A stretch of DNA of 64,000 nucleotides, from the NCBI GenBank assembly GCA_019448385.1, contig JAGTXO010000042.1, positions 186,001 to 250,000 on the forward strand. Direction: 5' to 3'. This document shows positions 1 through 64,000 of this stretch, in pieces. Origin of the DNA: Diacronema lutheri (lineage: Eukaryota; Haptophyta; Pavlovophyceae; Pavlovales; Pavlovaceae). Made by a program: the position numbers and the translations under genes. Positions within the stretch are counted from its first letter, which is position 1. Every line of letters starts with the position of its first letter. A model generated the notes under the pieces. It saw nothing but the letters and a program-made list of their open reading frames with translations. It did no database searches and was not told where the DNA came from.

Positions 1-177
1 ACGCTGAAAAAAGCGACGAGCCCGACGTGCCCGAGAAACCGGACACGCGTCGGCGAGCGAGGAGTAGGAACACAAAAGTCCGGGAGCGACATCGCATTGC
101 GCAAGCAGCAAAGGCAAAAAGGTTCAAAAGATGGGGAAGAGCCCAAAAGCCCTGTTCTGCAAAAGGGTGCGGTTCTC

Positions 178-187
178 TTTATAATAA
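178..187 (+). promoter_or_regulatory. TATA-like box upstream of the MFSD5-like gene
   Basis: An AT-only stretch (TTTATAATAA) stands out in otherwise GC-rich DNA about 22 bases before the ATG at 209. It resembles a core promoter box. Similar AT-rich boxes precede other starts in the window (4358, 13233, 29997, 63241). Its function is inferred from position only. Confidence 0.4.
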
Positions 188-208
188 TCGAAAAGAGGGC
201 CGCGCGGG

Positions 209-2361
209 ATGTTCGACGCGACGCAGGTCGGGGCGTGGGAGGTGTACCTCGGCTGCCCGGCGTGGTCGCTGGTGTTGTTCGCCGTGCTCGCCGCGATCTA
301 CGTGTCGCTGCTGCTGGTCCAGTCATACGTGCAGCCCGCTTCGCCGCAGCCCGAAACGGATGGAGCGCGGCCAACGCACGGCTCGCGCGGGGGCACCGAG
401 GCGGAGTTCGCCGTCTTCCAGCGCCGTTGGGCGGTCGTGTACACGACCATCATGCTCGCCGACTGGCTGCAGGGCACGCACATGTATGCCTTGTACGCGT
501 CGTACAGCCTGAGCAAGGACGACATCGGCAACCTCTTCCTGGCCGGCTTTGGCTCGGGCGCGGTCTTCTCGACCGTGATCGGCCCGTTTGTCGACCGCTG
601 CGGCCGCAAGGCGGGCTGCATACTCTACTGCGTGCTCGAGGTGCGGGCGCGTGCCAATTGGGTGGGAGCGCGCGGATGAGGGCGCCCTCACGCGGATGAG
701 CGCGCGCGCGCCCGCACGGTCCAGCTGGACCGTGCGCTGGACCGTGAGCGCGGCCTCCTCCGCGTGAGCGGATGAGGGAGCGCGCTGCGCGGCCGCGCTC
801 ACGCGGTGCGCGCGCGCGCGCGCGCGCAGATTGTGATCAACATACTCGAGCACTTCTCGTCGATGCGGCTGCTGCTCCTCGGCCGCGTGCTCGGCGGGAT
901 TTCGACATCGCTGCTCTTCTCGGCTTTTGAGGCCTGGCTCGTCACGGAGCACCGCAAGCGCGGTTTCCCCGAGCGGTGGCTCGAGCGCACTTTTAGTATG
1001 AACGGCGCCCTGAATGGCGTGACTGCGATTGCGGCTGGCCTCATCGCTCAGGCGCTCACGGTCAACCTGGGCATGGGCAGCATTGGCCCGTTCCGCGGCG
1101 CGATCGGCCTGACCTTTCTCGCGCTCGTCCAAATCCTGCCGTGGGACGAGAACCACGGCGACAGGCAGGCGGAGGTGTCGGCGTCTCTCCACCTGGCGCT
1201 CGGCACGATGCGCAAGCAGCCGTCCTTATGGATGCTCGGCGTCGTGCAGTCGCTCTTCGAGGGCGCCATGTACACCTTCGTCTTCAACTGGGTGCGCGAG
1301 CACCTCATCCGCGCGCCTGCCCTTCGCCGCGGGCTCGCGCCGCTCGGCCGGCGCCGGCGCACCGGCGCGCCGCACGCGGCGCGGCGCGTGCAGCGCGCAC
1401 GGCCTCGCGCCGCTGGCCTCTGATCTACGCGCCCTCGCCGTCGCGCCGCCCCGCGCCGCGCCGCGCAGGTGCCCGTCCTCGAGCCGCTCGCGCCCGCGAA
1501 CGCGCGCGCCGCCTTCCCGCACGGCATCGTGTTCGCCTGCTTCATGCTGTGCATCGCGTCCGGCTCCGCACTCTTCGAGCTCGCGGCGAGACGGCTCGAC
1601 GCGCGGCAGACCGTCGCGCTCACGCTTGCCATCGCGACGGCCGCGCTCGCGACGCCCGTGTCTGTCGAGTCTTTTGGCGCGGTCCTCTGCTGCTTTTGCG
1701 TCTTTGAGGCCTGCTGCGGCGCCTTTGGGCCCGGCTGCGCGACGCTGCGCTCCCGGTACGCGCGCGCGCCTGTGCCAGCAGCGGTTGCGCGGGCCAAGAC
1801 ATGGGGCGTGGGCGCGCGCGCGGCGCACGGCGCGTGAGGCATGGCTGGGACGGCTGCCGCATAGCAACGCGCAGCTCGCTTTGGCAATCGCGCTCCGCTG
1901 CGGCACGTGTGCCCCCAGGCCTCCCTCATCCCTCAATCTTCGTCGCTGTGCGCCCCAACGCGCGCGCTCTCGTTCGCCGCCCTGCGCTCACCAGGGTGAT
2001 TCCGCCCAAGATTCACTCGACCATCCTCAACTTCTACCGCATCTCCCTCAACCTGGCTGTCGTCGCCGGCACAAAGGTGCGCTGCGCTCCCGCGGCGCAG
2101 CGCCCGCGCGTGCGGCCGCGGACCTGTCTCTCGCGATCCGCTCGCCGGCCATCCACACCTGGGCCGCGTGCGTAAAGTTGCCCTCTAACGCGCAGTTTGG
2201 CTGCCTCCGCGCGACCTGCGCAGGGCTCGACCGTCGCGAGTAGTAGCACCCTCTTCGCCGCGTGCGCTATCGGCCTCGCGCTCGCAACCGCGTGCCAGCT
2301 TGCGCTGAACGCCGACCCGCGCGTGCACAGGCCGGCGACCGACGGCCGCAAAGCTGAGTAG
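209..2361 (+). CDS. MFSD5-like major facilitator (molybdate-anion transporter family), five exons
   Basis: Proposed CDS join(209..640, 830..1291, 1469..1755, 1995..2076, 2224..2361), 466 aa, close to the usual length of MFSD5/MOT2 carriers. The donors I chose are GTGCGG, GTGCGC, GTACGC and GTGCGC, every acceptor is AG, and all phases close. Family features visible are DWLQGTHMYALY in the second helix, a GFGSG turn followed by the DRCGRK loop, the GRVLGGISTSLLFSAFEAW helix, and a late FYRISLNL segment. About twelve hydrophobic helices are present. By family, this is a polytopic carrier linked to molybdate uptake; substrate and membrane are not shown by the sequence. The ATG at 209 was chosen because the hydrophobic first helix follows directly and a TATA-like box lies just upstream. 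Confidence 0.88.
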
Positions 2362-2616
2362 CTCGGGGAGAAGGGTCACTTGTGCCCAGTTAGCCGCCCA
2401 AACGGCGGCCAGGACCAGAATGGACTCCTTCTCCTCCGTGACCACTCTCGCGACGGGCGGCCCGGCGATGCATGAAACGACATGAGCGGTCACACGCGCA
2501 GTACAACGCTTGCCAACGCCGAAGCCGCGCGCACGGATGCGGCGAAACCAATCCACGCGGGGCTGAATGTGCATGCGGCTGACATTACGCATTCGAGGCG
2601 AGCGGCGGTGTGGCGC

Positions 2617-3087
2617 TCACTGCTGCTGCGACGCGCCCTCCTTCAACCGCCGCTTTTCGGCCAGGTCTTTGATCGCCGCCTTGATCGCGTCCTCGGCGAG
2701 CATCGAGCAGTGCATCTTGACCGGCGGCAGCTTGAGCTGGCTGGAGATGTCCGTGTTTTTGATCGTCGAGCACTCCTCCAGCGTCTTGCCGCGCACCCAT
2801 TCGGTGGCAAACGAGCTGCTCGCAATTGCCGAGCCGCAGCCAAACGTCTTGAACACCGCCTCCTTCACGGTGCCGTCGTCGTTCACGCGAATCTGCAGCT
2901 TCATCACGTCGCCGCACGCAGGCGCGCCGACGATGCCCGTGCCGACGTCGGGGTCGTCTTTGTTCATCTTGCCCACGTTGCGCGGGTTCTCGTAATGGTT
3001 GATCACGTTCTCGTGGTACGCGCGCGCCACGGCCGGCAGGCGCGCAGCCGGAGCGCGCGTGAGCGCCAGGCGGCGGAGGGCGAGCAT
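2617..3087 (-). CDS. ISCU: Mitochondrial iron-sulfur cluster assembly scaffold ISCU/IscU
   Basis: A single exon of 156 aa. The scaffold on which mitochondrial Fe-S clusters are built from cysteine sulfur (NFS1) and iron. The three ligand cysteines are in their conserved contexts PACGD, FGCGSA and HCSML, and the LPPVK motif recognised by the HSP70 chaperone lies just before the last one. The N-terminus (MLALRRLALTRAPAARL) is rich in Arg, Ala and Leu without acidic residues, a typical mitochondrial presequence, followed by the family start YHENVINHYENPRNVG. The ATG at 3087 gives a normal family length. It converges with the carrier gene that ends at 2361. Confidence 0.97.
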   Translation of the reverse strand: MLALRRLALTRAPAARLPAVARAYHENVINHYENPRNVGKMNKDDPDVGTGIVGAPACGDVMKLQIRVNDDGTVKEAVFKTFGCGSAIASSSFATEWVRGKTLEECSTIKNTDISSQLKLPPVKMHCSMLAEDAIKAAIKDLAEKRRLKEGASQQQ

Positions 3088-3293
3088 GGCGGGAGGTCCT
3101 TTTGGGACACAGCGCCTTCGGACTTCTCCCGTACGGTTAGTTGGAGGGCTGGTGCGACCGGGGTCGCAAACGTTGGATCATCATGAAGCGGTGTGATGCT
3201 GGGGAAGGTGTGCTGAGAGCTCTGGGCGCCAAAGCAGGCCTCAGCACGCGTTCTTGTCCCGCCTTTCCGGCCTCGCGAGCAGCAGGCGCGAAG

Positions 3294-4319
3294 ATGCGCG
3301 CCCAGCAAGGACCGGCACGCAGGTTCTCACGCCTGCTGCTCGCGCTGCACGCGACGCTTGGGAACGCAGATGCGCCAAAAACCATCCGCGATGCATTTGT
3401 GCAGCTCAACGACGGGCACGCGATGCCCGCCGTCGGCCTCGGCACGTGGAAGGCGCCGATGAAGGGCGTCGTGCGCGCGGCGGTGCTGTCCGCGCTCGAG
3501 GCGGGCTACCGGCACATCGACTGCGCGAGCGTGTACAAGAATCAGCGAGAAATTGGCGTGGCGCTGCGCGAAGCGATGGAGCGCGGGATCGTCAGGCGCG
3601 AGGAGCTCTTTGTCACAAGCAAGCTCTGGAACTCCGACCACGCGCCCGAGCAGGTGCCCAAGGCGCTGCAGAAGACGCTGGACGACCTGCAGCTCGCCTA
3701 CCTCGACCTGTACCTCGTGCATTGGCCCGTGACAGGCAACCCCGGCCCAACGCTCACGCCGAGCACGGCGGACACGTGGCACGCGATGGAGGGGCTCGTG
3801 ACGTCGGGCAAGGTGCGCTCGATCGGCGTCTCCAACTTCTCGGCCAAGAAGCTCAGCGAGCTGTGCCTCGACTCGCGCACGCGCATCCGGCCGGCCGTCA
3901 ACCAGGTCGAGCTGCACCCGCTGCATCGGCAGGACGCGCTGCTCGCGCGCGCGCGCGAGCTCGGCGTGCATTTGACCGCCTACTCGCCGCTCGGCTCCGC
4001 CGACTCGGCGAGCATGCTCAAGCACGATGGCGCGTCGCTTCTCGCGCACCCGGCCGTCGTGCGCGCCGCGCGCGAGCTTGGCCGCACGCCGGCGCAGGTG
4101 CTCGTCCGCTGGGCGGTGCAGCGCGGGACGAGCGCGATCCCAAAGTCGGTGCAGCCTACGCGCATCCGCGACAACCTCGCAGTGCTCTCGTGGGAGCTGC
4201 CCGCCGAGCAGATGGCGACCCTTTCGGCGCTCGAGCCGCAGATGCGCCTTCTCACGGGCGCTCCATTCGTCGGCCGTGCAGGCCCGTACCGGTCGGCCGC
4301 CGAGCTGTGGGACGAGTAG
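3294..4319 (+). CDS. Aldo-keto reductase, tandem copy 1
   Basis: AKR-superfamily TIM-barrel oxidoreductase, 341 aa from this ATG; an in-frame ATG at 3183 would add 37 residues. The NADPH-dependent carbonyl reductase tetrad is present: Asp in GYRHIDCAS, Tyr in SVYKN, Lys in TSKLWNSD and His in YLVHWP. The cofactor-binding C-terminal segment (AIPKSVQPTRIRDNL) is intact. The N-terminus carries an extra hydrophobic stretch (RLLLALHATLGNA) that could be a targeting signal. First of four head-to-tail copies. From about 3409 to 4240 it is almost identical in DNA to copy 4, but both ends differ, which points to gene conversion. The physiological substrate cannot be inferred. Confidence 0.92.
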   Translation: MRAQQGPARRFSRLLLALHATLGNADAPKTIRDAFVQLNDGHAMPAVGLGTWKAPMKGVVRAAVLSALEAGYRHIDCASVYKNQREIGVALREAMERGIVRREELFVTSKLWNSDHAPEQVPKALQKTLDDLQLAYLDLYLVHWPVTGNPGPTLTPSTADTWHAMEGLVTSGKVRSIGVSNFSAKKLSELCLDSRTRIRPAVNQVELHPLHRQDALLARARELGVHLTAYSPLGSADSASMLKHDGASLLAHPAVVRAARELGRTPAQVLVRWAVQRGTSAIPKSVQPTRIRDNLAVLSWELPAEQMATLSALEPQMRLLTGAPFVGRAGPYRSAAELWDE

Positions 4320-4357
4320 CAGTTTCCGGCTCTCCACGGATTTCCCGTTTACAGGCC

Positions 4358-4364
4358 TTTATAT
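4358..4364 (+). promoter_or_regulatory. TATA-like box before aldo-keto reductase copy 2
   Basis: TTTATAT lies in the 121-bp gap between copy 1 and copy 2, about 77 bases before the ATG at 4441. It is the only strongly AT-rich spot in the gap. Its promoter role is inferred. Confidence 0.3.
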
Positions 4365-4440
4365 CGTCCTCCATACTGTATCATACTCACTTCCGCCCGT
4401 CCGTCCACGCACACGCGCTCAGAATACCGTCTTGCGCAGC

Positions 4441-5430
4441 ATGATGACCTCGGAGCATAAGACGTGCCACGGCGACAATGTGCCGTTCTTCAAGCTCAAC
4501 GACGGTAACCTCATGCCCGCCATCGCGCTCGGCACGTGGAAGATCGAGAAGGAGGACATCAAGAAGGCCGTGCACGCGGCGCTCGAGGCGGGCTACCGGC
4601 ACATCGACTGTGCGTCCAACTACGCGAACGAGGACGCGGTCGGCGAAGCGCTGCGCGAGGCGCTCGACCGCGGGATGGTGAAGCGCGAGGAGCTCTACAT
4701 CGCGAGCAAGCTCTGGAACTCCGACCACGCGCCCGAGCAGGTGCCCAAGGCGCTGCAGAAGACGCTCCACGACCTGCAGCTCACATACCTCGACTGCTAC
4801 TACGTGCACTGGCCCGTGACCGACGTGAGCGGGCCCGAGCTCACGCCGAGCACGGCGGACACGTGGCACGCGATGGAGGGGCTCGTGACGTCGGGCAAGG
4901 TGCGCTCGATCGGCGTCTCCAACTTCTCGGTCAAGAAGCTCAGCGAGCTGTGCCTCGACTCGCGCACGCGCATCCGGCCGGCCGTCAACCAGGTCGAGCT
5001 GCACCCGATGCTGCGTCAGGACGCGCTGCTCAAGCGCGCGCGCGAGCTCGGCGTATTGATGGCTGCCTACGCACCGCTCGGCTCGCGCGACTCGACCAAC
5101 ATCTTCCACCACACGGGCGCTGCGCTCCTCGACCACCCGGACGTGAAGAAGACGGCGGACGAGCTCGGCCGCACGCCCGGCCAGGTCCTCCTCCGCTGGG
5201 CCGTGCAGCGCGGCACATGCGCGGTCGGAAAGTCTGTCAGCCCGGAGCGCATCCGCGCCAACGTCGACGTGCTTTCGTGGGAGCTCTCGCCGGAGCAGAT
5301 GGACAAGCTGGGCACGATCGAGCCGCAGGTGCGCTTCATCTCGGGCGACCTCTTCCTCAACGAGCATGGCCCGTACAAGGACCTCTCACAGCTGTGGGAC
5401 GAGGACACGCAGTCGGCGCATCCGGCGTGA
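4441..5430 (+). CDS. Aldo-keto reductase, tandem copy 2
   Basis: AKR enzyme of 329 aa, no introns. It starts MMTSEHKTCHGDN and lacks the hydrophobic leader of copies 1 and 3, so it may be the cytosolic member. Tetrad residues: Asp in GYRHIDCAS, Tyr in SNYAN, Lys in ASKLWNSD, His in YVHWPVTD. Closely matches copy 3 over most of its length, including the C-terminal tail ending DEDTQSAHPA, but carries its own residues around 5010-5070 (MLRQDALLKRARELGVLMAA), where copy 3 reads like copies 1 and 4. The start was chosen as the first ATG with a normal family N-terminus. Confidence 0.93.
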   Translation: MMTSEHKTCHGDNVPFFKLNDGNLMPAIALGTWKIEKEDIKKAVHAALEAGYRHIDCASNYANEDAVGEALREALDRGMVKREELYIASKLWNSDHAPEQVPKALQKTLHDLQLTYLDCYYVHWPVTDVSGPELTPSTADTWHAMEGLVTSGKVRSIGVSNFSVKKLSELCLDSRTRIRPAVNQVELHPMLRQDALLKRARELGVLMAAYAPLGSRDSTNIFHHTGAALLDHPDVKKTADELGRTPGQVLLRWAVQRGTCAVGKSVSPERIRANVDVLSWELSPEQMDKLGTIEPQVRFISGDLFLNEHGPYKDLSQLWDEDTQSAHPA

Positions 5431-5714
5431 GGTCCTCACGGCTCGGCTACCGCAGCGCACCGCCGACGCTGGATCCACATTTCGCACACCGGACCCGCAC
5501 GATCGTCAATTGCAAGAGTGATGTGGTACCATACCATCGGGGGTCTGAGGAATGTTCTGAGAAAGGTTCCAAAAGAGGAATCCATGGGGAGTGTTTTTGA
5601 GCATCGATCGCGCAGCGGACAGAGTCACGCGCATCCACCGGATGCGCCTGCGCTCGGCCGCGCACACATCGCCTTGGCAGTGTTGAAAGAAGGAACCGGA
5701 AAACGTGACGAACG

Positions 5715-6812
5715 ATGCACCCCTGCTATCCGTCGGCAGGAGGCCGCGGAGCGCTACTATCCACTTTTTCGATGCTGCTCGCTATTGCGTGTTTCGCTGC
5801 GCTCCCGGTCGCGGGCGGCCGCCGGGCGATGTCGCAGCTGCGCACGTGCCATGGCGACAGCATGCCGCTCTTCAAGCTCAACGACGGTAACCTCATGCCC
5901 GCCATCGCGTTCGGCACGTGGAAGATCGAGAAGGAGGACGTCAAGAAGGCCGTGCACGCGGCGCTCGAGGCGGGCTACCGGCACATCGACTGTGCGTCCA
6001 ACTACGCGAACGAGGACGCGGTCGGCGAAGCGCTACGCGAGGCGCTCGACCGCGGGATGGTGAAGCGCGAGGAGCTCTACATCGCGAGCAAGCTCTGGAA
6101 CTCCGACCACGCGCCCGAGCAGGTGCCCAAGGCGCTGCAGAAGACGCTCCACGACCTGCAGCTCACATACCTCGACTGCTACTACGTGCACTGGCCCGTG
6201 ACCGACGTGAGCGGGCCCGAGCTCACGCCGAGCACGGCGGACACGTGGCACGCGATGGAGGGGCTCGTGACGTCGGGCAAGGTGCGCTCGATCGGCGTCT
6301 CCAACTTCTCGGCCAAGAAGCTCAGCGAGCTGTGCCTCGACTCGCGCACGCGCATCCGGCCGGCCGTCAACCAGGTCGAGCTGCACCCGATGCATCGGCA
6401 GGACGCGCTGCTCGCGCGCGCGCGCGAGCTCGGCGTGCAGATGTCTGCCTACGCTCCGCTCGGCTCGCGCGACTCGACCAACATCTTTCACCACACGGGC
6501 GCTGCGCTCCTCGACCACCCGGACGTGAAGAAGACGGCGGACGAGCTCGGCCGTACGCCCGGCCAGGTCCTCCTCCGCTGGCCCGTGCAGCGCGGCACGT
6601 GCGCGGTCACAAAGTCCGTCAGCCCGGAGCGCATCCGCGCCAACGTCGACGTGCTTTCGTGGGAGCTCTCGCCGGAGCAGATGGACAAGCTGGGCACGAT
6701 CGAGCCGCAGGTGCGCTTCATCTCGGGCGACCTCTTCCTCAACGAGCATGGCCCGTACAAGGACCTCTCACAGCTGTGGGACGAGGACACGCAGTCGGCG
6801 CATCCGGCGTGA
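5715..6812 (+). CDS. Aldo-keto reductase, tandem copy 3, with signal-peptide-like leader
   Basis: AKR enzyme of 365 aa from the ATG at 5715; starting at 5829 would give 327 aa. The longer form begins with a hydrophobic segment (TFSMLLAIACFAALPVAGG) that looks like a signal peptide, so secretory or plastid routing is possible. The AKR tetrad is intact. One visible change is RWPVQRG where the others read RWAVQRG. The body is copy-2-like, but the segment near 6390-6440 is copy-1/4-like, so the gene is a mosaic. The leader end (GGRRAMSQLRTCHGDSM) is shared at DNA level with copy 4. Confidence 0.9.
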   Translation: MHPCYPSAGGRGALLSTFSMLLAIACFAALPVAGGRRAMSQLRTCHGDSMPLFKLNDGNLMPAIAFGTWKIEKEDVKKAVHAALEAGYRHIDCASNYANEDAVGEALREALDRGMVKREELYIASKLWNSDHAPEQVPKALQKTLHDLQLTYLDCYYVHWPVTDVSGPELTPSTADTWHAMEGLVTSGKVRSIGVSNFSAKKLSELCLDSRTRIRPAVNQVELHPMHRQDALLARARELGVQMSAYAPLGSRDSTNIFHHTGAALLDHPDVKKTADELGRTPGQVLLRWPVQRGTCAVTKSVSPERIRANVDVLSWELSPEQMDKLGTIEPQVRFISGDLFLNEHGPYKDLSQLWDEDTQSAHPA

Positions 6813-7021
6813 GGTCCTCACGATCCATTGGAGAACAGCATGTACACGTCAAGCCATCCGCCCCTGGCGCGCGCGCGCGGGCCGATGGACGCGCACGGGT
6901 TGGGTACGCCTGCGCCCGGCCGCGCGGCGCGCGCTCAACGCCTGGCACTTTACCAACCCTCATACCCGCGACTGCCACGAAAATTATTCGGAAATTGGCC
7001 ATCGCAGAATTTGAAGTTTCG

Positions 7022-8041
7022 ATGCTGCATGCTCTCGCGAGCGTAGCTGCGCTCCAGGTCGCGGGCGGCCGTCGGGCGATGTCGCAGCTGCGCACGTGCC
7101 ATGGCGACAGTATGCCGCTTATCCAACTCAACGACGGGCACGCGATGCCCGCCGTCGGCCTCGGCACGTGGAAGGCGCCGATGAAGGGCGTCGTGCGCGC
7201 GGCGGTGCTGTCCGCGCTCGAGGCAGGCTACCGGCACATCGACTGCGCGAGCGTGTACAAGAACGAGGAGGAGATCGGCGAGGCGCTGCGCGAGGCGATG
7301 GAGCGCAGGATCGTCAGGCGCGAGGAGCTCTTTGTCACAAGCAAGCTTTGGAACTCCGACCACGCGCCCGAGCAGGTGCCCAAGGCGCTGCAGAAGACGC
7401 TGGACGACCTGCAGCTCGCCTACCTCGACCTGTACCTCGTGCATTGGCCCGTGACAGGCAACCCCGGCCCAACGCTCACGCCGAGCACGGCGGACACGTG
7501 GCACGCGATGGAGGGGCTCGTGACGTCGGGCAAGGTGCGCTCGATCGGCGTCTCCAACTTCTCGGCCAAGAAGCTCAGCGAGCTGTGCCTCGACTCGCGC
7601 ACGCGCATCCGGCCGGCCGTCAACCAGGTCGAGCTGCACCCGCTGCATCGGCAGGACGCGCTGCTCGCGCGCGCGCGCGAGCTCGGCGTGCATTTGACCG
7701 CCTACTCGCCGCTCGGCTCCGCCGACTCGGCGAGCATGCTCAAGCACGATGGCGCGTCGCTTCTCGCGCACCCGGCCGTCGTGCGCGCCGCGCGCGAGCT
7801 TGGCCGCACGCCGGCGCAGGTGCTCGTCCGCTGGGCGGTGCAGCGCGGGACGAGCGCGATCCCAAAGTCGGTGCAGCCTACGCGCATCCGCGACAACCTC
7901 GCCGTGCTCTCGTGGGAGCTGCCCGCCGAGCAGATGGCGACCCTTTCGGCGCTCGAGCCGCAGGTGCGCTTCATCGGCGGCGCGTTTTGGCTCAACAACG
8001 CGGGGCCTTACCGAACGCTCGCGCAACTCTGGGATGATTAA
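7022..8041 (+). CDS. Aldo-keto reductase, tandem copy 4
   Basis: AKR enzyme of 339 aa. Its start (MLHALASVAALQVAGGRRAMSQ) shares the copy-3 leader junction, the central part is nearly identical to copy 1, and the C-terminus (GGAFWLNNAGPYRTLAQLWDD) is its own. Asp, Tyr, Lys and His of the tetrad are present (HIDCAS, SVYKN, TSKLWNSD, LVHWP). It lies 209 bp after copy 3 and is followed directly by a long G-rich homopolymer tract, which ends the array. Confidence 0.92.
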   Translation: MLHALASVAALQVAGGRRAMSQLRTCHGDSMPLIQLNDGHAMPAVGLGTWKAPMKGVVRAAVLSALEAGYRHIDCASVYKNEEEIGEALREAMERRIVRREELFVTSKLWNSDHAPEQVPKALQKTLDDLQLAYLDLYLVHWPVTGNPGPTLTPSTADTWHAMEGLVTSGKVRSIGVSNFSAKKLSELCLDSRTRIRPAVNQVELHPLHRQDALLARARELGVHLTAYSPLGSADSASMLKHDGASLLAHPAVVRAARELGRTPAQVLVRWAVQRGTSAIPKSVQPTRIRDNLAVLSWELPAEQMATLSALEPQVRFIGGAFWLNNAGPYRTLAQLWDD

Positions 8042-8053
8042 CACGGGAAGGGG

Positions 8054-8097
8054 TTTGGGGGGGGGGGGAAGGGGGGGGGGGGGGGGGGGGGGGGCGG
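8054..8097. repeat. Poly-G tract after the aldo-keto reductase array
   Basis: About 44 bases made almost only of G, broken by two A and one C. One of several long G/C homopolymers in the window; here it is intergenic, between the end of copy 4 and the receiver-domain exon. It could form G-quadruplex DNA, and such runs are prone to length errors in sequencing. Confidence 0.85.
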
Positions 8098-8154
8098 GGC
8101 AGCCACGCAGCTAGTGCTGACCCCGCTGTCCTGACGTAAGCGCCGTTAGTAGTA

Positions 8155-8566
8155 TTATGAAAGTGTAAAAGAGTTTTCTACCACAATCATGCTCGCCTTC
8201 GAGAGCTTGGCGAGCCCCGCACTGTCCTTGTCGACACACATCGGCAGCCCTGACGCCTCAAAGTGGCCGCGCTCCACGCAGCCGCTCGGGTCGCCCGTCA
8301 CGCCGATGATTGTGCCGGCAAAGCCGCCCGCGCGGAGTGCGCGCGCCGCGTCCGCGCCGCACATGACGGGCATCTGGTTGTCGAGCACGATGACGCTGTA
8401 CTCGCGCCCCGCCGCCATCGCGACCGCCTCCTGCCCGTTCTCCACGTAGTCGGTCGGCACGCCGAGCTTCTGGAAGACGCGCAGCCGCATCGTGAAGCTG
8501 AGCACGCGATCGTCCTCGGCGTACAGCACGCGGAAGCCGGGCGGGAAGAGCCGCGCGGACGCGTCG
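8155..8566 (-). CDS. Response-regulator receiver (REC) domain, orphan 3' exon
   Basis: A two-component receiver domain of about 136 aa ending at TAA. The acidic pair is in VLYAEDDR, the phospho-acceptor Asp in VIVLDNQMPVMCG, the Thr in IIGVTGD and the conserved Lys in MCVDKD, so phosphorylation looks possible. There is no ATG in frame upstream; the exon appears to begin at an acceptor (TTGCCCAG) at 8567. The next upstream gene on the strand, the EF-hand protein, stops at 8676, with no ATG between. This could be an alternative last exon of that gene, or the surviving end of a hybrid kinase. Confidence 0.72.
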
Positions 8567-8675
8567 CTGGGCAAGCCACGCTCTCCTCCTCCTTCCCTCC
8601 CCTTCGGATCACGCGGCGCCCCACCGCCGAGCTCTCGGCCTGCACGAAGCCCGACGCGGCCTCGGAGCTCGCGAG

Positions 8676-11600
8676 TCAGTATCCGTTATCGTGCGTCTCC
8701 GCGTCGTCCGCGTCGGCATCGCCGGGCTGCGTGTCGAGGCTCGCCGCACGCAGCTCGTAGCTCGCGGCGACAGAGAGGAACGCGTCAAGCTGCAAGTTGT
8801 CGCCCTCCGCCGTGCCGAGCAGCCGCGCCGACTCGTCAATCGTCGCATGGTAGAGCTTCATTGCATGGCTCTCGGCCACGGCGGGCGCAATCCGTCGCAC
8901 GAGCGCGACGAACTCGTCGGCGGCGATGATGCCGTCCCCGTTCGCGTCGGCCGTCTGCCAGTGCTGCGCGAGGGCGCGCCGGTTGGCCGCGTGCTCGCGC
9001 TCCCATAGGTCGCACGCGAACGCGAGGAACACGTCGAGCTCGAGCCGGTACGTAAAGCCACGTGCCGGGTCAGTCATGATCGGCTCGAAATGCTCGTGGA
9101 CGGCGTCGGCGATTGCCGGCGAGAGAGGCAGCGACGACGCGGCGCGCGTGAGGTCGAGCAATGGCACGAGGCACGGCTCGCCTTCGAGCGCGAATCGAAG
9201 ACGGTCGAGCCCAACGCTCGCCGGCAGCCACGCTAAAAAGAAGCGCACCTTGGCCGCTGGCGCGGGTGCGGGCGCAGGTTCACCGCCATGCGCGCAGCCG
9301 AGCAGCGCCGCGAATGCGCGCACGCGCGCCGAGCGGCTCGCATGCGCCTTCACATTCGCGATCAGCGCGCACACCTGCCGCCGCGCAATGCTTTTCAAAC
9401 CCTGCGCGCGCCGCGCGCGTCGCGCCGCGCGGGCGGCGACGAATCCGCGCGCAAGTCGGCGCCGTTCGCGCGCGCCAACGTCGCGCGCGCGCGCTCGCTG
9501 CGGCGGCGAGCGGAACGCGCGAAGCGCGCGCGCGGCAGCGCTGCGCACGTAGGTCATCAAGTAAAAACCCCAGAGCTGCCGGAGCAGCCAGTCCGGCCTC
9601 ACGCTCTCGGACACGCCGCCGCGCGCGCCGCTCAAATCGGCGCCGTCGGGAGACGCGGCGCGTGCGCCCGCCGCGGTGGCGCGCGCGCCCGCCGCGCCCA
9701 AGGCCGCGGCAGCGGCGTGCGCGGTCGTCTGCGTCTCCGCGCGCTTCTGCTTGTCCGCGGCGACGCACAGGTGCGTGTACACATTTGCAATGTGCTCGAG
9801 CACGAACGCAACTGCCGCGCGCGCGGGCAACCGGCGCGGGTGCAGGCGTGCGCGCCGAGCGTGAGGGCGCGCGCGAAAAGTGCGCCAGGCGCGCGCATGG
9901 GCGCGCGCAGAGCGCAAGGCGATGCGCAGATTGCGCGGCGCGCACACCGGGCATGAGCTGCGCGGCGTTCGGGCCCTCAAGCAGCGCCGATGGGGACTCG
10001 CGCAGCATCTCGGTCAGCTGCGCCAACATGTTGGCCTCGCTGCCGCCGAGGCGCACGCGCGCGCTCACGCCCGCGCTGGTGCCGACGCCACCGCCGCTGC
10101 ACGCCGAGCCGGCCGCGACGCGCGGTGCGCCCACGCCCGCGCCGGGCGGCGGTGGCGTGCCGACAGTGGCGAGCGGCGCAGTCGTGCGCGGCGACGGTCG
10201 GTGCGCGCTCGTCGCGTCGCTCGCTGGCGCGGCCGCGCTGTCGCGCGCTCGTTCGTCTGGCAGCTGCGCGGCTGCGATCGCTTGGGCACCGTCTCGTGCG
10301 CCGACGAGCAGCAGCTCGCGCAGGCGCGAGACCTCCGCTTGCGCCTCCGCGAGCTGGAAGAGCGCGAACGCGTGCTCTTGCGGCCTGATCCCCGCGCCGC
10401 CGCTAGCGAGCTCCGTGTCGCCGTCCAGCCCGACCTCGGCAGCCATGGCGGGAAATGGCTGTCGGAGCGAGAAACCTCGCCGCTCCAGCGCGCCAGCCAT
10501 CAGCGGCTCGGACAGCGGCGTGCCGGCGGCGGACTGCGCGGCAGCCGGCGCACTTGACGCAGCCTCGCCGCCTGCGTCCGCCAACTGCCCGGCGAGCCTG
10601 CCGCCATGCAGCACGCCGCTCAAGAAGGCCACCTCGTCCACCGTTGGCCCGGTACTGAAGAGGAGCCGGACTACCGCCAAACGGCTCTCGTCCTTCTGCG
10701 CGAGCAGCGCGGCGGCGAGCTGCTCGAGCGCCAAGCCGTCGCCAACGGAGGCGCTGTCCGCGCCGTCGGGCGGCGCCGCCGCGGCGGCGCTCGCGGGCGC
10801 CGCGGCGCCCGCGACGGCGGGCGCCACACCGGTGCGCGCGGCCGCGCCCGCGAGCTTGCCCTCAGTGAAGAGGCCGACAAAGTCCGGGCGGCGTGCGGCG
10901 CGCCGGAGCGCGGCGCGTAAGCGGCCAGCGCCGAGCGGCGCACGTGCGCTCGCGCCCGGCGCCGGCGCGTCGCGCGCGGCACCAGCCTCACCGCCGTCGC
11001 CGCCGCCGTCGCTGCCGTCGCCGCCGCCTGCGCCGCCCGCACGCGTCCTGCCCATCTCACTGGAGCGCGCGCGCGCGGCGGCGACCTCGGCGTCGGGCAG
11101 CGAACGTAGGAACGCGGCGAGGAAGTTGACTCGGTCGACCGCCGAGCACGGCTGCAGCGCCTCAAAGAGCGCGGCAGAGAGCTCGGTGGACGGGAGGACG
11201 GCGCACAGCTCGGCGACCATCTGCACGCGCTCCGACGACTCGAGCCCGCCGAGCGCGGCCGCGCCGTACGAACGGACGAGGCCGCGCAGCACGCGCGGCT
11301 GCTCCGGGCTGTCCACCTCGCCGAACGCGAGCACCGCGCGCGCGGCGGCGGGCACGGCCGCGTCCGCAGCCTCGCGCTCGGCGATCTGCGTGTGCAGCGC
11401 GTGGATTGCCGCTTTCGCGGCGGTCGCGACGTCCTCAAATCTTGCGGAGAGCGCACCGAGCGCGCCGCGCACCTGCTCCTCGGCGCCGTCGTACCGCTTC
11501 AGCGCGCCCGCCGCGCTCGCCTGGAAGGCAACCGTGCCGAACCGCCCGCCGCTCGCGGGAGGCGGGCCCGCGCCGGCCGGCGGGAGCGGCGGCCTGCGCG

Positions 11601-13189
11601 CGCGTCCGTCCGTCGGCGCGCGGCCGTCGGCGCCGCCCGCGCCGTCCGCCGCGGCGGGCGCGCCGGCTTCGGCGCGCAGCGCGCCCTCGAGCTGCTCGCG
11701 CAGCGAGCCCACCGCGCGGTCGATCATCGCGTCGAGCCGTAACTGCCTGCGCGCCGCCGTGCGTTTGCGCTGTGTGACGAGCTGCGCGCGCAACTCATCC
11801 TTCTCGCGAGCGAGCTGTTGCGCGAGTGCGTAGTATGGGACGAGGGTGGCGTAGGCGGTGGCGCCTTGCGCACGGAGCTCCGCATCCGCCGCTTCGGACC
11901 AGTTCGCGAAGATCGAACGCAGTAACTCGGAGCGCAGGTCTTCGAGCAGGCCGGCATATCTGCTTGGGCCCGCCCGCGCCGGATGCGTTGGAGATGGAGG
12001 GCAGAAGCGCGGATGGCGTCGTGGGTGGGGCGCGCGGTGCGCGGGCGTTGGCGCGCCGGCGTGCTCGCTCGTGGGCACGTGTGTGGTGATGCGCACGTGC
12101 ACGCCGGCGCCGCGCGCGCGGCAGTGGCGCGGATGCGCCGCGTGACCAAGCGGCGGTCCGGTGCGCTGCAACGCGGCGCACAGGCGCGCGCACCGGCCAA
12201 ACACGTTGGAGGCCTTGTCAAAACAATCGATTGAGACTGCGGTTCTGAAACGGTTGGGAAGGCCCAGCGCCGATGTGATCACAAACGCCTGTCGCATCTT
12301 GAACTCCTTGTAGCTGAGGGAAGCGACGGTAGCGCACCGCACGACAGTGCGCAGGCGTGGAAGGGCATGTGCGCGCGAGGGCGGCCGAGGGCGGCGGTGT
12401 CGGCGCGCGCGCGGGACGCGCCAAGGGCCAAGGGCGAGGCGCGCGGAACGGTGTGTGTGTGGGGGGGGGGGGGGAAGGGGGCGGAGGGCGGGCGGGGCGG
12501 CTGTGCCTTTGGCAATGAGGGCTGCGTGTGTGGCGATCCGCACATCCCACTCGCCGCCCGCGCGGCGCGGCGCGGGCGCGTGCTGGCCGCGCGACGCACG
12601 CAGCGAGCGACGCGAACGAGCCACTTTCCGCGTCGTAGCGCGTCTGCCATTCGGCGAGGAGGTCGCGTACGCGCACGCTGACAGCATCGCTCTCCGTCTC
12701 GTGCCGCCTATCCACTGCCGCCATCCCCGGCTGCGCGTGCGGTGGGCGGCCGCCGCCCAACGGCGCGCGGCCGACGGCTGACGCCGCGGCGGCCGCCGCG
12801 GCGGCCTCGGCAGCGGCGGCGATGCTCGCGCCGCTGGGGAGGAGCGGCGCGCCGGGAAAAGCGTTGGCGGTCGGGCGAAACGCGCGCGCGAGCAGCAGCT
12901 CCGAATTGAGAGAGGCCACCACCTTGGCCTCCCGCTGCGCGGACTCGAGCAGCGCGGCCGCGCCGCCCACACCGGCGCCCGCACCTCGCGCGCCGGAGCG
13001 CATGGCCCCCCAGCCCCTGCGGCGGCTGGCCTCGGCGGTGTGCGCGCGCGCAAACGCATTGTCGATCCCGCCCTCGTTGTTCGTTCTGACGCCAGCGCGA
13101 AAGCGGAGCGCGTCACCCCCCAGACCATGCGACGTTGATGGCCGCGGCACGCGCGTCGGCCGCTGCGCGCTCGCATCGATCGAGCTCAT
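8676..13189 (-). CDS. Large coiled-coil protein with C-terminal EF-hand, four exons (possibly TSNAXIP1-like)
   Basis: Proposed CDS complement(join(8676..9811, 9948..11959, 12194..12313, 12600..13189)), 1,285 aa; donors are GTGTGC, GTGCGC and GTGCGT, acceptors CAG, and all phases close. Near the N-terminus is a short coil (ESAQREAKVVASLNSELLLA). The exon 2/3 junction restores a helical segment (FDKASNVFGRYAGLLEDL and onward) followed by a heptad-rich region (YALAQQLAREKDELRAQL). Middle parts are Ala/Gly-rich. Near residue 1196 there is one canonical EF-hand loop (DANGDGIIAADE), so calcium binding is likely. The region around exons 2-3 resembles the N-terminal domain of translin-associated factor X-interacting protein 1, a ciliary protein family, but I am unsure of this. 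Confidence 0.72.
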
Positions 13190-13278
13190 TGTTGCGTAAC
13201 GTTCACATCTAGTTTACAACTAGGCAAAGGTCTTAAAAGGCTTCGGAGCAAAGAAGTGGATCGCAGTTTGCGGCGGCC
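13190..13278. promoter_or_regulatory. Short bidirectional promoter region
   Basis: Only 89 bp separate two divergent ATGs (13189 on minus, 13279 on plus). The gap is AT-richer than its surroundings and holds TCTTAAAAGG at 13231-13240. A shared divergent promoter is the simplest reading. Confidence 0.5.
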
Positions 13279-14547
13279 ATGGGCGCCGTTTGCTCCGGCG
13301 CCAAGGCGCAAGCAGACGAAGAAGCGGCGAGGCCGGTGCTCCCTGAGGCAGCGCCGCAGTCGGCGGAGGCGGCGACGGCCGCCGCTCCATACAAGCCGGG
13401 CCCGCTTGCGCCCAGCGCAACGCCCGCCACCGCCTTGGCGGACAAGCACGAGGCGTTGCAGGCGCGCGTCTCGACGCGCAACATGTCGGCGTTCGCGCGC
13501 ACGATGCGCGGCGTGCGCAAGCCGGCGCGGACCGTGCTTGGCGCCGTACCGAAGCTGCCGCATGACGCCGCGCCCGCCGCGGACGAGCCCGGCCTCTCAC
13601 CGCACACGATCGTGCTCAGCTACACCGTCGCTCTCGGCGCGCTCGCGCTCGCGCTCGCGCTCTCGGTCGTGCAGCTCACGATCGATTTTGAACTGGCGCA
13701 GGGCTGGACCAAGGCAGTGTGCACCGTTGCGGGTCCCGTTGCTCTCGGCAAGATGGCTCGCGGCCACGGCGGCCTCGCGTGCGCGCGCGTCCCCATATTG
13801 CCACCCGGGGTCGGCGTCGACCCGATCGACGTGCCCATCAACGCGGACACGTCGGTTGAGGTCTTCCCCAAAATGGAGGTGCTGCGCTGGCATGCGCAGC
13901 ACCTGGTCGAGCAGTACCCGCCCGGCACGACCACTACGTGCTGGCTGAGTGCGAGCGGCCGTTACATCCGGCTCTCGCCCAATCTCTCGTACCGTGAAGC
14001 GCACGGTGGCTGCCCCGCTGGTTGGGACATGCGAGGCGCGCCATATGTGCTCGCAGCCGCGATCGCGGGCGTGATGTGGCTGCTCGGCTTCACATCGCTC
14101 GATGAGCTGCGCCTGGCCTGGTTTGAGGGCGGTTACGAGCGCTACTTCGAAGTGGGTACAAGCAGGGTGGCGACGTTCTTTAAGCAGTGGATTCACGAGA
14201 TTGCGCTCGCTCTCGGCTACGTGCCGCCCGAGCGAAGCACACGCTCGCCAGCGGGCGGCGCGGGCCGTGCGGCTGGCAGGGGCGCAACGCAAGCGCTGGA
14301 CGGCGCGGCGGCATATGCGGCGGCGGCAAAGCCCAAGCCAGCACCCGTGCCCGCCGCCGAGCCCAGCATCTTTGCGCGCATGGCGGCGATGGCGGGTGGG
14401 ATGCACGAGTCGAGCGACTTTGTGCCGGCGGAAAAGTACTCTCTCGACGAGCTGAGCAAGTATCGGCCGCCGCTCGAGCTCGAGGACGAGGAGCCGTCGA
14501 TCTTCAAACAGGGCTCAGTGCGCACGCGGCAGCTCCCGCAGGTTTGA
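13279..14547 (+). CDS. Putatively N-myristoylated two-TM protein of unknown function
   Basis: A single exon of 422 aa. I do not recognise the family. It begins MGAVCSGAK, a good N-myristoylation signal (Gly2, Ser6) with a neighbouring Cys that could be palmitoylated. A first hydrophobic helix covers about residues 110-133 and a second about 254-272. Between them lies a domain of about 120 residues with several cysteines, probably on one side of the membrane. The C-terminal 120 residues are Ala/Pro-rich, then acidic (ELEDEEPSIFKQGS). The acylated N-terminus and both tails would face the cytosol. The ATG at 13279 was chosen for the acylation motif. Confidence 0.8.
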   Translation: MGAVCSGAKAQADEEAARPVLPEAAPQSAEAATAAAPYKPGPLAPSATPATALADKHEALQARVSTRNMSAFARTMRGVRKPARTVLGAVPKLPHDAAPAADEPGLSPHTIVLSYTVALGALALALALSVVQLTIDFELAQGWTKAVCTVAGPVALGKMARGHGGLACARVPILPPGVGVDPIDVPINADTSVEVFPKMEVLRWHAQHLVEQYPPGTTTTCWLSASGRYIRLSPNLSYREAHGGCPAGWDMRGAPYVLAAAIAGVMWLLGFTSLDELRLAWFEGGYERYFEVGTSRVATFFKQWIHEIALALGYVPPERSTRSPAGGAGRAAGRGATQALDGAAAYAAAAKPKPAPVPAAEPSIFARMAAMAGGMHESSDFVPAEKYSLDELSKYRPPLELEDEEPSIFKQGSVRTRQLPQV

Positions 14548-14907
14548 AGGTGCCGGTTGGGCACTGCTGACTGCATTCGCGACTGCGCTGTCCGAACAAA
14601 GAGAGTGTTCACGCCGCCAAGCCGCCGCAGACGGCAAAGCGCACGCGCGAACGGCGCGCCGCCCTCTGTGCAAATGCACTTCCGATGTCCGTTGAGCAAC
14701 GAGTGCCCGATGCTCGAGTGGGCCCCTCACGCTGCCGCTAGGTCGGGCGACAAACGCAATGATTTCTGAAGAGCGCTGCTTGGAGATCGCGCGCCGCAGT
14801 CTCCAAGTGCTGGCCGCTAGGTCGGGTCGGTTCGCCCGGCAGAAGCTCGAGCTGGTTGCGCGCGAAAACCCGTATCGAGCTGATCTGCTCCTAGCGAGCG
14901 GGGCTAT
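14548..14907. other. Convergent intergenic gap
   Basis: The 360 bp between the 3' ends of the myristoyl-protein gene and the plastid-protein gene. I see no ORF with coding character, no tRNA-like fold and no repeat. Confidence 0.5.
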
Positions 14908-15543
14908 TCACTTGCCGCCCTTCCCCGGGAAGTAGTCGGGGGGGTTGACGAGGCCGATCCGCTTCTTGATGTAGTCGGCGATGTCGTACGTCTTCTTGGC
15001 CATCTGCTTGGCCTTGATCTTCTCAAACTTGGCGAAGTTCTGCTTCTTCGCCGCGGCCTTGGCCTTAGCCTCGGCGGCCAGGTAGGCCGGGTTGACGTTG
15101 CCCGAGGGCAGGAAGACGTTGACGCCGTACTTCTTGCCGCCAAAGTCCTGAATCGCCATGCTCGGCGAGCTGACGCGGGACGCGCATGCCCGGCTCGGCG
15201 TGACGGCGCTGAACGCCGACGCGGAGCTGCGTCCGGGTGGTGACGCGCGGGGCGAGGGCGGGGAGCAGCGTAAGTGGCGCACGGAAGCCTCTGCTGCCCG
15301 GCCCCGCGCCGCCCGGTCGTCCACAGACGCCAGTCGAAATTCGACGCCTGCTCACCGCGCACGGCCATGCGTGCCGCGGCCTGGCGGGCCGCGAGCTTGC
15401 GGGCGACGGCAGCCGAGCCGTGCTCAGCAATTAGCGAGCGTGTGCGGTACAGCCCGCTGTTCCCCCCTTCCTAGGCCGTGCCTCGCGCGCTCCGCGGCTC
15501 CGTACCCGACCACGAGGAGCGCGATCAGAGCGAAGAAGCGCAT
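14908..15543 (-). CDS. Small lysine-rich protein with bipartite plastid presequence, two exons
   Basis: Proposed CDS complement(join(14908..15226, 15506..15543)), 118 aa, with a 279-bp intron (GTACGG...GCAG). Exon 1 encodes a signal peptide, MRFFALIALLVVG. The splice joins it to SASAFSAVTPSRA, which resembles the ASAF motif at the signal/transit junction of complex red plastids. The mature part begins near MAIQDFGGKKYGVNVFLPSG, is rich in Lys and Ala, has no TM helix, and ends GLVNPPDYFPGKGGK. I do not know the family; a soluble thylakoid-complex-associated or stromal factor is a guess. Without the intron neither the signal nor the motif would be joined. Confidence 0.75.
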
Positions 15544-16273
15544 CTCGAAATCCCACGCTGTTAATTTGCACAGTCCGGAAGGACGGAGAAGGGCACTCCG
15601 GAGTTCTCTCGAACGATGGAGCAGGAGCTCGCGACGCTTCGCGCGCGTTCGCGTCGAGCCGGTTGTTCGTGGGCGACGCGTCCTCAGCCAGGATGCTGCA
15701 TTTGCGTTGCACACTCTTGTCTGCTGACGGCAATTCGGTCGGTCGACAGCTCGGCATGTCAACGTGACTGGTGGCCGCAGCAGCCGAGCCCACTTGAGTG
15801 CTGCCGCAGGACAAGCCGGACTGCCGGACAGACTTGACTTGACGCCATCCCCGACGATGCGGGCGCCCGCGTCCGCCGCACCGCACACGCCCGCCGCGGC
15901 GCGCCCTACGGCGATTGCATACGTGCGCTGGAGGGGAAAGGGGGGGGGGGGGGGACTGGGGGGCGCAGCGGGAATTCCCGGCGCTCGACTTACTCCGTGC
16001 GCGGCGTGTGCGTGTTTGCGGTGATGTGGAAGGAGGACGCCCGTGGTGTGCGCCTGGCACTGCCAACGATGCCCGCCTTAAAGGAGGGAGGGGGGCGGGG
16101 ATAGAGGGGGGGGGGGGGGTTGAAAGAGGGTGAAGGTGGAAATCAATGCGGGCCGCAGTGATGAGCTGCGCGGCAAAATTCAGCGCGCACGCCGTTGGAC
16201 GCCCGCTCGTTTCTAAGCCGAACGAGCGTCGAGCGACGCGCCGCTGGCAAGCTGGCTCGCGCCCGCGCCGACA
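15544..16273. other. Intergenic region with G-runs
   Basis: No convincing gene. Runs of G occur near 15940-15960, 16082-16096 and 16105-16120. Open frames on both strands here are low-complexity and lack conserved motifs. The 5' part is probably promoter and leader of the plastid-protein gene, and the 3' part is trailer of the CNOT4 gene. Confidence 0.5.
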
Positions 16274-18594
16274 TCACCAGCGTCCGCCGCCCCCGCCATT
16301 CAACTTGGCGCCCGACGGTCCGGCGCCAGCGCCGGACTCGCCACCGCCGGCGCTGCCGCAGCCGCCGCCCGGCGCGCGCGCGCCATTGCCGCCGCCATTG
16401 CCGCCGCCATTGCTGCTGCCGCCATTGCTGCTGCCGCCGCCACCGGCACGCATGTCGATCGAGTCGATGAGAACGACCCCACCGCCGCCTGACGGACCCG
16501 CCAGTTGAGGCGACGACGCGCCTTGCGACCACAGCGCGGCGACGGACTCGGGCGGTGAGGGCAGCGCGCCCGCCTCGCCGCCCTCGCCGCCGTCGCTCGC
16601 GCGCCCGCGCCCGCCACCACCGCCGCCCGGCACGCGCGCGATGGCGGCGGCACTGTCCCCTCGCCCCCCGCCCGCACCGGCGCGCGCGCGCGCACCGCCC
16701 GGCACGCCGCCCGGTGCGCCGGATGAGTCGGGCGCGTCGGGCGCGGGCGAGCGAAACGAAACGTTCACGTTGGGCAACAGAGCTCGGAAGTTGCGGTGCC
16801 ATGCGACCTCGTCGCCCCCACTGTCGCCTTCCGCGCCGTTCGCTTCGTCGCCCGCGCGCGCAGCAGCACCAGCACCACCGCCGCCGTCCCCGCGTGCGTA
16901 CCCGCCGTGCGCGTTCGCACGCCCGTCGCCGAGCGCGCCGCCCACAAGCCAGTCCGCGCCGCGCCCGCCATGCGTGCCCGCGTTCTCACCGCATAGCGCC
17001 GCCATGCGCAGCCGTGCGGGCGGTGGGCCGCCCAGCGCCCAGTGCAACCGGGAGGCGATCGGTACCGCTGTCGAATGCAACGCGCGCGCTCCGCCCGCGC
17101 CGCCGCCCGCGCCGCCGCCCGCGCCGCCGCCCGCGCCGCCGCCCGCGCGGGACGCGCCGCCGCACAGCGCCGCGGCCGCGGCCGCGGCGGCCGCGGCGTC
17201 TTCTTCCTCCTCGTCCTCGTCTGGCCAGTGGAAGCGCGCGCGCAATTCCCGCTCGAGGTCCTGCACCGCCGCATGCGCCGCCGCCGGACGCGCGCGCGGC
17301 GCGGCGCGTCAGCGCGTGCGCGCGGACGGCGCGCGTGCGCCGGGCGGCGGCGGCAGCGCGCGCAACGGGGTCGCTGCGATGCGCATGCGGGTGCGTGCTG
17401 GGTGCAGCGCTTGTCCGGGGGGGGGGGGGGGGGGGGGGGGGGGTGAGAGTTCTGCACCGCCGCCCGCCGCTCGTCGGGCGCGGCCACTCTCACCCCGCCC
17501 GACGAGCGCTGCACCATAGGCATGGCCACAGGTGCGCGCAACCACAGGCATAGCCACAGGTGCGCGCAACCATAGGCATAGCCACAGGTGCGCGCAACCA
17601 TAGGCATAGCCACAGGTGCGCGCAACCATAGGCATAGCCACAGGTGCGCGCAACCATAGGCATAGCCACAGGTGCGCGCAACCATAGGCATAGCCACAGG
17701 TGCGCGCAACCATAGGCATAGCCACAGGTGCGCGCAAGATGCGGTACGTGTTTCGCGCGCGCGAGCCCACCTGCGGTGCGAGGCTCCAAAAGCTGACGCT
17801 CTCGAGCAGCGCACGCATCGCGCTTCCGAGCCCGTCCGCCGGACCGCTCGCCGCGATCGCCCGCAGCCGGCGCGCGCCGCCGAGCAGCAGGCCCACGGCG
17901 CAGAGCGAGCTGAGCGCGAGCAGCGTCGGCGGGGGGATTGCACCGGCGCTCGCGCGCGGCGGGAACGCGTCCGGCTGCGCGGCGAGCAAGGCGACCAGCG
18001 CGGCGCGCGCCTCGTCGTCGAGCTGCGGCCTGCCGCGCGCGCGCGCGCCGCCGCCATCGCCGTCGCTCTGCACGCCGAACATGCCGCCGACGCCGCCACC
18101 GCCGAGCACGCGCGCGGCAGCCGGCAATTCAAACAGCAGCGCGTGCGAACCGCTCGCCTGCGAACCGCCCTGCGCCTGCGCCTGCGCCTGCGCCGGCTGC
18201 GCGTGGCCGGGCGCACCGATAATGCCCGCATTGCCGCATCGAACGCCAATGACGCCATGCGCTCCAATTGGCCCAAGCGGCGCGCCGGCTCCGAGCGCGC
18301 CGCCGTTGCCCGCCGCCTTGCCGCCACCGATGACGCCCGGCCCGTCGCTCGACCCGCCGCCCGCCTCTTGCATGTGGGCAAAGTCCGTGCCCGCGCCGCG
18401 CGCGCCGCCGACGGCGGCGAGCGCCGACGCGGTGGCCGCGGCGGCCTTGCCGTTAGCCGTCGACAAGTGCGAGTGCTGCGGCGGCTGCGTCTTGCCCGCG
18501 CCCGCGCTGCGCAGCGCGGCCGCGGCTGACGGGCCGACGGCGCAACTGCCGCGCGCGCACGCTCCCCCGCAGGCAAAGTCGGCAGCGTGCGGCG

Positions 18595-18629
<35 letters not shown>

Positions 18630-20367
18630 GCCCAGAGCGCGTGCAACGCGGCCTGGCTGTGCTCGCCAACGAGCGCGCCATGCTGCGCCCCGTGCGAACC
18701 CGACGAGCATCCGCCGGACGCCACCTGCTGCGGTCCGGACGTCGGCGAACTGGGCAGGCAGCCGCAACCCCAGTCCGCTCCGCCCGCCGCACTCGCTTGC
18801 GCCGCGGCGTTTGCGCTCGCGAGGACTTGCGGCGCGCGCGAGCGCGCGGTGTTGGGCACGTTGAACGCGTCGAGGAGTGTCTGGGCGAACGGAGGCAGTG
18901 TGACGGTGATGGTGACGGTGACGGTGACGGTGACGGTGACGAGGGGATGGGGGGGGGGGGGGGGGGTAAGCGGCATGAAGCGGGCGCCGGCGCGTAAGCG
19001 CGCAGACGAGGCGCGCGAGGTGCGTGCCGTGCGCACGCGCTCGCCGAACCCGGGCTGGCGGTGCGGCCCGGCTGGCGGTGCGGCCCGGCTGGCGGTGCGG
19101 CCCGGCTGGCGGTGCGGCCCGGCTGGCGGTGCGGCCCGGCTGGCGGTGCGGCCCGGCTGGCGGTGCGGCCCGGCTGGCGGTGCGGTCCGGCTGGCGGCGC
19201 GGGCGAGCGCAGCAGCGAGCGCGGCAGGCGGTGCGGTCCGGCTGGCGGTGCGGTCCGGCTGGCGGTGCGGCCCGGCTGGCGGTGCGGTCCGGCTGGCGGC
19301 GCGGGCGAGCGCAGCAGCGAGCGCGGCAGGCGGTGCGGTCCGGCTGGCGGTGCGGTCCGGCTGGCGATGCGGGCGGGCGCAGCAGCAAGCGCGGCAGGCG
19401 TGCGCGAGCGGGCGTACCTGCATCGCCTGCGGCAGGTATTTGACGTGCAGCTGCGGCCGCCCGCCATTCGCCGCGTGGACCGCCATCGCCTTGTGGCTCG
19501 TTGCCGGGTGCGTCTCGTTGTGGAAGCGGTTGCCGTTTCCCGCCATTTCCTCCTTCGAATACGTGTCGACCATATCTCCGATCTCGTGGAGGAACATGCA
19601 CTCCGGGTTGTTGCACGGCGTGTTGTGCCGGATGTAGTGCGCGCAGTACTTCGTCGTGCCAAACTGCGCGCGCAGCGTGCGCCCGTCGAGGACGACGCCG
19701 TCGGTCGCGAGGATCGCGTTGAGCGCCTCGTCCTCGTGAGTGAACGTCACGTAGCACGAGAGGGACTGGCCGTAGGACGAGGCGGCGCTGTATGTCTGCG
19801 CGGTATTCACCGCCACCTTGATGATCCGCCCGTACTGCCCGAAGAACTCGGGACGGCGCAGGTAATCCTCGCGCGCAACGCGCGGCGAGAGGCCGACGAC
19901 ATAAACGAGCGTTCGCTGGATCACGCGCACGTTCTGCAGCTGCTCGCGGGTGAGGGTGACGGGCTTGGGCGGCGCGGTGACGTCCTTGCGCTGCTGCTTC
20001 TTCTCCTGCTTGTCCCGCATCTTCTTCTCAACCGCCAGCTTTGCGATCTCCTCCGGGTCGGCGGTCAGCTGCGCGTCCTCGTACGCGCGGCGGCACGCCG
20101 GGCACTGGCCCGACAAGTTCTCCTTGATGTGGTGGTAGCACCACAGGCAGACCTGCCGAGCGACGCGGCGGGAGTGCGCGCGCGGCCACGCGCGCGCCGT
20201 GGGCGAAGCGCGTCGAGCCGAGGCGCGCGCACGCGCGCGTTCGGAGAGCCCTCCAGCGCGGTCGGCGCGGCGCGAGCGTCCACCTGATAGCCGCACGGGC
20301 ACGGGCGAAAGTTGCGGTCGGTGACGTCAAGGTCCTCCATGCACAGCGGGCATGTCTCGTCGTCCAT
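16274..20367 (-). CDS. CNOT4: CCR4-NOT complex subunit 4 (NOT4-type RING E3 ubiquitin ligase), four exons
   Basis: Proposed CDS complement(join(16274..17260, 17771..18880, 19418..20152, 20284..20367)), 971 aa; all introns are phase 0, with donors GTGGAC, GTACGC and GTGGGC. The C4C4 RING (residues 6-48) starts CPLCMEDLD and ends CPACRRAY; the RING intron falls between PCGYQ and VCLWC. A basic linker (about 70-95) leads to an RRM (about 108-195, LVYVVGLSPR) and a C3H1 zinc finger (Cys198, Cys208, Cys213, His217). This order is diagnostic of NOT4, a ligase acting in mRNA decay and co-translational quality control. The long C-terminal half is Gly/Ala/Gln-rich with an 11-Gln run. The ATG at 20367 matches the family start, MDDETCPLCME. 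Confidence 0.95.
17512..17736. repeat. 28-bp minisatellite in CNOT4 intron 3
   Basis: Eight head-to-tail 28-bp units, each containing GGCATAGCCACAGGTGCGCG, nearly without divergence (the first two units differ slightly). It lies in the 510-bp intron between exons 3 and 4, beside a G tract at 17409-17442. The period is a multiple of neither 3 nor 9, and the array is spliced out in my model. Confidence 0.92.
18901..19380. repeat. Compound tandem repeats in CNOT4 intron 2
   Basis: This 537-bp intron holds three repeat types: (GTGACG)n at 18901-18941, a G run at 18949-18966, and a 17-bp minisatellite (GGCGGTGCGGCCCGGCT and close variants) from about 19061 to 19380, with a longer unit containing GCGAGCGCAGCAGCGAGC present twice. 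Every frame stays open through much of it, so ORF calls across it mislead. Confidence 0.88.
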
Positions 20368-20488
20368 CGCGCGCGCGCCGAGCGCCCCGCTCCGCCGCGA
20401 GTTGGCGGCGCTGCAGGCCGCCACCCTTTTCAGTGCGGCGTGTCACCCGGACAGCATGGCGGTCCTTTGGAATTGAAAAAGGGTGGGG

Positions 20489-21842
20489 ATGAGAACTCCG
20501 TCCATTTCCTCGCCGTCCACCTCGGCGCGGTCGAGCCAGATGCTTGCCTGCGTCTCCGGCCGTGGGATGCGCATGCTCGCCGAGGAACGCGCGTGCTGCT
20601 CGCGCCAAACATTGCGCCTGCTCGCGGCGTTCGTCTCAGCGCAATCCGCGTGCACCTCCCTCCCCTGCCGCATCGCAGACGCGCGCGGCCTTTTGGGCCG
20701 TCACGTTTGCCGTCGTGGCTTTCCCCGCCGCGATCGCGACGAGCGCCATCGTCGGTGCAGCCGTGCACGTGCCAGTCAGCGTGGACGCAATCGTGGCGAC
20801 GCACCCCGTATACCTCGCGCCGCACCCGTCGCTCCGCTCCGTGTGGATCATCTGTGCGCGCCGCGCCGCGCGCCAGGGCGACGCCGACGTTCCCCGCGTC
20901 ACACCCGCGCGCGCGCGTCCGACTCTGTGTGGGGACCACCACGCGCGTGCAGTCTACGTGATCATCGGCGTTTGGGCAGTGGTGCAGATGCTTCCCGAAA
21001 GCATCACCGACCCTTTCTTCGCGCCGCTCCGCCCGGGCATGACGCTGTCAATGCTGTGCAACTCCGCGATGCTCACGCTCGTCTGCAACCAGCTGTTGTG
21101 GGTCGCGCTGCTCGTCACGCTGTGCAACCTCGCGCTGCTCTACCACCTCGTGTGGCTTGTGCGCGTCAACACCGTCGAGGCGCTCGCCGCGGCGCATGAG
21201 CGCGCCGCGCGGACGCAGCTCGCGTCGCAGCTCGCCGTCTCGGTGAGCGCGGCGCTGTTAACGGTCATCTGGTGCGCGCAGCTCGAGGCGTGCCTGCTCG
21301 ATGCCGGCTGGATGCCGACCGACGACTTTACCATTGCGCTGATCGCGCTGATCGCGGCCGTCGCGAGCTGCGCCGCGTACGAGCTCGCGGACGTGCTGTG
21401 GGCGGCCATCACCGCATGGGCGCTGTTGGCGATCGGCTCCAACCAGGCGGGCGACACGCGCTGGGGCTGCCTCGACGCGATCTGCCTCGCATGCGCGAGC
21501 GGCGAGTTGAGCATCTGCACCAACGGGCTGCCCGCGCCACTCGGCTGGGCCGAGAGCTGCAACAACCTCAACGGCTCGACCGCATGCGTTCTGCGCACGA
21601 GCCCAAGCGTCGTCAACGCAACGGTCGCGGGCGCAGCGGCCGTCGTTGGCTGCTTGCTCGCCGGCATTGCGCGCGCCTGGGTGACCGTCGTGTCGTGCTC
21701 AGGCACGGCGCGCGCCTTTGCGTCGAGTACGGGCGGTGCGCAGCCGCCCGCCGCCATGTTGAGCTTCAGGCCGGGTCTTCATTCGTTGACGGCGCGACTG
21801 GCCGAAGCAGATCGCTCACACTGCGACGCCGCGGACTTCTGA
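20489..21842 (+). CDS. Polytopic membrane protein of unknown function, three exons
   Basis: Proposed CDS join(20489..20551, 20679..20853, 20953..21842), 375 aa. The second intron (GTGCGC...GCAG, 99 bp) is well supported because it joins LRSVWII to YVIIGVWAVVQMLPE into one helix; the first (GTCTCC donor) is weaker. About seven hydrophobic helices follow, for example FWAVTFAVVAFPAAIATSA, LLWVALLVTLCNLALLYHL, and a late pair separated by a Cys-rich loop (WGCLDAICLACASGELSICT). I do not recognise the family; a receptor or carrier are both possible. It is head-to-head with CNOT4, with 121 bp between the ATGs, so a common promoter region is likely. Confidence 0.7.
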
Positions 21843-22097
21843 CTCATGCAGGGTCCTGGCGGGGTCGAAGGTGCCGGCCGCCGAGTGTCGCGGCGAGTTT
21901 GGCGCGAAGCAACCGCGCTGCCGCTGCTTCACCGCCGGCATTGAGGTGTGCACGACCGTCGCGCAACGGCAGGTGCAGCCGCGCGTGCGTCCGCGCGTGG
22001 CGTCCAAAAACTCAGCGTTCGGCAGCGCAGCCGCATCCGCGGGGCACAATCCCTTGGCCCTCCACCACGCCCGCGAAGCAACCGCCGCGCTGCAGAG

Positions 22098-23589
22098 CTA
22101 GCGCGGCAGATTGTCCAGCCGCCGGCTGCGGACGCCCGCCGCAGGGATGGGCCACATTGCACTCGCGGGCAGCCCGCGATACGTGCGCGGGTCGAGCTGC
22201 GCCATCCGCGCAGGCTGGAAGGCGTGGAACTGGAGCGCGACCGCGCCGACGGGCGCGGCGGGCGTGCTCGGCGGCCACGTGCCGTAGCCGAGCGCGACGG
22301 GCTGGCTTGGCGTGCCAAACGGGGCGAAGGAGGCGCTCGGCGGTGCGGACTGGCCTTCAAACTGGCCGCGCGCGTGGATGGCTGCCGCGTCAACGCCGAC
22401 CGGCGCCGGGTGCTCGTGCGGGTGCTGCGCGTAGTGCTGCGGCGCCGGTGGCCCCGCCCCGTACGCGGCAGCGTCGTAGCGTGGCAGTGCGGCGTGTGCA
22501 CCGTGCGGCCCGGCGAGGTGGTGCGTGACGCCAACGCGCGAGGTGCCGGCTGCGGTCGTCGAGCGCGTCGCGCCGTCCGGTGCAAAGCTGACGGCGGGCG
22601 CCGACTGCTGCTGCTGCTGCCGCTGCGCCGCGCTGTCGCGCTCCGCAGAGCGCGGTCGTGAGAGCGCACGACGCGCCTCGGTCGAGGCGCGCGCCTGCGC
22701 GCGCGCGGCCGACGCGCGCACGGAGGCGGCAGGCGCGCGTGGGCGCGTGAGGATTGGCCGGCGCGACCGGGATGCGATGACACGCGCGCGCGCGCGGGCG
22801 CGTCGCGCGTCGGCCCAAGCGCACCGTGCGCGAGCTTGTGGCGGCGGTTGACGCATCGTCTTTCTTCCCGCATTTCTTGGTCGCTGACCCTGAGTGCCGC
22901 CATGGCGGCCGTTCGGCGTTTGGGACGGATGCGGGCAGCGCCTGCCTCGCCGCGGCGGCGCGCGCCGACGTGGATGTCGCGCGCCGCGCCGAGCCGGGTT
23001 GCGCAGTGGACGCGCTGTCGTCGCGCGCGCCACCGCCGCTGCGCGAGCCGCCTCCCCCGCCACCGCCGTCGCGGTCGGCAGCACCCGGTGTGCGCGCAAC
23101 GGAGCGGGGCGAGAGGCTTCGTGCAGGGCCAGCACGCGTGTCGGCATCGGCGCCGGGCGACGCGGCGCGCGAGCCGCCGCCGCGCGCGCCGCCGATGCGC
23201 GCGCCGCCGGCGTCGCGCGCGCCCACGTCGGGCGGCGGCGGCTGCGGCTGGTACTGCGCGTACGGGTCGTGCGCGCCATAGCCGTAGCCATGGGCGGGGC
23301 CGTAGGTGGTGTTCTCCGGCGTACCCGCTGCGTAGCCCGGCTGCGCGCCGCCGTGACCGTTGGGCACGCCGTACGCGACCGGCGTCGCGCTCGCGCTCGC
23401 CACATACTGGTACTGGTCGCGGGCCTCCGTGTGCCAGCGGTCGGCCTTGCCGTGGACGACCTCAGAAAAGGCCATGATGTCGCGCATCGAAGGTTCGGGC
23501 TCGTGCGCCGCGCCCGGAGAACGCAGCCCGTAGCCCATGTAGGACGCGTGCGCTGGGTAGGGCCAGTACCACACGTGCGGGTGCTCCAT
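22098..23589 (-). CDS. Low-complexity Pro/Gly/Tyr-rich protein, two exons
   Basis: Proposed CDS complement(join(22098..22694, 22825..23589)), 453 aa; a 130-bp intron, GTGCGC...GCAG, phase 0. It starts MEHPHVWYWPYPAHASYMGYG and contains a short ordered-looking stretch (MRDIMAFSEVVHGKADRWHTEARDQYQYV) near residues 33-62. The rest is Pro-, Gly-, Ala- and Tyr-rich with a QQQQQ run, and is probably disordered. Unknown function. The ATG at 23589 is preferred to the GTG before it. It diverges from the TORTIFOLIA1-like gene with 64 bp between the start codons. Confidence 0.68.
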
Positions 23590-23653
23590 CACTGGAGTTT
23601 GAACGCCGACGCCGTTTCACGGCCGGTTTTGAAAGCGGTTGGGCGGTTGGGCG

Positions 23654-26600
23654 ATGGCGGCCGCCCGGCATGACCAGTTGCGGCATCGGCTGCTCGCCGC
23701 GCTCTCACGGCTGGAGGACCGGGCGACGCAGCCGTCGACGTGGGCGGAGCTCTGCGCGCTCGCGCGTGACGCGCAGCCCGACGACGTCTCCACCTTCCTC
23801 GACGTGCTCACCAAGACGAATCGACACCACTCGCAGCTCGCGCAGCGCGAGGCCGTGCGGCTCCTGACCGTCCTCGCCGACGCGCACGCGGGCGCGTTCG
23901 CGGCGCACGCTCCGCGCGTGGTCAGCTCGCTCATCGCGCGCATCCGCGACAAGGAGTCGGGCCGCGACGTGCGTGACGCCGTCATCGGCGCGGTTGGCGA
24001 CCTGGTTCGGACCGTCGCGCCGCGGCTCGGCTCGGCCGCGCCCTTCTTCAACCCGCTGCTCGGTGCGCTCGGCGAGCAGGTGGAGGCGACGCAGGCGACG
24101 GCGGCGGCGTGCCTCTCCGCCGCACTTCGCGCCGCCGGCCCGCTCGGCGACGACGTCGCCGCGCGGCTGCACGGCGCCCTTCTCCGCCTGCTCCACCACG
24201 GCGCTCTCCGCGCGCAGCCTGCGCTCCTCGCCGCGGCCGGCGCCTTCCTCACGGCGTCGGGCGACGCGGCGCGGCCATACGCGCCGTCGCTCACCGCGCC
24301 GCTCCTCGCCGCGTGCACCGCCGCCGAGTTCGCCACGCGCAAGGCCGCCGCCGAGGTCGTCGCGCTCGCGATCGTCGCGCACGCGCGCGCGCTCGCACCG
24401 CAGTCGTCAAAGCTTCTTGCCGCGCTTGGCGCGCTCAAGGCGGACAAGTCGAATGTCGTGCGCGCGGCGGCGGCGCGCGCGTTGGACGACGCGCAGCGCG
24501 CGCTCGACGACGCCGCCGCGCTGGCCGCGCCGCCCGCCGCGCGCCGCGCGGGCAGCGCCGGCGGCGCGCGCAACGGCGCGGGCGGCGAGCGCGCGCGCGC
24601 GGCGCATGCCGCCGCGTCCGAGCTACGCGAGCAGATACGGCGGGACAGGCAGAGCGCGCCTGGCGCGGGCGGATGGGGGTGGGAGGTCACGGCCAAAGAG
24701 CCGCCCTCGCACCTGCGTGCGCACGAGCAACGTCCCCCGCTTTCCGCGCGATCCGAGCCCGCCGATCCTCCGGGCGGTGGCGCGTGGCGGCGCGGCTGGG
24801 GCGAGGCCGGCGGTGGTGGTGATGCGAATGGCTGGAATCCACACCAGCATCGGCCGCCGCCACCACCCCGCTCGGACGGCGGCCGAGGCTACGCCGCTGG
24901 CGCGCGCGCCGGCGGGTGCCCGGCGGGATGTAACGACGATGCATACGAGGCGCGCTGGGACGGCTCACTCTCAGCCGAGCCCAGCTTATACGCCGAATCG
25001 GTTGGCTCGGAGTACGCGCCGTCCATTCACGCGTGCGCGCCGCTCAGCGCGCGCACCGCCGCCGGCGACGGCGACGGCGGCGTCAACGGTGCGTACGCGC
25101 AAGGCGCGCGCGCGCGCGCCGGCGATGGCACGTCGAGCGGCGTCGAGTCGGACAGTGGCGGCGACGGCGGCGGAGGGGGCGGCGTGGACGGCACGGTCGA
25201 CCCTCTCGGCGTGAGCATTGTGGGCGAGCTGCCGCCACGCGCCGCGCACGTAGGCGGCGGGCGATACGCGCGGCGTCACTCGTTTGAAAGGCGGCGCCAC
25301 TCGTTTGAAAGGCCTGCTCGCTCGGACGTCACGCACACTGGCCCGCTCGTGCGGGCGGCAAGTGCAGATCAAGCCGTCGTCAACGACGCCCAGTCCAACG
25401 GCGTGTGGTCCGAGTGCTCGACGCGCTCGCGCGCGGTCTCGCGAGGGGCCGCCGCCGCGTCTTCCGCAAGTCCGGAGCGCGCGTCGGGCAGCCGCGTGCG
25501 GCTTGGCGCGGGTCCGGATGGCGGCGGCGCGGGTCCGGCTGGTGGCGGCGCGCAAGCGCCCGACCGGCGGTCAAGGGCTGTGTGGACGCGCGACCGCGGC
25601 GCGGTCCTTGCGATGCTCGGCCTTGAGGCCGAGCACGGCGCGGCCGACGCGGAGCGCGGCGTGGCCGGGGGTGCAGGCGCGCACGCGTCAGATGCCGACC
25701 GCGACGCTGCCCGCGACGCTGCCCCCGGCACGCGCGGCGTGCGCGACGACGAGCAGCGCGTGGCGCCGTGCGGCGCGCTGTCGGGCTCGTTGGCCCTCTT
25801 CCCGCCGCCGGGGCAGCGCAGGGCGTCGATTCTGCTCAGCCCGTCGCCCGCGCTCGTGAGCGTGCCTCCTGCACTGTCGCTCGTCGCGCTGCCCGCGTCG
25901 AACCTACGCTACGCCGAAAGCAACAGTGCTCCGTGCGCGCGCACCGAGGCCGCGCGCGCGCCGAACGCGCCGCTCGTCAGCGCGCCGCCGCCGGCGGACG
26001 GCGGCGCGCGCGAGCACTGCGGCGCGGCCGCGCCGCCGATCTCGCTGCTGCGGCCGCGCGTCGCGCCGACAGCTGACCATGCGCTGCAGCGGATGAGAGA
26101 CGCGCGATCGCCCGAGCCGACGCACATGCCGACCGACGCGCACGATGGGTCAGCCGCCGTCGGCCGCGATGGCGACGGTCGCGACGACAGTGACGGTGAC
26201 GGCGGTGACTGGCCGACGTGCGGTGACGGTCGTTGTGACGATGGTGACGATGGTGACGGTTGCAGCGACGTTGCGAGTGGCAGCCGAGGCAATGCGCGCG
26301 CGCACGGCGCGGCGGCCGAGCTCGCCGCGCTGCGCTCTGAGCTCGCCAGCGCGCAGCAGGCCGCTCGCGCGAGCGCAGATACGGCGGCCGTGGCCGTCGA
26401 GCGCGCGCGCGCGCGCGCGGACGCGGCGGAGGTGGAAGCGGCGGCCGCTACGGCGCGCGCGGCCGACGAGGTGGCGCGCGCGCACGCGCGGACCGCGGAG
26501 GCGGTGCAGAGGGCGGAGGCGCGCGCGGCAGGGGCGGAGGCGCGCGCGGCAGAGGCAGAGGCGCGCGCGAGCGCCGCGCGCGCCGACGCGGCAGCGGCTG

Positions 26601-28312
26601 CGGACGAGGCCAGCGTGGCGCGTGAGGACGCGCGCGAGCGTGCGGAGGCGGCCGCGGCCGCCGAGTGTGCGCGCGCAGCGCAACAGCGAGAGCTTGACGC
26701 CGCGATGCGCGGTGTCGAGGCTGCAGAGGCGCGCGCGGCGAGCGTCGAGCGCGGCGCCGCGGCCGCGCAAGCCGAGGCAGCGAGTGCATTGAGTGCTCTG
26801 TCCGTTACCGTTGCTCAACTCGAGGCGCGGCTGCACGACGCGTCTGGGCGCGAGCTGGCGGCGGGCGCGGAGCGCGCGGCGCTTGTTGCGCGGCTGGACG
26901 CGGATGCGCGCGCGGCGGTCGCCGAGCGCGTCGCGCTCGCGGCGCAGCTGCGCGCCGCCGTCGACGCGGCGGGCGCGGCCGACGCCGAGCGCGCGGAGAT
27001 TGGCGTGCGCCTTCACGATGTGGCCGCGCGCCTGCTCGAGGCCGAGGCGGGGCGTGCAGCGGCGCTCGAGCGCGCCGAGCTCGCCGAGGCCGCGGTGGCC
27101 GCGGCGGACGGCTCGGCGCGCGCGGAGCGCGCCGACGCCGAGGCGACGCGCGCTGCACTCGCGCGCGCGCACGCGGCGGCGGAGGAGGCGACGAACGCCT
27201 GCGCGGCCGAGGCGGAGCGAACTGCGGAGCGGGCTCGCGATGCCGACGCGCAGCGCGCGAGTGCAGCGCGCGCCGCGGACGAAGCCGCGCGCGCGCGCGA
27301 CGCCGAGGCGAGCGCGCGCTCTGCGGCCGAGGCGGACGCGCTTGCCGCGCGCGGCGCGGCCGCGGCGGCGGAGGCGGCACGCGCGGCGGCCGAGCAGCGC
27401 GCCGTGGCGGCGGAGGCGGACGCGGCAGATGCGCGCGGCGCTCAGCACGCGGCGGAGGCAGGCTGCGCGCGCGCCAACGCGCACGCTCAGGCGGCCGGCG
27501 CGCACGCCGCCGAGCAGGTTGCGCGTGCTGACGCGGCGGAGCGCGCGGCGGCGGAAGCGGAGGGCAGTCTGGTGGACGCGCTCGGGAGGCTGGGCAGGTT
27601 GCAGCTCGACCACAACAAGGCGGTCGAGGAAAGGTGCGTGCGCACGCGCGCGTACGAGCGTACCGCGTCGCGCGACTGCGCGCGCACGCTCCTCTGCACG
27701 CCGTCACGCCCTCTCGCTCGGCCGGCCGCCCATCCGCACGCGGCGAGCGCGCCGCGCGTCCGTGCCCACGCCCGGCCCACGACCCGCCCACCCGCCGCGC
27801 CACGTCGCAGGGACATTGCCGACGCGCGCGCGCGCGACGCGCTTGCCGCGGCCGACGCGGCCGATGCGCGCGCGCTCGCTGAGGCGGCGGCGGCTGCGGA
27901 CGCGCGCGCGGCCATGGCTGAGCTGCAGGCGCGGGCGCGCGAGCTCGCCGAGCGCGCAGACGAGGCCGAGGCGCGTTTGGCCGAGCGCGCCGCGTCGCGT
28001 GCGAGCGGCGCGCGCCCGCGGCCGGGCGTGGGCGCGTGGCAGCCATTGCCCACGAAAGAAGTGGCGTTTGGTGGAGAGACGCCCCGTGGCGGCCGGCAGC
28101 CGCTCGTGCCGACGAGAGCGGGTGCGCGCGCGGCGCCGGTGTCCACTGCGGCGGCCGCGCGAGCCGCGGCGGCCGCCGCCGCGCACGGCATGACGCCTGG
28201 CGGAGGCGCGATGGCGGGGCATGCGGCGCATGGCCGTCGGCCGTCTGGCGCGGCGGCGTATGGCGTGCCAGCCGCGTCGGCTGCGCTCGCGGCCCGTCTG
28301 TCCCGCCCATGA
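23654..28312 (+). CDS. TORTIFOLIA1/SPIRAL2-like TOG-HEAT protein with very long coiled coil
   Basis: Proposed CDS join(23654..27633, 27811..28312), 1,493 aa; the 177-bp intron (GTGCGT...CGCAG) keeps frame. The first 290 residues are a HEAT/TOG array with the look of plant TORTIFOLIA1/SPIRAL2 microtubule-binding proteins: LRHRLLAALSRLEDRATQ, STFLDVLTKTNRHH, REAVRLLTVLADAH, LIARIRDKES. A disordered Gly/Pro/Arg linker of about 580 residues follows, with a duplicated RRHSFER motif (possible phosphosite). From about residue 880 nearly to the end is an Ala/Glu/Arg heptad-rich coiled coil. A role in microtubule organisation is expected. The long coil is not typical of the plant proteins. The start was chosen at the ATG just before the HEAT array. 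Confidence 0.8.
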   Translation: MAAARHDQLRHRLLAALSRLEDRATQPSTWAELCALARDAQPDDVSTFLDVLTKTNRHHSQLAQREAVRLLTVLADAHAGAFAAHAPRVVSSLIARIRDKESGRDVRDAVIGAVGDLVRTVAPRLGSAAPFFNPLLGALGEQVEATQATAAACLSAALRAAGPLGDDVAARLHGALLRLLHHGALRAQPALLAAAGAFLTASGDAARPYAPSLTAPLLAACTAAEFATRKAAAEVVALAIVAHARALAPQSSKLLAALGALKADKSNVVRAAAARALDDAQRALDDAAALAAPPAARRAGSAGGARNGAGGERARAAHAAASELREQIRRDRQSAPGAGGWGWEVTAKEPPSHLRAHEQRPPLSARSEPADPPGGGAWRRGWGEAGGGGDANGWNPHQHRPPPPPRSDGGRGYAAGARAGGCPAGCNDDAYEARWDGSLSAEPSLYAESVGSEYAPSIHACAPLSARTAAGDGDGGVNGAYAQGARARAGDGTSSGVESDSGGDGGGGGGVDGTVDPLGVSIVGELPPRAAHVGGGRYARRHSFERRRHSFERPARSDVTHTGPLVRAASADQAVVNDAQSNGVWSECSTRSRAVSRGAAAASSASPERASGSRVRLGAGPDGGGAGPAGGGAQAPDRRSRAVWTRDRGAVLAMLGLEAEHGAADAERGVAGGAGAHASDADRDAARDAAPGTRGVRDDEQRVAPCGALSGSLALFPPPGQRRASILLSPSPALVSVPPALSLVALPASNLRYAESNSAPCARTEAARAPNAPLVSAPPPADGGAREHCGAAAPPISLLRPRVAPTADHALQRMRDARSPEPTHMPTDAHDGSAAVGRDGDGRDDSDGDGGDWPTCGDGRCDDGDDGDGCSDVASGSRGNARAHGAAAELAALRSELASAQQAARASADTAAVAVERARARADAAEVEAAAATARAADEVARAHARTAEAVQRAEARAAGAEARAAEAEARASAARADAAAAADEASVAREDARERAEAAAAAECARAAQQRELDAAMRGVEAAEARAASVERGAAAAQAEAASALSALSVTVAQLEARLHDASGRELAAGAERAALVARLDADARAAVAERVALAAQLRAAVDAAGAADAERAEIGVRLHDVAARLLEAEAGRAAALERAELAEAAVAAADGSARAERADAEATRAALARAHAAAEEATNACAAEAERTAERARDADAQRASAARAADEAARARDAEASARSAAEADALAARGAAAAAEAARAAAEQRAVAAEADAADARGAQHAAEAGCARANAHAQAAGAHAAEQVARADAAERAAAEAEGSLVDALGRLGRLQLDHNKAVEERCVRTRAYERTASRDCARTLLCTPSRPLARPAAHPHAASAPRVRAHARPTTRPPAAPRRRDIADARARDALAAADAADARALAEAAAAADARAAMAELQARARELAERADEAEARLAERAASRASGARPRPGVGAWQPLPTKEVAFGGETPRGGRQPLVPTRAGARAAPVSTAAAARAAAAAAAHGMTPGGGAMAGHAAHGRRPSGAAAYGVPAASAALAARLSRP

Positions 28313-28375
28313 TGTTCCGCAGAGTGAAAGTCTAGATAGGGACCTCCCTAGCTAGATTCGTCAAGATCGGACGCC

Positions 28376-29356
28376 ATGCACAATGTCAAGCGCGGCTCGA
28401 TCTCGGAGGCGAAGCAGGCGGCGATGCGCGCCAAGGCAGCGCAGTACACTGCGCTGTCGCGCGAGGCGCTCGCGGCGCGACGTGCGCACCGGCATGACGC
28501 CGAGTCGCTCGGCCTGAGCGCGCAGGTCATCGCGCTCAACCCGGAGCACGCGACGATGTGGAACTGGCGCAAGGAGGCTTGCGTCGCAAATCACGCCGAG
28601 CCGGGCCCCACGCGCGAGGCGGCGCTACTCGCGGAGCTCCAGCTCGCGCAGGCGGGGCTAATGGCCAACCCAAAGTCGTACTGCTGCTGGCACCACCGCC
28701 GTTGGGCCATCGAATGGGGCCCGCTCGATGCGCACGTCGGCCGCGAGATCCGGCTGTGCGACAAGCTCCTCGCACTCGACGCGCGCAACTTCCACTGCTG
28801 GCAGCACCGCCGCTTCCTCGCCGAGCGCGCGCGTCTCTCGCCCGCCGACATGCGCGCCTTCCTCGACCACCAGATCCTCCACGACTTTTCCAACTACTCC
28901 GCATGGCACGAACGGACGCGCCAGCTCGCGCTCGCGCGCAGCCCTGTCGATCTCGCCGAGCTGAGCTCCGAGCTCGAGCTGGTGCGCAACGCCTTTTACA
29001 CGGCGCCGGAGGATTCGGCGGCGTGGTTTTACCACCGCTGGCTCCTCGCGCGCGCCGCCGACGCCGCCGCCGACGCGGACGCGCGCGCGGACGGCGCGCG
29101 CGGCGAGGCGGTGCGCTCGGCGCTGCTTGGCGAGCTCAGCATGGTGGACGAGCTGCTGCAGCTCGAGCCGGGCGCCAAGTGGCCGTTGCTTACCGGCGCG
29201 CGCGTGTGCAGCCTCCTCGGCGACGCCGAGTGCCGCGAGCGCGGCGCCGCGTGGCTCGCCGAGCTCGAGCGCACGGACGAGCAGCGCACGGGCCACTATG
29301 CGGCGATGCGCGAGCGGTTGCTCGACACGCCGCGTGTAGCCGAGGGCGCGGTCTGA
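28376..29356 (+). CDS. RABGGTA: Rab geranylgeranyltransferase (GGTase-II) alpha subunit
   Basis: A single exon of 326 aa. With a beta subunit and REP, this enzyme adds geranylgeranyl groups to Rab GTPases for membrane trafficking. It shows the five protein-prenyltransferase alpha repeats: NPEHATMWNWRKE, NPKSYCCWHHRRW, DARNFHCWQHRRF, DFSNYSAWHERTR and APEDSAAWFYHRWLL. The N-terminal MHNVKRGSISEAK and the NFHCW motif favour the Rab enzyme over FNTA. It lacks the leucine-rich and Ig-like domains of metazoan subunits and matches the short form seen in fungi and protists. It follows the TOG gene by 63 bp in the same direction. Confidence 0.93.
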   Translation: MHNVKRGSISEAKQAAMRAKAAQYTALSREALAARRAHRHDAESLGLSAQVIALNPEHATMWNWRKEACVANHAEPGPTREAALLAELQLAQAGLMANPKSYCCWHHRRWAIEWGPLDAHVGREIRLCDKLLALDARNFHCWQHRRFLAERARLSPADMRAFLDHQILHDFSNYSAWHERTRQLALARSPVDLAELSSELELVRNAFYTAPEDSAAWFYHRWLLARAADAAADADARADGARGEAVRSALLGELSMVDELLQLEPGAKWPLLTGARVCSLLGDAECRERGAAWLAELERTDEQRTGHYAAMRERLLDTPRVAEGAV

Positions 29357-29454
29357 TGTGCAGGCCGGGAGCGACCGCACGATGGACCCTGAAATCAGTC
29401 TGCGCGCACATTCACTTCCTCTCGCGAGATGTGACTCGACAATCCGACGCGGTG

Positions 29455-29967
29455 TCAGCTCGTCAGCAGGTGCACGGCCTGCTTGAGCGACGAGGAGAGG
29501 ATGCCAATTACCATGATGGCCGCCACCGCGCCGATCACCGGGTTGTCGCCCGAGTTGAACTTGCTCTTCGGGAGGAATGGGACGGCCGACTTTTTGACCT
29601 GCGTCCCGTTCCGCGCCTCGAGCCAGTCGGAGAAGAACCAGCGCTCGAGCGCGCGCTCAGAGGGCGCGTCCTGAATCTCGTCGAGCAGCTGCTTCACCTC
29701 GCCGCCCCGCTTCGATCGGCTCAGCTCGAGCCGCTTCTGCGGCACGAGGACCTTCTCCCAGATCTGGTACCCCACAGCTGTCATCCCTGTGACGGCGCCA
29801 AACGCGTACAGCTGCTCGGGGTGAATCTCGGGGCCGTACTCGACAAGCATCCTGGTGTGCGCCACGCGCCGCGCTGGGCGTAGCCGCACGCCGGGCGCGC
29901 TGTGCGTGTGTGCGGCCGCGAGCGCGAGCAGCACGGCAATCGAAACCGTCCGCGTCGCTGTCCGCAT
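29455..29967 (-). CDS. Plastid-targeted membrane protein of unknown function
   Basis: A single exon of 170 aa from the first real ATG (29967); the frame continues upstream but has only TTG. Residues 1-20 (MRTATRTVSIAVLLALAAAH) are a signal peptide, followed by an Arg-rich transit-like stretch (VRLRPARRVAHTR). The mature part has a hydrophobic segment (LYAFGAVTGMTAVGYQIW), a charged amphipathic middle (RGGEVKQLLDEIQDAPSER) and a C-terminal helix (VIGAVAAIMVIGILSSSL). The layout suggests a thylakoid or plastid-envelope protein. I do not recognise the family. Divergent from the MFS gene at 30050. Confidence 0.78.
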   Translation of the reverse strand: MRTATRTVSIAVLLALAAAHTHSAPGVRLRPARRVAHTRMLVEYGPEIHPEQLYAFGAVTGMTAVGYQIWEKVLVPQKRLELSRSKRGGEVKQLLDEIQDAPSERALERWFFSDWLEARNGTQVKKSAVPFLPKSKFNSGDNPVIGAVAAIMVIGILSSSLKQAVHLLTS

Positions 29968-29996
29968 CGTGCGAACGTGCGCGAAGTTCAAATCAA

Positions 29997-30010
29997 CCTT
30001 TTTAATAAAG
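29997..30010. promoter_or_regulatory. AT-rich core element between divergent genes
   Basis: CCTTTTTAATAAAG lies inside the 82-bp gap between the start codons at 29967 (minus) and 30050 (plus). It is the clearest AT-rich box in this part of the window and is placed to serve either gene as a TATA-like element. Inferred from position. Confidence 0.4.
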
Positions 30011-30049
30011 TTGTTATAGAATCGGAAGAGGGCACCTTTCGCGCGAAAA

Positions 30050-33000
30050 ATGATGGCGTGTAGACGACAGTGGGTCGGCGTCGTGTTCGCGCTGGCCGTG
30101 ACAGCGAGCTGCGCTCGCGCGCTTCGGCCGCGCGCGGGTCAAGTGCGCCACACGATCGTTCGGCGTCACGGCCCGGCCGCGAGTGAGACCGGCACGAACG
30201 ACAAGCTCGGCGCGTCACTGCCCGAGCGCGATCGGATGTCAAAGTGAGCGCCGCCGGCCATTCGCCTCCACTCGGCGCAGGGCGCGTGATCGTGCACCGC
30301 GCCCTCGTCGTGCGCCCCCGCAGGCTGGCCAACCTCGCGGCAATCAATCTGACCAACATGTTTTGCCACGGTGCGCTGTCGGTGCCCGCCGCATTCTTCC
30401 CGCAGATGGCCGCGGCGCGCGGCCTCTCGGAGATGACCGTCGGCATGATCTTTGGCATCTTTGCGATTGTCGGATTCATCGCCGCGCCGTTTGCGACCGC
30501 ACCGGTCCGCCGCGCGCGCGCAGCCGCGCGGCGCGTCGGCAGCGCCGCCAATGCGCAGCGAAAGAGGCGCCCACCCGTACGCCTCGCCCGTCGCGCACGC
30601 GCCCGGCGCGCGCCGCCGCGGCGCCCTTCCGGCGCACGCTTGCCACGCCACATCGTCCTCGTCCCTCCCAGATGCGACGATGCGGCCGTCGGAGCGTGTA
30701 TCTCGGCGGCCTGCTCGTCCTCGCCTTCTCGACCGGCAGCCTCGCGCTCGTGCAGCGCATCGCGCTCGCCGATCGCCGCACGTACACCGCCGCATGCTTG
30801 CTGCTGCGTGCCGTGCAAGGCCTCGGCATGGCCTTCGCCGAGTCGGCCGCATACGTGCTCGTCGTCGGCATCGACCGCGCGCGCATGTCGTACAACCTCG
30901 CGTTGTGCGAGGTGAGCACCGGCCTGGGCCTCATGCTCGGCCCTGCGGTCGGCGGCCTCCTCTTCTCGCGCGGCGGCGTCGAGTTGCCCTTCGTCGCCAT
31001 GAGCGCGGGCATGCTCGCCGCGGCGCTCATCGGCCGCGCGACGGTGCCCGACGATCGGCCCGCGCGCGCACTGCCGCGCCCACGCGCCGAGCCCGCGCCA
31101 TGCGCCTCCGTCGCGCGGCAACGGCGCGCTCGCGTGTCATCTGCGTTGCCGTCGGCATTGCGCGTCGCTTTCCTTCCAATGTGGCGCATGGTTCGGCGCA
31201 ACACGGTTGGCGCGATCGCGGCCGTCGGCTTCCTCTGTGCGCGCGCGCGCGAGCGAGCGAGCGAGCGAGCGAGCGCGCGCCGACGGCGCTCGCCGTGGCT
31301 GCCGTGCCGTGGCGCGACCCGCTCGCTCGCTGCCCGCCCGCCGGCCGAGCGCAGCGCATAGCGCTCATCGTGTGTTTGGGAAATGGGAGGGTGTTTGGGA
31401 AAGGGGAGGGTGTTTGGGAAAGGGGAGGGTGTTTGGGAAAGGGGAGGGTGTTTGGGAAGGGGGGGGGGGGGGGGGGGGGGGGATGAGGAGGGGGTCTGGC
31501 TAGGGCTTTGATGCAGCGTCTCGCTTGTCGCGAGCGGACTGCTCACGCGCCCACGCGCCTCGACCGCCGTCATGCTTGCCATTCACCCGCCGAACAGCCA
31601 CATGCAGTTTCGCCTTCCTCGAGCCCACGCTCGCGATGCACGCGCACGCGGTCGCTCCCACGCCTGCGCTCGTCGGTGAGCGCTCGGCGCGCTCGGCGCG
31701 GCTGTGCGCCGCTCGCCGCGCCGCGCGCGCTTCGGGACGCTGGGCTGTCGCCGCGGGCTGCAGCGCGGCGCGCAGCTCCAGCGCGGCGTGTGTCGTTCTG
31801 TCCCCTTCGCAACCGAAGGGGACAGAAATGCTCCCGTCTGTCTCTTTTCCTCTTCTTTTTGGTTTCTGTTTTCCCGCCTCTACGGGCCCAAGGCCAACGG
31901 CTGCCCAACGGCTGCCGCACCTCCGCGCGCCGCGCCTCCCCCGCCCACCTCCGCGCGCCTCTCACGCGCGCGTGTCCTCGCTGCGCGCGCCCCCGCTGTG
32001 GCGCCACCGCGCCTAACCCTAACCCTAACCCTAACCCTCGTGTGCGTGCGCGCATGCTGCTGCTGCCGCGGCTGCTGCTGCCGCGGTGGCGACGGCAGGT
32101 CTCCTCTTCGCGCTCCCTTCGGCCGCGTACATGCTGTGCTCGCCGCCCGTCGGTTTCGCGATCAGCGCCGCGGCGGGGCGCAGGCCGCTCTTTTCAAATA
32201 CGGCGGCGCTGCTGGCAGGTGCTGCGCGCGCTTTGCGCCGCAGTGAAGGCGGCGGCAAGGGAGGGGCGGCGGAAGAGGCAGGGGAGGGGCATGGGCTCGG
32301 CTCGTTGCGCAGAAGCGGCAGGGGAGGGGCATGGGCTCGGCTCGTTGCGCGGAAGCGGCAGGGGAGGGGCATGGGCTCGGCTCGTTGCGCGGAAGCGGCG
32401 TGACTGTGCACTCTTCGCCGGTGCCATCTTCGCCGCTCGCGACGCCGCTTCGAGACACGCCCTGCCTCCCTGCAACCGCCTGCCTCCCTGCAACCGCCTG
32501 CCTCCCTGCAACCGCCTGCCTCCCTGCAACCGCCTGCCTCCCTGCAACCGCCTGCCTCCCTGCAACCGCCTGCCTCCCTGCAACCGCCTGCCTCCCTGCA
32601 ACCGCCTGCCTCCCTGCAACCGCCTGCCTTCCTGCAACCGCCTGCCTCCCTGCAACCGCCTGCCTCCCTGCAACCGCCTGCCTCCCTGCAACCGCCTGCC
32701 TCCCTGCAACCGCCTGCCTCCCTGCAACCGCCTGCCTCCCTGCAACCGCCTGCCTCCCTGCAACCGCCTGCTTCCCTTCGCTCGGCGCGCGCGCGCAAAT
32801 CCAGCGAAGCACTCACGCGCCACTCCCCCCCCCCCCTCCTCCCCCCCCCCCCCCCCCCGACGCCATCTTCGCTACCTTTGGCCCCACGCGCGCACACCCG
32901 GCAGGCATCAGCGTGCAGGCGATCGGCCACTTGCTCGTCGGCCCCTCCGCCATCTTCTCCGCCATTTCGCGCACGCCGACGCGCCCGCTGCTTTTTGGCG

Positions 33001-33495
33001 GCCTCGCGCTCCTTGGCGTGGGCGAGGCGCTAGCGATGGCGCCCCTCATCGCCGCCATGCTGTGCGTGCGCTGTACAAGGGCGCGGGCACCGCGTGCGCG
33101 TGCCTGCGCCCTGACGAGACGAAATTGTCTGCCTCACTTGTCCCATGCATCTCTTGCCCTCCCCCCCCCCCCCCCCCCCCCCCCCTTTTTTTTCTCCTGT
33201 GTCTTTCTTCCCGATCGCGCTCGCGCTCGGCCGCGCGCGTGCGCGCAGGGAGGTTGTCGTCGCGGACGGCGGCGACGAGGAGCAAGCGACGGAGGAGCTG
33301 TCGGCGCTCCTCACCTCGTGCTTCTCCCTCGGCCAGTTCGTCGGGCCGATCGGCGGCGCTGTCCTCGCGAGCCGCTTTGGCTTCCATGTCGCGTCCGATG
33401 TGATTGCGTTGCTGCTGCTCGCGAACGGCGCGTGGCTCCTCGCCGCGCGTCGCGCGCATGGTGGCGCGCTCACGCAACTCAAGCTGCGCGCCTGA
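30050..33495 (+). CDS. Major facilitator superfamily carrier with N-terminal signal, six exons
   Basis: Proposed CDS join(30050..30182, 30281..30504, 30672..31236, 32099..32218, 32905..33061, 33249..33495), 481 aa; all five junctions close phase and rebuild helices, for example FATAP-MRRCGRRSVYLGG (the loop 2-3 GRR motif) and AAVGFL-C-LLFALPSAAYML. Twelve helices can be traced. The motif GLGLMLGPAVGGLLF in helix 5 is the antiporter-type motif of drug/H+ and vesicular amine carriers, so SLC18/DHA1 kinship is plausible; the substrate is unknown. The N-terminus (MMACRRQWVGVVFALAVTASCARALR) looks like a signal peptide, perhaps for plastid routing. Introns 3 and 4 are large and full of repeats, unlike the small introns elsewhere. 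Confidence 0.82.
31373..31482. repeat. 20-bp tandem repeat ending in poly-G (MFS intron 3)
   Basis: Four to five units of GTGTTTGGGAAAGGGGAGGG run directly into a G tract of about 24 bases at 31459-31482. They lie in the 862-bp intron 3 of the MFS gene. Confidence 0.88.
32012..32038. repeat. Interstitial telomere-type repeat (CCCTAA)n
   Basis: About four and a half perfect CCTAAC units, equal to TTAGGG on the other strand. They sit inside MFS intron 3, 60 bp before its acceptor, far from any sequence end. This matches the vertebrate-type telomere repeat also used by many protists. Confidence 0.88.
32277..32398. repeat. 40-bp tandem repeat (MFS intron 4)
   Basis: Three head-to-tail units of about 40 bp, each containing GGCAGGGGAGGGGCATGGGC and then TCGGCTCGTTGCGC. 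They lie in the 686-bp intron 4 and precede the 18-bp array. Confidence 0.85.
32459..32772. repeat. 18-bp minisatellite (MFS intron 4)
   Basis: About 17 units of CTGCCTCCCTGCAACCGC with a single substituted unit near 32627. The period is a multiple of three, so all frames stay open across it, but no conserved protein sequence results. C tracts follow at 32826-32858 and, in the next intron, at 33161-33191. Confidence 0.93.
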
Positions 33496-33529
33496 TTTCC
33501 TCTTCACCTCTTGTAAAGTTTTGTATTCT

Positions 33530-34246
33530 ATATACGGCGCGGTCCGGGCTGGTCCGGCCAGTGTAAGGCTGAGAGTACGACCCGGGTCGTACAATCAAGG
33601 GTTAAAAGCCAGCCAATGAGCGCTCGAGGGGTCGGGGCGAGGCTTATGACGAGCCTAGGACCGAGACACCCTCCTGACCGGCCGATTTGGAGTAGAATTC
33701 GGGGTCGAGCGGGCGCGGCGGACGGAGGGCCCGAGCCGGGCCGACGGAGGGTCCGACCCCGGAATGCGGGCGACCGGAAGGGCTTGGGTGATTTACGCCT
33801 AGTAGAATAGAATGGCGGATTCCGGGGGGGCTCGCAACTGGCATCGCGCAAGCTGAGGCCCCCTGACTGACCGGACCGCGCCGAGTGCGCGTGCACCCCG
33901 TGGAGGGCGCGGCCAGTCGGACACTCTTCGCGACTGAGCTCGCCGCGGCATACCGTGCGCTGCGCCGGCGCGCTACTTGCCGTTGGCCGAGCTGCGGGTG
34001 TTGCGCACCGCCGTGTTGCGCAGCCAGCGGCTGGATGCGCCGGTGGCCGGAACCTTGGCGCGCTTTGGCTAAGCGACCTCGGCCTGCACAGACTCGAACG
34101 CGTGCGTAAACTCGAGGCGTTGCAGGTGGCGAGCACGTGAGTTCGCGTAGGAGGTCTTGTACTCGGTGGCCTGACTGTCGACCGACGAGAGCTTGGGCGA
34201 GTTCGGCGGCACGTTGGCTCACTTGGGCTCGGTGCGCGGCTCTGCC

Positions 34247-34279
<33 letters not shown>

Positions 34280-35220
34280 CTTCGGACTCGCTGCCCGGCT
34301 CTGCCTGTGCGGGCGCGATGCACTCGGACTCGATGCCCGGCTCTGCCTTCGTGGGCGCGGTCGCGGGCACGGGCGCGCCCTCGACCCCGTCGCGGTTGAA
34401 GACATCGAACTCGACGCACACGCCGTGGTCCTTGAAGTCGGTGGCCTCGCTGTCGTTCGCGTAAGCCTCGGGCGAACTCGCAACGAGCGACGACATCTCG
34501 GCGTGGAGCCAGCACATCTCATGCTGCACCGCGTGTTCAGGTTCTCGAGCGCTCCGTTGAAAGAGTCACTCTCACCGAGGCGCTCGCTGCACCACACCAG
34601 ATAGCCATCGAGCTTGTGAGCGTGCTCGTGCGCCCGTGCGAGGTCCTTGGAGAGCGCGTCGGCGCGCGCGCACATGCCGTCGCATGACTTGGCCGGTGTC
34701 ATGCTGTGCTTCCAAGGCCTGGTGCTCGGCGTTGAGCGTGTCGTGATCCTCGCGAACGAGCTGCAACCAGCTGCAGCAGCCGCGCGACGCCGCTGTCGCC
34801 GACGATGCGCTGGAGCATGTGGCCCATGAGGTGTGCGCGGCACGTGGCGAGCGCCACATTTTTGCGCAGCAGCGCGAGGATCCGGGCGCCGCGGACGAGC
34901 CGGCCCATGCACTTGAGCGCGTAGATTCGGCCGCACATGCACGCGCCGACGACCGAGTCGGCGGGCCCGCCGTCGAGCCAAAAGTTGGCCTCGGCCGCAT
35001 CGCGGCGGCGGGCGACGCGCTGAAGGATGCGCACGCGGTAGTGCCGGTCGACGAGCAGCTCGTCGCCGAAGATCTCGTCGGGCAGCAGCTCGGAGACGTT
35101 CTGGGGGTACATGCTGTGCGAGCGTGCACGCGACGAGATCTCGTCGGGCGTGCCGTCCGTTCGTTCAGAGCAGAGCGCGTCGGACCGGCAGACAGACGAT
35201 GCAGCGCGCGAAGGCACCTG
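33530..35220 (-). pseudogene. Frameshifted reverse-strand ORF relic of unknown family
   Basis: Reading downward, a good protein segment (MYPQNVSELLPDEIFGDELL, then an Arg-rich part to LLQLV) sits in one frame at 35110-34760. It continues in a second frame (REDHDTLNAEHQALEAQHD), a third (CARADALSKDLARAHEHAHK through FNGALENLNTR, to about 34540), and a fourth (MCWLHAEMSSLVASSPEAYA, then EFDVFNRDGVEG). Below that is Pro/Ser-rich sequence and a last piece, SSVDSQATEYKTSYANS. Three or more shifts in 600 bp without intron borders indicate decay. I cannot name the family; the position beside transposon relics suggests element origin. Confidence 0.5.
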
Positions 35221-35529
35221 CGGCGCGCGGCGTGGCCTCGCGTGCCGTCACGAAGCCGCCTGCGCGCACTGCGGAGGCGGCGAGCGCGACGAGGGCGGGC
35301 GCGGACGAGGTGCTGAGCGGCGTCACGTACGCGCCCTCGCTCGCCGAGCTCGACGCCGCGGCGCTGACGATGCGCGCGGCGTACCACACCGACCGCCCCT
35401 GAGACGATGCGCGGCGCCCGCGGAGGACTGGTCCGTTGGCGCGCAAACCGTGGGCGAAAGGGCGCGAAGCCAACGGCCGTCCGCGCACGTTCAAACGCGC
35501 GCATACGGGTGGCATCCTCCCACCTTCGG

Positions 35530-35844
35530 CGCCGCTTTCTAAAAGGGTGTAGGGTGTAGGGTGTAGGATGCAAAACAAGCCCTCCCCACATTTGGGCCCG
35601 ACGTCATTCCTTCTTCGAAGCCGTGACGTTACTCACATACGAGTACCTTTACTTAGTGTAGGATGTATCTATTCTCTAGGTATTTGCATAGTGTAGGGTG
35701 TAGGATACGTACGGTTATGAAAGTCCCATAGGGGGGAGAAGGAATGACGCTGTGACGAAAGAAGGAATGACGTCGGGCCCAAATGTGGGGAGGGCTTGTT
35801 TTGCATCCTACACCCTACACCCTACACCCTTTTAGAAAGCGGCG
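35530..35844. mobile_element. 315-bp foldback / MITE-like element with 88-bp inverted arms
   Basis: The left arm 35530-35617 and right arm 35756-35844 are inverted copies, differing by about one indel. They begin CGCCGCTTTCTAAAAGGGTG and continue through several GTGTAGG units to a GACGTCATTCC block. The middle (about 140 bp) is AT-rich for this genome and holds more GTGTAGG copies. No coding capacity. I could not find a convincing target-site duplication; the flanks are CACCTTCGG and GCGCCTCGG. A non-autonomous terminal-inverted-repeat transposon is the best reading. Confidence 0.85.
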
Positions 35845-35989
35845 GCGCCTCGGAGCATGGCGGCTCGACAGCATGGCGCCTCGACAGCATGGCGTCGTCC
35901 AGCGTCACGCCGCGTCGTGGTCCTGCCGCTCCTCCGTGGCGCACGGATGGCGCTCCTCCGTGACGCAGCCGAACGACGCCGCGGCGTCA

Positions 35990-37570
35990 CGGCCCGGGCG
36001 CAGTCGCCATCCTGGACGCCACGGATGGCGAACCGGTCGACGAGATCCGGCACGAGGACGTCTGCGCCATCGCCACGCAGCTCGACTGCGTCTACACGGG
36101 GCTCACGGGCTCGATGTTTGGCACCAAGTGGAACGTGTGCGGGGTCATGCTCCCGAAGCGCGCCGAGCAGCGGCCGCAGCCCGGCTCGGACGCCTTCGCC
36201 TCGTACAGCGTGGCCGCCTGGGCCGACACGTTCGACTCCACGGGGCTGTACGTGCCCGACGAGCGCGAGCGCGCGGCGGCGCTCGCGGCGGTGGCCGGTC
36301 TGCGCACGGCGCGCGCGCCGGCCGGGCCGGGCGGGCGCGAGCTCGCGCGCGCGCAGGGCTACGATCGCGCCGAGCAGGCTGCGAGCGCGGCGGCGGCGCG
36401 CGCGGCGATGGCCGAGACCGGCCAGCAGCGCGCGCTCCACGGCGCGGTCGTCGACTCGGCGCTGCGCGGCGTGGGCGACCGGCTGCACTTTTGCGACGCG
36501 CCGGGCGGCACGGGCAAGACGTTCGTCGAGCGCGCCATCATCGCCGCCGTGCGCGCGGATGGGCACGCGGTCGTCGTGTGCGCGTCCTCGGGCGTCGCCG
36601 CCACGCTGCTGCCCGACGGCCGCACCTTCCACTCGACCTTCAAGGTGCCCGTCGGCGCCGACTCGGACGGGCAAGCCGTTCAATGGCGTGCCGCGCTCCG
36701 AGCGCGGGCGCTCCGTGGCCGCCGCGGCGAATGATCGTGGGGGACGAGGCGCCGATGCAGAAGCGGGGCCGCCTCGACTCGCTCGATCGGTGTTTGCGCG
36801 ACGTGACGGGCGTCGACGAGCGCTTCGGCGGCAAGACGTTGCTGCTCGCCGGCGACTTTTGCCAGTGCTTGCCGGTGGTGCGGCGCGGCTCGCGCGCGCA
36901 GATCGTGCGCTCCTGCCTCGAGTACTCGGCATCGTGGCAGCACGATCGGCCGTACGCCTTGGTCGAGAACTCTCGCGCCTCGAACGCGGCGCGCGACACG
37001 GGCGACGCGCTCGGCGCGGGCGAGTGGGCGAAGCTGCCGCGCAGCCTCGGCGACGGCGCCTTTCCCGCGGCGGTGCCGCCTGCGGGGGCCATGCCCGGCG
37101 CATTCCCGCTCGATCCCGTGCAGCTGCCCGAGGCGTCTCGGCCTACCCGGCGGAGCTCGTAGCCACTCGCCTCCTCTCGCTCGGCGAGGGGCTGTGCAGC
37201 GGCACGCGGCTGGTCGTGCGCGGCGTGCGCGCCGGCGGCCGGCTGCTCGAGTGCGCGCGACCCGGCGCGGCCGCCGGGCGCGACAGCACCGTGCTCATCG
37301 CGCGCATCGACCACCACTCGCCCGACGAGGGCACGTTCGCGTTTGCATGGCTGCACCGCCAGTTCCCGGTGCGGCCGGCGTAACAAGGCGCAGGGTCAAG
37401 CGCTCGGGTGCGCGGGCGTGTGGCTCGCCGAGCCGTGCTTCACGCACGGCCAGCTCTACGTGGCCGCTTCGCGCGTCGGGCACGCGTCGCGCATCCGCTT
37501 TGCGCTTGGCCCGGACCCTGTGACGCGCACCGTCGTCTTCAAAGAGGTGCTCCGCGCGGTCAGCGGTGGC
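35990..37570 (+). pseudogene. Helitron-type PIF1 helicase, frameshifted
   Basis: SF1B DNA helicase remains in at least three frame changes. Frame 1 (35990-36734) carries a helicase N-region and the Walker A motif, APGGTGKTF, at 36498-36524, then SSGVAATLL. Frame 2 (36731-37162) has the Walker B motif VGDEAPM and the GDFCQCLPVV motif. Frame 3 (to 37383) has GLCSGTRLVVRGV and FAWLHRQFPVRPA. Frame 4 has KAQGQALGCAGVWL and HGQLYVAASRVG. This motif set and order match Helitron helicases. No HUH (Rep) nuclease domain was found, so it is a truncated and broken relic. It lies 146 bp right of the foldback element and on the same strand as the Fanzor gene. Confidence 0.82.
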
Positions 37571-39270
37571 GAGGCGGCGGCGGCGGCGGCGGCGTTCGCC
37601 GCGGCCGCCGTCGCCGCCGCGCGCGAATGCGCGGCGGCGGCGCGCGGTGGCGGCGGGCGCGGCGGGCGCGGCTCGGACGGCGCGCGCGGCGCCGGCGGCG
37701 GGCGGCGCGCTGGCGGCGGGCGCGACGCCGGCGCGCGGTGCTGCCCAGCACCCGCCGGCGCGACGCCCGCCGCGCCGCTCGCGGCCGACGCGCAGCCGGC
37801 GGGTGCTCGCCAACACCGCGCGCCGCGCGACTGGCCCGCGTACCTGCGCGCCCTTCTAGGGCGCGCAGGGCGGCGCCAATGCGGCCGGCAAGCAGGGGCC
37901 TCAAGCCGGCGCGCTGCCCGACGCCGCGTGGGTCGCCGCCGCGCGCGTGCCGTCGGCGCTGCCGCCGTCCGGCGTCGCGCTCGCGCCGCTGCCGCAACCT
38001 CAGCCGCCGCCGCCGCCGCCGCCTGCCGGCAAGCAGGGCAAGCGCGCAGCGGCGGCGACGGCGGTGCGCGGCCCGGCGAGCAAGCGGTAGCGGTGCCGCC
38101 GAGCCGGGGGCGGGCTCCGTGGGCGACGCGGCTTGGCCCGCCACTCGCACCACTCGCGCCGGGCGCGCACAACGCGCCGTGGTCCGCTGCGTGGCCGAGC
38201 GAAAATGCGGTCCTGGCTGCGGGGCGGATCCGACACGCCATGCGGGAGAGGCCGTACAGCGCGTGAGCTTGGGCCCGTGATTTATTACTCATGGATTTAT
38301 TACTCATGCCATGGCGTCGCGCCACGATTACGCCCGTGGCCCCGGCCGCCAGCCTCGCGCCGCTACGCCGTGTCGTCGCGGCCGGCGCACACAGCGAACT
38401 GTGTGTCCGCGGCACATGCCCGGCTGCTCGCGAGCTGCAAGCTTGCCGAACTGCTCGCGCTAAAATGGCGCGTTGCGGGCGTGCCCGCGCACCGCGCGTA
38501 TGTTCCGCGCGTTCCAGGCGCGCCGCGCCGCGCGCCGAAGCGGCGCGCGGCGCACGTGCGGCCGCGAGCCGAAGAGGGGCCGGCGCGACCGGCCGCGAGG
38601 CAGACGCAGACGCTCGGCGTGCCGGTCGACGCGTCGTCCAAATCCGCGTCGGGCGGATGCGCGCCTAGGCCGGCGCTGCGTGCAATCGGCGCGGGTCGCC
38701 GCCGCATGACGAAGCATGCTTCCATCCGGTGCTCGGCCACGCGCTCGGGCGTAACGTTCGCGCCTGTTCGGCCGAGGCGCACTCGCCGTCCCCTCGCGCC
38801 GGCAATGCGCGTGCGTGCCAGCACGCCGGCAGCGGAGGATGCCACGGCAGCGGCGAGCGGGTCCCCGCCGGTGTGCCGCTCGGCGCCCCGTCACGCGCAA
38901 CGCGCGCGCCGCCCGCTGAACGCGCACAATTGCCTGGGCAAGATCGTCCCGCGCTCACGCCGCCGTCGCATCGTTCCATGCATGGCGCCCGGCTCGTCCG
39001 TACCGCTTTCGGGCAGTGCCGCGACGCCCTTTTTCAAAGGCGGGTGCCGCGCTGATTCGTCATCGGCCACCATCCATCTGGCCCTCTAAAGCCGGTTTGC
39101 GCGTGGGCGCCCGTCCGGTGCGAGAAGCGGCTCGCGTCCTCGCGCGGGGCGCCTCCGCGCCAGGCGCCCGGCGCGCGCTCGTCTTGCCGCGCCACCACGC
39201 TGATCTGCGCCCAACCCTCGCTCGCCTATTCCCCCGTCGTTTCTGCTGCGTAGCCCGCAACAGCGCGCGC
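37571..39270. other. Low-information region between helicase relic and giant gene
   Basis: GC-rich sequence with many long but composition-driven frames. 37,570-38,280 is Ala/Gly/Arg-rich in every frame and may be the decayed tail of the helicase gene. At 38282-38306 the sequence TTATTACTCATG occurs twice, 12 bp apart. Nothing else is convincing; the promoter and possible upstream exons of the giant gene must lie in or near the right part. Confidence 0.4.
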
Positions 39271-42200
39271 ATGACGCGTGCACGGCGCAGCGCCTGGAGC
39301 AACTTCCGAGTCGTCGGCCGGCAGCCTGTGGGGGGCGCGTTCATCGGCCCGATGTGGCCGGTGAGAGTGCCCGACGTGCCGCGTGGTGAGCGCCTGCACG
39401 GCTCGCCGGGTTCGGCGCGTTCCCAGTCGGCCTCTCTCCGACCCGCCGTAAACCTTGCGTGCGCACCCCGCACACCCGGCGCTGCGCGGCGCGGCGCAGG
39501 CGTGAAAAACGAGGGCAACGCGTGCTACGTGAACGCCCTCGCGCAATCGCTCGTCGCCTTGAACGTGCTCCGTCCGATGCCCCGCTCCGCTTCGCGCCGT
39601 GCGGGAAGAGTCGAGAAGGCGCTTTTTCGGGACTTTGGCACGCTGCTCGAGGACACCGAGGCGCCGGCACAGCTGTGTCTTGTGTCCGTCGTCGACGTCA
39701 TCTTGGGCCGTGGCACGCGAGGGACGCAGCAGGACGCTGCTGAGTTCTTCCAGATGCTACTCGGCCGAGTGCCCGGGCTCGCTGCTGCCTTCGAAGACGA
39801 CAGACGCGTAGTGCTCGAGCCGATCGCTGTGGCCTCGAGCGAGCGCGGTGAGGGCATCGCCATCCTCGTCAGCATTGGCGGCGATGCGGCGCGCACGCTC
39901 GCACACGCTCTGGGGGGCGTCGCTGGGCCGCCGCAGGGTGGCAGCCCGGACGCGTGCCGCTCGGACGTGCTCATGCCAGCCAGCATTGCCGTCGAGGTGC
40001 CGCGCACGACGCGCGGCAATGGCTCGCAGTGCAAGAACAAGCACGCGTTCGTGTGCGCGCCGCGGCTGCTACTCGGCGGGCGCGACTACCTCCTCGTCGC
40101 CGCCGTCGTGCACTTGGGCGAGGAGTCGACGAGCGGGCACCTTGTCGCCATCGTGCTCCGCAACGGGGCTTGGTTTCTGTGCGACGACGACAACGTGCGG
40201 CGGCGCGCACGGCCGCTTGGCGCCGCGACCGGCGGTTGATCGCAGCCGCAGCCGCCCCGTCCTCCCGCGCGGCACGCGCGCGTGGCCTGAAAGCTCGCGC
40301 CGCGCGCCTGCCGCACGCACGCGCGTTGCCCGCGCAGATGCACAACTTGTCTCAGTCCGACGCGCTGGCGTGGGCAAGTGGTGCGAGCATGCTCTTCTAC
40401 AGCCGGCTCGACGCGGAACCGTTGGACCCGGCGCTGGGCTCAGCGTCACCGCCGTCGGCCGCATCGCCTGCGTGGCCGAGCTCGGCGCCCGACGCGCCGA
40501 CCCTGTCGGCAGCCTGGTCGCGGGTGCGGCAGATGGCAGCGGTGCCAACAGATGCGACGATCGGCATCGCGGAGACGGCTGCAGACACCTCTGCGGCGGC
40601 GATCGGCCCAGCTGCGTGCGAGGCCCGCCAAGTTGTCTCCGCGACGCGCGCATTGCCAATGGCGGTGAGTGCCTCGCACGCGCACGCCGTCCGCTGTCCA
40701 CAGCGTGGCGCCCGGCGCTTGCGTTCGCGCCAGGTAAAGTTTGCGCGTATAGCGTGCAGCACCCTCACGCATCCCCTACGCCTCCCGCCCGCCCGACCTC
40801 TTGCCCGCCGGCCGCGCGCAGGACCAGCGCACGCCAATTGTTGGGCGCGGCCAAATCTGGGCATGCGCAAATTTTGAGCCGGCAGCGGAGGGCGGGGATG
40901 CGCAGCACAACTGGCGCAAGCGCACGTGGTGCCCGCAGCACGAGCAGCGCGAGCAGCGCGAGCAGCGCGAGCAGCGCGAGCAGCGCGAGCAGCGCGAGCA
41001 GCGCGAGCAGCGCGAGCAGCGCGTGCAGCGCGTGCAGCGCGAGCAGCGCGAGCAGCGCGAGCAGCCCTGGCAGCCAGCGCGGCCAGGCCTCGGCGCGGGC
41101 GCTGGCGTTCGGCCCGCTGCTCTGCCGCCGAGCCATCCGCGCGCCAGCATGCGCGCGAGCAACCGCTTCGAGCCGCTCTTGTTGGCCGAGGCGGACGTGC
41201 CCGCCACCGAGCCCGCCGCCGCCCAGCCCGCCGCCCAGCCCGCCGCCGAGCCCGCCGCCAAGCCAGCCGCTGCCAAGCCCACCGCCGAGCCCGCCGCCCA
41301 GTCCACGGCCCAGCCTCCCACCGTGCCTGACGCCAAGCCAGCCGACCAGCCCGCCGTCAAATGCGCTGCCGCCAAGCGCGCTGACGACCGCATTGCTGCC
41401 GCTGAGGTAGGCGCCGTCGCCGCCACGCTTGCCGCCGCCACCGAGCCTGGCGGCGTTGCCGAGCTCGCCGCCGCCGCCGACGAGGGCTGCAGGGCGCGTG
41501 CCGACGCGCTCGCCAAGCGCGAGACCCGCCGCGCGCTCCACCGCGAGCAGCTTTTTCGCGAGGACAAGCGCGCGGCCGGCCGCCTGATCGAGCAGTGCGC
41601 GCTGGGCTCTGCGGACGATGCAGCGCGCGCGCGCGCCCTGCTCGAGCGCGTCAAGGCGCGTGGCCACGCGCTGCCTCCGCACCTGCTGCGGTCGCTGCGC
41701 GACCTCGCGTCGCCGCGGCTCGCGCTCGCCGCTGAGGCGGCGGGCGTGCTCGCCGCGTCCGAGATGGGCGAGGCGGACGCACCTGCGGAGGCGCGCGCGC
41801 TACTCATGCACGCCGAGGCCGTGGGCGCCCACCTGCCCGCGCACACAGAGCTCGCGCTGCGCCGCGCCTGCATCCCCACCGCCGAGCAGGCGGAGCTGCT
41901 CGCGACTGCGCGCGAGCTGCTCGCGCCGCGCGACCCCGAAGGCTCGGTGGCTCCGGCGGGCGCGCGTGCCGAGTGCGACGGCGCCGCGCTCGGCACTCGC
42001 GCGCGCGAGCTCCTCTCGCGACTCGACGAGGCGCACCTCGACGTGCAGCCCTGCATTGCGCGGCAACTGCGCCGGCTCGCCGCCACCGAGCCAGACGCAA
42101 GTTCGAGCGCTGCGCTCGCCGCCACGCCCGGCACCGCCGGTCGCGCGGCCGCCGAGCCGCGGCGCGCGTGGCGCCCGCGCGGGTGGCGTCTCGCGGTAGG

Positions 42201-44116
42201 CGCAAAGGGTGCGCGCGCGCGCGCGCGCGCGCCGCGGCTGCTCCGCTCGACACGGCGCCGCCCGCGGCGGCCGGCGCCGTCCCGCCGCTCGAGCCGCAGC
42301 CCGAGCGCCGTGCAGCCGACGCCGCGGCCGCCGCAGCGGCGCCGGCGGCCGGCGACGACGGCGTGGCACGCGCGCTCGCAGCCGCAGCGCGCGGCGACGG
42401 CCTCGACGGCGTCGATGGCGCCGACGACCTCGTTTGCGCGCCGTGCGACCGAGGCTGCGCGCACGCACGCGACGGCGGCTGCTGCGAGCCTGCCGCGCGC
42501 AGCTCGCCCGACCAGTGCCCGCGCGCACCGCCGCGGCGCGCACGGCGGGCGGCAAAGCGCGCGCGCGACCGGCTGCGGAGATCAATCGACAGGTCAGAGC
42601 GGGCTGTCGGCCGCCGATTGCGTGGCGGCGACGCGCGCCGCGAGCGCAAGCGCAGGTGCGCGACGGGCGGCCAGCACGCACCGCAGCCGCTCCGCCGCGC
42701 GAGTCGCAGCCCGCCGTCGCGCACCGATCGGCCCTCGGCCGAGCATGCCGCCGAGCCTGCCGCCGAGCCCGACAGCCCCCACCGCCGCCCGTGTGCCGGT
42801 GCCGCCGTCGCCGTCGCCACTGTCCGGTGCGCCGTCGGCATCTTCGCGAGTGTCGTCGCCGCCTCTGCCGTCCGGGCCGCCATTGCTCCGGCCGCTCGCC
42901 CGTCTGCAGCCACCGCCTTTTGGCTCGTCGCCGTGTGCTCGGCCGCCGCATGGGCCGCCTTCGCCTCCGCCGCCCGCCCGACCGCCGCCTTGGCCGCGCC
43001 GCAGCCTGCCACGCAATCGTCGGCCGCCGAGCCCACCGCCGCCGCGCCAGCCCCCGCCCAGCCCGCCGCTGCCGAGCCAGCCGCTGCCCAGCCCGCCGCG
43101 GCCGAGCCCGCCGTGGCGCAGCGCGACGTCCAGTCCGCCGCCCCGGCGCTGCTCGCGTGGGCGGGCGACGCGGCTGCGCTCCGGCTGGCCGATGCCGCCG
43201 CGCGCGCCGGCATCCCGCAGGCAGAGGTGGACTGCATTGCGGGCGGCGACATGCTCGCCTCCACTGTGGACGCTTGCTGCGAGGTCGTGCTGCGCGTGCA
43301 CGGGCAGGCCGGCGAAGGGCGCGTCTGCCACGTACCGCTTGCCGCTCAGCCCGCGGTGTTCCAGGACGGCGCCGAGCGCGCCGCGCTGCTGCACCGCCTG
43401 CACAGCGAGGCGACGACGCAGGCGGTCATCGGCATGTGGAGCCCGCCGGGCGGGCGCGGCGGTGCGGGCAGTGACGATGGCACGCCGCCCGCCTCCGGCC
43501 ATTTCACCGCGTTGCGCCTCGTGCGCGTCGCGCGCGCGGGCGAGCATCGCTACGACGCGGTGCTTGTCGACACGCTCGCGTCGCCGAGCAGGCAGGCGCT
43601 CAAGCGTGCCAGGTCGATAACCGCCACGCTGCACGCGGCGGGCCTCGACGTCTTGCCCGTGCGCCGCGCGCGGCTGCTCGACAACGCGGCGCAGCGTGGC
43701 GCGACGTGCGGCCTCGCCGTGGTGGGCGCGCTCAACGACGCCGCGCTCGCTGCGGCGGGCGGTGCATCCGCGCCGCGCACGTTCAGCGTGGCGGACATGT
43801 ACGCTGTTGGCGAGCACCTCCGCGTCGCGTTGACTGGCGCGGTCAGCGGGCGTGCGCCGAGCGGCGCCTGCGCCGGGGCGGGCGCGGTGCGCGGCGGGGG
43901 CAGCCGCGATCGCGCTGCCGAAGCGCCGCGGCAGACGCGCGGCGCCAAGGCCGCCGCAGACGCCGCCGCCGCTGCCGCCGTTCCGCCGCCGCCGCCACCT
44001 CCGCCGCCCGCGCTGGGCGCCGCCGCCGCCACCACCACCGCCGCTGCCGCTGCTGCCGCCGCCGTGGCCGCGCCGCCACCGCCGCCACCGCCGCCGCGTG
44101 CCGGCGACGAGGGCGA

Positions 44117-44164
<48 letters not shown>

Positions 44165-47100
44165 GCGCACGTTCTTGAAGCTCGCGCCCAGGGCGCGCGC
44201 GGCCGCCTCGGCGCGCGAGGCGTTGCGCGCCGCGTGTGCGCGCGCGGACGCGGCGGCGTCGTCACACGCGTCGGCGCCGCACGCGCCCGCCGATGCGCGC
44301 CGCCGGCGGCGCGCGGGCGCAGGCGAGCTGGCGCTCGCGGCTGCGCGCGCGCTCGCCTCGACGGAGCACGGCGATTTGACGGACGACGCGCTCGAGGCCG
44401 CCGTCGAGCAGGAGCTGGGCGACGAGCGCGGCCAACTGCTGCTGTGCACGCGGGGCGCAGCGGCGCAAAGGCCCGCGCTTTGCCGGCTCCTGAAGCACGC
44501 GTGCGCGTCGGCGCGCGCGGCGAAGCGCGCGCAATTCACGGTGTTCGTCGTGCGCGCGGCCACGCGCGGCGAGCGGGGGGGCGCCGCCGCGAGGCGCGTG
44601 GACTCGGTGGTCGAGCTGTCGTGCGCGCTGCACGAGAAGGCGGGCGCGCTCGGCGGCCTCCAGAGCGTCTGTGTGCGTGGCTTTGCCCTCGAGCGCCGCC
44701 GGACACTCGACGCTGGCGCCGAGGCCGGCGCGTCCGCCATCGGCCAGGACGAGCAGGTCGAGGCAGAGGCGGGCGAGGCGTGCGTCGCCGGCGTGACGAT
44801 GGCCAAGCAGCTGCGTCAGTTTGCCGAGCAAGCTGCCCGCGACGACGTGCTCTTCCGCGTCGCCGTGTCCGAGGCCGACGCCCACGCCCGGCTGGCGCGC
44901 GTTGCGGGTGACGATGTCGGCGCGTACAGCGTCGTGCTCGCAGTCGCCGGGCTCGTCTGGCTGGCCAAGGCCGACGAGGTTGCGCCGGCGGCCGCCCAGT
45001 CCGCCGCCGCGCCGCCCGCCGCCCCGCCTGCTGCCGCCACGTCCGCCGACGCCGAGCGCGACGCCTCGCCTTCCGACCGCCTGCGCGCGCTGACGCTCGC
45101 CGTGCGAGTCGCGCTCGCGCGCGGCGTGCTGCGCCACCTCCTCGCCGACGCGTCGCCGGGCGCGTCCGCGACCGCTGGCGGTAGTTGCGCGACGCCCGTC
45201 GACGCGGCCGCGTCCGACGCCGCGCCGCCCGCCACGGGCGTCGTGACGAGTGGCGTTGCGGCGGGCGCTGTGGCGGCCGCACCGGCTGCTGCGGGCGGTG
45301 CGATGGCGGGTGCATCGCCCATCACGCGGCCGGCGAAGCGCGCGCGGCGCACGCTCACCGCCGCTCCAGCCGCCTCGGCCGTTGCGGCCGCTGGAGGCGC
45401 ACGCGCGGGCGCACGCGGCGCGGCCGGCGCGCCTCGCGCGCGCGCCGCGCGCGCGCCGGCCGAGTACGTCTGGCTTGCCATCGCGCGCCGGATGCTGGCG
45501 GCGCGACACGCGGCGGCCGCGGGCGGCGACTTTGTCGCGTCGTGCGTCGCCGCGATGCAGGCCGAGTACGGCGACGGCTGTGCCGTCGTCGTCGGCGACG
45601 CGCCTGGTGACGCCTTGGTCGAGGCTGCGGCGGCGGCGCTGCTCGAGGGCAAGCACGCGGCGGTGAGCCTCGGCTGCGTCGACCGGCCGGCGGTGCTCGT
45701 CGTGCAGCGCGCCGTGGACGCGCCCACGTCGCGCGTGCACGGGTGGTGCGCGCACGCGGCGGGCGCCGCCGAGTTTGACGAGGGCGCCGCGCACGGCGTG
45801 TTCAACGCGATCGTCGAGCGCGCGTGGGCGCTGCGTCCGGACCCGGCTGACGGCAGCCCGCCGCCCACGCGCACGTGGGAGGTCGAGCGCATCGCTGGCG
45901 ACGCGCCCGACCAGGCGGGCGTGGCCGCGCTGCGCGTGCTCTACGCGCTCGTCGCGGCGCACGGCCGCTACCGCTCGGCCGCCGCGCTCTTTGGCGCGCT
46001 CGCGCAGCTGCACGCGCCCGACGCCGCCGGCGCGCGCGCGGAGGTCGTCGCGGCGGCGTGCGCGGTGCCGCACGGCGCGCGGCCGGGCGCCGCGCCGGCG
46101 GCCGCGCGGGACGACGCGAGGGAGCGCGCATGGGAGGGCGCTCAGATCGCCGCGCTCGCCGTCGGCGCGGACGCTGCGCGCAGGCGTGTCGCGCCCGTGC
46201 GCGCGCTCGTCGACGCGCTCGGCACGCCACCGACCTCGGCGATCACGGGCGGGCCGGCGGTCCGGCTCGCGGGCGCGGGCGACGGCGGCCACGGTGCACG
46301 GTGGGTGGGCGGGCAGGCGGCGACGCCCGCCGAGCAGCTGCCGAGGGAGCTGCTGCGCGCCTACCACGAGGCGGTGCTGTGCGTCACGCCCGGCAGCCTC
46401 CAGCTCGGCCCGGCGGCGCTCGACGCGGTCACGCGGCCGCGCGAAAACGACACGCTGGAAGGCCTCCTCGCGCGCGTCAGCTGGCAGTGCGGCGCGAGGG
46501 CGAGCACGTGCGCCATGCTCGCCACGTTTTCCGAGCAGGCGGGCACCGGCTCGCGCGTCGCGCTCAAGGCCCTCCGCACGAGCTCCGACCTGGCCGGGCT
46601 GACGGCGGCTGCGGTCGGGCAGCAGGCGCCGCAGACGCCGCCGCCGCCGCTGCTCGTGATGCTCGGCCGCTGCCCCAGCCCGCTCGTCGGCGGCGGCCTC
46701 TTCCCGCCCGACCGCGCGACGGGCGAGCCGGCGGTGCACGCGGCGACGTCCGAGCTCGCCGTCGAGCTGCTGCGCGACGCGCGCGCGCTGGCCGGCACGG
46801 ACGGGCGGCTCGTCGTGCTGTGCCTCGAGGCGTCCAACCCGCTCTGGTTCTGCCCCAAGGTGCGCGAGCTCGAGCTGCCGCGGACGCGGTCGGACGGCGT
46901 GCGCGCGTCCGGCTGCACCTGCCCTGCGACGTGCAGCGATGCGCGCGGCGCGGCGGGTGGCGCTGCCCGCGGCGCATCGACGCGGCCGGCGGCGCGCGCG
47001 ATCAACAAGGCGGTGCTCGACCACTTCGTCGCGCTTTTCGGCCGCGAGGGCTTCGCGACCTTTGAGTTTGCGGGCGGCGGCGAGGCGAGCTGGCTGTGCG

Positions 47101-50100
47101 ACAGCGCGGCCGGCACGACGACCGTCGCGGCGTGCGCGTCGCTCCCGCCGCGCATGGGCGATGGGCAGCTGGCCATCCGGCGGCACACGCTCGGCACGGG
47201 CGCCGACGCGCCGGCGCACGCCGTCGTCTCGCTCCGCGTCGCGCACGTGAGCCACGCCATCCGCCGCGCGGCGGACGACGGCGGCGCGCGCGCCGAGCGG
47301 ATGGCGCGCGCCGCGCGCGCGTTTTGCGATGTGGCGGCCGCGCTGCGCGTCGACGCGATCCTGGCGGAGGTGCCCGAGGACCGCCCGACGGGCACGCCCT
47401 TCCTTGGCGGGCTGCTCGAGTTTTGGAACAAACGCCACGGGAGCTCGACGGCGCCAGCCACGCTCGCGCTCGGAGACGTGCGCGAGGTGGCCAAGCGGAC
47501 GGCCGACGCAGCGGCCGGCCGAGCGGACGAGGTCCCTGCGGCTGGCCGTCCGCAGGTCGCGGCGCGCGCGTGCGCTGGCGCGATTGGCGGCGGCGCGGGC
47601 GCGGCGGGCGCCTCGGACGCTGCGCCCCGTGCACTGGCGGGCGCGTCGGGTGCGCGCACGGACGGCGGCCCTGCCGACGCACCGCGCCAGCTGGAGAGCC
47701 GCTACGGCGAGGCGAGCAAGCTCGACCTACCCCAAGATTCCACTACGGGCTGCGTCCTCGACGCTCGCGAGGCCCAGGACCGCGCGCGCGTGCCTGCTGC
47801 GCCCGACGGCACAGCGCTGCGCCGCGTGCTCGACGCCGTCGGCGCGGGCGCGCCCGCGCAGCGCAGCCCGCGCTGGCACGACGAGCGATGGGAGGAGGTC
47901 ACGGGCAGCAAGGTTGGCGACGTCGTGAACGACAACGCCGGCGTCGCGCACGAGACGCTCACCGACGAGTACGTGCACCGGCGGCGGCGCGAGGTGCGGA
48001 CCAAGGCGACGACCGCGGGCATCCTCGGCGAGGCCGTCGCGCTGCGCAAGCTGGCGGCCGCGTACGGCATCACCGTCGTGTGCAACCTGCCGATGGTGCG
48101 TGCGGACCCGCACGACAAGAGCGCGCCGTTCGCCTTCTCGCCGGACGGGCTCGCCATCCTCCCCGAAGACAACGAGCAGGTCCTCGTCGAGGTGAAGACG
48201 CTCACCAAGGCGGACGCCAAGGCGCACGAGGACGGGCCGCCGCAGCCGCACCGCGATCAGCTGCAGCTCGGCATGCACGTCCTCGGCGTGCGCAAAGCGC
48301 TCTACGTGCAGTACCTCAGGCACGAGGACCGGATCGTCGTGCACGTCGTGACGCGCGGCGTCGGCTGGCTTGCATTCGCGCAGCCGAGGGTGCAGGCCTT
48401 CTGGGCGCGCGTCGTCGAGCGGCGCGCGCGGCTCGAGCGCGCGCGCGCCGACCACCCGGCTGCGAGCCGGCGGCACCGGCGGCAGCAGACGCCGGCCGGG
48501 CCGCCGCTCGTGCTCGCGCTGGACGGGCGCATCCCCGCCGCGCGCGCCGCCGCGCTGCACGCCGTCGCGCACGGCACCGCGAGCGCGGCGGCGGTGGCGG
48601 CGACGGCGGCGACGGGCGACGCGACGGCGTTGCAAGACGCGATCGCGGCGCTGCGCGCGCCCGTCGGCAATGCGGCGATCGACAGCGCAGCGCGTGCGGA
48701 GCGCGCGGCCGTCGAGCGGGCGATCGCGTACCTCGGGCAGCCGGCAGGCGACGCCGCCGCCCGCGGCACGGCCGAGGCGGCCGAGGAGGAGAGGACGGTC
48801 GACGCCGACATCTGCGCGTTGCTGCACCAGCTCGGCGCGAGCGTGGCGCACGTGCACGTCGAGGACGCGGATTGCGTCACGCGTGAGCACTGGGGCGGGG
48901 CGGTGCTCGCTGCAGCGGGCGACCCGTCGAGCGCCCCCGCCATTTCGAGCGTCATCGTCGCGCACATCGTGCGGCTCGCCGGCTTTGGCGTCGAGCTCCC
49001 GCAGTCGATTCGCGTCGCCCCCAGCACGGCCGACTGGCACGAGGGCTGGCTCGACGTGCAGTGCGTGCTGCTGCGCACGCGCCGGCGCGGGCGGCGCGAC
49101 GACGACTTTGTGGCCGTCGTCAGGCGCGGTGGGCGCTGGTTTGCGTGCGAGCCCGGCCGCGCGCGGCGGCTGCAGTGGCGGTCGGTCCTGCGCCGCGCGC
49201 GCGGCGGCGTCGACGGGACCGGCGAGGAGGCGTTCGCGGTCGTCTACGTGCGGCGCGGCGACGCGGCCGGCGACGCGGCTGGCGACGCGCAGGCCGAACG
49301 GGCGCGCGGCGGGCGCGCGCGCAGGCGCACGCGCGGCGGCACGCGCAAGCGCAAGCGCGGCGCCTCCGCCGGGCTCGAGGCGGCCGCGCCCGCCGGCGCG
49401 CCGGCGGGCGCTGCTCACCGCCCGCCCGCCAGGCGTGCCACGGTCGCCGCGCGCACCACGCGCTCTGTGACCGACGCGCGGCACTCGGCGCCTGCCGCCA
49501 CGGTTGCACCTGTCTTCGACTGGCGCGCCGGCCGCCCGCCCCCTGCCGCCGCCGCCGCCGCCAAGCGCGGCCAGGCGCTCGAGCCGGGGCAGTTCGCGCG
49601 GCCGCGTGGGCGCGCGCCATGGGGCAAGGTCTGGGACAGAGTCTCGGGTGCGTGGGCGGACAAGCCGACTGGTGCTGCCGTCGCCGCCGCGCCGCCGCCG
49701 CTGCCGCCCGCCGCCGCGCCGCCGCCCGCCGCCGCGCCGCCGCCCACCGCCGCGCCGCCGCCCGCCGCCGCGCCGCCGCCCGCCGTCGCGCCGCCGCCCG
49801 CCGCCGCGCCGCCGCCGCCGCCGCCACCGGCGGCGCTCGGCCGCCGGCAGCACGTCGGCGCGGGCGGCAGCGCGGCGGGCCGGCGGCTCGCGGCCATCGC
49901 ACGGCGGCAGCGCGGCGTGCGCGCGCCGCCGCCCGCCGCGCGCTTCCTCGCCACGCTGCCGCCACCGCCACGCGACGGCCTCGCGCGCACGAGCAAGCAG
50001 GCGCGCGCGAGGCGCAACGCGGACGGACGGCCGGCGCACGCGCGCGCGGCCAACGCGCGCGCCTTCTACCGCGGCGTGGAGCTCGGCGTGCACGCGACGC

Positions 50101-53100
50101 GCGCCATCGTCGACGCGCGCCACGCCGACCTGCCGCAGGCCGTCTTCGTGGCGGAGGCGCGGGCGATCGTCGCGCGCTCCGCCGGCGGCGGCGCGCTGCT
50201 CGCGCCGGACGACGTGCGCGACCTGTGCGACGCGCAGACGGACGCCGATCGCGCTGCGATCTGGGCGTCGGTGGGCGCGCACGAGGCGACGCGCATCTTC
50301 GCGCTCGTCACGCGCAACGCGAGCTTGGCGGGCGCGGCGCTGCTCGTGCTGCACACGCCGGCGGGCGCGCCGGCGCGCGCGCTCGGGCTCGTGGCGACGC
50401 GCTCGCGCGCGCCGTCGACGGGCGCGCCGCGCGACGCGCACAGGGCGCTGGTGCAGCGGTTGGACGTGCTGATGGACGCGATCGCCGCGGCGCGAGGCGC
50501 GTCGCCGCTCGAGCTCGAGCTCGCGCTCGCGCCCGAGCCGCAGAGCGCGTGCAACGCGCGTGCGGCCGCGCTGCTCTGCCTGCAGGCCGTCGCGGACGCG
50601 AGCGGCCGTCCCGCCGCTGAGGACGCGCTGGCCGCGCTCGACGACGCGCGCGGCATCGACCGGCACTGCCACGCCGTCCGGCAGCAGATCGAGGCGAAGC
50701 TCGCGTGGCGGCGCGCCGACGGCGCCGTCGGCGTTGACGGCGCCGACGGCGCGCCCGCGCTCGCGCCTGCCGCCGCACCGCCGGCGTGCGCGCCGGCGCA
50801 CGCTGCCGGCGAGGCGGCGGTCGACCAGGCGATCGTCACGCGGGTGCGCGACGCGCTGCGCGCGTGGGCGACGACTGGCACCGCGCCCAGCGCGGCGGTG
50901 CTCGACGACGCCTGCGCCGCGTACACGGCCCGCGCACGCGCGCGCAAGGACGCGCGCACGGCGCTGGGCCCGACGCGCGCGGCCGAGCTGCTCGCCGCGG
51001 CCGCGCGCGGCGGAGCCGACGGGGCGGATGCCGCGCGCGCGCTGCTCGGCGGCACGCCGCGCCTGCTCGTCGTGCTCCTCTGCGTGCCCGTCGCCGCGCC
51101 GTCCGGCGAGCCGCCGCGCCCGGTCGGGCTGCTCGTCGCCGACCGGCCGACGGACGACTCGCGCCCGGCCGCGCTCGTGCGCTACGACTTTGCGCCGCTC
51201 GACGCGGACGTGGCCGTCGCGGTCGGCGCGCATGCCGTCGCGCTGGCCAGTGCGATCTGGCCGCTGCTCGCGGCCGAGGGGGAGCCGCGGCCATCGCCCG
51301 TCGTGCGCTCGCAGCCGCGCGGCGGCGACGATGGCGCGCGTGCGCTCGCAACGTTCGCGTGCCTCGACGCGCTGATGACCGCCAGCGTCGGCGCGCACGG
51401 CCTCGCGGGCGGCGCGGGCATGCTGCCCGCGCTGGTCGCGCGAGGCGCCGCGGCCGCCCAGCGCGAGCGGCAGCTGCGCGCGGCCGCCGAGAGGCTGGGC
51501 GGCACGGTCGCTGGGTGGCCGGACACGGGCGCGAGCGCGGCGGGCGCGAGCGTCGACGAGGAGGCGCGCACGTACGAGGTCGAGGCGGTCGTCGACGAGC
51601 GCCGCAAGGCGGGCAAGAAGGTGACGTTCCAGTTCCGGATCAGGTGGCGGGGCTACGACGAGAGCGCCGACACGTGGGAGCCTGAGGCCAACGTGAGCAG
51701 CGACCTCGTCGCCCAGTTCCGCAAGACGCGCGACGAGCAGAAGCGGCGCGCGGGCGTATCGGGCAGCGGCAGCGGCGGCGCGGGCGCGGCGTCGGCATTG
51801 GCGTCGGCGCCGCTTCGCGCGCACGGCGAGTCGGGCGCCGCGGGCAAGCGCGCCGCGGCGGGTGCCGCCGCGAGCGCGCGCGACGCCGCGGGCGCGCGCG
51901 CGCCGAGCGTTCCCCGCGCGCGCGGCGTCGAGCGCGCGCGCGTGGACGAGCCCGCTGCGCCGAGCGCGCGCGCCGCCGGCGGCGCGACGGCGCGCACGCG
52001 CGGCAGCGTGCTCCCGGGCTTCGTGGTCAAGCGCTCGACGCTCAACGCGGGGCCGCAGGCGGTGACGGCGCAGCCCGGTGCGCGGAAGGAGCTGCGGCGC
52101 ATCGCGGCGGCCGTGCACAGGCTCACGACACAGGCGTACCGCGTCATCAACAAGGTGGTGCGCGACGAGGCTGCGGTGGCGAGCGCGCAGGCCGTCGGCG
52201 CGGCGTCGGGCGGCCCGTCGACCAGCGTGCACACGTCGACCACGATGGACAAGGGAACCGTCCGTGCGATCTTCTCGGCCATCGGCTGGCACAAGGACGA
52301 GAGCACGTACGGTGCAGCGCCCCGAGGCAAGCCCGCCGAGCAAGCCGCCGCGCAGACCAAGGCGGCGACGGCGCGCGCCGTCGGCGAGATGGCCGAGGGC
52401 GTCCAGCCCGTCTGCGCGGTGGGCCTCACGGAGATCCTCGAGGCGGAGGCGACGCAGGTGTCCACCGCGTGCCTGATGCATCCATCGCGCGTCGTGAACG
52501 GGCTGCTCCGCGACGTCGTCCGCGCGGCAGTCGAGCGCGACGAGGCGCTCGTCGCGCTGCCCGAGATGCAGCGAAACGCGCGCGTGCGCGAGCTGTGCGA
52601 GCGGCTGCTGCGCGGCGACGTGGAGGGCGCGCGCGTCGGCTGCCCCGCCGCGCTCGACCGCCACCTGCCCGACATGGTCCTCCACAAGATCGACTACAAG
52701 TGCACGCCCACGAAAAGGTGGAACTACGACCGGCACACGACGCGCTACTTCCTCGTGCAGATCCGCACCCTGCAGCACGTGGCCGAGGGGCAGGCGCTGC
52801 TCTGCCGGCTCGCGCACATCCACACGCAGCTGACCGGACGGCCGCCGCGGTACAATGTGGCGCCGCTGCGCACGCACAATGTGCGCGCGAGGCGTGGCTG
52901 CCGCTGCCGCCGCCGAGTGCCCAAGCGCGCGCGCGCCGCCGCCGTGCGCGCCGCCCCGCGGCCAGGTTGGTCACGCGCCCGCGCGCTCGCGCGCCGCGCG
53001 CTGCGCGCAGGTGCCGCGCAACGTGCGCCTCGCCGCGAGCGCCATCTGGGTGACGCTTTCGGATGACGAGCGCAAGGAGCTGCGCGCGCGGCTCAAGGCG

Positions 53101-54735
53101 CTGGACCTGCGCGACCACGATGGCGAGCCGATCAAGTGGACAGGCACAAACGGCAACACCCCGCCGATGTCGGACGTGCGCGTCAGGTACGCGGTCTTTG
53201 CGACGCGCTTCGACATCTCCAACCGCGTCTTCGACTACGCCGGGCGCGAGCGGCCGCCGGCCGATCTGCCGTGGCACGCGCGGCGCTCGTGGGTTGGCCT
53301 CGCGCCGCTGCCGCGCGTGCCGCTCCCGGGCCGGCAGCCCGTCAAGTCGGTGGTGACAGATGGCGTCGCCGTGCACGCCGTCGGGACCGTCCTCGTGCCG
53401 AAGGCGCAGGCGCCGGCCGGCGGCTCGGGCGTCCTGCACCGCTGGCGCCGGCCGGACGGGCGCATCGCCGTCGCGCTCGGCTCCGAGCTGCGGCGGGCGA
53501 TCGACGTCGAGGCGGCGGTCGTCGTCGCGGCCGACCCGAACATGGGCAACATCACCACCTACTCTGCGCACGTCGGGCGGGCGGCCGTCTGGCGGCAGTT
53601 CACGCAGCGCGCGCGCGCGCGCGCCGCGGGCTTTGCGCGCGAGACGGCCAAGACCAACGCGGCGCGGCGGCGCGTGCGCACCGACGGGCGCGGCGAGGAG
53701 TTCAGCGTGGAGGCGGACGAGGCGCGGCTTGGCGAGGCGCACAGCGCCAAGGTGCTCGACGCGGGCAAATACATCGCCTTCCACCGCGAGAGCGCGCGGG
53801 TGCGCGAGCGCGCCGCCGAGCACGTGTACGACGCGCCGGCGCGCCGGAAGGAGCGCTGGCGGCGCGACAGCGGCGGGCGGTCCAACGCGGCGCGCGTCGC
53901 CGAGGCGCTCATCGCGGCGCACTGTGTCGACGGCGTGACGCGCGACCGGCTGCTCGTGTGCGTGGGCAAGTGGCTGCGCGACCACAAGGGCGCGCAGCCC
54001 AAGGGCGCGCCGCCCGCCTTCCAGGTGGGGCTGCTGCGCGAGCTGCGGCGGCGCGGCGTCGCGGCCGTCTTCGTGCCCGAGCCGTACACGTCGATGCACT
54101 GCTCGATGCCGCGGCTCGCCAAGGGCGGCAGGCTGCAGCGCTGCGGCGCGGAGCTCGCGCAGAACCCGCGCCTGCCCGTGGCAAAGGGCGGCACGCGCAC
54201 GGTGCACGCGCTCGTCATCTGCCCGGCGTGCAACGGCGGCAAGAAGCCCGTGCACCGCGACTACAACGCCGCGCGCAACATCTTCTACGACGTGCACGAC
54301 ATGGCGGCGCACGCGGCCGGGCGCGACACCACGTCGACGCCTGAGCGCTTTGCCCTCGTGCTCGCCTGGTGGGCGCGCGGCGAGGTGTGGGAGCGTGAGG
54401 AGCGCATGGTGCACGGCGAGGGCGACGACTGCGACGACGAGTGCGACGGCGACGACGAGGGCGACGACGAGGGCGACGACGACGACGACGACAATGGCAG
54501 CGGCGACGGCGGCGGCGGCGAGGGCGACGGCGACGGCGACGGCGACGGAGGCGGCGGCGGCGACGACGACGATGACGGCGGGGGAGGCGGCGGCGGCGAC
54601 GGCGGTGGCGACGACGGCGGCGGGCGCGGCGGCGGTGGCGGCGGCGGCTCTCGCGCCCGCACCCCCGCCCGCGGAGCTGCCAGCGCCAGTGCCGGCGGCG
54701 GCAGCGCGCGCGGGCCGAAGCGCGGCCGGCGTTGA
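39271..54735 (+). CDS. Giant multidomain protein: USP-like / Ulp1-like / YqaJ / chromodomain / Fanzor
   Basis: Proposed CDS join(39271..40194, 40338..40733, 40906..42208, 42382..52880, 53011..54735), about 4,948 aa, total length divisible by three. Junctions use donors GTGCGG, GTAAAG, GTGCGC and GTGCGC with AG acceptors and matching phase. Order: USP-like protease, (EQR)n repeat, three helical repeats, Ulp1-like protease signature with degenerate relatives, YqaJ exonuclease, chromodomain, Fanzor nuclease, acidic Gly/Asp tail. Exon 4 alone is 10.5 kb of one open frame. The start is uncertain (ATG 39271; an acceptor-like site at 39499 may mean more upstream exons), the 42,209-42,381 intron is the weakest join, and two or more separate genes remain possible. 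Confidence 0.5.
39500..40430 (+). other. Ubiquitin-specific-protease-like (C19) domain
   Basis: The Cys box GVKNEGNACYVNALAQSL, the QQDAAEFFQMLL helix and the His box HLGEESTSGHLVAIVL, followed by CDDDN, are those of USP deubiquitinases, with catalytic Cys, His and Asp/Asn apparently intact. A 143-bp intron (40195-40337) then restores the last USP strand, ASMLFYSRLD. At about 290 residues it is a small USP and lacks an obvious zinc-binding fingers insertion. By family it would remove ubiquitin; viral and transposon proteins sometimes carry such domains. Confidence 0.75.
40938..41067. repeat. 9-bp coding repeat (GCGCGAGCA)n
   Basis: About 14 units of GCGCGAGCA with two altered units (GTGCAGCGC) in the middle. 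In the proposed frame it encodes repeated Glu-Gln-Arg, a charged helical spacer between the USP-like domain and the rest of the protein. In other frames it would give Ala-Ala-Arg or Ala-Ser-Ser. Confidence 0.85.
41500..42170 (+). other. Three alpha-helical repeats in the giant protein
   Basis: Three units of about 40-60 residues share a pattern: ARALLERVKARGHALPPHLL, ARALLMHAEAVGAHLPAH and ARELLSRLDEAHLDVQPC, each followed by a leucine/arginine helix (LRSLRDLA, LALRRACI, RQLRRLAA). They look like paired antiparallel helices of a solenoid (HEAT- or PPR-like), but I cannot assign a family. Seen directly; function unknown. Confidence 0.55.
43140..43850 (+). other. Ulp1/adenain-like cysteine protease signature
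   Basis: The order His (SGHFTALRL, codon 43500), Asp (YDAVLVDTL, codon 43569), Gln (NAAQRG, codon 43691) and Cys (ATCGLAVVGAL, codon 43706) matches the clan CE arrangement (H, D, Q, C), with Q-x4-C-G spacing. Clan CE includes Ulp1/SENP and the adenoviral-type proteases found in several large DNA transposons. Assignment is by motif only. A poly-Pro/poly-Ala linker (about 43,960-44,165) follows. Confidence 0.55.
47850..48370 (+). other. YqaJ / lambda-type exonuclease domain
   Basis: PD-(D/E)xK nuclease features occur in the right order: an entry motif (RSPRWHDERWEEVTGSKVGD), GILGEAVALRKLA with the first conserved Glu, FSPDGLA with the catalytic Asp, VLVEVKTL as the E-x-K core, and DQLQLGMHVLG, the glutamine-rich helix typical of YqaJ. 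By family it is a 5'-3' double-strand DNA exonuclease used with recombination proteins in phages, viruses and some transposons. All catalytic residues appear present. Confidence 0.82.
51564..51725 (+). other. Chromodomain
   Basis: About 52 residues starting ARTYEVEAVVDERRK, with the aromatic cage residues at Tyr (TYEVE), Trp (IRWRGYDES) and Trp/Tyr-equivalent (DTWEPEANV). The WRGYDESADTWEPE core is a textbook chromodomain match. Chromodomains bind methylated histone H3 tails; in chromovirus integrases they steer insertion into heterochromatin. It sits about 350 residues before the first Fanzor catalytic Asp's exon and in the same open frame. Confidence 0.88.
52060..54735 (+). other. Fanzor (eukaryotic TnpB-like) nuclease domain, RuvC D/E/D intact
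   Basis: An N-terminal helical part (KELRRIAAAVHRLTTQAYRV) leads through an intron (52881-53010, GTGCGC...GCAG) that joins VAPLRTHN to VPRNVRLAASAIWVTLSDDE. RuvC-I Asp is in AADPNMGN (codon 53533), RuvC-II Glu in PEPYTSMHCS (54079), and RuvC-III Asp in HRDYNAARNIF (54259). The zinc-ribbon cysteines are in HCS, RCG and ICPAC. This is the Fanzor1-type layout. Fanzors are RNA-guided DNA endonucleases; the guide RNA is normally encoded beside the gene, at the element's 3' end. The C-terminus ends in a long Asp/Gly-rich acidic tail and a basic tip (GPKRGRR), possibly a nuclear signal. Confidence 0.88.
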
Positions 54736-55141
54736 CGCACGGCCGAGCCGCGCAGCGGTCGACGCTTTGCGGGCTCTGCCCAGGTCGCGCGCGGCTGGCG
54801 ACGCGTGCCGCGCGCGGCACGACCGTGCACGCCGCCACCCGTGGCCGAGCGCGCCGCACCAGCCGGCCCGCTCCAACCGCCGTGCGGATCACGGACGCTC
54901 GCTACGGCTCGTCGGCGCGCGTCACCTGCGCCGGCGGCCACGGCGCCGTCTGCTCCGGCCTCGTCGCGAGCAGCCCGACCGCTGCTCGCCGCCCGCACGC
55001 CGCCGCAGCAACGCTGCGCGTCGTGCTCCCCCGCTCGCCAAACGCGAAGAGCTCCCTCACAAGGACGTCCTTCCGAACGGCCCGCGCTGCACTCGGGGCG
55101 CGATCGTGCCCCTGATCGGATTTGGCTTGACCATCTATACG
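54736..55141. other. 3' flank of the Fanzor gene
   Basis: About 400 bp with no convincing ORF. By analogy with other Fanzor loci this is where a guide RNA and the right end of the element would lie. I see GC-rich, potentially folding sequence but cannot define an RNA, a terminal repeat or a Helitron-style 3' hairpin by eye. Confidence 0.35.
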
Positions 55142-57754
55142 CTAACCCACCCCCGCACCGTTCGCGAATGTGTCCCATAGCGACTGCATCATCGTGGTCG
55201 CGGGCTGCTGCGCGAGTGCCTCAGGCACCGCCTGGAAGAAGGCGAGCGATTGGTCGAGCTCGTGCACGTGCTCGCCCACGCGCTCGCGCTCGGGGTGCTC
55301 GATGGCGGCGCCCGTCACCGAGCGCAGGCAGGCGATTGACTACGAGCGGCGGGGTCGTGGCGGTTGGAGGGGGAAGGGGAAGGGGGGGGGGGGGTGGGGG
55401 GGGGGGGGGGGGGGCAGAGGAATAAGAGAAGGAGGGTCAATGGCCGAAGCAGGGCGAGGGGTGTGTGTGAGGGGTGGTTGGGGTGGTGGTGGGGGTGGGG
55501 GGGGGGGGGGGGGGGTAGGGGGCTGAGGGGGGAGCGTGTGAAGCGCCACACAAAGTTATGCTGTGGGCGCCGTGTTTCGGCTTGAAAGAAGCTCACGGGA
55601 CGGAGGGACGGTGCCATGCGCAGCGCACGCAGGCACACGGGCACACAAGGCCCCGCCCGCACACCCGGCACGCGCGGGCGAGGGCGCCATCGTGCGACAC
55701 TGACCGCGTTGAAATGCATCTCCGCTTCCCGCCTGACAAATTCGACCGTCATGCCCCGATCCACTCGCCACCTGCGCCGCGGCGCGCGCGCGCGCGCGCG
55801 CGCGCGCGCGCACGACGGGCGGTAGGGGGCACGGGTGGGCGCCACGTGCCGTGCGCCAGCCGTTACGCGCCCGTTACGCGCACAACGGACGCCGCGCGAA
55901 AGGCGGCAGTTGCGCAGCGGCGCGATCGTTGCGACCCCCGTCGTAGGGACGACGGCGCATAGAAAACCGCAAATCGCAGCGCTCTGCGCGCGGCGTGCGA
56001 CCCCGCGCGGTCGCAGCTGGCGCGCAGGCGATAACGCGTGTTTCGCGCGTTTCCGGTAGGAATGCAAATGCGAAAAGTCGCGGCGCCCCCTGTCCTGCTC
56101 TCGATCGCACGCGCGCGTGTGCGTGTGTGCGCGCGCGCGCGCACCTGAGCCGCGGCCCGTGGCGCACGGTCACAATGACGGACACCTCGGCCGTCTCAGG
56201 CTCCTCCTCCGTGTCGCCCATCTGCCGCATGCTGCCACCCGTGCCGCCCGCGCGCGCGCGCGCGCTGCCTGCTCGTGCGACGCGCCGCGCGCCGCGTCGC
56301 CTTTTCTCTGCGCCGAATGAGAGGTCAGCAATTGATTGGAACGAAGAGCTGCTCAACTGCCGCCGCGCAGCCGGCGCGACGCCGAACAGCGCGCGCCCGC
56401 AGCCCGCTCGCACGCCCGCGCCATCCGTCGAGCGGGCGACCGGCTGCTGCAACGGCTGCTGTAACGGCTGCTGTAACGGCTGATGTAACGGCAAGGGGCC
56501 TTTTCCCGCTGCCGTGCCACGCACTCCGCCGCCATCGTTGCCGCAGCCGCCACCGTCGGCTGCGTCGGTGCGCGCTCTCGCGGCCGCGACGTCCGCCGGC
56601 CCCGCGCCGCCGTCTCGCTTCCCCGGCACGTCACGCGCGTCACGCGCGTCACGCGCGTCACGCGCGTCACGCGCGCCCATCCGGCGGCGCGGCACGGGTG
56701 CGTCCTCCACCGCCCCCTCCACCGCCTCGATCAGCTCGAGCGACGCGAGCGCGTGCGGGTACGCCATGCTCACGTTCCGCCATTGCTCGTCGACTGCGGC
56801 CGCAGCGCCGCCATCGTTCTCGTAGCCGCCATCGTTCCACGCCCAGCCCTTGGCGGCGTGTGCGCTGCATCCGCCGGCGCCGCGATCGGCGGACGCGCCG
56901 CCGCGGGCGCCGTTGCTGACGACGGGCCCAGCGCCGCAATCGGCAGCCTTGGCACCGAGCGCGGCGCCCCACGCGCCGCCGGCAACCGGGTTCGTCGCGG
57001 GGCCGACACCCGTCGGCGCGCACGCACCCGCCAACGGCGCTCCGCCCACACGGCCTGTGAGCATGTGTGCGCTTTGTTGCACGTCGTCGTCGGGCTCGTC
57101 GCCCGGCGGGATGGCCGTGTGCGCGTGGTTCGAGCTCAGATCGCGCCGGTGCTCCTCTGAGCTGCGCAGGAAGCGCATGCTCGCCATGTCGTAGGCAGAA
57201 TACCCACCGCGCTCGATCGCCTCCGGTGCGATTGCAAAGCGGTTCGCCACGCGCGCAAAGTCGGCGCCGAGCGCGAGGAGGAAGGATGCGATGCCAGCCA
57301 TGAGCAGCAGCGCGAGCACCAGGGGCAGCTGCGTGTACACGCGCATCATCGTCGATAAGATCCAGCAGAGCGCGCCGAGCGCGAAGCGCGTGACCATACC
57401 GATGAAGAGCATCTCCATCTCATCGGCCGCGCGGTGCGGCGACGTGGCGTCCTTGCCGCGCAGGGCGAGCGTCGGACCGAGCACCGCCACCATCGTCGCG
57501 CGCACGGTCACGTGCATCAGCAGCACCATCGCCGCGACGGTGAAGGTGTAGTAGAGCACCTCGGGCGCCCAGTGCGTGCCGCGTGGCACCCAGACGGAGA
57601 TCGAGATGCCCGTGTAGGCGAAGCCCGCGAGCAGCGCGGCGGGCTGCGCGAGCGTCATGCAGCATGTGACGAAGTGGTCCACCTCCTTTTTGCGCAGGTT
57701 GAGCAGGTCCACCTGCAGCGCGAGCCGCACCTGCCGCTTGTCCGCGAGCAGCAT
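55142..57754 (-). CDS. Four-TM protein, channel-like (distantly ORAI-like), two exons
   Basis: Proposed CDS complement(join(55142..55339, 56168..57754)), 594 aa; the 828-bp intron (GTGCGC...TAG) is phase 0 at both ends. Hydrophobic helices at about 33-54, 66-92, 115-136 and 143-163, preceded by QVDLLNLRKKEVDHFVTCC. The four-helix layout, with a charged N-terminal helix leading into TM1, recalls ORAI calcium-release-activated channels, but I see no clear ORAI selectivity Glu, so this is tentative. After residue 165 the protein is Gly/Ala-rich and probably cytosolic, with five tandem (D)ARD units and LQQP repeats. Exon 2 gives an amphipathic end (HELDQSLAFFQAVPEALAQQ). The intron contains two long G tracts. 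Confidence 0.68.
55381..55516. repeat. Poly-G tracts in an intron
   Basis: Two G-dominated runs (about 55381-55414 and 55487-55516) lie in the 828-bp intron of the four-TM protein. On the transcribed strand they are C/pyrimidine-rich and lie 40-180 bp before the acceptor, so they could act as polypyrimidine tracts. Confidence 0.8.
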
Positions 57755-58108
57755 CTTTGGGCGGCCGGCTGCGCAATGGCGGCGCTAAAAGCCTCGTTGA
57801 CTGTGGAAATTGCCACTTTGAGGCGAGTGGCGTGGCCGGCGTCGGCGCGGGGGCGGAAAGAGTTGCCGGCCGCCTCCGGGTCTCTGCGTGTGCGGCATGC
57901 GCCGGCTAGGCGCGAGAGGGCCTTTGGGCCTGCTCCGCCGGTCGCCTCGCTGCGCGGCGTCGCTTGGGCTGCCCCCCCCCCCCCCCCCCCCCTGCGGCCC
58001 TGCCCCGCCGCATGCATCATTAATCAGGCGCAGCGATCCCGCTTGAATGGCTGGTACGCGCGCGAATGGCGTGGCGCAGCTCGCCCCGTCCTGCGCCTCC
58101 GCGCACCC
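57755..58108. other. Intergenic gap with poly-C run
   Basis: Lies between the 5' end of the four-TM gene and the 3' end of the IQ-motif gene. It contains a C run at 57972-57992 and an AT-richer patch at 58015-58025 (CATCATTAAT). No gene seen. Confidence 0.5.
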
Positions 58109-60099
58109 TCACAGCCACCGCCACGGGCTCCACCCAAGCCGCGTCAGCCCGTCGAGCGCGTCGCCGAACGGCGAGTCCACAGCGATGAGCGCGCGCGGCA
58201 CCTCGAGCTTGGCCAGCCTCGCGGCGGCAAACGGACGCGCTGCTGGCGCACGCGCGCCACCACCATCACCAGCGCCAAGCTCGTGCTCGCCCGCGCGCCG
58301 CGGCGCGGCTCCATCGTGCGCGGCGTGCGCGGCGGCGGAGTCGGAGCCGCCGTCGCCGTCGGCCGTCGCCCCGCGCGTGGCCGCGGCTCGCTCGAGCGCA
58401 CGCTCCGGCGCGGGCGACGTGGCGAGCGCGGCGGGCGCCCTCGACTGCGCGACGGCCGGTGAGGCGGCGGCGCGTGCGCTGGTAGGCCGCTCGTCGCATG
58501 CCGCCCCGACGCTCGGCGTGGCCGTGCGCCCGTCGGCTGCAGATCCTCGTGCGCCGAGCTGGTCGCCGCCGAAGCCGTCGTCGCGCACGCCTCCATCGCC
58601 GTCGCCGTCGGCGCGCTGAGCCTGCGCAGTCTTGCCAGGCTCGTACAAGCCATCCGCCGGCGGGCGCACCGGCTCGGCACCCCAATTCAAAATCGGCGGG
58701 AGCCCCTGGGCGCGCGCCCGTTCGTCCGAGCCGTCGCTGGGCGCGCCCCAGCCGTCGTCGTCCGCCCCGGGCGCGTCCGCGTCCGCGTCCATGTCCGCGT
58801 CGTCGTCCGCCCCGGGCGCGTCCATGTCCGCGTCCGTGTCGACGTCGTCGTCCGCGTCCATGTCCGCGTCCGCGTAGCGCGCGTGCGTGGCCGGCTGCAC
58901 CGCGGCGCTCGTGCGCGGAGCGGGCGGCGCGCGCGCCGCGTGCGCGCCCGGCGCGTCCGCGCACGCCGACGATCGGAACGTCAGCATGGCGGCGGCGGAC
59001 GCGGGCGCACGGGCCGGCGCGGCGTCTGCGTCGAGCGCGCTCGAAGCGACGGCCAGCGCACGCGCGTGCGCGGCGACCGGCGCGCTGCGCGGCTCGCTAT
59101 CGGCGGGCGCCTCGTCCCCGGGCCCGCCACATTCCACCGCAGGCGCGCCGGCGTGCGCGCCCAAGAAGGAATTGCTTGCAGGCGCGGCGGCCCAATTCGC
59201 GGCAGCCGGCGCGTATTCGTAGGCACGTGCGCCGTCGGCTGCCGCGGCATGCGCGGCGGCTGGCGCGGCGGCGGCGGGCGCAGCTCGGTGACTCTGCGTG
59301 GCGCAGGAGTTGCCGCCCAGCACGACGGGCGCGTCGGCGGCTTCCGCTGGCGCGACGCCGGGCGCGCTGTCCCGCGTCGCCAAGACGGCGTCGTCCTGCT
59401 CCGACTCCGCCGCCTGCGCGTGCGGCCCCGCCTCCGCCTCCGCCTCCGCCCCCGCCTCCATGTCGGGCAGGTTTCTCTCGTCCCCAAACGCATGGAGCGG
59501 TCGCTGCTGCTGCAGCGGCAAAAGCGTTTCCTCCACCTCCGCGTGCGACTCGGCCGGCGCAAAGGATTCCGCTCCCGCCTCTGCCGCCGCACGCATTTCC
59601 GTGCCCGCCTCTGCCGCCGCACGCATTTCCGTGCCCGCCGCCGGCTGCGGCTGCGGCTGTGCTTCCCTTCCCGCCATCGCCTCGGCCGCAAGCTGCGGCT
59701 GTGCTTCCCTTCCCGCCATCGCCTCGGCCGCAAGCTTCGCTCCCGCTGCCGTGTACGCTGCCTTCTCCGCTCGTCGCGCGCCATTTTCGCGCGCGAGCTC
59801 GCGCAGCCGCTCTGCTAGCGGGCCCACGCGGCGCGCAGCGCCACGCTCGCCGCGCGCGCGCTCGGCGCCAGCGCCCTTTGCCTCGCGCGTCGCGCCGCCC
59901 GCCTGCCTCGCGCGCCCCTCCAATTCCCAACGCGCATAGTTACCGTGTAACGTGCTGAGTCCAACCGTCACGGCGCCGAGCAGCGCGCCGCGCTCCGCGT
60001 CCGCCTGCCTGCGCTCCAGCGCGGTTATCACCGCGTCGGCACGCGCTGCGACGGTCGAGCGCCTCACCGCGTCCAAGCCCGCGGCTGCCTCGGACGTCG

Positions 60100-60143
<44 letters not shown>

Positions 60144-63100
60144 TGTGCGTCCGCGTCGTCGTCCAGACACGCGTCGAGCGAGTGCCAGACCGCGCCAGTG
60201 TCCACCTCGCCACTGGCGGGCGCGTTCTCGTCGTGGCCGTCAGCCTCGCCGTCGCCGTGAGAGCGGTTGTCGTGACCGTCACCGCCACCGTCACCATCAC
60301 CGCCGACCTGCTCGTCGCCAACGTCGTGCCCGTCAGCCTCGCCGTCGCCGTGAGCGCGGTTGCCGTGACCGTCACCGCCACCGTTACCATCACCGCCGAC
60401 CTGCTCGTCGCCAACGTCGTGCCCGTCAGCCTCGCCGTCGCCGTGAGCGCGACCGCCGTGACCGTCACCGCTGCCATCCTGCTCGTCGCCGTCGTCGTGG
60501 CCGTCAGCCTCGCCGTCGCCATCGCCGCCATGCGTGTCGTCGTCCGCCTCCTCCGTCGTTGCCTCGGTCGCGCCGGCCTGCGACGACGTCGCTTCTCCAT
60601 CGTCCGCGCCACTGGCCGCGCCGTCGGCTCGCGCTCGCCCACGCGCGCCGCCGCGCAAGCTGGCGCGCCGGCGCTCGGCGCGCGCGGCGGCGCGCGCGGC
60701 GCGGCGCGCCTTGCGCTCGGCCGCGTCCTTGGCCTGAAGCTCCGCTCCTTGCGCGCGCACGGCAAGCTGGGCGATCCGCAGCCAGCGGTGCCGGCGAAAC
60801 GCGCCCTGAATCCTCGCGGCAGCTTCGTCCGGTTCGCCCTTCTCCACGCGGTACAGCGACCTGCGCGGCTCGCCGAGGGCGGCGCGGCGAGGCGCGACGC
60901 GGCGAAGCAGCCAAATGGCGATGCGCAGGGCGGCCAGATCATCGCACGGGGGTGGGTGTTGGAGGGGCGATGCTGGCGGCATGGGCGGCGCGACCAGTCG
61001 CGCGCACGGACGCACGCGACGCGACGCGGCGCGTCGCGCAGCGCAGCGCGGCCGGCGGGAGCGCGCGCGTTGCGCTGCTTCGCCAGCGCGGCGCGTGCGC
61101 CAATGCGGTTCAGCCCGCGGCGGCGCGGCGGCGCGGTGGTCCGCGGTGGTCTGCGGCGGCGCACCGCAGACGCTCGACCTGCTCAGTGAGCTCCGCGTGA
61201 CCGCTCTCATCAAAGAGCGCGCGGTGCGCGGCGAAGAGCAGCGCCTCGTGCGGCACCACCGACGCCGGGCTCGGCAGCGGAGGGGGCGCGCGCTCCGCCT
61301 CGGCGAAGAGCACCGCCTCGGCCGCCCAGAAGCCGTTCAGCTCGGCGGCGTTGTGCTGCGCGGCGGGGTGCGCGCTCGACGGATCGACGAGCGCGTCCGA
61401 CCGGTCTGAAACGCAGAGCGGCGGCGGTAGCTGCAGACACGATGGCGGCTCGATCGCCGCGCCGGGCGGCGGCGACATGCCTGCGGTCGGCGCGCCGCGT
61501 CGGGAAGCGGCGCGTGCGGGCGCGCAGCGCGGCGCGTAACGGCCAGGCTTTCACCGCGGCGCGTAACGGCCAGGCTTTCACCGCGGCGCGTAACGGCCAG
61601 GCTCGCACCGCGGCGCGCGGCGGCGCGGGCCGCTTCGCGACGCGCGCGACGCGCGCACCGAACGTGCGCAGGAAGAGGGGGTCAGACGGGCCGCCCAGCC
61701 CGGCAAAGTAGCAGTCGGTCAGCGCGTGCTTACAGTAATCGACGCTGTGCCAGCGAAAGGGCTCGAGCGGCGGCGCGCGCGCGTCGCGCCGCGTCGCGCC
61801 GCGCGCCGCTCCACCGCGCTCCGCTACGCTGCCATCGCCGTCGCCGCTTGCGGGCATCGCCCACGCGGCGAGCGGCGCGGCGCGCGCGCCTTCGCGCCGC
61901 CGCCAGCGCGTGACCGCCTCGACGACGCGCAGCGTCGCGACGCGCACCGTCGCGAGCCGGCGCAGCAGGTCCGCGCGCAGCGCTGCGGCGCGCTCGTCGA
62001 TCGGTGACGCGCCCGGCGGCGCGGCCGCGCCGTCGGCGGCGGGCAGCGCGGCCGCGACCGCGGCGGGCATCGCGCCGGCGGCGCGCGGCGAGGACCCGCG
62101 CGGCGTGCCGAGCACCGCACCGCCCTCTCCGCGCGCCGCATAGCCGCCCTCCGCTACGCCCGTGCCGTCCGCGTGAAGCGGCCGGCGGCTGCCCTCGCGC
62201 GAGCCGACACTCGCGCCGCCAGCCGACACGAGGCGGGCGTCCAAGGCCTCGGAGCGGAGCCGCGCGTGGAGAGGGAGAAGGACGGACGAGGTCAGTTGGC
62301 GCGCGATCGAATGCCGGCCCGCGCTGCCGCGATGGCGGGCGCTGCGCGCGCCGGCGGCCGGCGTGTGCGCGCCGCTCGAGCCGCCGCCGCCCGTCTTGCC
62401 GCGCGCGCGCGCCGCCGCGTCGACCGTGGCGAGCGCGGCGAGGCACCCGTACAGCTCGTCGACGGCGAACTCGCGCGCCTGCGCCGCGCGCTCGGCGGCC
62501 GCGCGCAGCTGCGCCGCCTCGGCGGCGGCTTCACGCAGCGCCGGCCCACGCCGCGCCGGCGGCGCGAGCGGCGCCGATGCGGAGCGCGCGGCGCGCGCGC
62601 CGCGCGCGCCAGAACCCGCGGCGACGACGGTCGCGCGCGCGAGCAAAGGCGCGGCAGAAGCGCCGCTCGCGCGGCTCGGCAGAGATGCGCACGTCGAGGC
62701 GCATGTAGAGAATCGACAGACGCATCCGCCGGCCGCACCGGCGTCGGCCCACGCGGCGCGGCCGGGCGGCGCGCCGAGCGTCTCGGCAAAGTCCGCGTAG
62801 GGCGAGCGCGAGCGCAGGTCGACGACGGGCGGCATCCATCGCGCCCCGCCCGGCCCGGCATTCGACGGCGTCGCCGGCAAGCGCGCAATCGAGCCCGGTG
62901 CCGGCGGTTCGCGCGTCCAGAACGGGGCCTGCGGCGAGCACGCGCAGGCACGCGCGTCGGTGCGCGCGGCGTGCGGGAGCGCGCCGCGCGCCGCCGCGCG
63001 CGCCGGCTGCTCGCCGTCCGCGCGCGCGACGTGCGCAAGGAAGAGCGGCGTGCCAGCGAGCGGACAGAACGCGTCGTGCCGCGCGTCGTATTGCGGGATC

Positions 63101-63231
63101 TTGCGCACGGCGCTGTGCTGCCACGCCACCGACCACGCGAGCGCGTTCGCGCTCGCATCGGCGGTCGGCGCGCGCGACCGCGCGCGCCGCGCGTCGGGGA
63201 GGAGCACCAGCGACGTTACTCTTGGCTCCAT
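58109..63231 (-). CDS. Large IQ-motif protein with acidic repeats, three exons
   Basis: Proposed CDS complement(join(58109..60972, 61172..61405, 61659..63231)), 1,556 aa, phases closing; the exon 1/2 join (GTGCGC...TTTCAG) is good, the second (GTCTGC...GCCAG) less certain. Exon 1 encodes a poorly conserved half with a helix (REAAAEAAQLRAAAERAAQA) and HSVDYCKHALTDCYFAGLGG. Exon 2 adds ALVDPSSAHPAAQHNAAELN. Exon 3 has one IQ calmodulin-binding motif (AARIQGAFRRHRWLR, about residue 656), then an Asp/Gly/His-rich array of 31-residue repeats (GEADGHDVGDEQVGGDG) and Ala/Glu-rich helices. Function unknown; IQ proteins of this kind are often flagellar or cytoskeletal. Confidence 0.68.
60230..60520. 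repeat. 93-bp coding repeat in the IQ-motif gene
   Basis: Just over three head-to-tail units of 93 bp, each encoding 31 residues with the core GEADGHDVGDEQVGGDG on the minus strand. The period is a multiple of three, so the frame is kept. Asp-, Gly- and His-rich, so metal or calcium binding is conceivable but unproven. Confidence 0.8.
61537..61610. repeat. 25-bp tandem repeat in an intron
   Basis: Three units containing GCGTAACGGCCAGGCTTTCA lie in the 253-bp first intron of the IQ-motif gene, the third slightly diverged. Confidence 0.8.
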
Positions 63232-63240
63232 GGGGTAATC

Positions 63241-63247
63241 TTTTTAA
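63241..63247. promoter_or_regulatory. AT-rich box upstream of the IQ-motif gene
   Basis: TTTTTAA (read AAAAA/TTAAAAA on the minus strand) lies 10-16 bases beyond the ATG at 63231, with a second box, CTTAAAAC, near 63269. Position and composition suggest core promoter elements. Inferred. Confidence 0.35.
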
Positions 63248-64000
63248 AACTGTAACACGACGTACGAACTTAAAACTGGACTTTAGTAATGAGTATCACC
63301 GAGAGGCGCCCCGCCTCGCACGCGCGCGGCTCGCGCGGCGGCGCTCGCCACGTGCGCCCCCGGCGCGCGGCGCGCCACACCCAGAGCGGGGCGCCGGCGG
63401 CAGCAATTGCAGCGCCCGCGAGCGACAGCGGACTTGATGTGTGATATTGTTTCTCTTTGCGCACTGAGCACCAGCGTCGTCGTGCGAGCGGTCACGACTC
63501 ACGCCCGTGCGCACGCCGCGCCGGCGCCGCCCTCCGCCGCAGGGGCCCCAGCCGAGCACTTGTGAATGCAATCACGCCTCTGCAAGGAGCGCGGCGCGCG
63601 CGCGGCACGAGCGACGGCGAGTGGAGCGGTATACGTAGCTCGTCAAGGGATTAACCATGACACCTTGGCGGCCGCACGTGGACGAGGCCGCGGCGCCTGC
63701 CGGGAACGAGGGACGCGTCGCCGCTTGTCGACGTCTTTACACTAATTATAATACTAACGACGCTTTCCGACGGGTCAACAGATGGGGTCAGGAGCCTTCT
63801 CAGATCTCGTTCACCAAAATGCTTTCATTGAGCGAGGCTTTTTGCGGCGGTCCTCATCGCGACAAGGAGCCGAAATCGCGTGGATGCGGCGCGCGAGGCC
63901 ACGCGTAGAGGTATGCTTCAGCCGAAACGCGTGAATGCGGCGCGCGAGGCCACGCTCGCCAGCAGTGGCAACAGTCGCCGCAGGTCATGGACGCGCATGC
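63248..64000. other. Terminal region without a confident gene
   Basis: A short open frame starts at the ATG 63657 (83 codons, beginning MTPWRPHVDEAAAP), with mixed composition and no family I know; it might be a first exon. A direct repeat of about 33 bp (containing ATGCGGCGCGCGAGGCCACG) occurs at about 63871-63905 and 63922-63956. The sequence ends before any gene can be confirmed. Confidence 0.35.

Follow-up and report, generated by a model that had tools for sequence, protein, structure and literature searches.

A high-copy giant transposon of Diacronema lutheri with a predicted exonuclease-chromodomain-Fanzor protein

We analysed a window of 64,000 nucleotides from contig JAGTXO010000042.1 of the haptophyte Diacronema lutheri. 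Positions 33536-55140 of this window hold a copy of a very large DNA element that is present in many copies. The features placed on this copy and at its left junction are listed below, with the evidence for each.

33529-33535, plus strand: left junction TATATAC, a putative TAM-like target site
33536-55140, plus strand: giant transposon copy, 21.6-kb short form (ends from comparison with other copies)
33536-35905, no strand assigned: 5' terminal region, common to short and long forms with 99.5% identity
36000-37560, plus strand: PIF1-like helicase remnant (PF05970, long-form comparison)
39271-40239, plus strand: ubiquitin-specific protease (USP), 322 aa (ATG at 39271, stop TGA at 40237-40239)
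41149-42208, plus strand: probably the first coding exon of the giant protein here (codon-position signal, codon score, ATG at 41149)
42382-52880, plus strand: 10.5-kb exon of the giant protein, its first 0.7 kb with a weak codon score
43152-43889, plus strand: putative Ulp1/C48-like segment with the order H...D...Q...C (motif scan on the long form)
47850-48425, plus strand: lambda-exonuclease/YqaJ/RecE-like nuclease domain (SPDG, EVK and QLQ motifs)
51573-51725, plus strand: chromodomain (PF00385)
51900-52880, plus strand: Fanzor N-terminal half, limits approximate (aligns with the unspliced Fanzor L002 upstream of the joint)
52881-53010, plus strand: intron of 130 bases, GT..AG (indels, homologues, frame switch, L002 alignment)
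53011-54735, plus strand: Fanzor C-terminal half with RuvC and zinc finger and an acidic Gly-rich tail (PF07282, homologues P0004-P0006, motifs)
54736-55140, plus strand: non-coding 3' end from the Fanzor stop to the right terminus, candidate omega-RNA region

The termini of the element gave 201 left and 236 right matches genome-wide. The 59 paired copies, which have both ends, sort into size classes with 31.0 kb as the commonest, and the length of the element is 21-31 kb across its forms. Copies with a 5' truncation but an intact 3' end were also found, and the right end was inexact in some copies (C9a stops at CTA and C36 is about 12 bases short). Several contigs break off at or near the right end of the element, consistent with the assembly having broken at a long repeat; a telomeric location was rejected as the reason, as those ends carry no telomere repeats. 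No inverted repeat between the two ends of the element was seen by eye, and no RNA families or tRNAs were found in the window. A large share of the unclassified repeats in the D. lutheri genome may belong to this element. Since the locus is a transposon copy, its exonuclease, chromodomain and Fanzor are enzymes of the element and not parts of a host chromatin protein. An earlier note on this DNA, made from the letters alone, did not mention the multicopy nature of the locus.

Copies of the element sit immediately 3' of TATATA, and in most cases the target is not duplicated. TATATA preceded the element in all 13 left junctions read, the next base being C five times, G seven times and T once, and the left-end pattern including TATATAC had 210 genome matches at up to two mismatches, compared with 0 for the control. 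Two target duplications were seen, of 13 and about 41 bases, and among the nine complete pairs with both flanks only one had a duplication (13 bases). One insertion (L067/L068) splits a fatty-acid-hydroxylase gene. Out of three joins tried, the hydroxylase frame was restored only by the one leaving TATATAG on the left, and the rejoined product exceeded the PF04116 cut-off. We infer that the TATATAC of the left junction is derived from the target, although TATATA could alternatively belong to the terminus of the element. A repeat with 244 places resembled the terminus of a different repeat and was not taken for an empty site.

The stop-free plus-strand frame at 41736-53066 has 3,776 codons. In 300 order-2 Markov simulations the longest plus-strand frame had a median of 1,148 and a maximum of 2,567 codons, and none of them reached 3,776. 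Based on GC content by codon position, a single plus-strand frame was favoured in 17 of 17 windows of 600 bases from 42600 to 52799, and from 52800 the signal switched to the Fanzor frame. The 10.5-kb exon that had been proposed earlier (42382-52880) was borne out, having no internal stop and being open in every one of the seven copies read across it. Chance alone was rejected as the origin of the open frame on the basis of the simulations, the codon-position signal and the open frame in the copies. The codon-usage score was weak between about 42450 and 43050, and a few bins gave their highest score on the opposite strand. Variable sites among the seven copies in 44129-52128 numbered 39, 60 and 38 at codon positions 1, 2 and 3; they do not favour third positions, and thus no purifying selection is visible between the copies. 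Several in-frame indels sit in repeats with a period that is a multiple of three.

In the model of the earlier note, five exons (39271-40194, 40338-40733, 40906-42208, 42382-52880 and 53011-54735) joined a deubiquitinase, an Ulp1-like protease, a YqaJ exonuclease, a chromodomain and a Fanzor in a protein of about 5,000 residues. This model does read through, with 4,948 residues, no internal stop and four GT..AG introns. From the proposed fusion the exonuclease-chromodomain-Fanzor core was retained, whereas the USP end, having its own ATG and stop, and the Ulp1 assignment, based on a motif only, were not. Searches of each segment with HMMs likewise recovered UCH, Chromo, Cas12f1-like TNB and the exonuclease, whereas Ulp1 was not found. 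ATG 41149 is a candidate start of the giant protein, which without the USP part would have about 4,430 residues here and an estimated 6,200 or so in the 31-kb form. A predicted protein that unites a lambda-exonuclease/YqaJ domain with a chromodomain and a Fanzor1-type nuclease in a single reading unit is supported by the frame being open in the seven copies, by the codon-position signal and by the well-supported intron at 52881-53010. Among 2,072 scored candidates, none was a homologue of residues 500-3500 of the giant protein at E <= 0.001.

The intron at the joint 52880/53011 was examined from several sides. Across the seven copies, a single indel upstream of 55100 has a net length not divisible by three, and it falls within this intron. 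The homologues P0004-P0006 of the Fanzor C-terminal half begin at the joint, and the spliced product aligns across it with L002, an unspliced single-frame Fanzor of the same genome. L002 and L004, the two loci on which the comparison is based, represent a second D. lutheri Fanzor family. It aligns in the RuvC core and in the region across the joint, with about 30% identity in the C-terminal part, and its ORF is continuous at the position of the joint. In two of the three homologues the codon that aligns first downstream of the intron is Met, and a separate protein could begin there.

Such a Met would suit an arrangement in which USP, an exonuclease/chromodomain protein and the Fanzor are separate neighbouring genes, with the fusion only apparent as a GC content of about 80% makes stops rare. 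Long spurious frames are indeed common, the opposite strand holding one of 1,747 codons, and the USP gene looks separate. However, the codon-position signal is unbroken from 42600 to beyond the chromodomain, one exon holds both the chromodomain and the N-terminal half of the Fanzor, and the frame is not closed in any of the seven copies read across it, which makes separate genes quite improbable.

The C-terminal half of the Fanzor contains, in order, VVAADPN, PEPYTSMHC, CPAC and HRDYNAARN, of which we take the first to hold the RuvC Asp and PEPYTS the Glu, followed by a C4 finger and the final RD. The Fanzor1 signature, with the RuvC Asp, [TS][TS]xx before a C4 zinc finger and the final RD, was thus present. 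PF07282 (Cas12f1-like TNB) matched with 2e-6 and 28.3 bits, above its cut-off of 26.3, in agreement with the earlier proposal of a Fanzor whose RuvC core follows the intron. The match to the bacterial TnpB model NF040570 was weak (13.7 bits against a cut-off of 100). A four-sequence profile searched against solved structures gave a weak match to Cas12f1 (E 0.088) and two unrelated matches, with no Fanzor chain. The candidate omega-RNA region showed nothing unusual in structure (fold of 54850-55143, z = -0.64).

The exonuclease domain, also as proposed earlier, was matched by PHROG 434 (RecE-like) with an E-value of 7.6e-16, and it has the D...ExK active site of the lambda-exonuclease/YqaJ family (SPDG, EVK). 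TIGR03033 (lambda-exonuclease) gave E 6.3e-6 with 26.4 bits, under the model cut-off of 68, and PF09588 (YqaJ) gave 0.014 for the protein as a whole and, for a piece of it, 2.8e-4 with 21.6 bits, just below a cut-off of 22. No meaningful PDB match was found for the segment. The chromodomain was recognised by PF00385 at 4.7e-12 (46.1 bits against a cut-off of 25.1) and at 4.2e-13 in the piece. The Ulp1-like segment had no Pfam family match and no meaningful PDB match, and motifs are the basis for its putative protease identity. Single-sequence structure models of this segment (pLDDT 47, low confidence) and of a second one (pLDDT 36) were both too poor for a fold search.

USP was matched by PF00443 (UCH) with 7.3e-15 and by USP46/USP12 in the PDB, and its Cys, QQD, His and DDDN boxes are all present. 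It is most likely a gene separate from the giant frame. A link between the two is doubtful because USP has its own ATG and stop and is followed by little coding signal, which in the 31-kb form extends over about 3.3 kb between the USP exon and the next coding region; splicing of USP to the giant frame was for the same reasons rejected as the best model.

The C-terminal part of the PIF1 helicase matched PF05970 with 2.7e-23. The parts with motif I and motif II lie in different frames, and, compared with the long form, about 335 bases that overlap the 2B domain are missing from the short one. No homologues of the PIF1 frame were found among 8,000 scored. In the long form only PIF1 and Pif1_2B were over cut-off as further domains, UCH being below it. 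The frames scanned contained no recognisable Rep, DDE transposase, tyrosine recombinase or reverse transcriptase, which counts against the mobility mechanism proposed below. For reverse transcriptase these frames were the three plus-strand frames of the first ~17.5 kb of the long form and the downstream giant and Fanzor frames.

One possible but doubtful explanation is a Helitron2-like rolling-circle transposon with RepHel in cis or in trans, in which the Fanzor polyprotein would be cargo aiding retention or homing. According to Bao and Jurka 2013 (PMC3627910), the Chlamydomonas Fanzor1 elements CRe-1, CRe-2 and CRe-3 are of the Helitron2 type and inserted after TTTT; 5'-complete copies lack a duplication, other copies carry one of about 7-19 bases, and 5' truncation occurs. 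The D. lutheri element resembles them in its insertion, duplication and truncation pattern: it lies 3' of a fixed short TA-rich motif in place of their T-rich one, its complete copies are mostly without duplication, and some of its 5'-truncated copies have one. A Fanzor1-type nuclease in an algal transposon, with the RD and zinc-finger motif, is likewise common to both. The PIF1 helicase in the element and the single Helitron Rep locus of the genome (C63) also fit, and the left end as DNA folds somewhat better than shuffles (z -1.80, 13/200 shuffles as good). However, PIF1 is split between frames, and the HUH Rep of Helitrons was absent from the frames scanned. PF14214 matched in one genome place (C63), and a Rep is thus not common to the ~200 copies, although a very diverged Rep could escape. 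The right end, with a GC palindrome about 29-46 bases from it, does not fold better than shuffles as DNA (z 0.46). The D. lutheri element differs from CRe-1/2/3 in that its Fanzor forms the C-terminus of a giant exonuclease-chromodomain protein, and in its length of 21-31 kb, the lack of a recognised Rep and TATATA instead of TTTT.

An endogenous giant-virus or polinton-type viral element was also considered. YqaJ is mentioned in papers on giant and algal viruses, and Fanzors are present in large DNA viruses, according to PMC3627910. We regard this origin as very improbable, as no capsid, polymerase or packaging family exceeded its cut-off in the frames scanned, the sole virus-type match (Phage_cement_2, E 0.091) was below cut-off, no relatives of the Fanzor half were found in viral contigs, and the termini are defined while the copies fall into size classes and include 5'-truncated ones, all of which points to transposition.

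A YqaJ exonuclease in a eukaryotic DNA transposon also occurs in ISL2EU of the PHIS superfamily, where, according to PMC4482050, it is a separate ORF beside a DDE/THAP transposase. In the D. lutheri element YqaJ is instead fused to the Fanzor, and a DDE transposase was not recognised. The IS200/IS605 and IS607 elements with TnpB have a RuvC/zinc-finger nuclease near the right end and are inserted beside a short motif without duplication. The D. lutheri element is like them in both respects and unlike them in that TnpA was not recognised and that it is eukaryotic and spliced, and its giant protein is about ten times the typical length of TnpB. No published description of a Fanzor, a DNA-end exonuclease and a chromodomain in one protein was found. 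The Fanzor-bearing transposon is a kind already known; new is the Fanzor within a giant exonuclease-chromodomain protein.

A giant-protein transposon with Fanzor-guided, one-ended copying is in our judgement the best explanation, and a reasonably probable one. In the mobility mechanism that we infer, the Fanzor would be guided by an RNA ending at the 3' terminus of the element and would cut beside TATATA, acting as its TAM, the exonuclease would resect the cut ends, and the chromodomain would steer the giant protein to chosen chromatin. Starting at its 3' end, the element would then be copied into the site by one-ended replication or recombination, complete copying giving insertion 3' of TATATA without target duplication and incomplete copying giving 5'-truncated copies. 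It is unlikely, in our estimate, that the element represents a new eukaryotic class without a conventional transposase, in which the Fanzor itself would be the mobility enzyme: the chromodomain would find chromatin, an RNA-guided cut would be made at TATATA-flanked sites and resected by the element's own RecE-like exonuclease, and a one-ended copy of the element would be captured by break-driven replication.

Fanzors are eukaryotic RNA-guided nucleases whose biological job is unsettled. With ~200 highly similar copies, a sharp insertion motif and readable junctions, a role of the Fanzor in transposition is directly testable in D. lutheri. If active, the giant protein would also be a naturally occurring case in which a guided nuclease is linked to both end resection and chromatin targeting.

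The window was found to contain a copy of a giant transposon (33536-55140, the 21.6-kb short form; the long form is about 31 kb), and its fusion frame, domains, copies and junctions could all be shown. The two ends were defined by comparison with other copies. The right end gave 236 matches genome-wide (125 + 111) to a 21-base pattern with at most 2 mismatches, and the left end gave 201 (105 + 96) to a 36-base pattern with at most 3 mismatches; reversed-pattern controls gave 0 in both searches. A 33-base left-end pattern starting with TATATAC had 210 matches with at most 2 mismatches, including 98 exact ones. Outside the element the following features were found.

Features of the window outside the element
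5891-8038, aldo/keto reductase frame (7e-54)
17312-20326, RING-type finger frame (1.6e-8)
17513-17737, minisatellite array, 28-base unit
19053-19372, minisatellite array, 102 (17) bases
23633-28309, frame with TORTIFOLIA1 N-terminal domain (7.6e-43)
32461-32777, minisatellite array, 18-base unit

The three minisatellite arrays have similar units, with 92-98% matches. Another dispersed repeat motif, CCCCGCTGTCCTGACGTAAGCGCCGT, lies at 8121-8146; it has 244 genome matches at up to 3 mismatches (control 0), and several of these adjoin giant-element ends.

The main frame of the element is stop-free on the + strand from 41736 to 53066 (3,776 codons), whereas in 300 order-2 Markov simulations of this region the longest + frame had a median of 1,148 and a maximum of 2,567. 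We compared the window copy with seven others chosen from the matches to the Fanzor TNB domain, one of which (C13) is 5'-truncated. The frame was open in all seven copies that cover it (3,776, 4,190, 4,513, 4,504, 4,507, 4,768 and 3,668 codons). GC content by codon position pointed to a single + frame in 17/17 windows of 600 bases between 42600 and 52799; from 52800 on it indicated the Fanzor frame. In a long copy of 31,038 bases (C9:1127563 onward) the corresponding frame spans element positions 15413-28951 (4,513 codons), and a frame of 1,345 codons (11716-15750, first ATG at 11734) lies before it. There the same signal indicated one frame at 11.4-15.6 kb and another at 15.6-28.8 kb, with the interval 18601-19200 as an exception; beyond that it followed the Fanzor frame as far as 30.6 kb. 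We estimate a long-form protein of about 6,200 residues, with a putative intron near 15.5 kb. From 11734 the C9 copy encodes an extra N-terminal part that was not found in the short form; it contains the H...D...Q...C order of Ulp1-like proteases and a stretch that is nuclease-like by eye. When trained on the giant exon's later portion, a codon-usage score was weak at about 42450-43050, and the opposite strand scored highest in some bins. Several in-frame indels fall in repeats with unit lengths divisible by three. Variable sites among seven copies (44129-52128) were spread 39/60/38 over codon positions 1/2/3, and thus no purifying selection is visible among the copies.

The giant protein matched the Chromo domain (E = 4.7e-12) and the Fanzor TNB domain (E = 2e-6), and its Fanzor motifs occur in the expected order, fitting the TnpB/Fanzor pattern in the accessible text of PMC3627910. 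For the exonuclease Pfam gave 0.014 with the full-length protein; a 267-residue piece gave 2.8e-4, slightly below the cut-off. It matched the RecE-like PHROG 434 at 7.6e-16 and TIGR03033 at 6.3e-6, under that model's cut-off, and the motifs SPDG, EVK and QLQ were found. The earlier note had also placed an Ulp1-like protease in the fusion. This segment showed the H...D...Q...C order, which occurs twice in the long form, and had no match in domain libraries or structures; it is a candidate only. A second Fanzor family in the same genome (at L002, L004 and further TNB places with high scores) is represented by several copies that resemble one another. Some of these lie in open frames of 1,500-1,800 codons, and in the C-terminal part the family has about 30% identity to the window Fanzor.

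The junction 52880/53011, by which the earlier note extended the 10.5-kb frame to the RuvC core, is supported by four observations. It removes a GT..AG intron of 130 bases (52881-53010), at which the codon-position signal switches frame. In a seven-copy alignment of 43129-55099, a single indel does not net to a multiple of three, a 2-base one at 52925, and it falls inside this intron; in two other cases the multiple is made up by a close pair (5+1 and 29+4). Three homologues of the RuvC half (P0004-P0006, 39-45% identity) start at the joint with similar sequence; two have Met there, so for those two a separate start is possible. The single-frame Fanzor at L002 can also be aligned with the spliced product, upstream and downstream of the joint alike. 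P0003 (99%) does not appear to be transcript evidence but a prediction made on the same sequence with GTG taken as the start.

The same note had extended the fusion upstream to a ubiquitin protease (USP; UCH domain, E = 7.3e-15) in a five-exon model, 39271-54735. Its path is indeed stop-free, but the USP has its own ATG (39271) and a stop (40237-40239) directly after the His and Asp boxes, and a one-base indel at 40676 lies within the proposed exon 40338-40733. With the score trained on the giant exon, 40200-40900 gave little coding signal (two 150-base bins slightly over threshold, 0.12 and 0.16), as did long-form positions 8450-11899 (4/23 bins over threshold, none above 0.16), whereas most confirmed coding bins score 0.3-0.9. 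Between short and long form the USP segment differs by in-frame indels only (6 and 3 bases), without a third-position excess. A separate USP gene is the simpler reading, and on it the window protein would have 4,427 residues from about ATG 41149.

Short and long forms are 99.5% identical over the first 2.37 kb and 98.4% over the last 12.0 kb; the middle is 90-95.5% identical or unrelated. Because the short form has multiplied, any sequence that mobility requires in cis would most likely lie in the parts that the two forms share most closely, the 5' 2.4 kb and the 3' 12 kb. The long copy carries PIF1 in two parts in different frames, and in the PIF1 region of the window copy (36000-37560) the part with motif II likewise stands alone in its frame. 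In the genome, 148 of the best 150 PIF1 places (of 414 candidates) start at profile position 69 or later. These places were taken from the genome at large, but most have the same score and frame length as the long copy, so the split, at about the same position in most of them, looks family-wide. It may reflect an inactive helicase, an intron or a site of frameshifting.

TATATA stands ahead of GGCGCGG, one base apart, in all 13 left junctions examined (those of 10 pairs and of the window, C14 and C9a copies). The base after TATATA was C in 5, G in 7 and T in 1, with both C and G in the short and the long class. It looks target-derived because the best 40 copies all carry the same 201 bases beside it; scoring covered 40 of 269 candidates and also gave three partial matches. 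One insertion (L067/L068) interrupts a fatty-acid-hydroxylase gene. Three joins were tried, with TATATAG wholly on the left, minus its last base, or wholly dropped; only the first restored the frame, with a product scoring 32.2 bits against PF04116 (cut-off 31). A join that keeps more or fewer bases in steps of three may also fit. The 10 pairs were full matches at both ends, so that variant ends are under-represented; nine right flanks gave one 13-base duplication and eight cases sharing only 5-7-base words, and the tenth pair reaches a contig end. The right ends of C9a and C36 are slightly shortened. In six of eight short copies examined the left boundary lies within the sequence read, its position varying between copies. 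Among these six, L076 shows an imperfect duplication of about 41 bases; none was seen by eye in the other five. Nor was one seen by eye in C13, truncated at window position 51110.

In TnpB/Fanzor systems the TAM has a role. Here TATATA may serve as the TAM of an active Fanzor guided from the element's 3' end, the exonuclease would resect breaks, and copying would begin at that 3' end. The leading rival is that copying is started by a Helitron Rep acting in trans. Rep (PF14214) has one genome match (G000 C63:35738-36019), which could provide the rolling-circle enzyme, and Chlamydomonas Helitron2 elements with Fanzor1 behave similarly to the giant element (PMC3627910, in part). According to the accessible text of two other sources, some Fanzors co-occur with Helitrons (PMC10432273), and Fanzor1 is associated with hAT, Mariner, Crypton and Helitron elements (PMC10711439). 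YqaJ is known from ISL2EU, as a separate ORF (PMC4482050, in part), and the accessible part of PMC6338049 mentions Fanzor only as a transposon-borne protein. In the open-licence literature, as far as its text was accessible, we found no description of a Fanzor joined to a YqaJ exonuclease and a chromodomain, nothing on YqaJ together with Helitron, and no joint treatment of Fanzor and YqaJ.

The genome (103 contigs, 43.49 Mb) gave 148 TNB matches among the best 150 of 306 candidates, most of equal score, and one of them is window 54043-54282. Five copies were 97.6-98.4% identical to the window copy over about 12 kb, and C14 reached 99.3% over 21.6 kb, as would be expected of young insertions. 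Contigs C1, C6, C12, C13, C14, C43 and others stop at or a few bases from an element right end; the assembly therefore seems to be broken by this repeat, and the copy number may be underestimated. Pairing drew on listings of 100 of the 236 right ends and 100 of the 201 left ends (for the latter, the 78 that lie on contigs C1-C40) and gave 59 pairs among the matches listed. By approximate length (pattern distance + 80 bases), 28 measured 30.99-31.11 kb, 11 (the class of the window copy) 21.46-21.62 kb, 7 29.1-29.4 kb and 5 26.0-26.5 kb, and 8 had other sizes. Right ends without a partner numbered 41/100; because the left list is incomplete, this is the most that the list can hold of 5'-truncated copies. 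The 59 copies total 1.64 Mb, or 3.8% of the genome; scaled by 236/100, the element would extrapolate to about 3.9 Mb, or 9%. Repeats make up 22.9% of the Diacronema lutheri genome, with LTR at 32.7% and LINE at 3.8% of masked bases (accessible text of PMC8379373), and the giant element may account for much of the non-LTR, non-LINE remainder.
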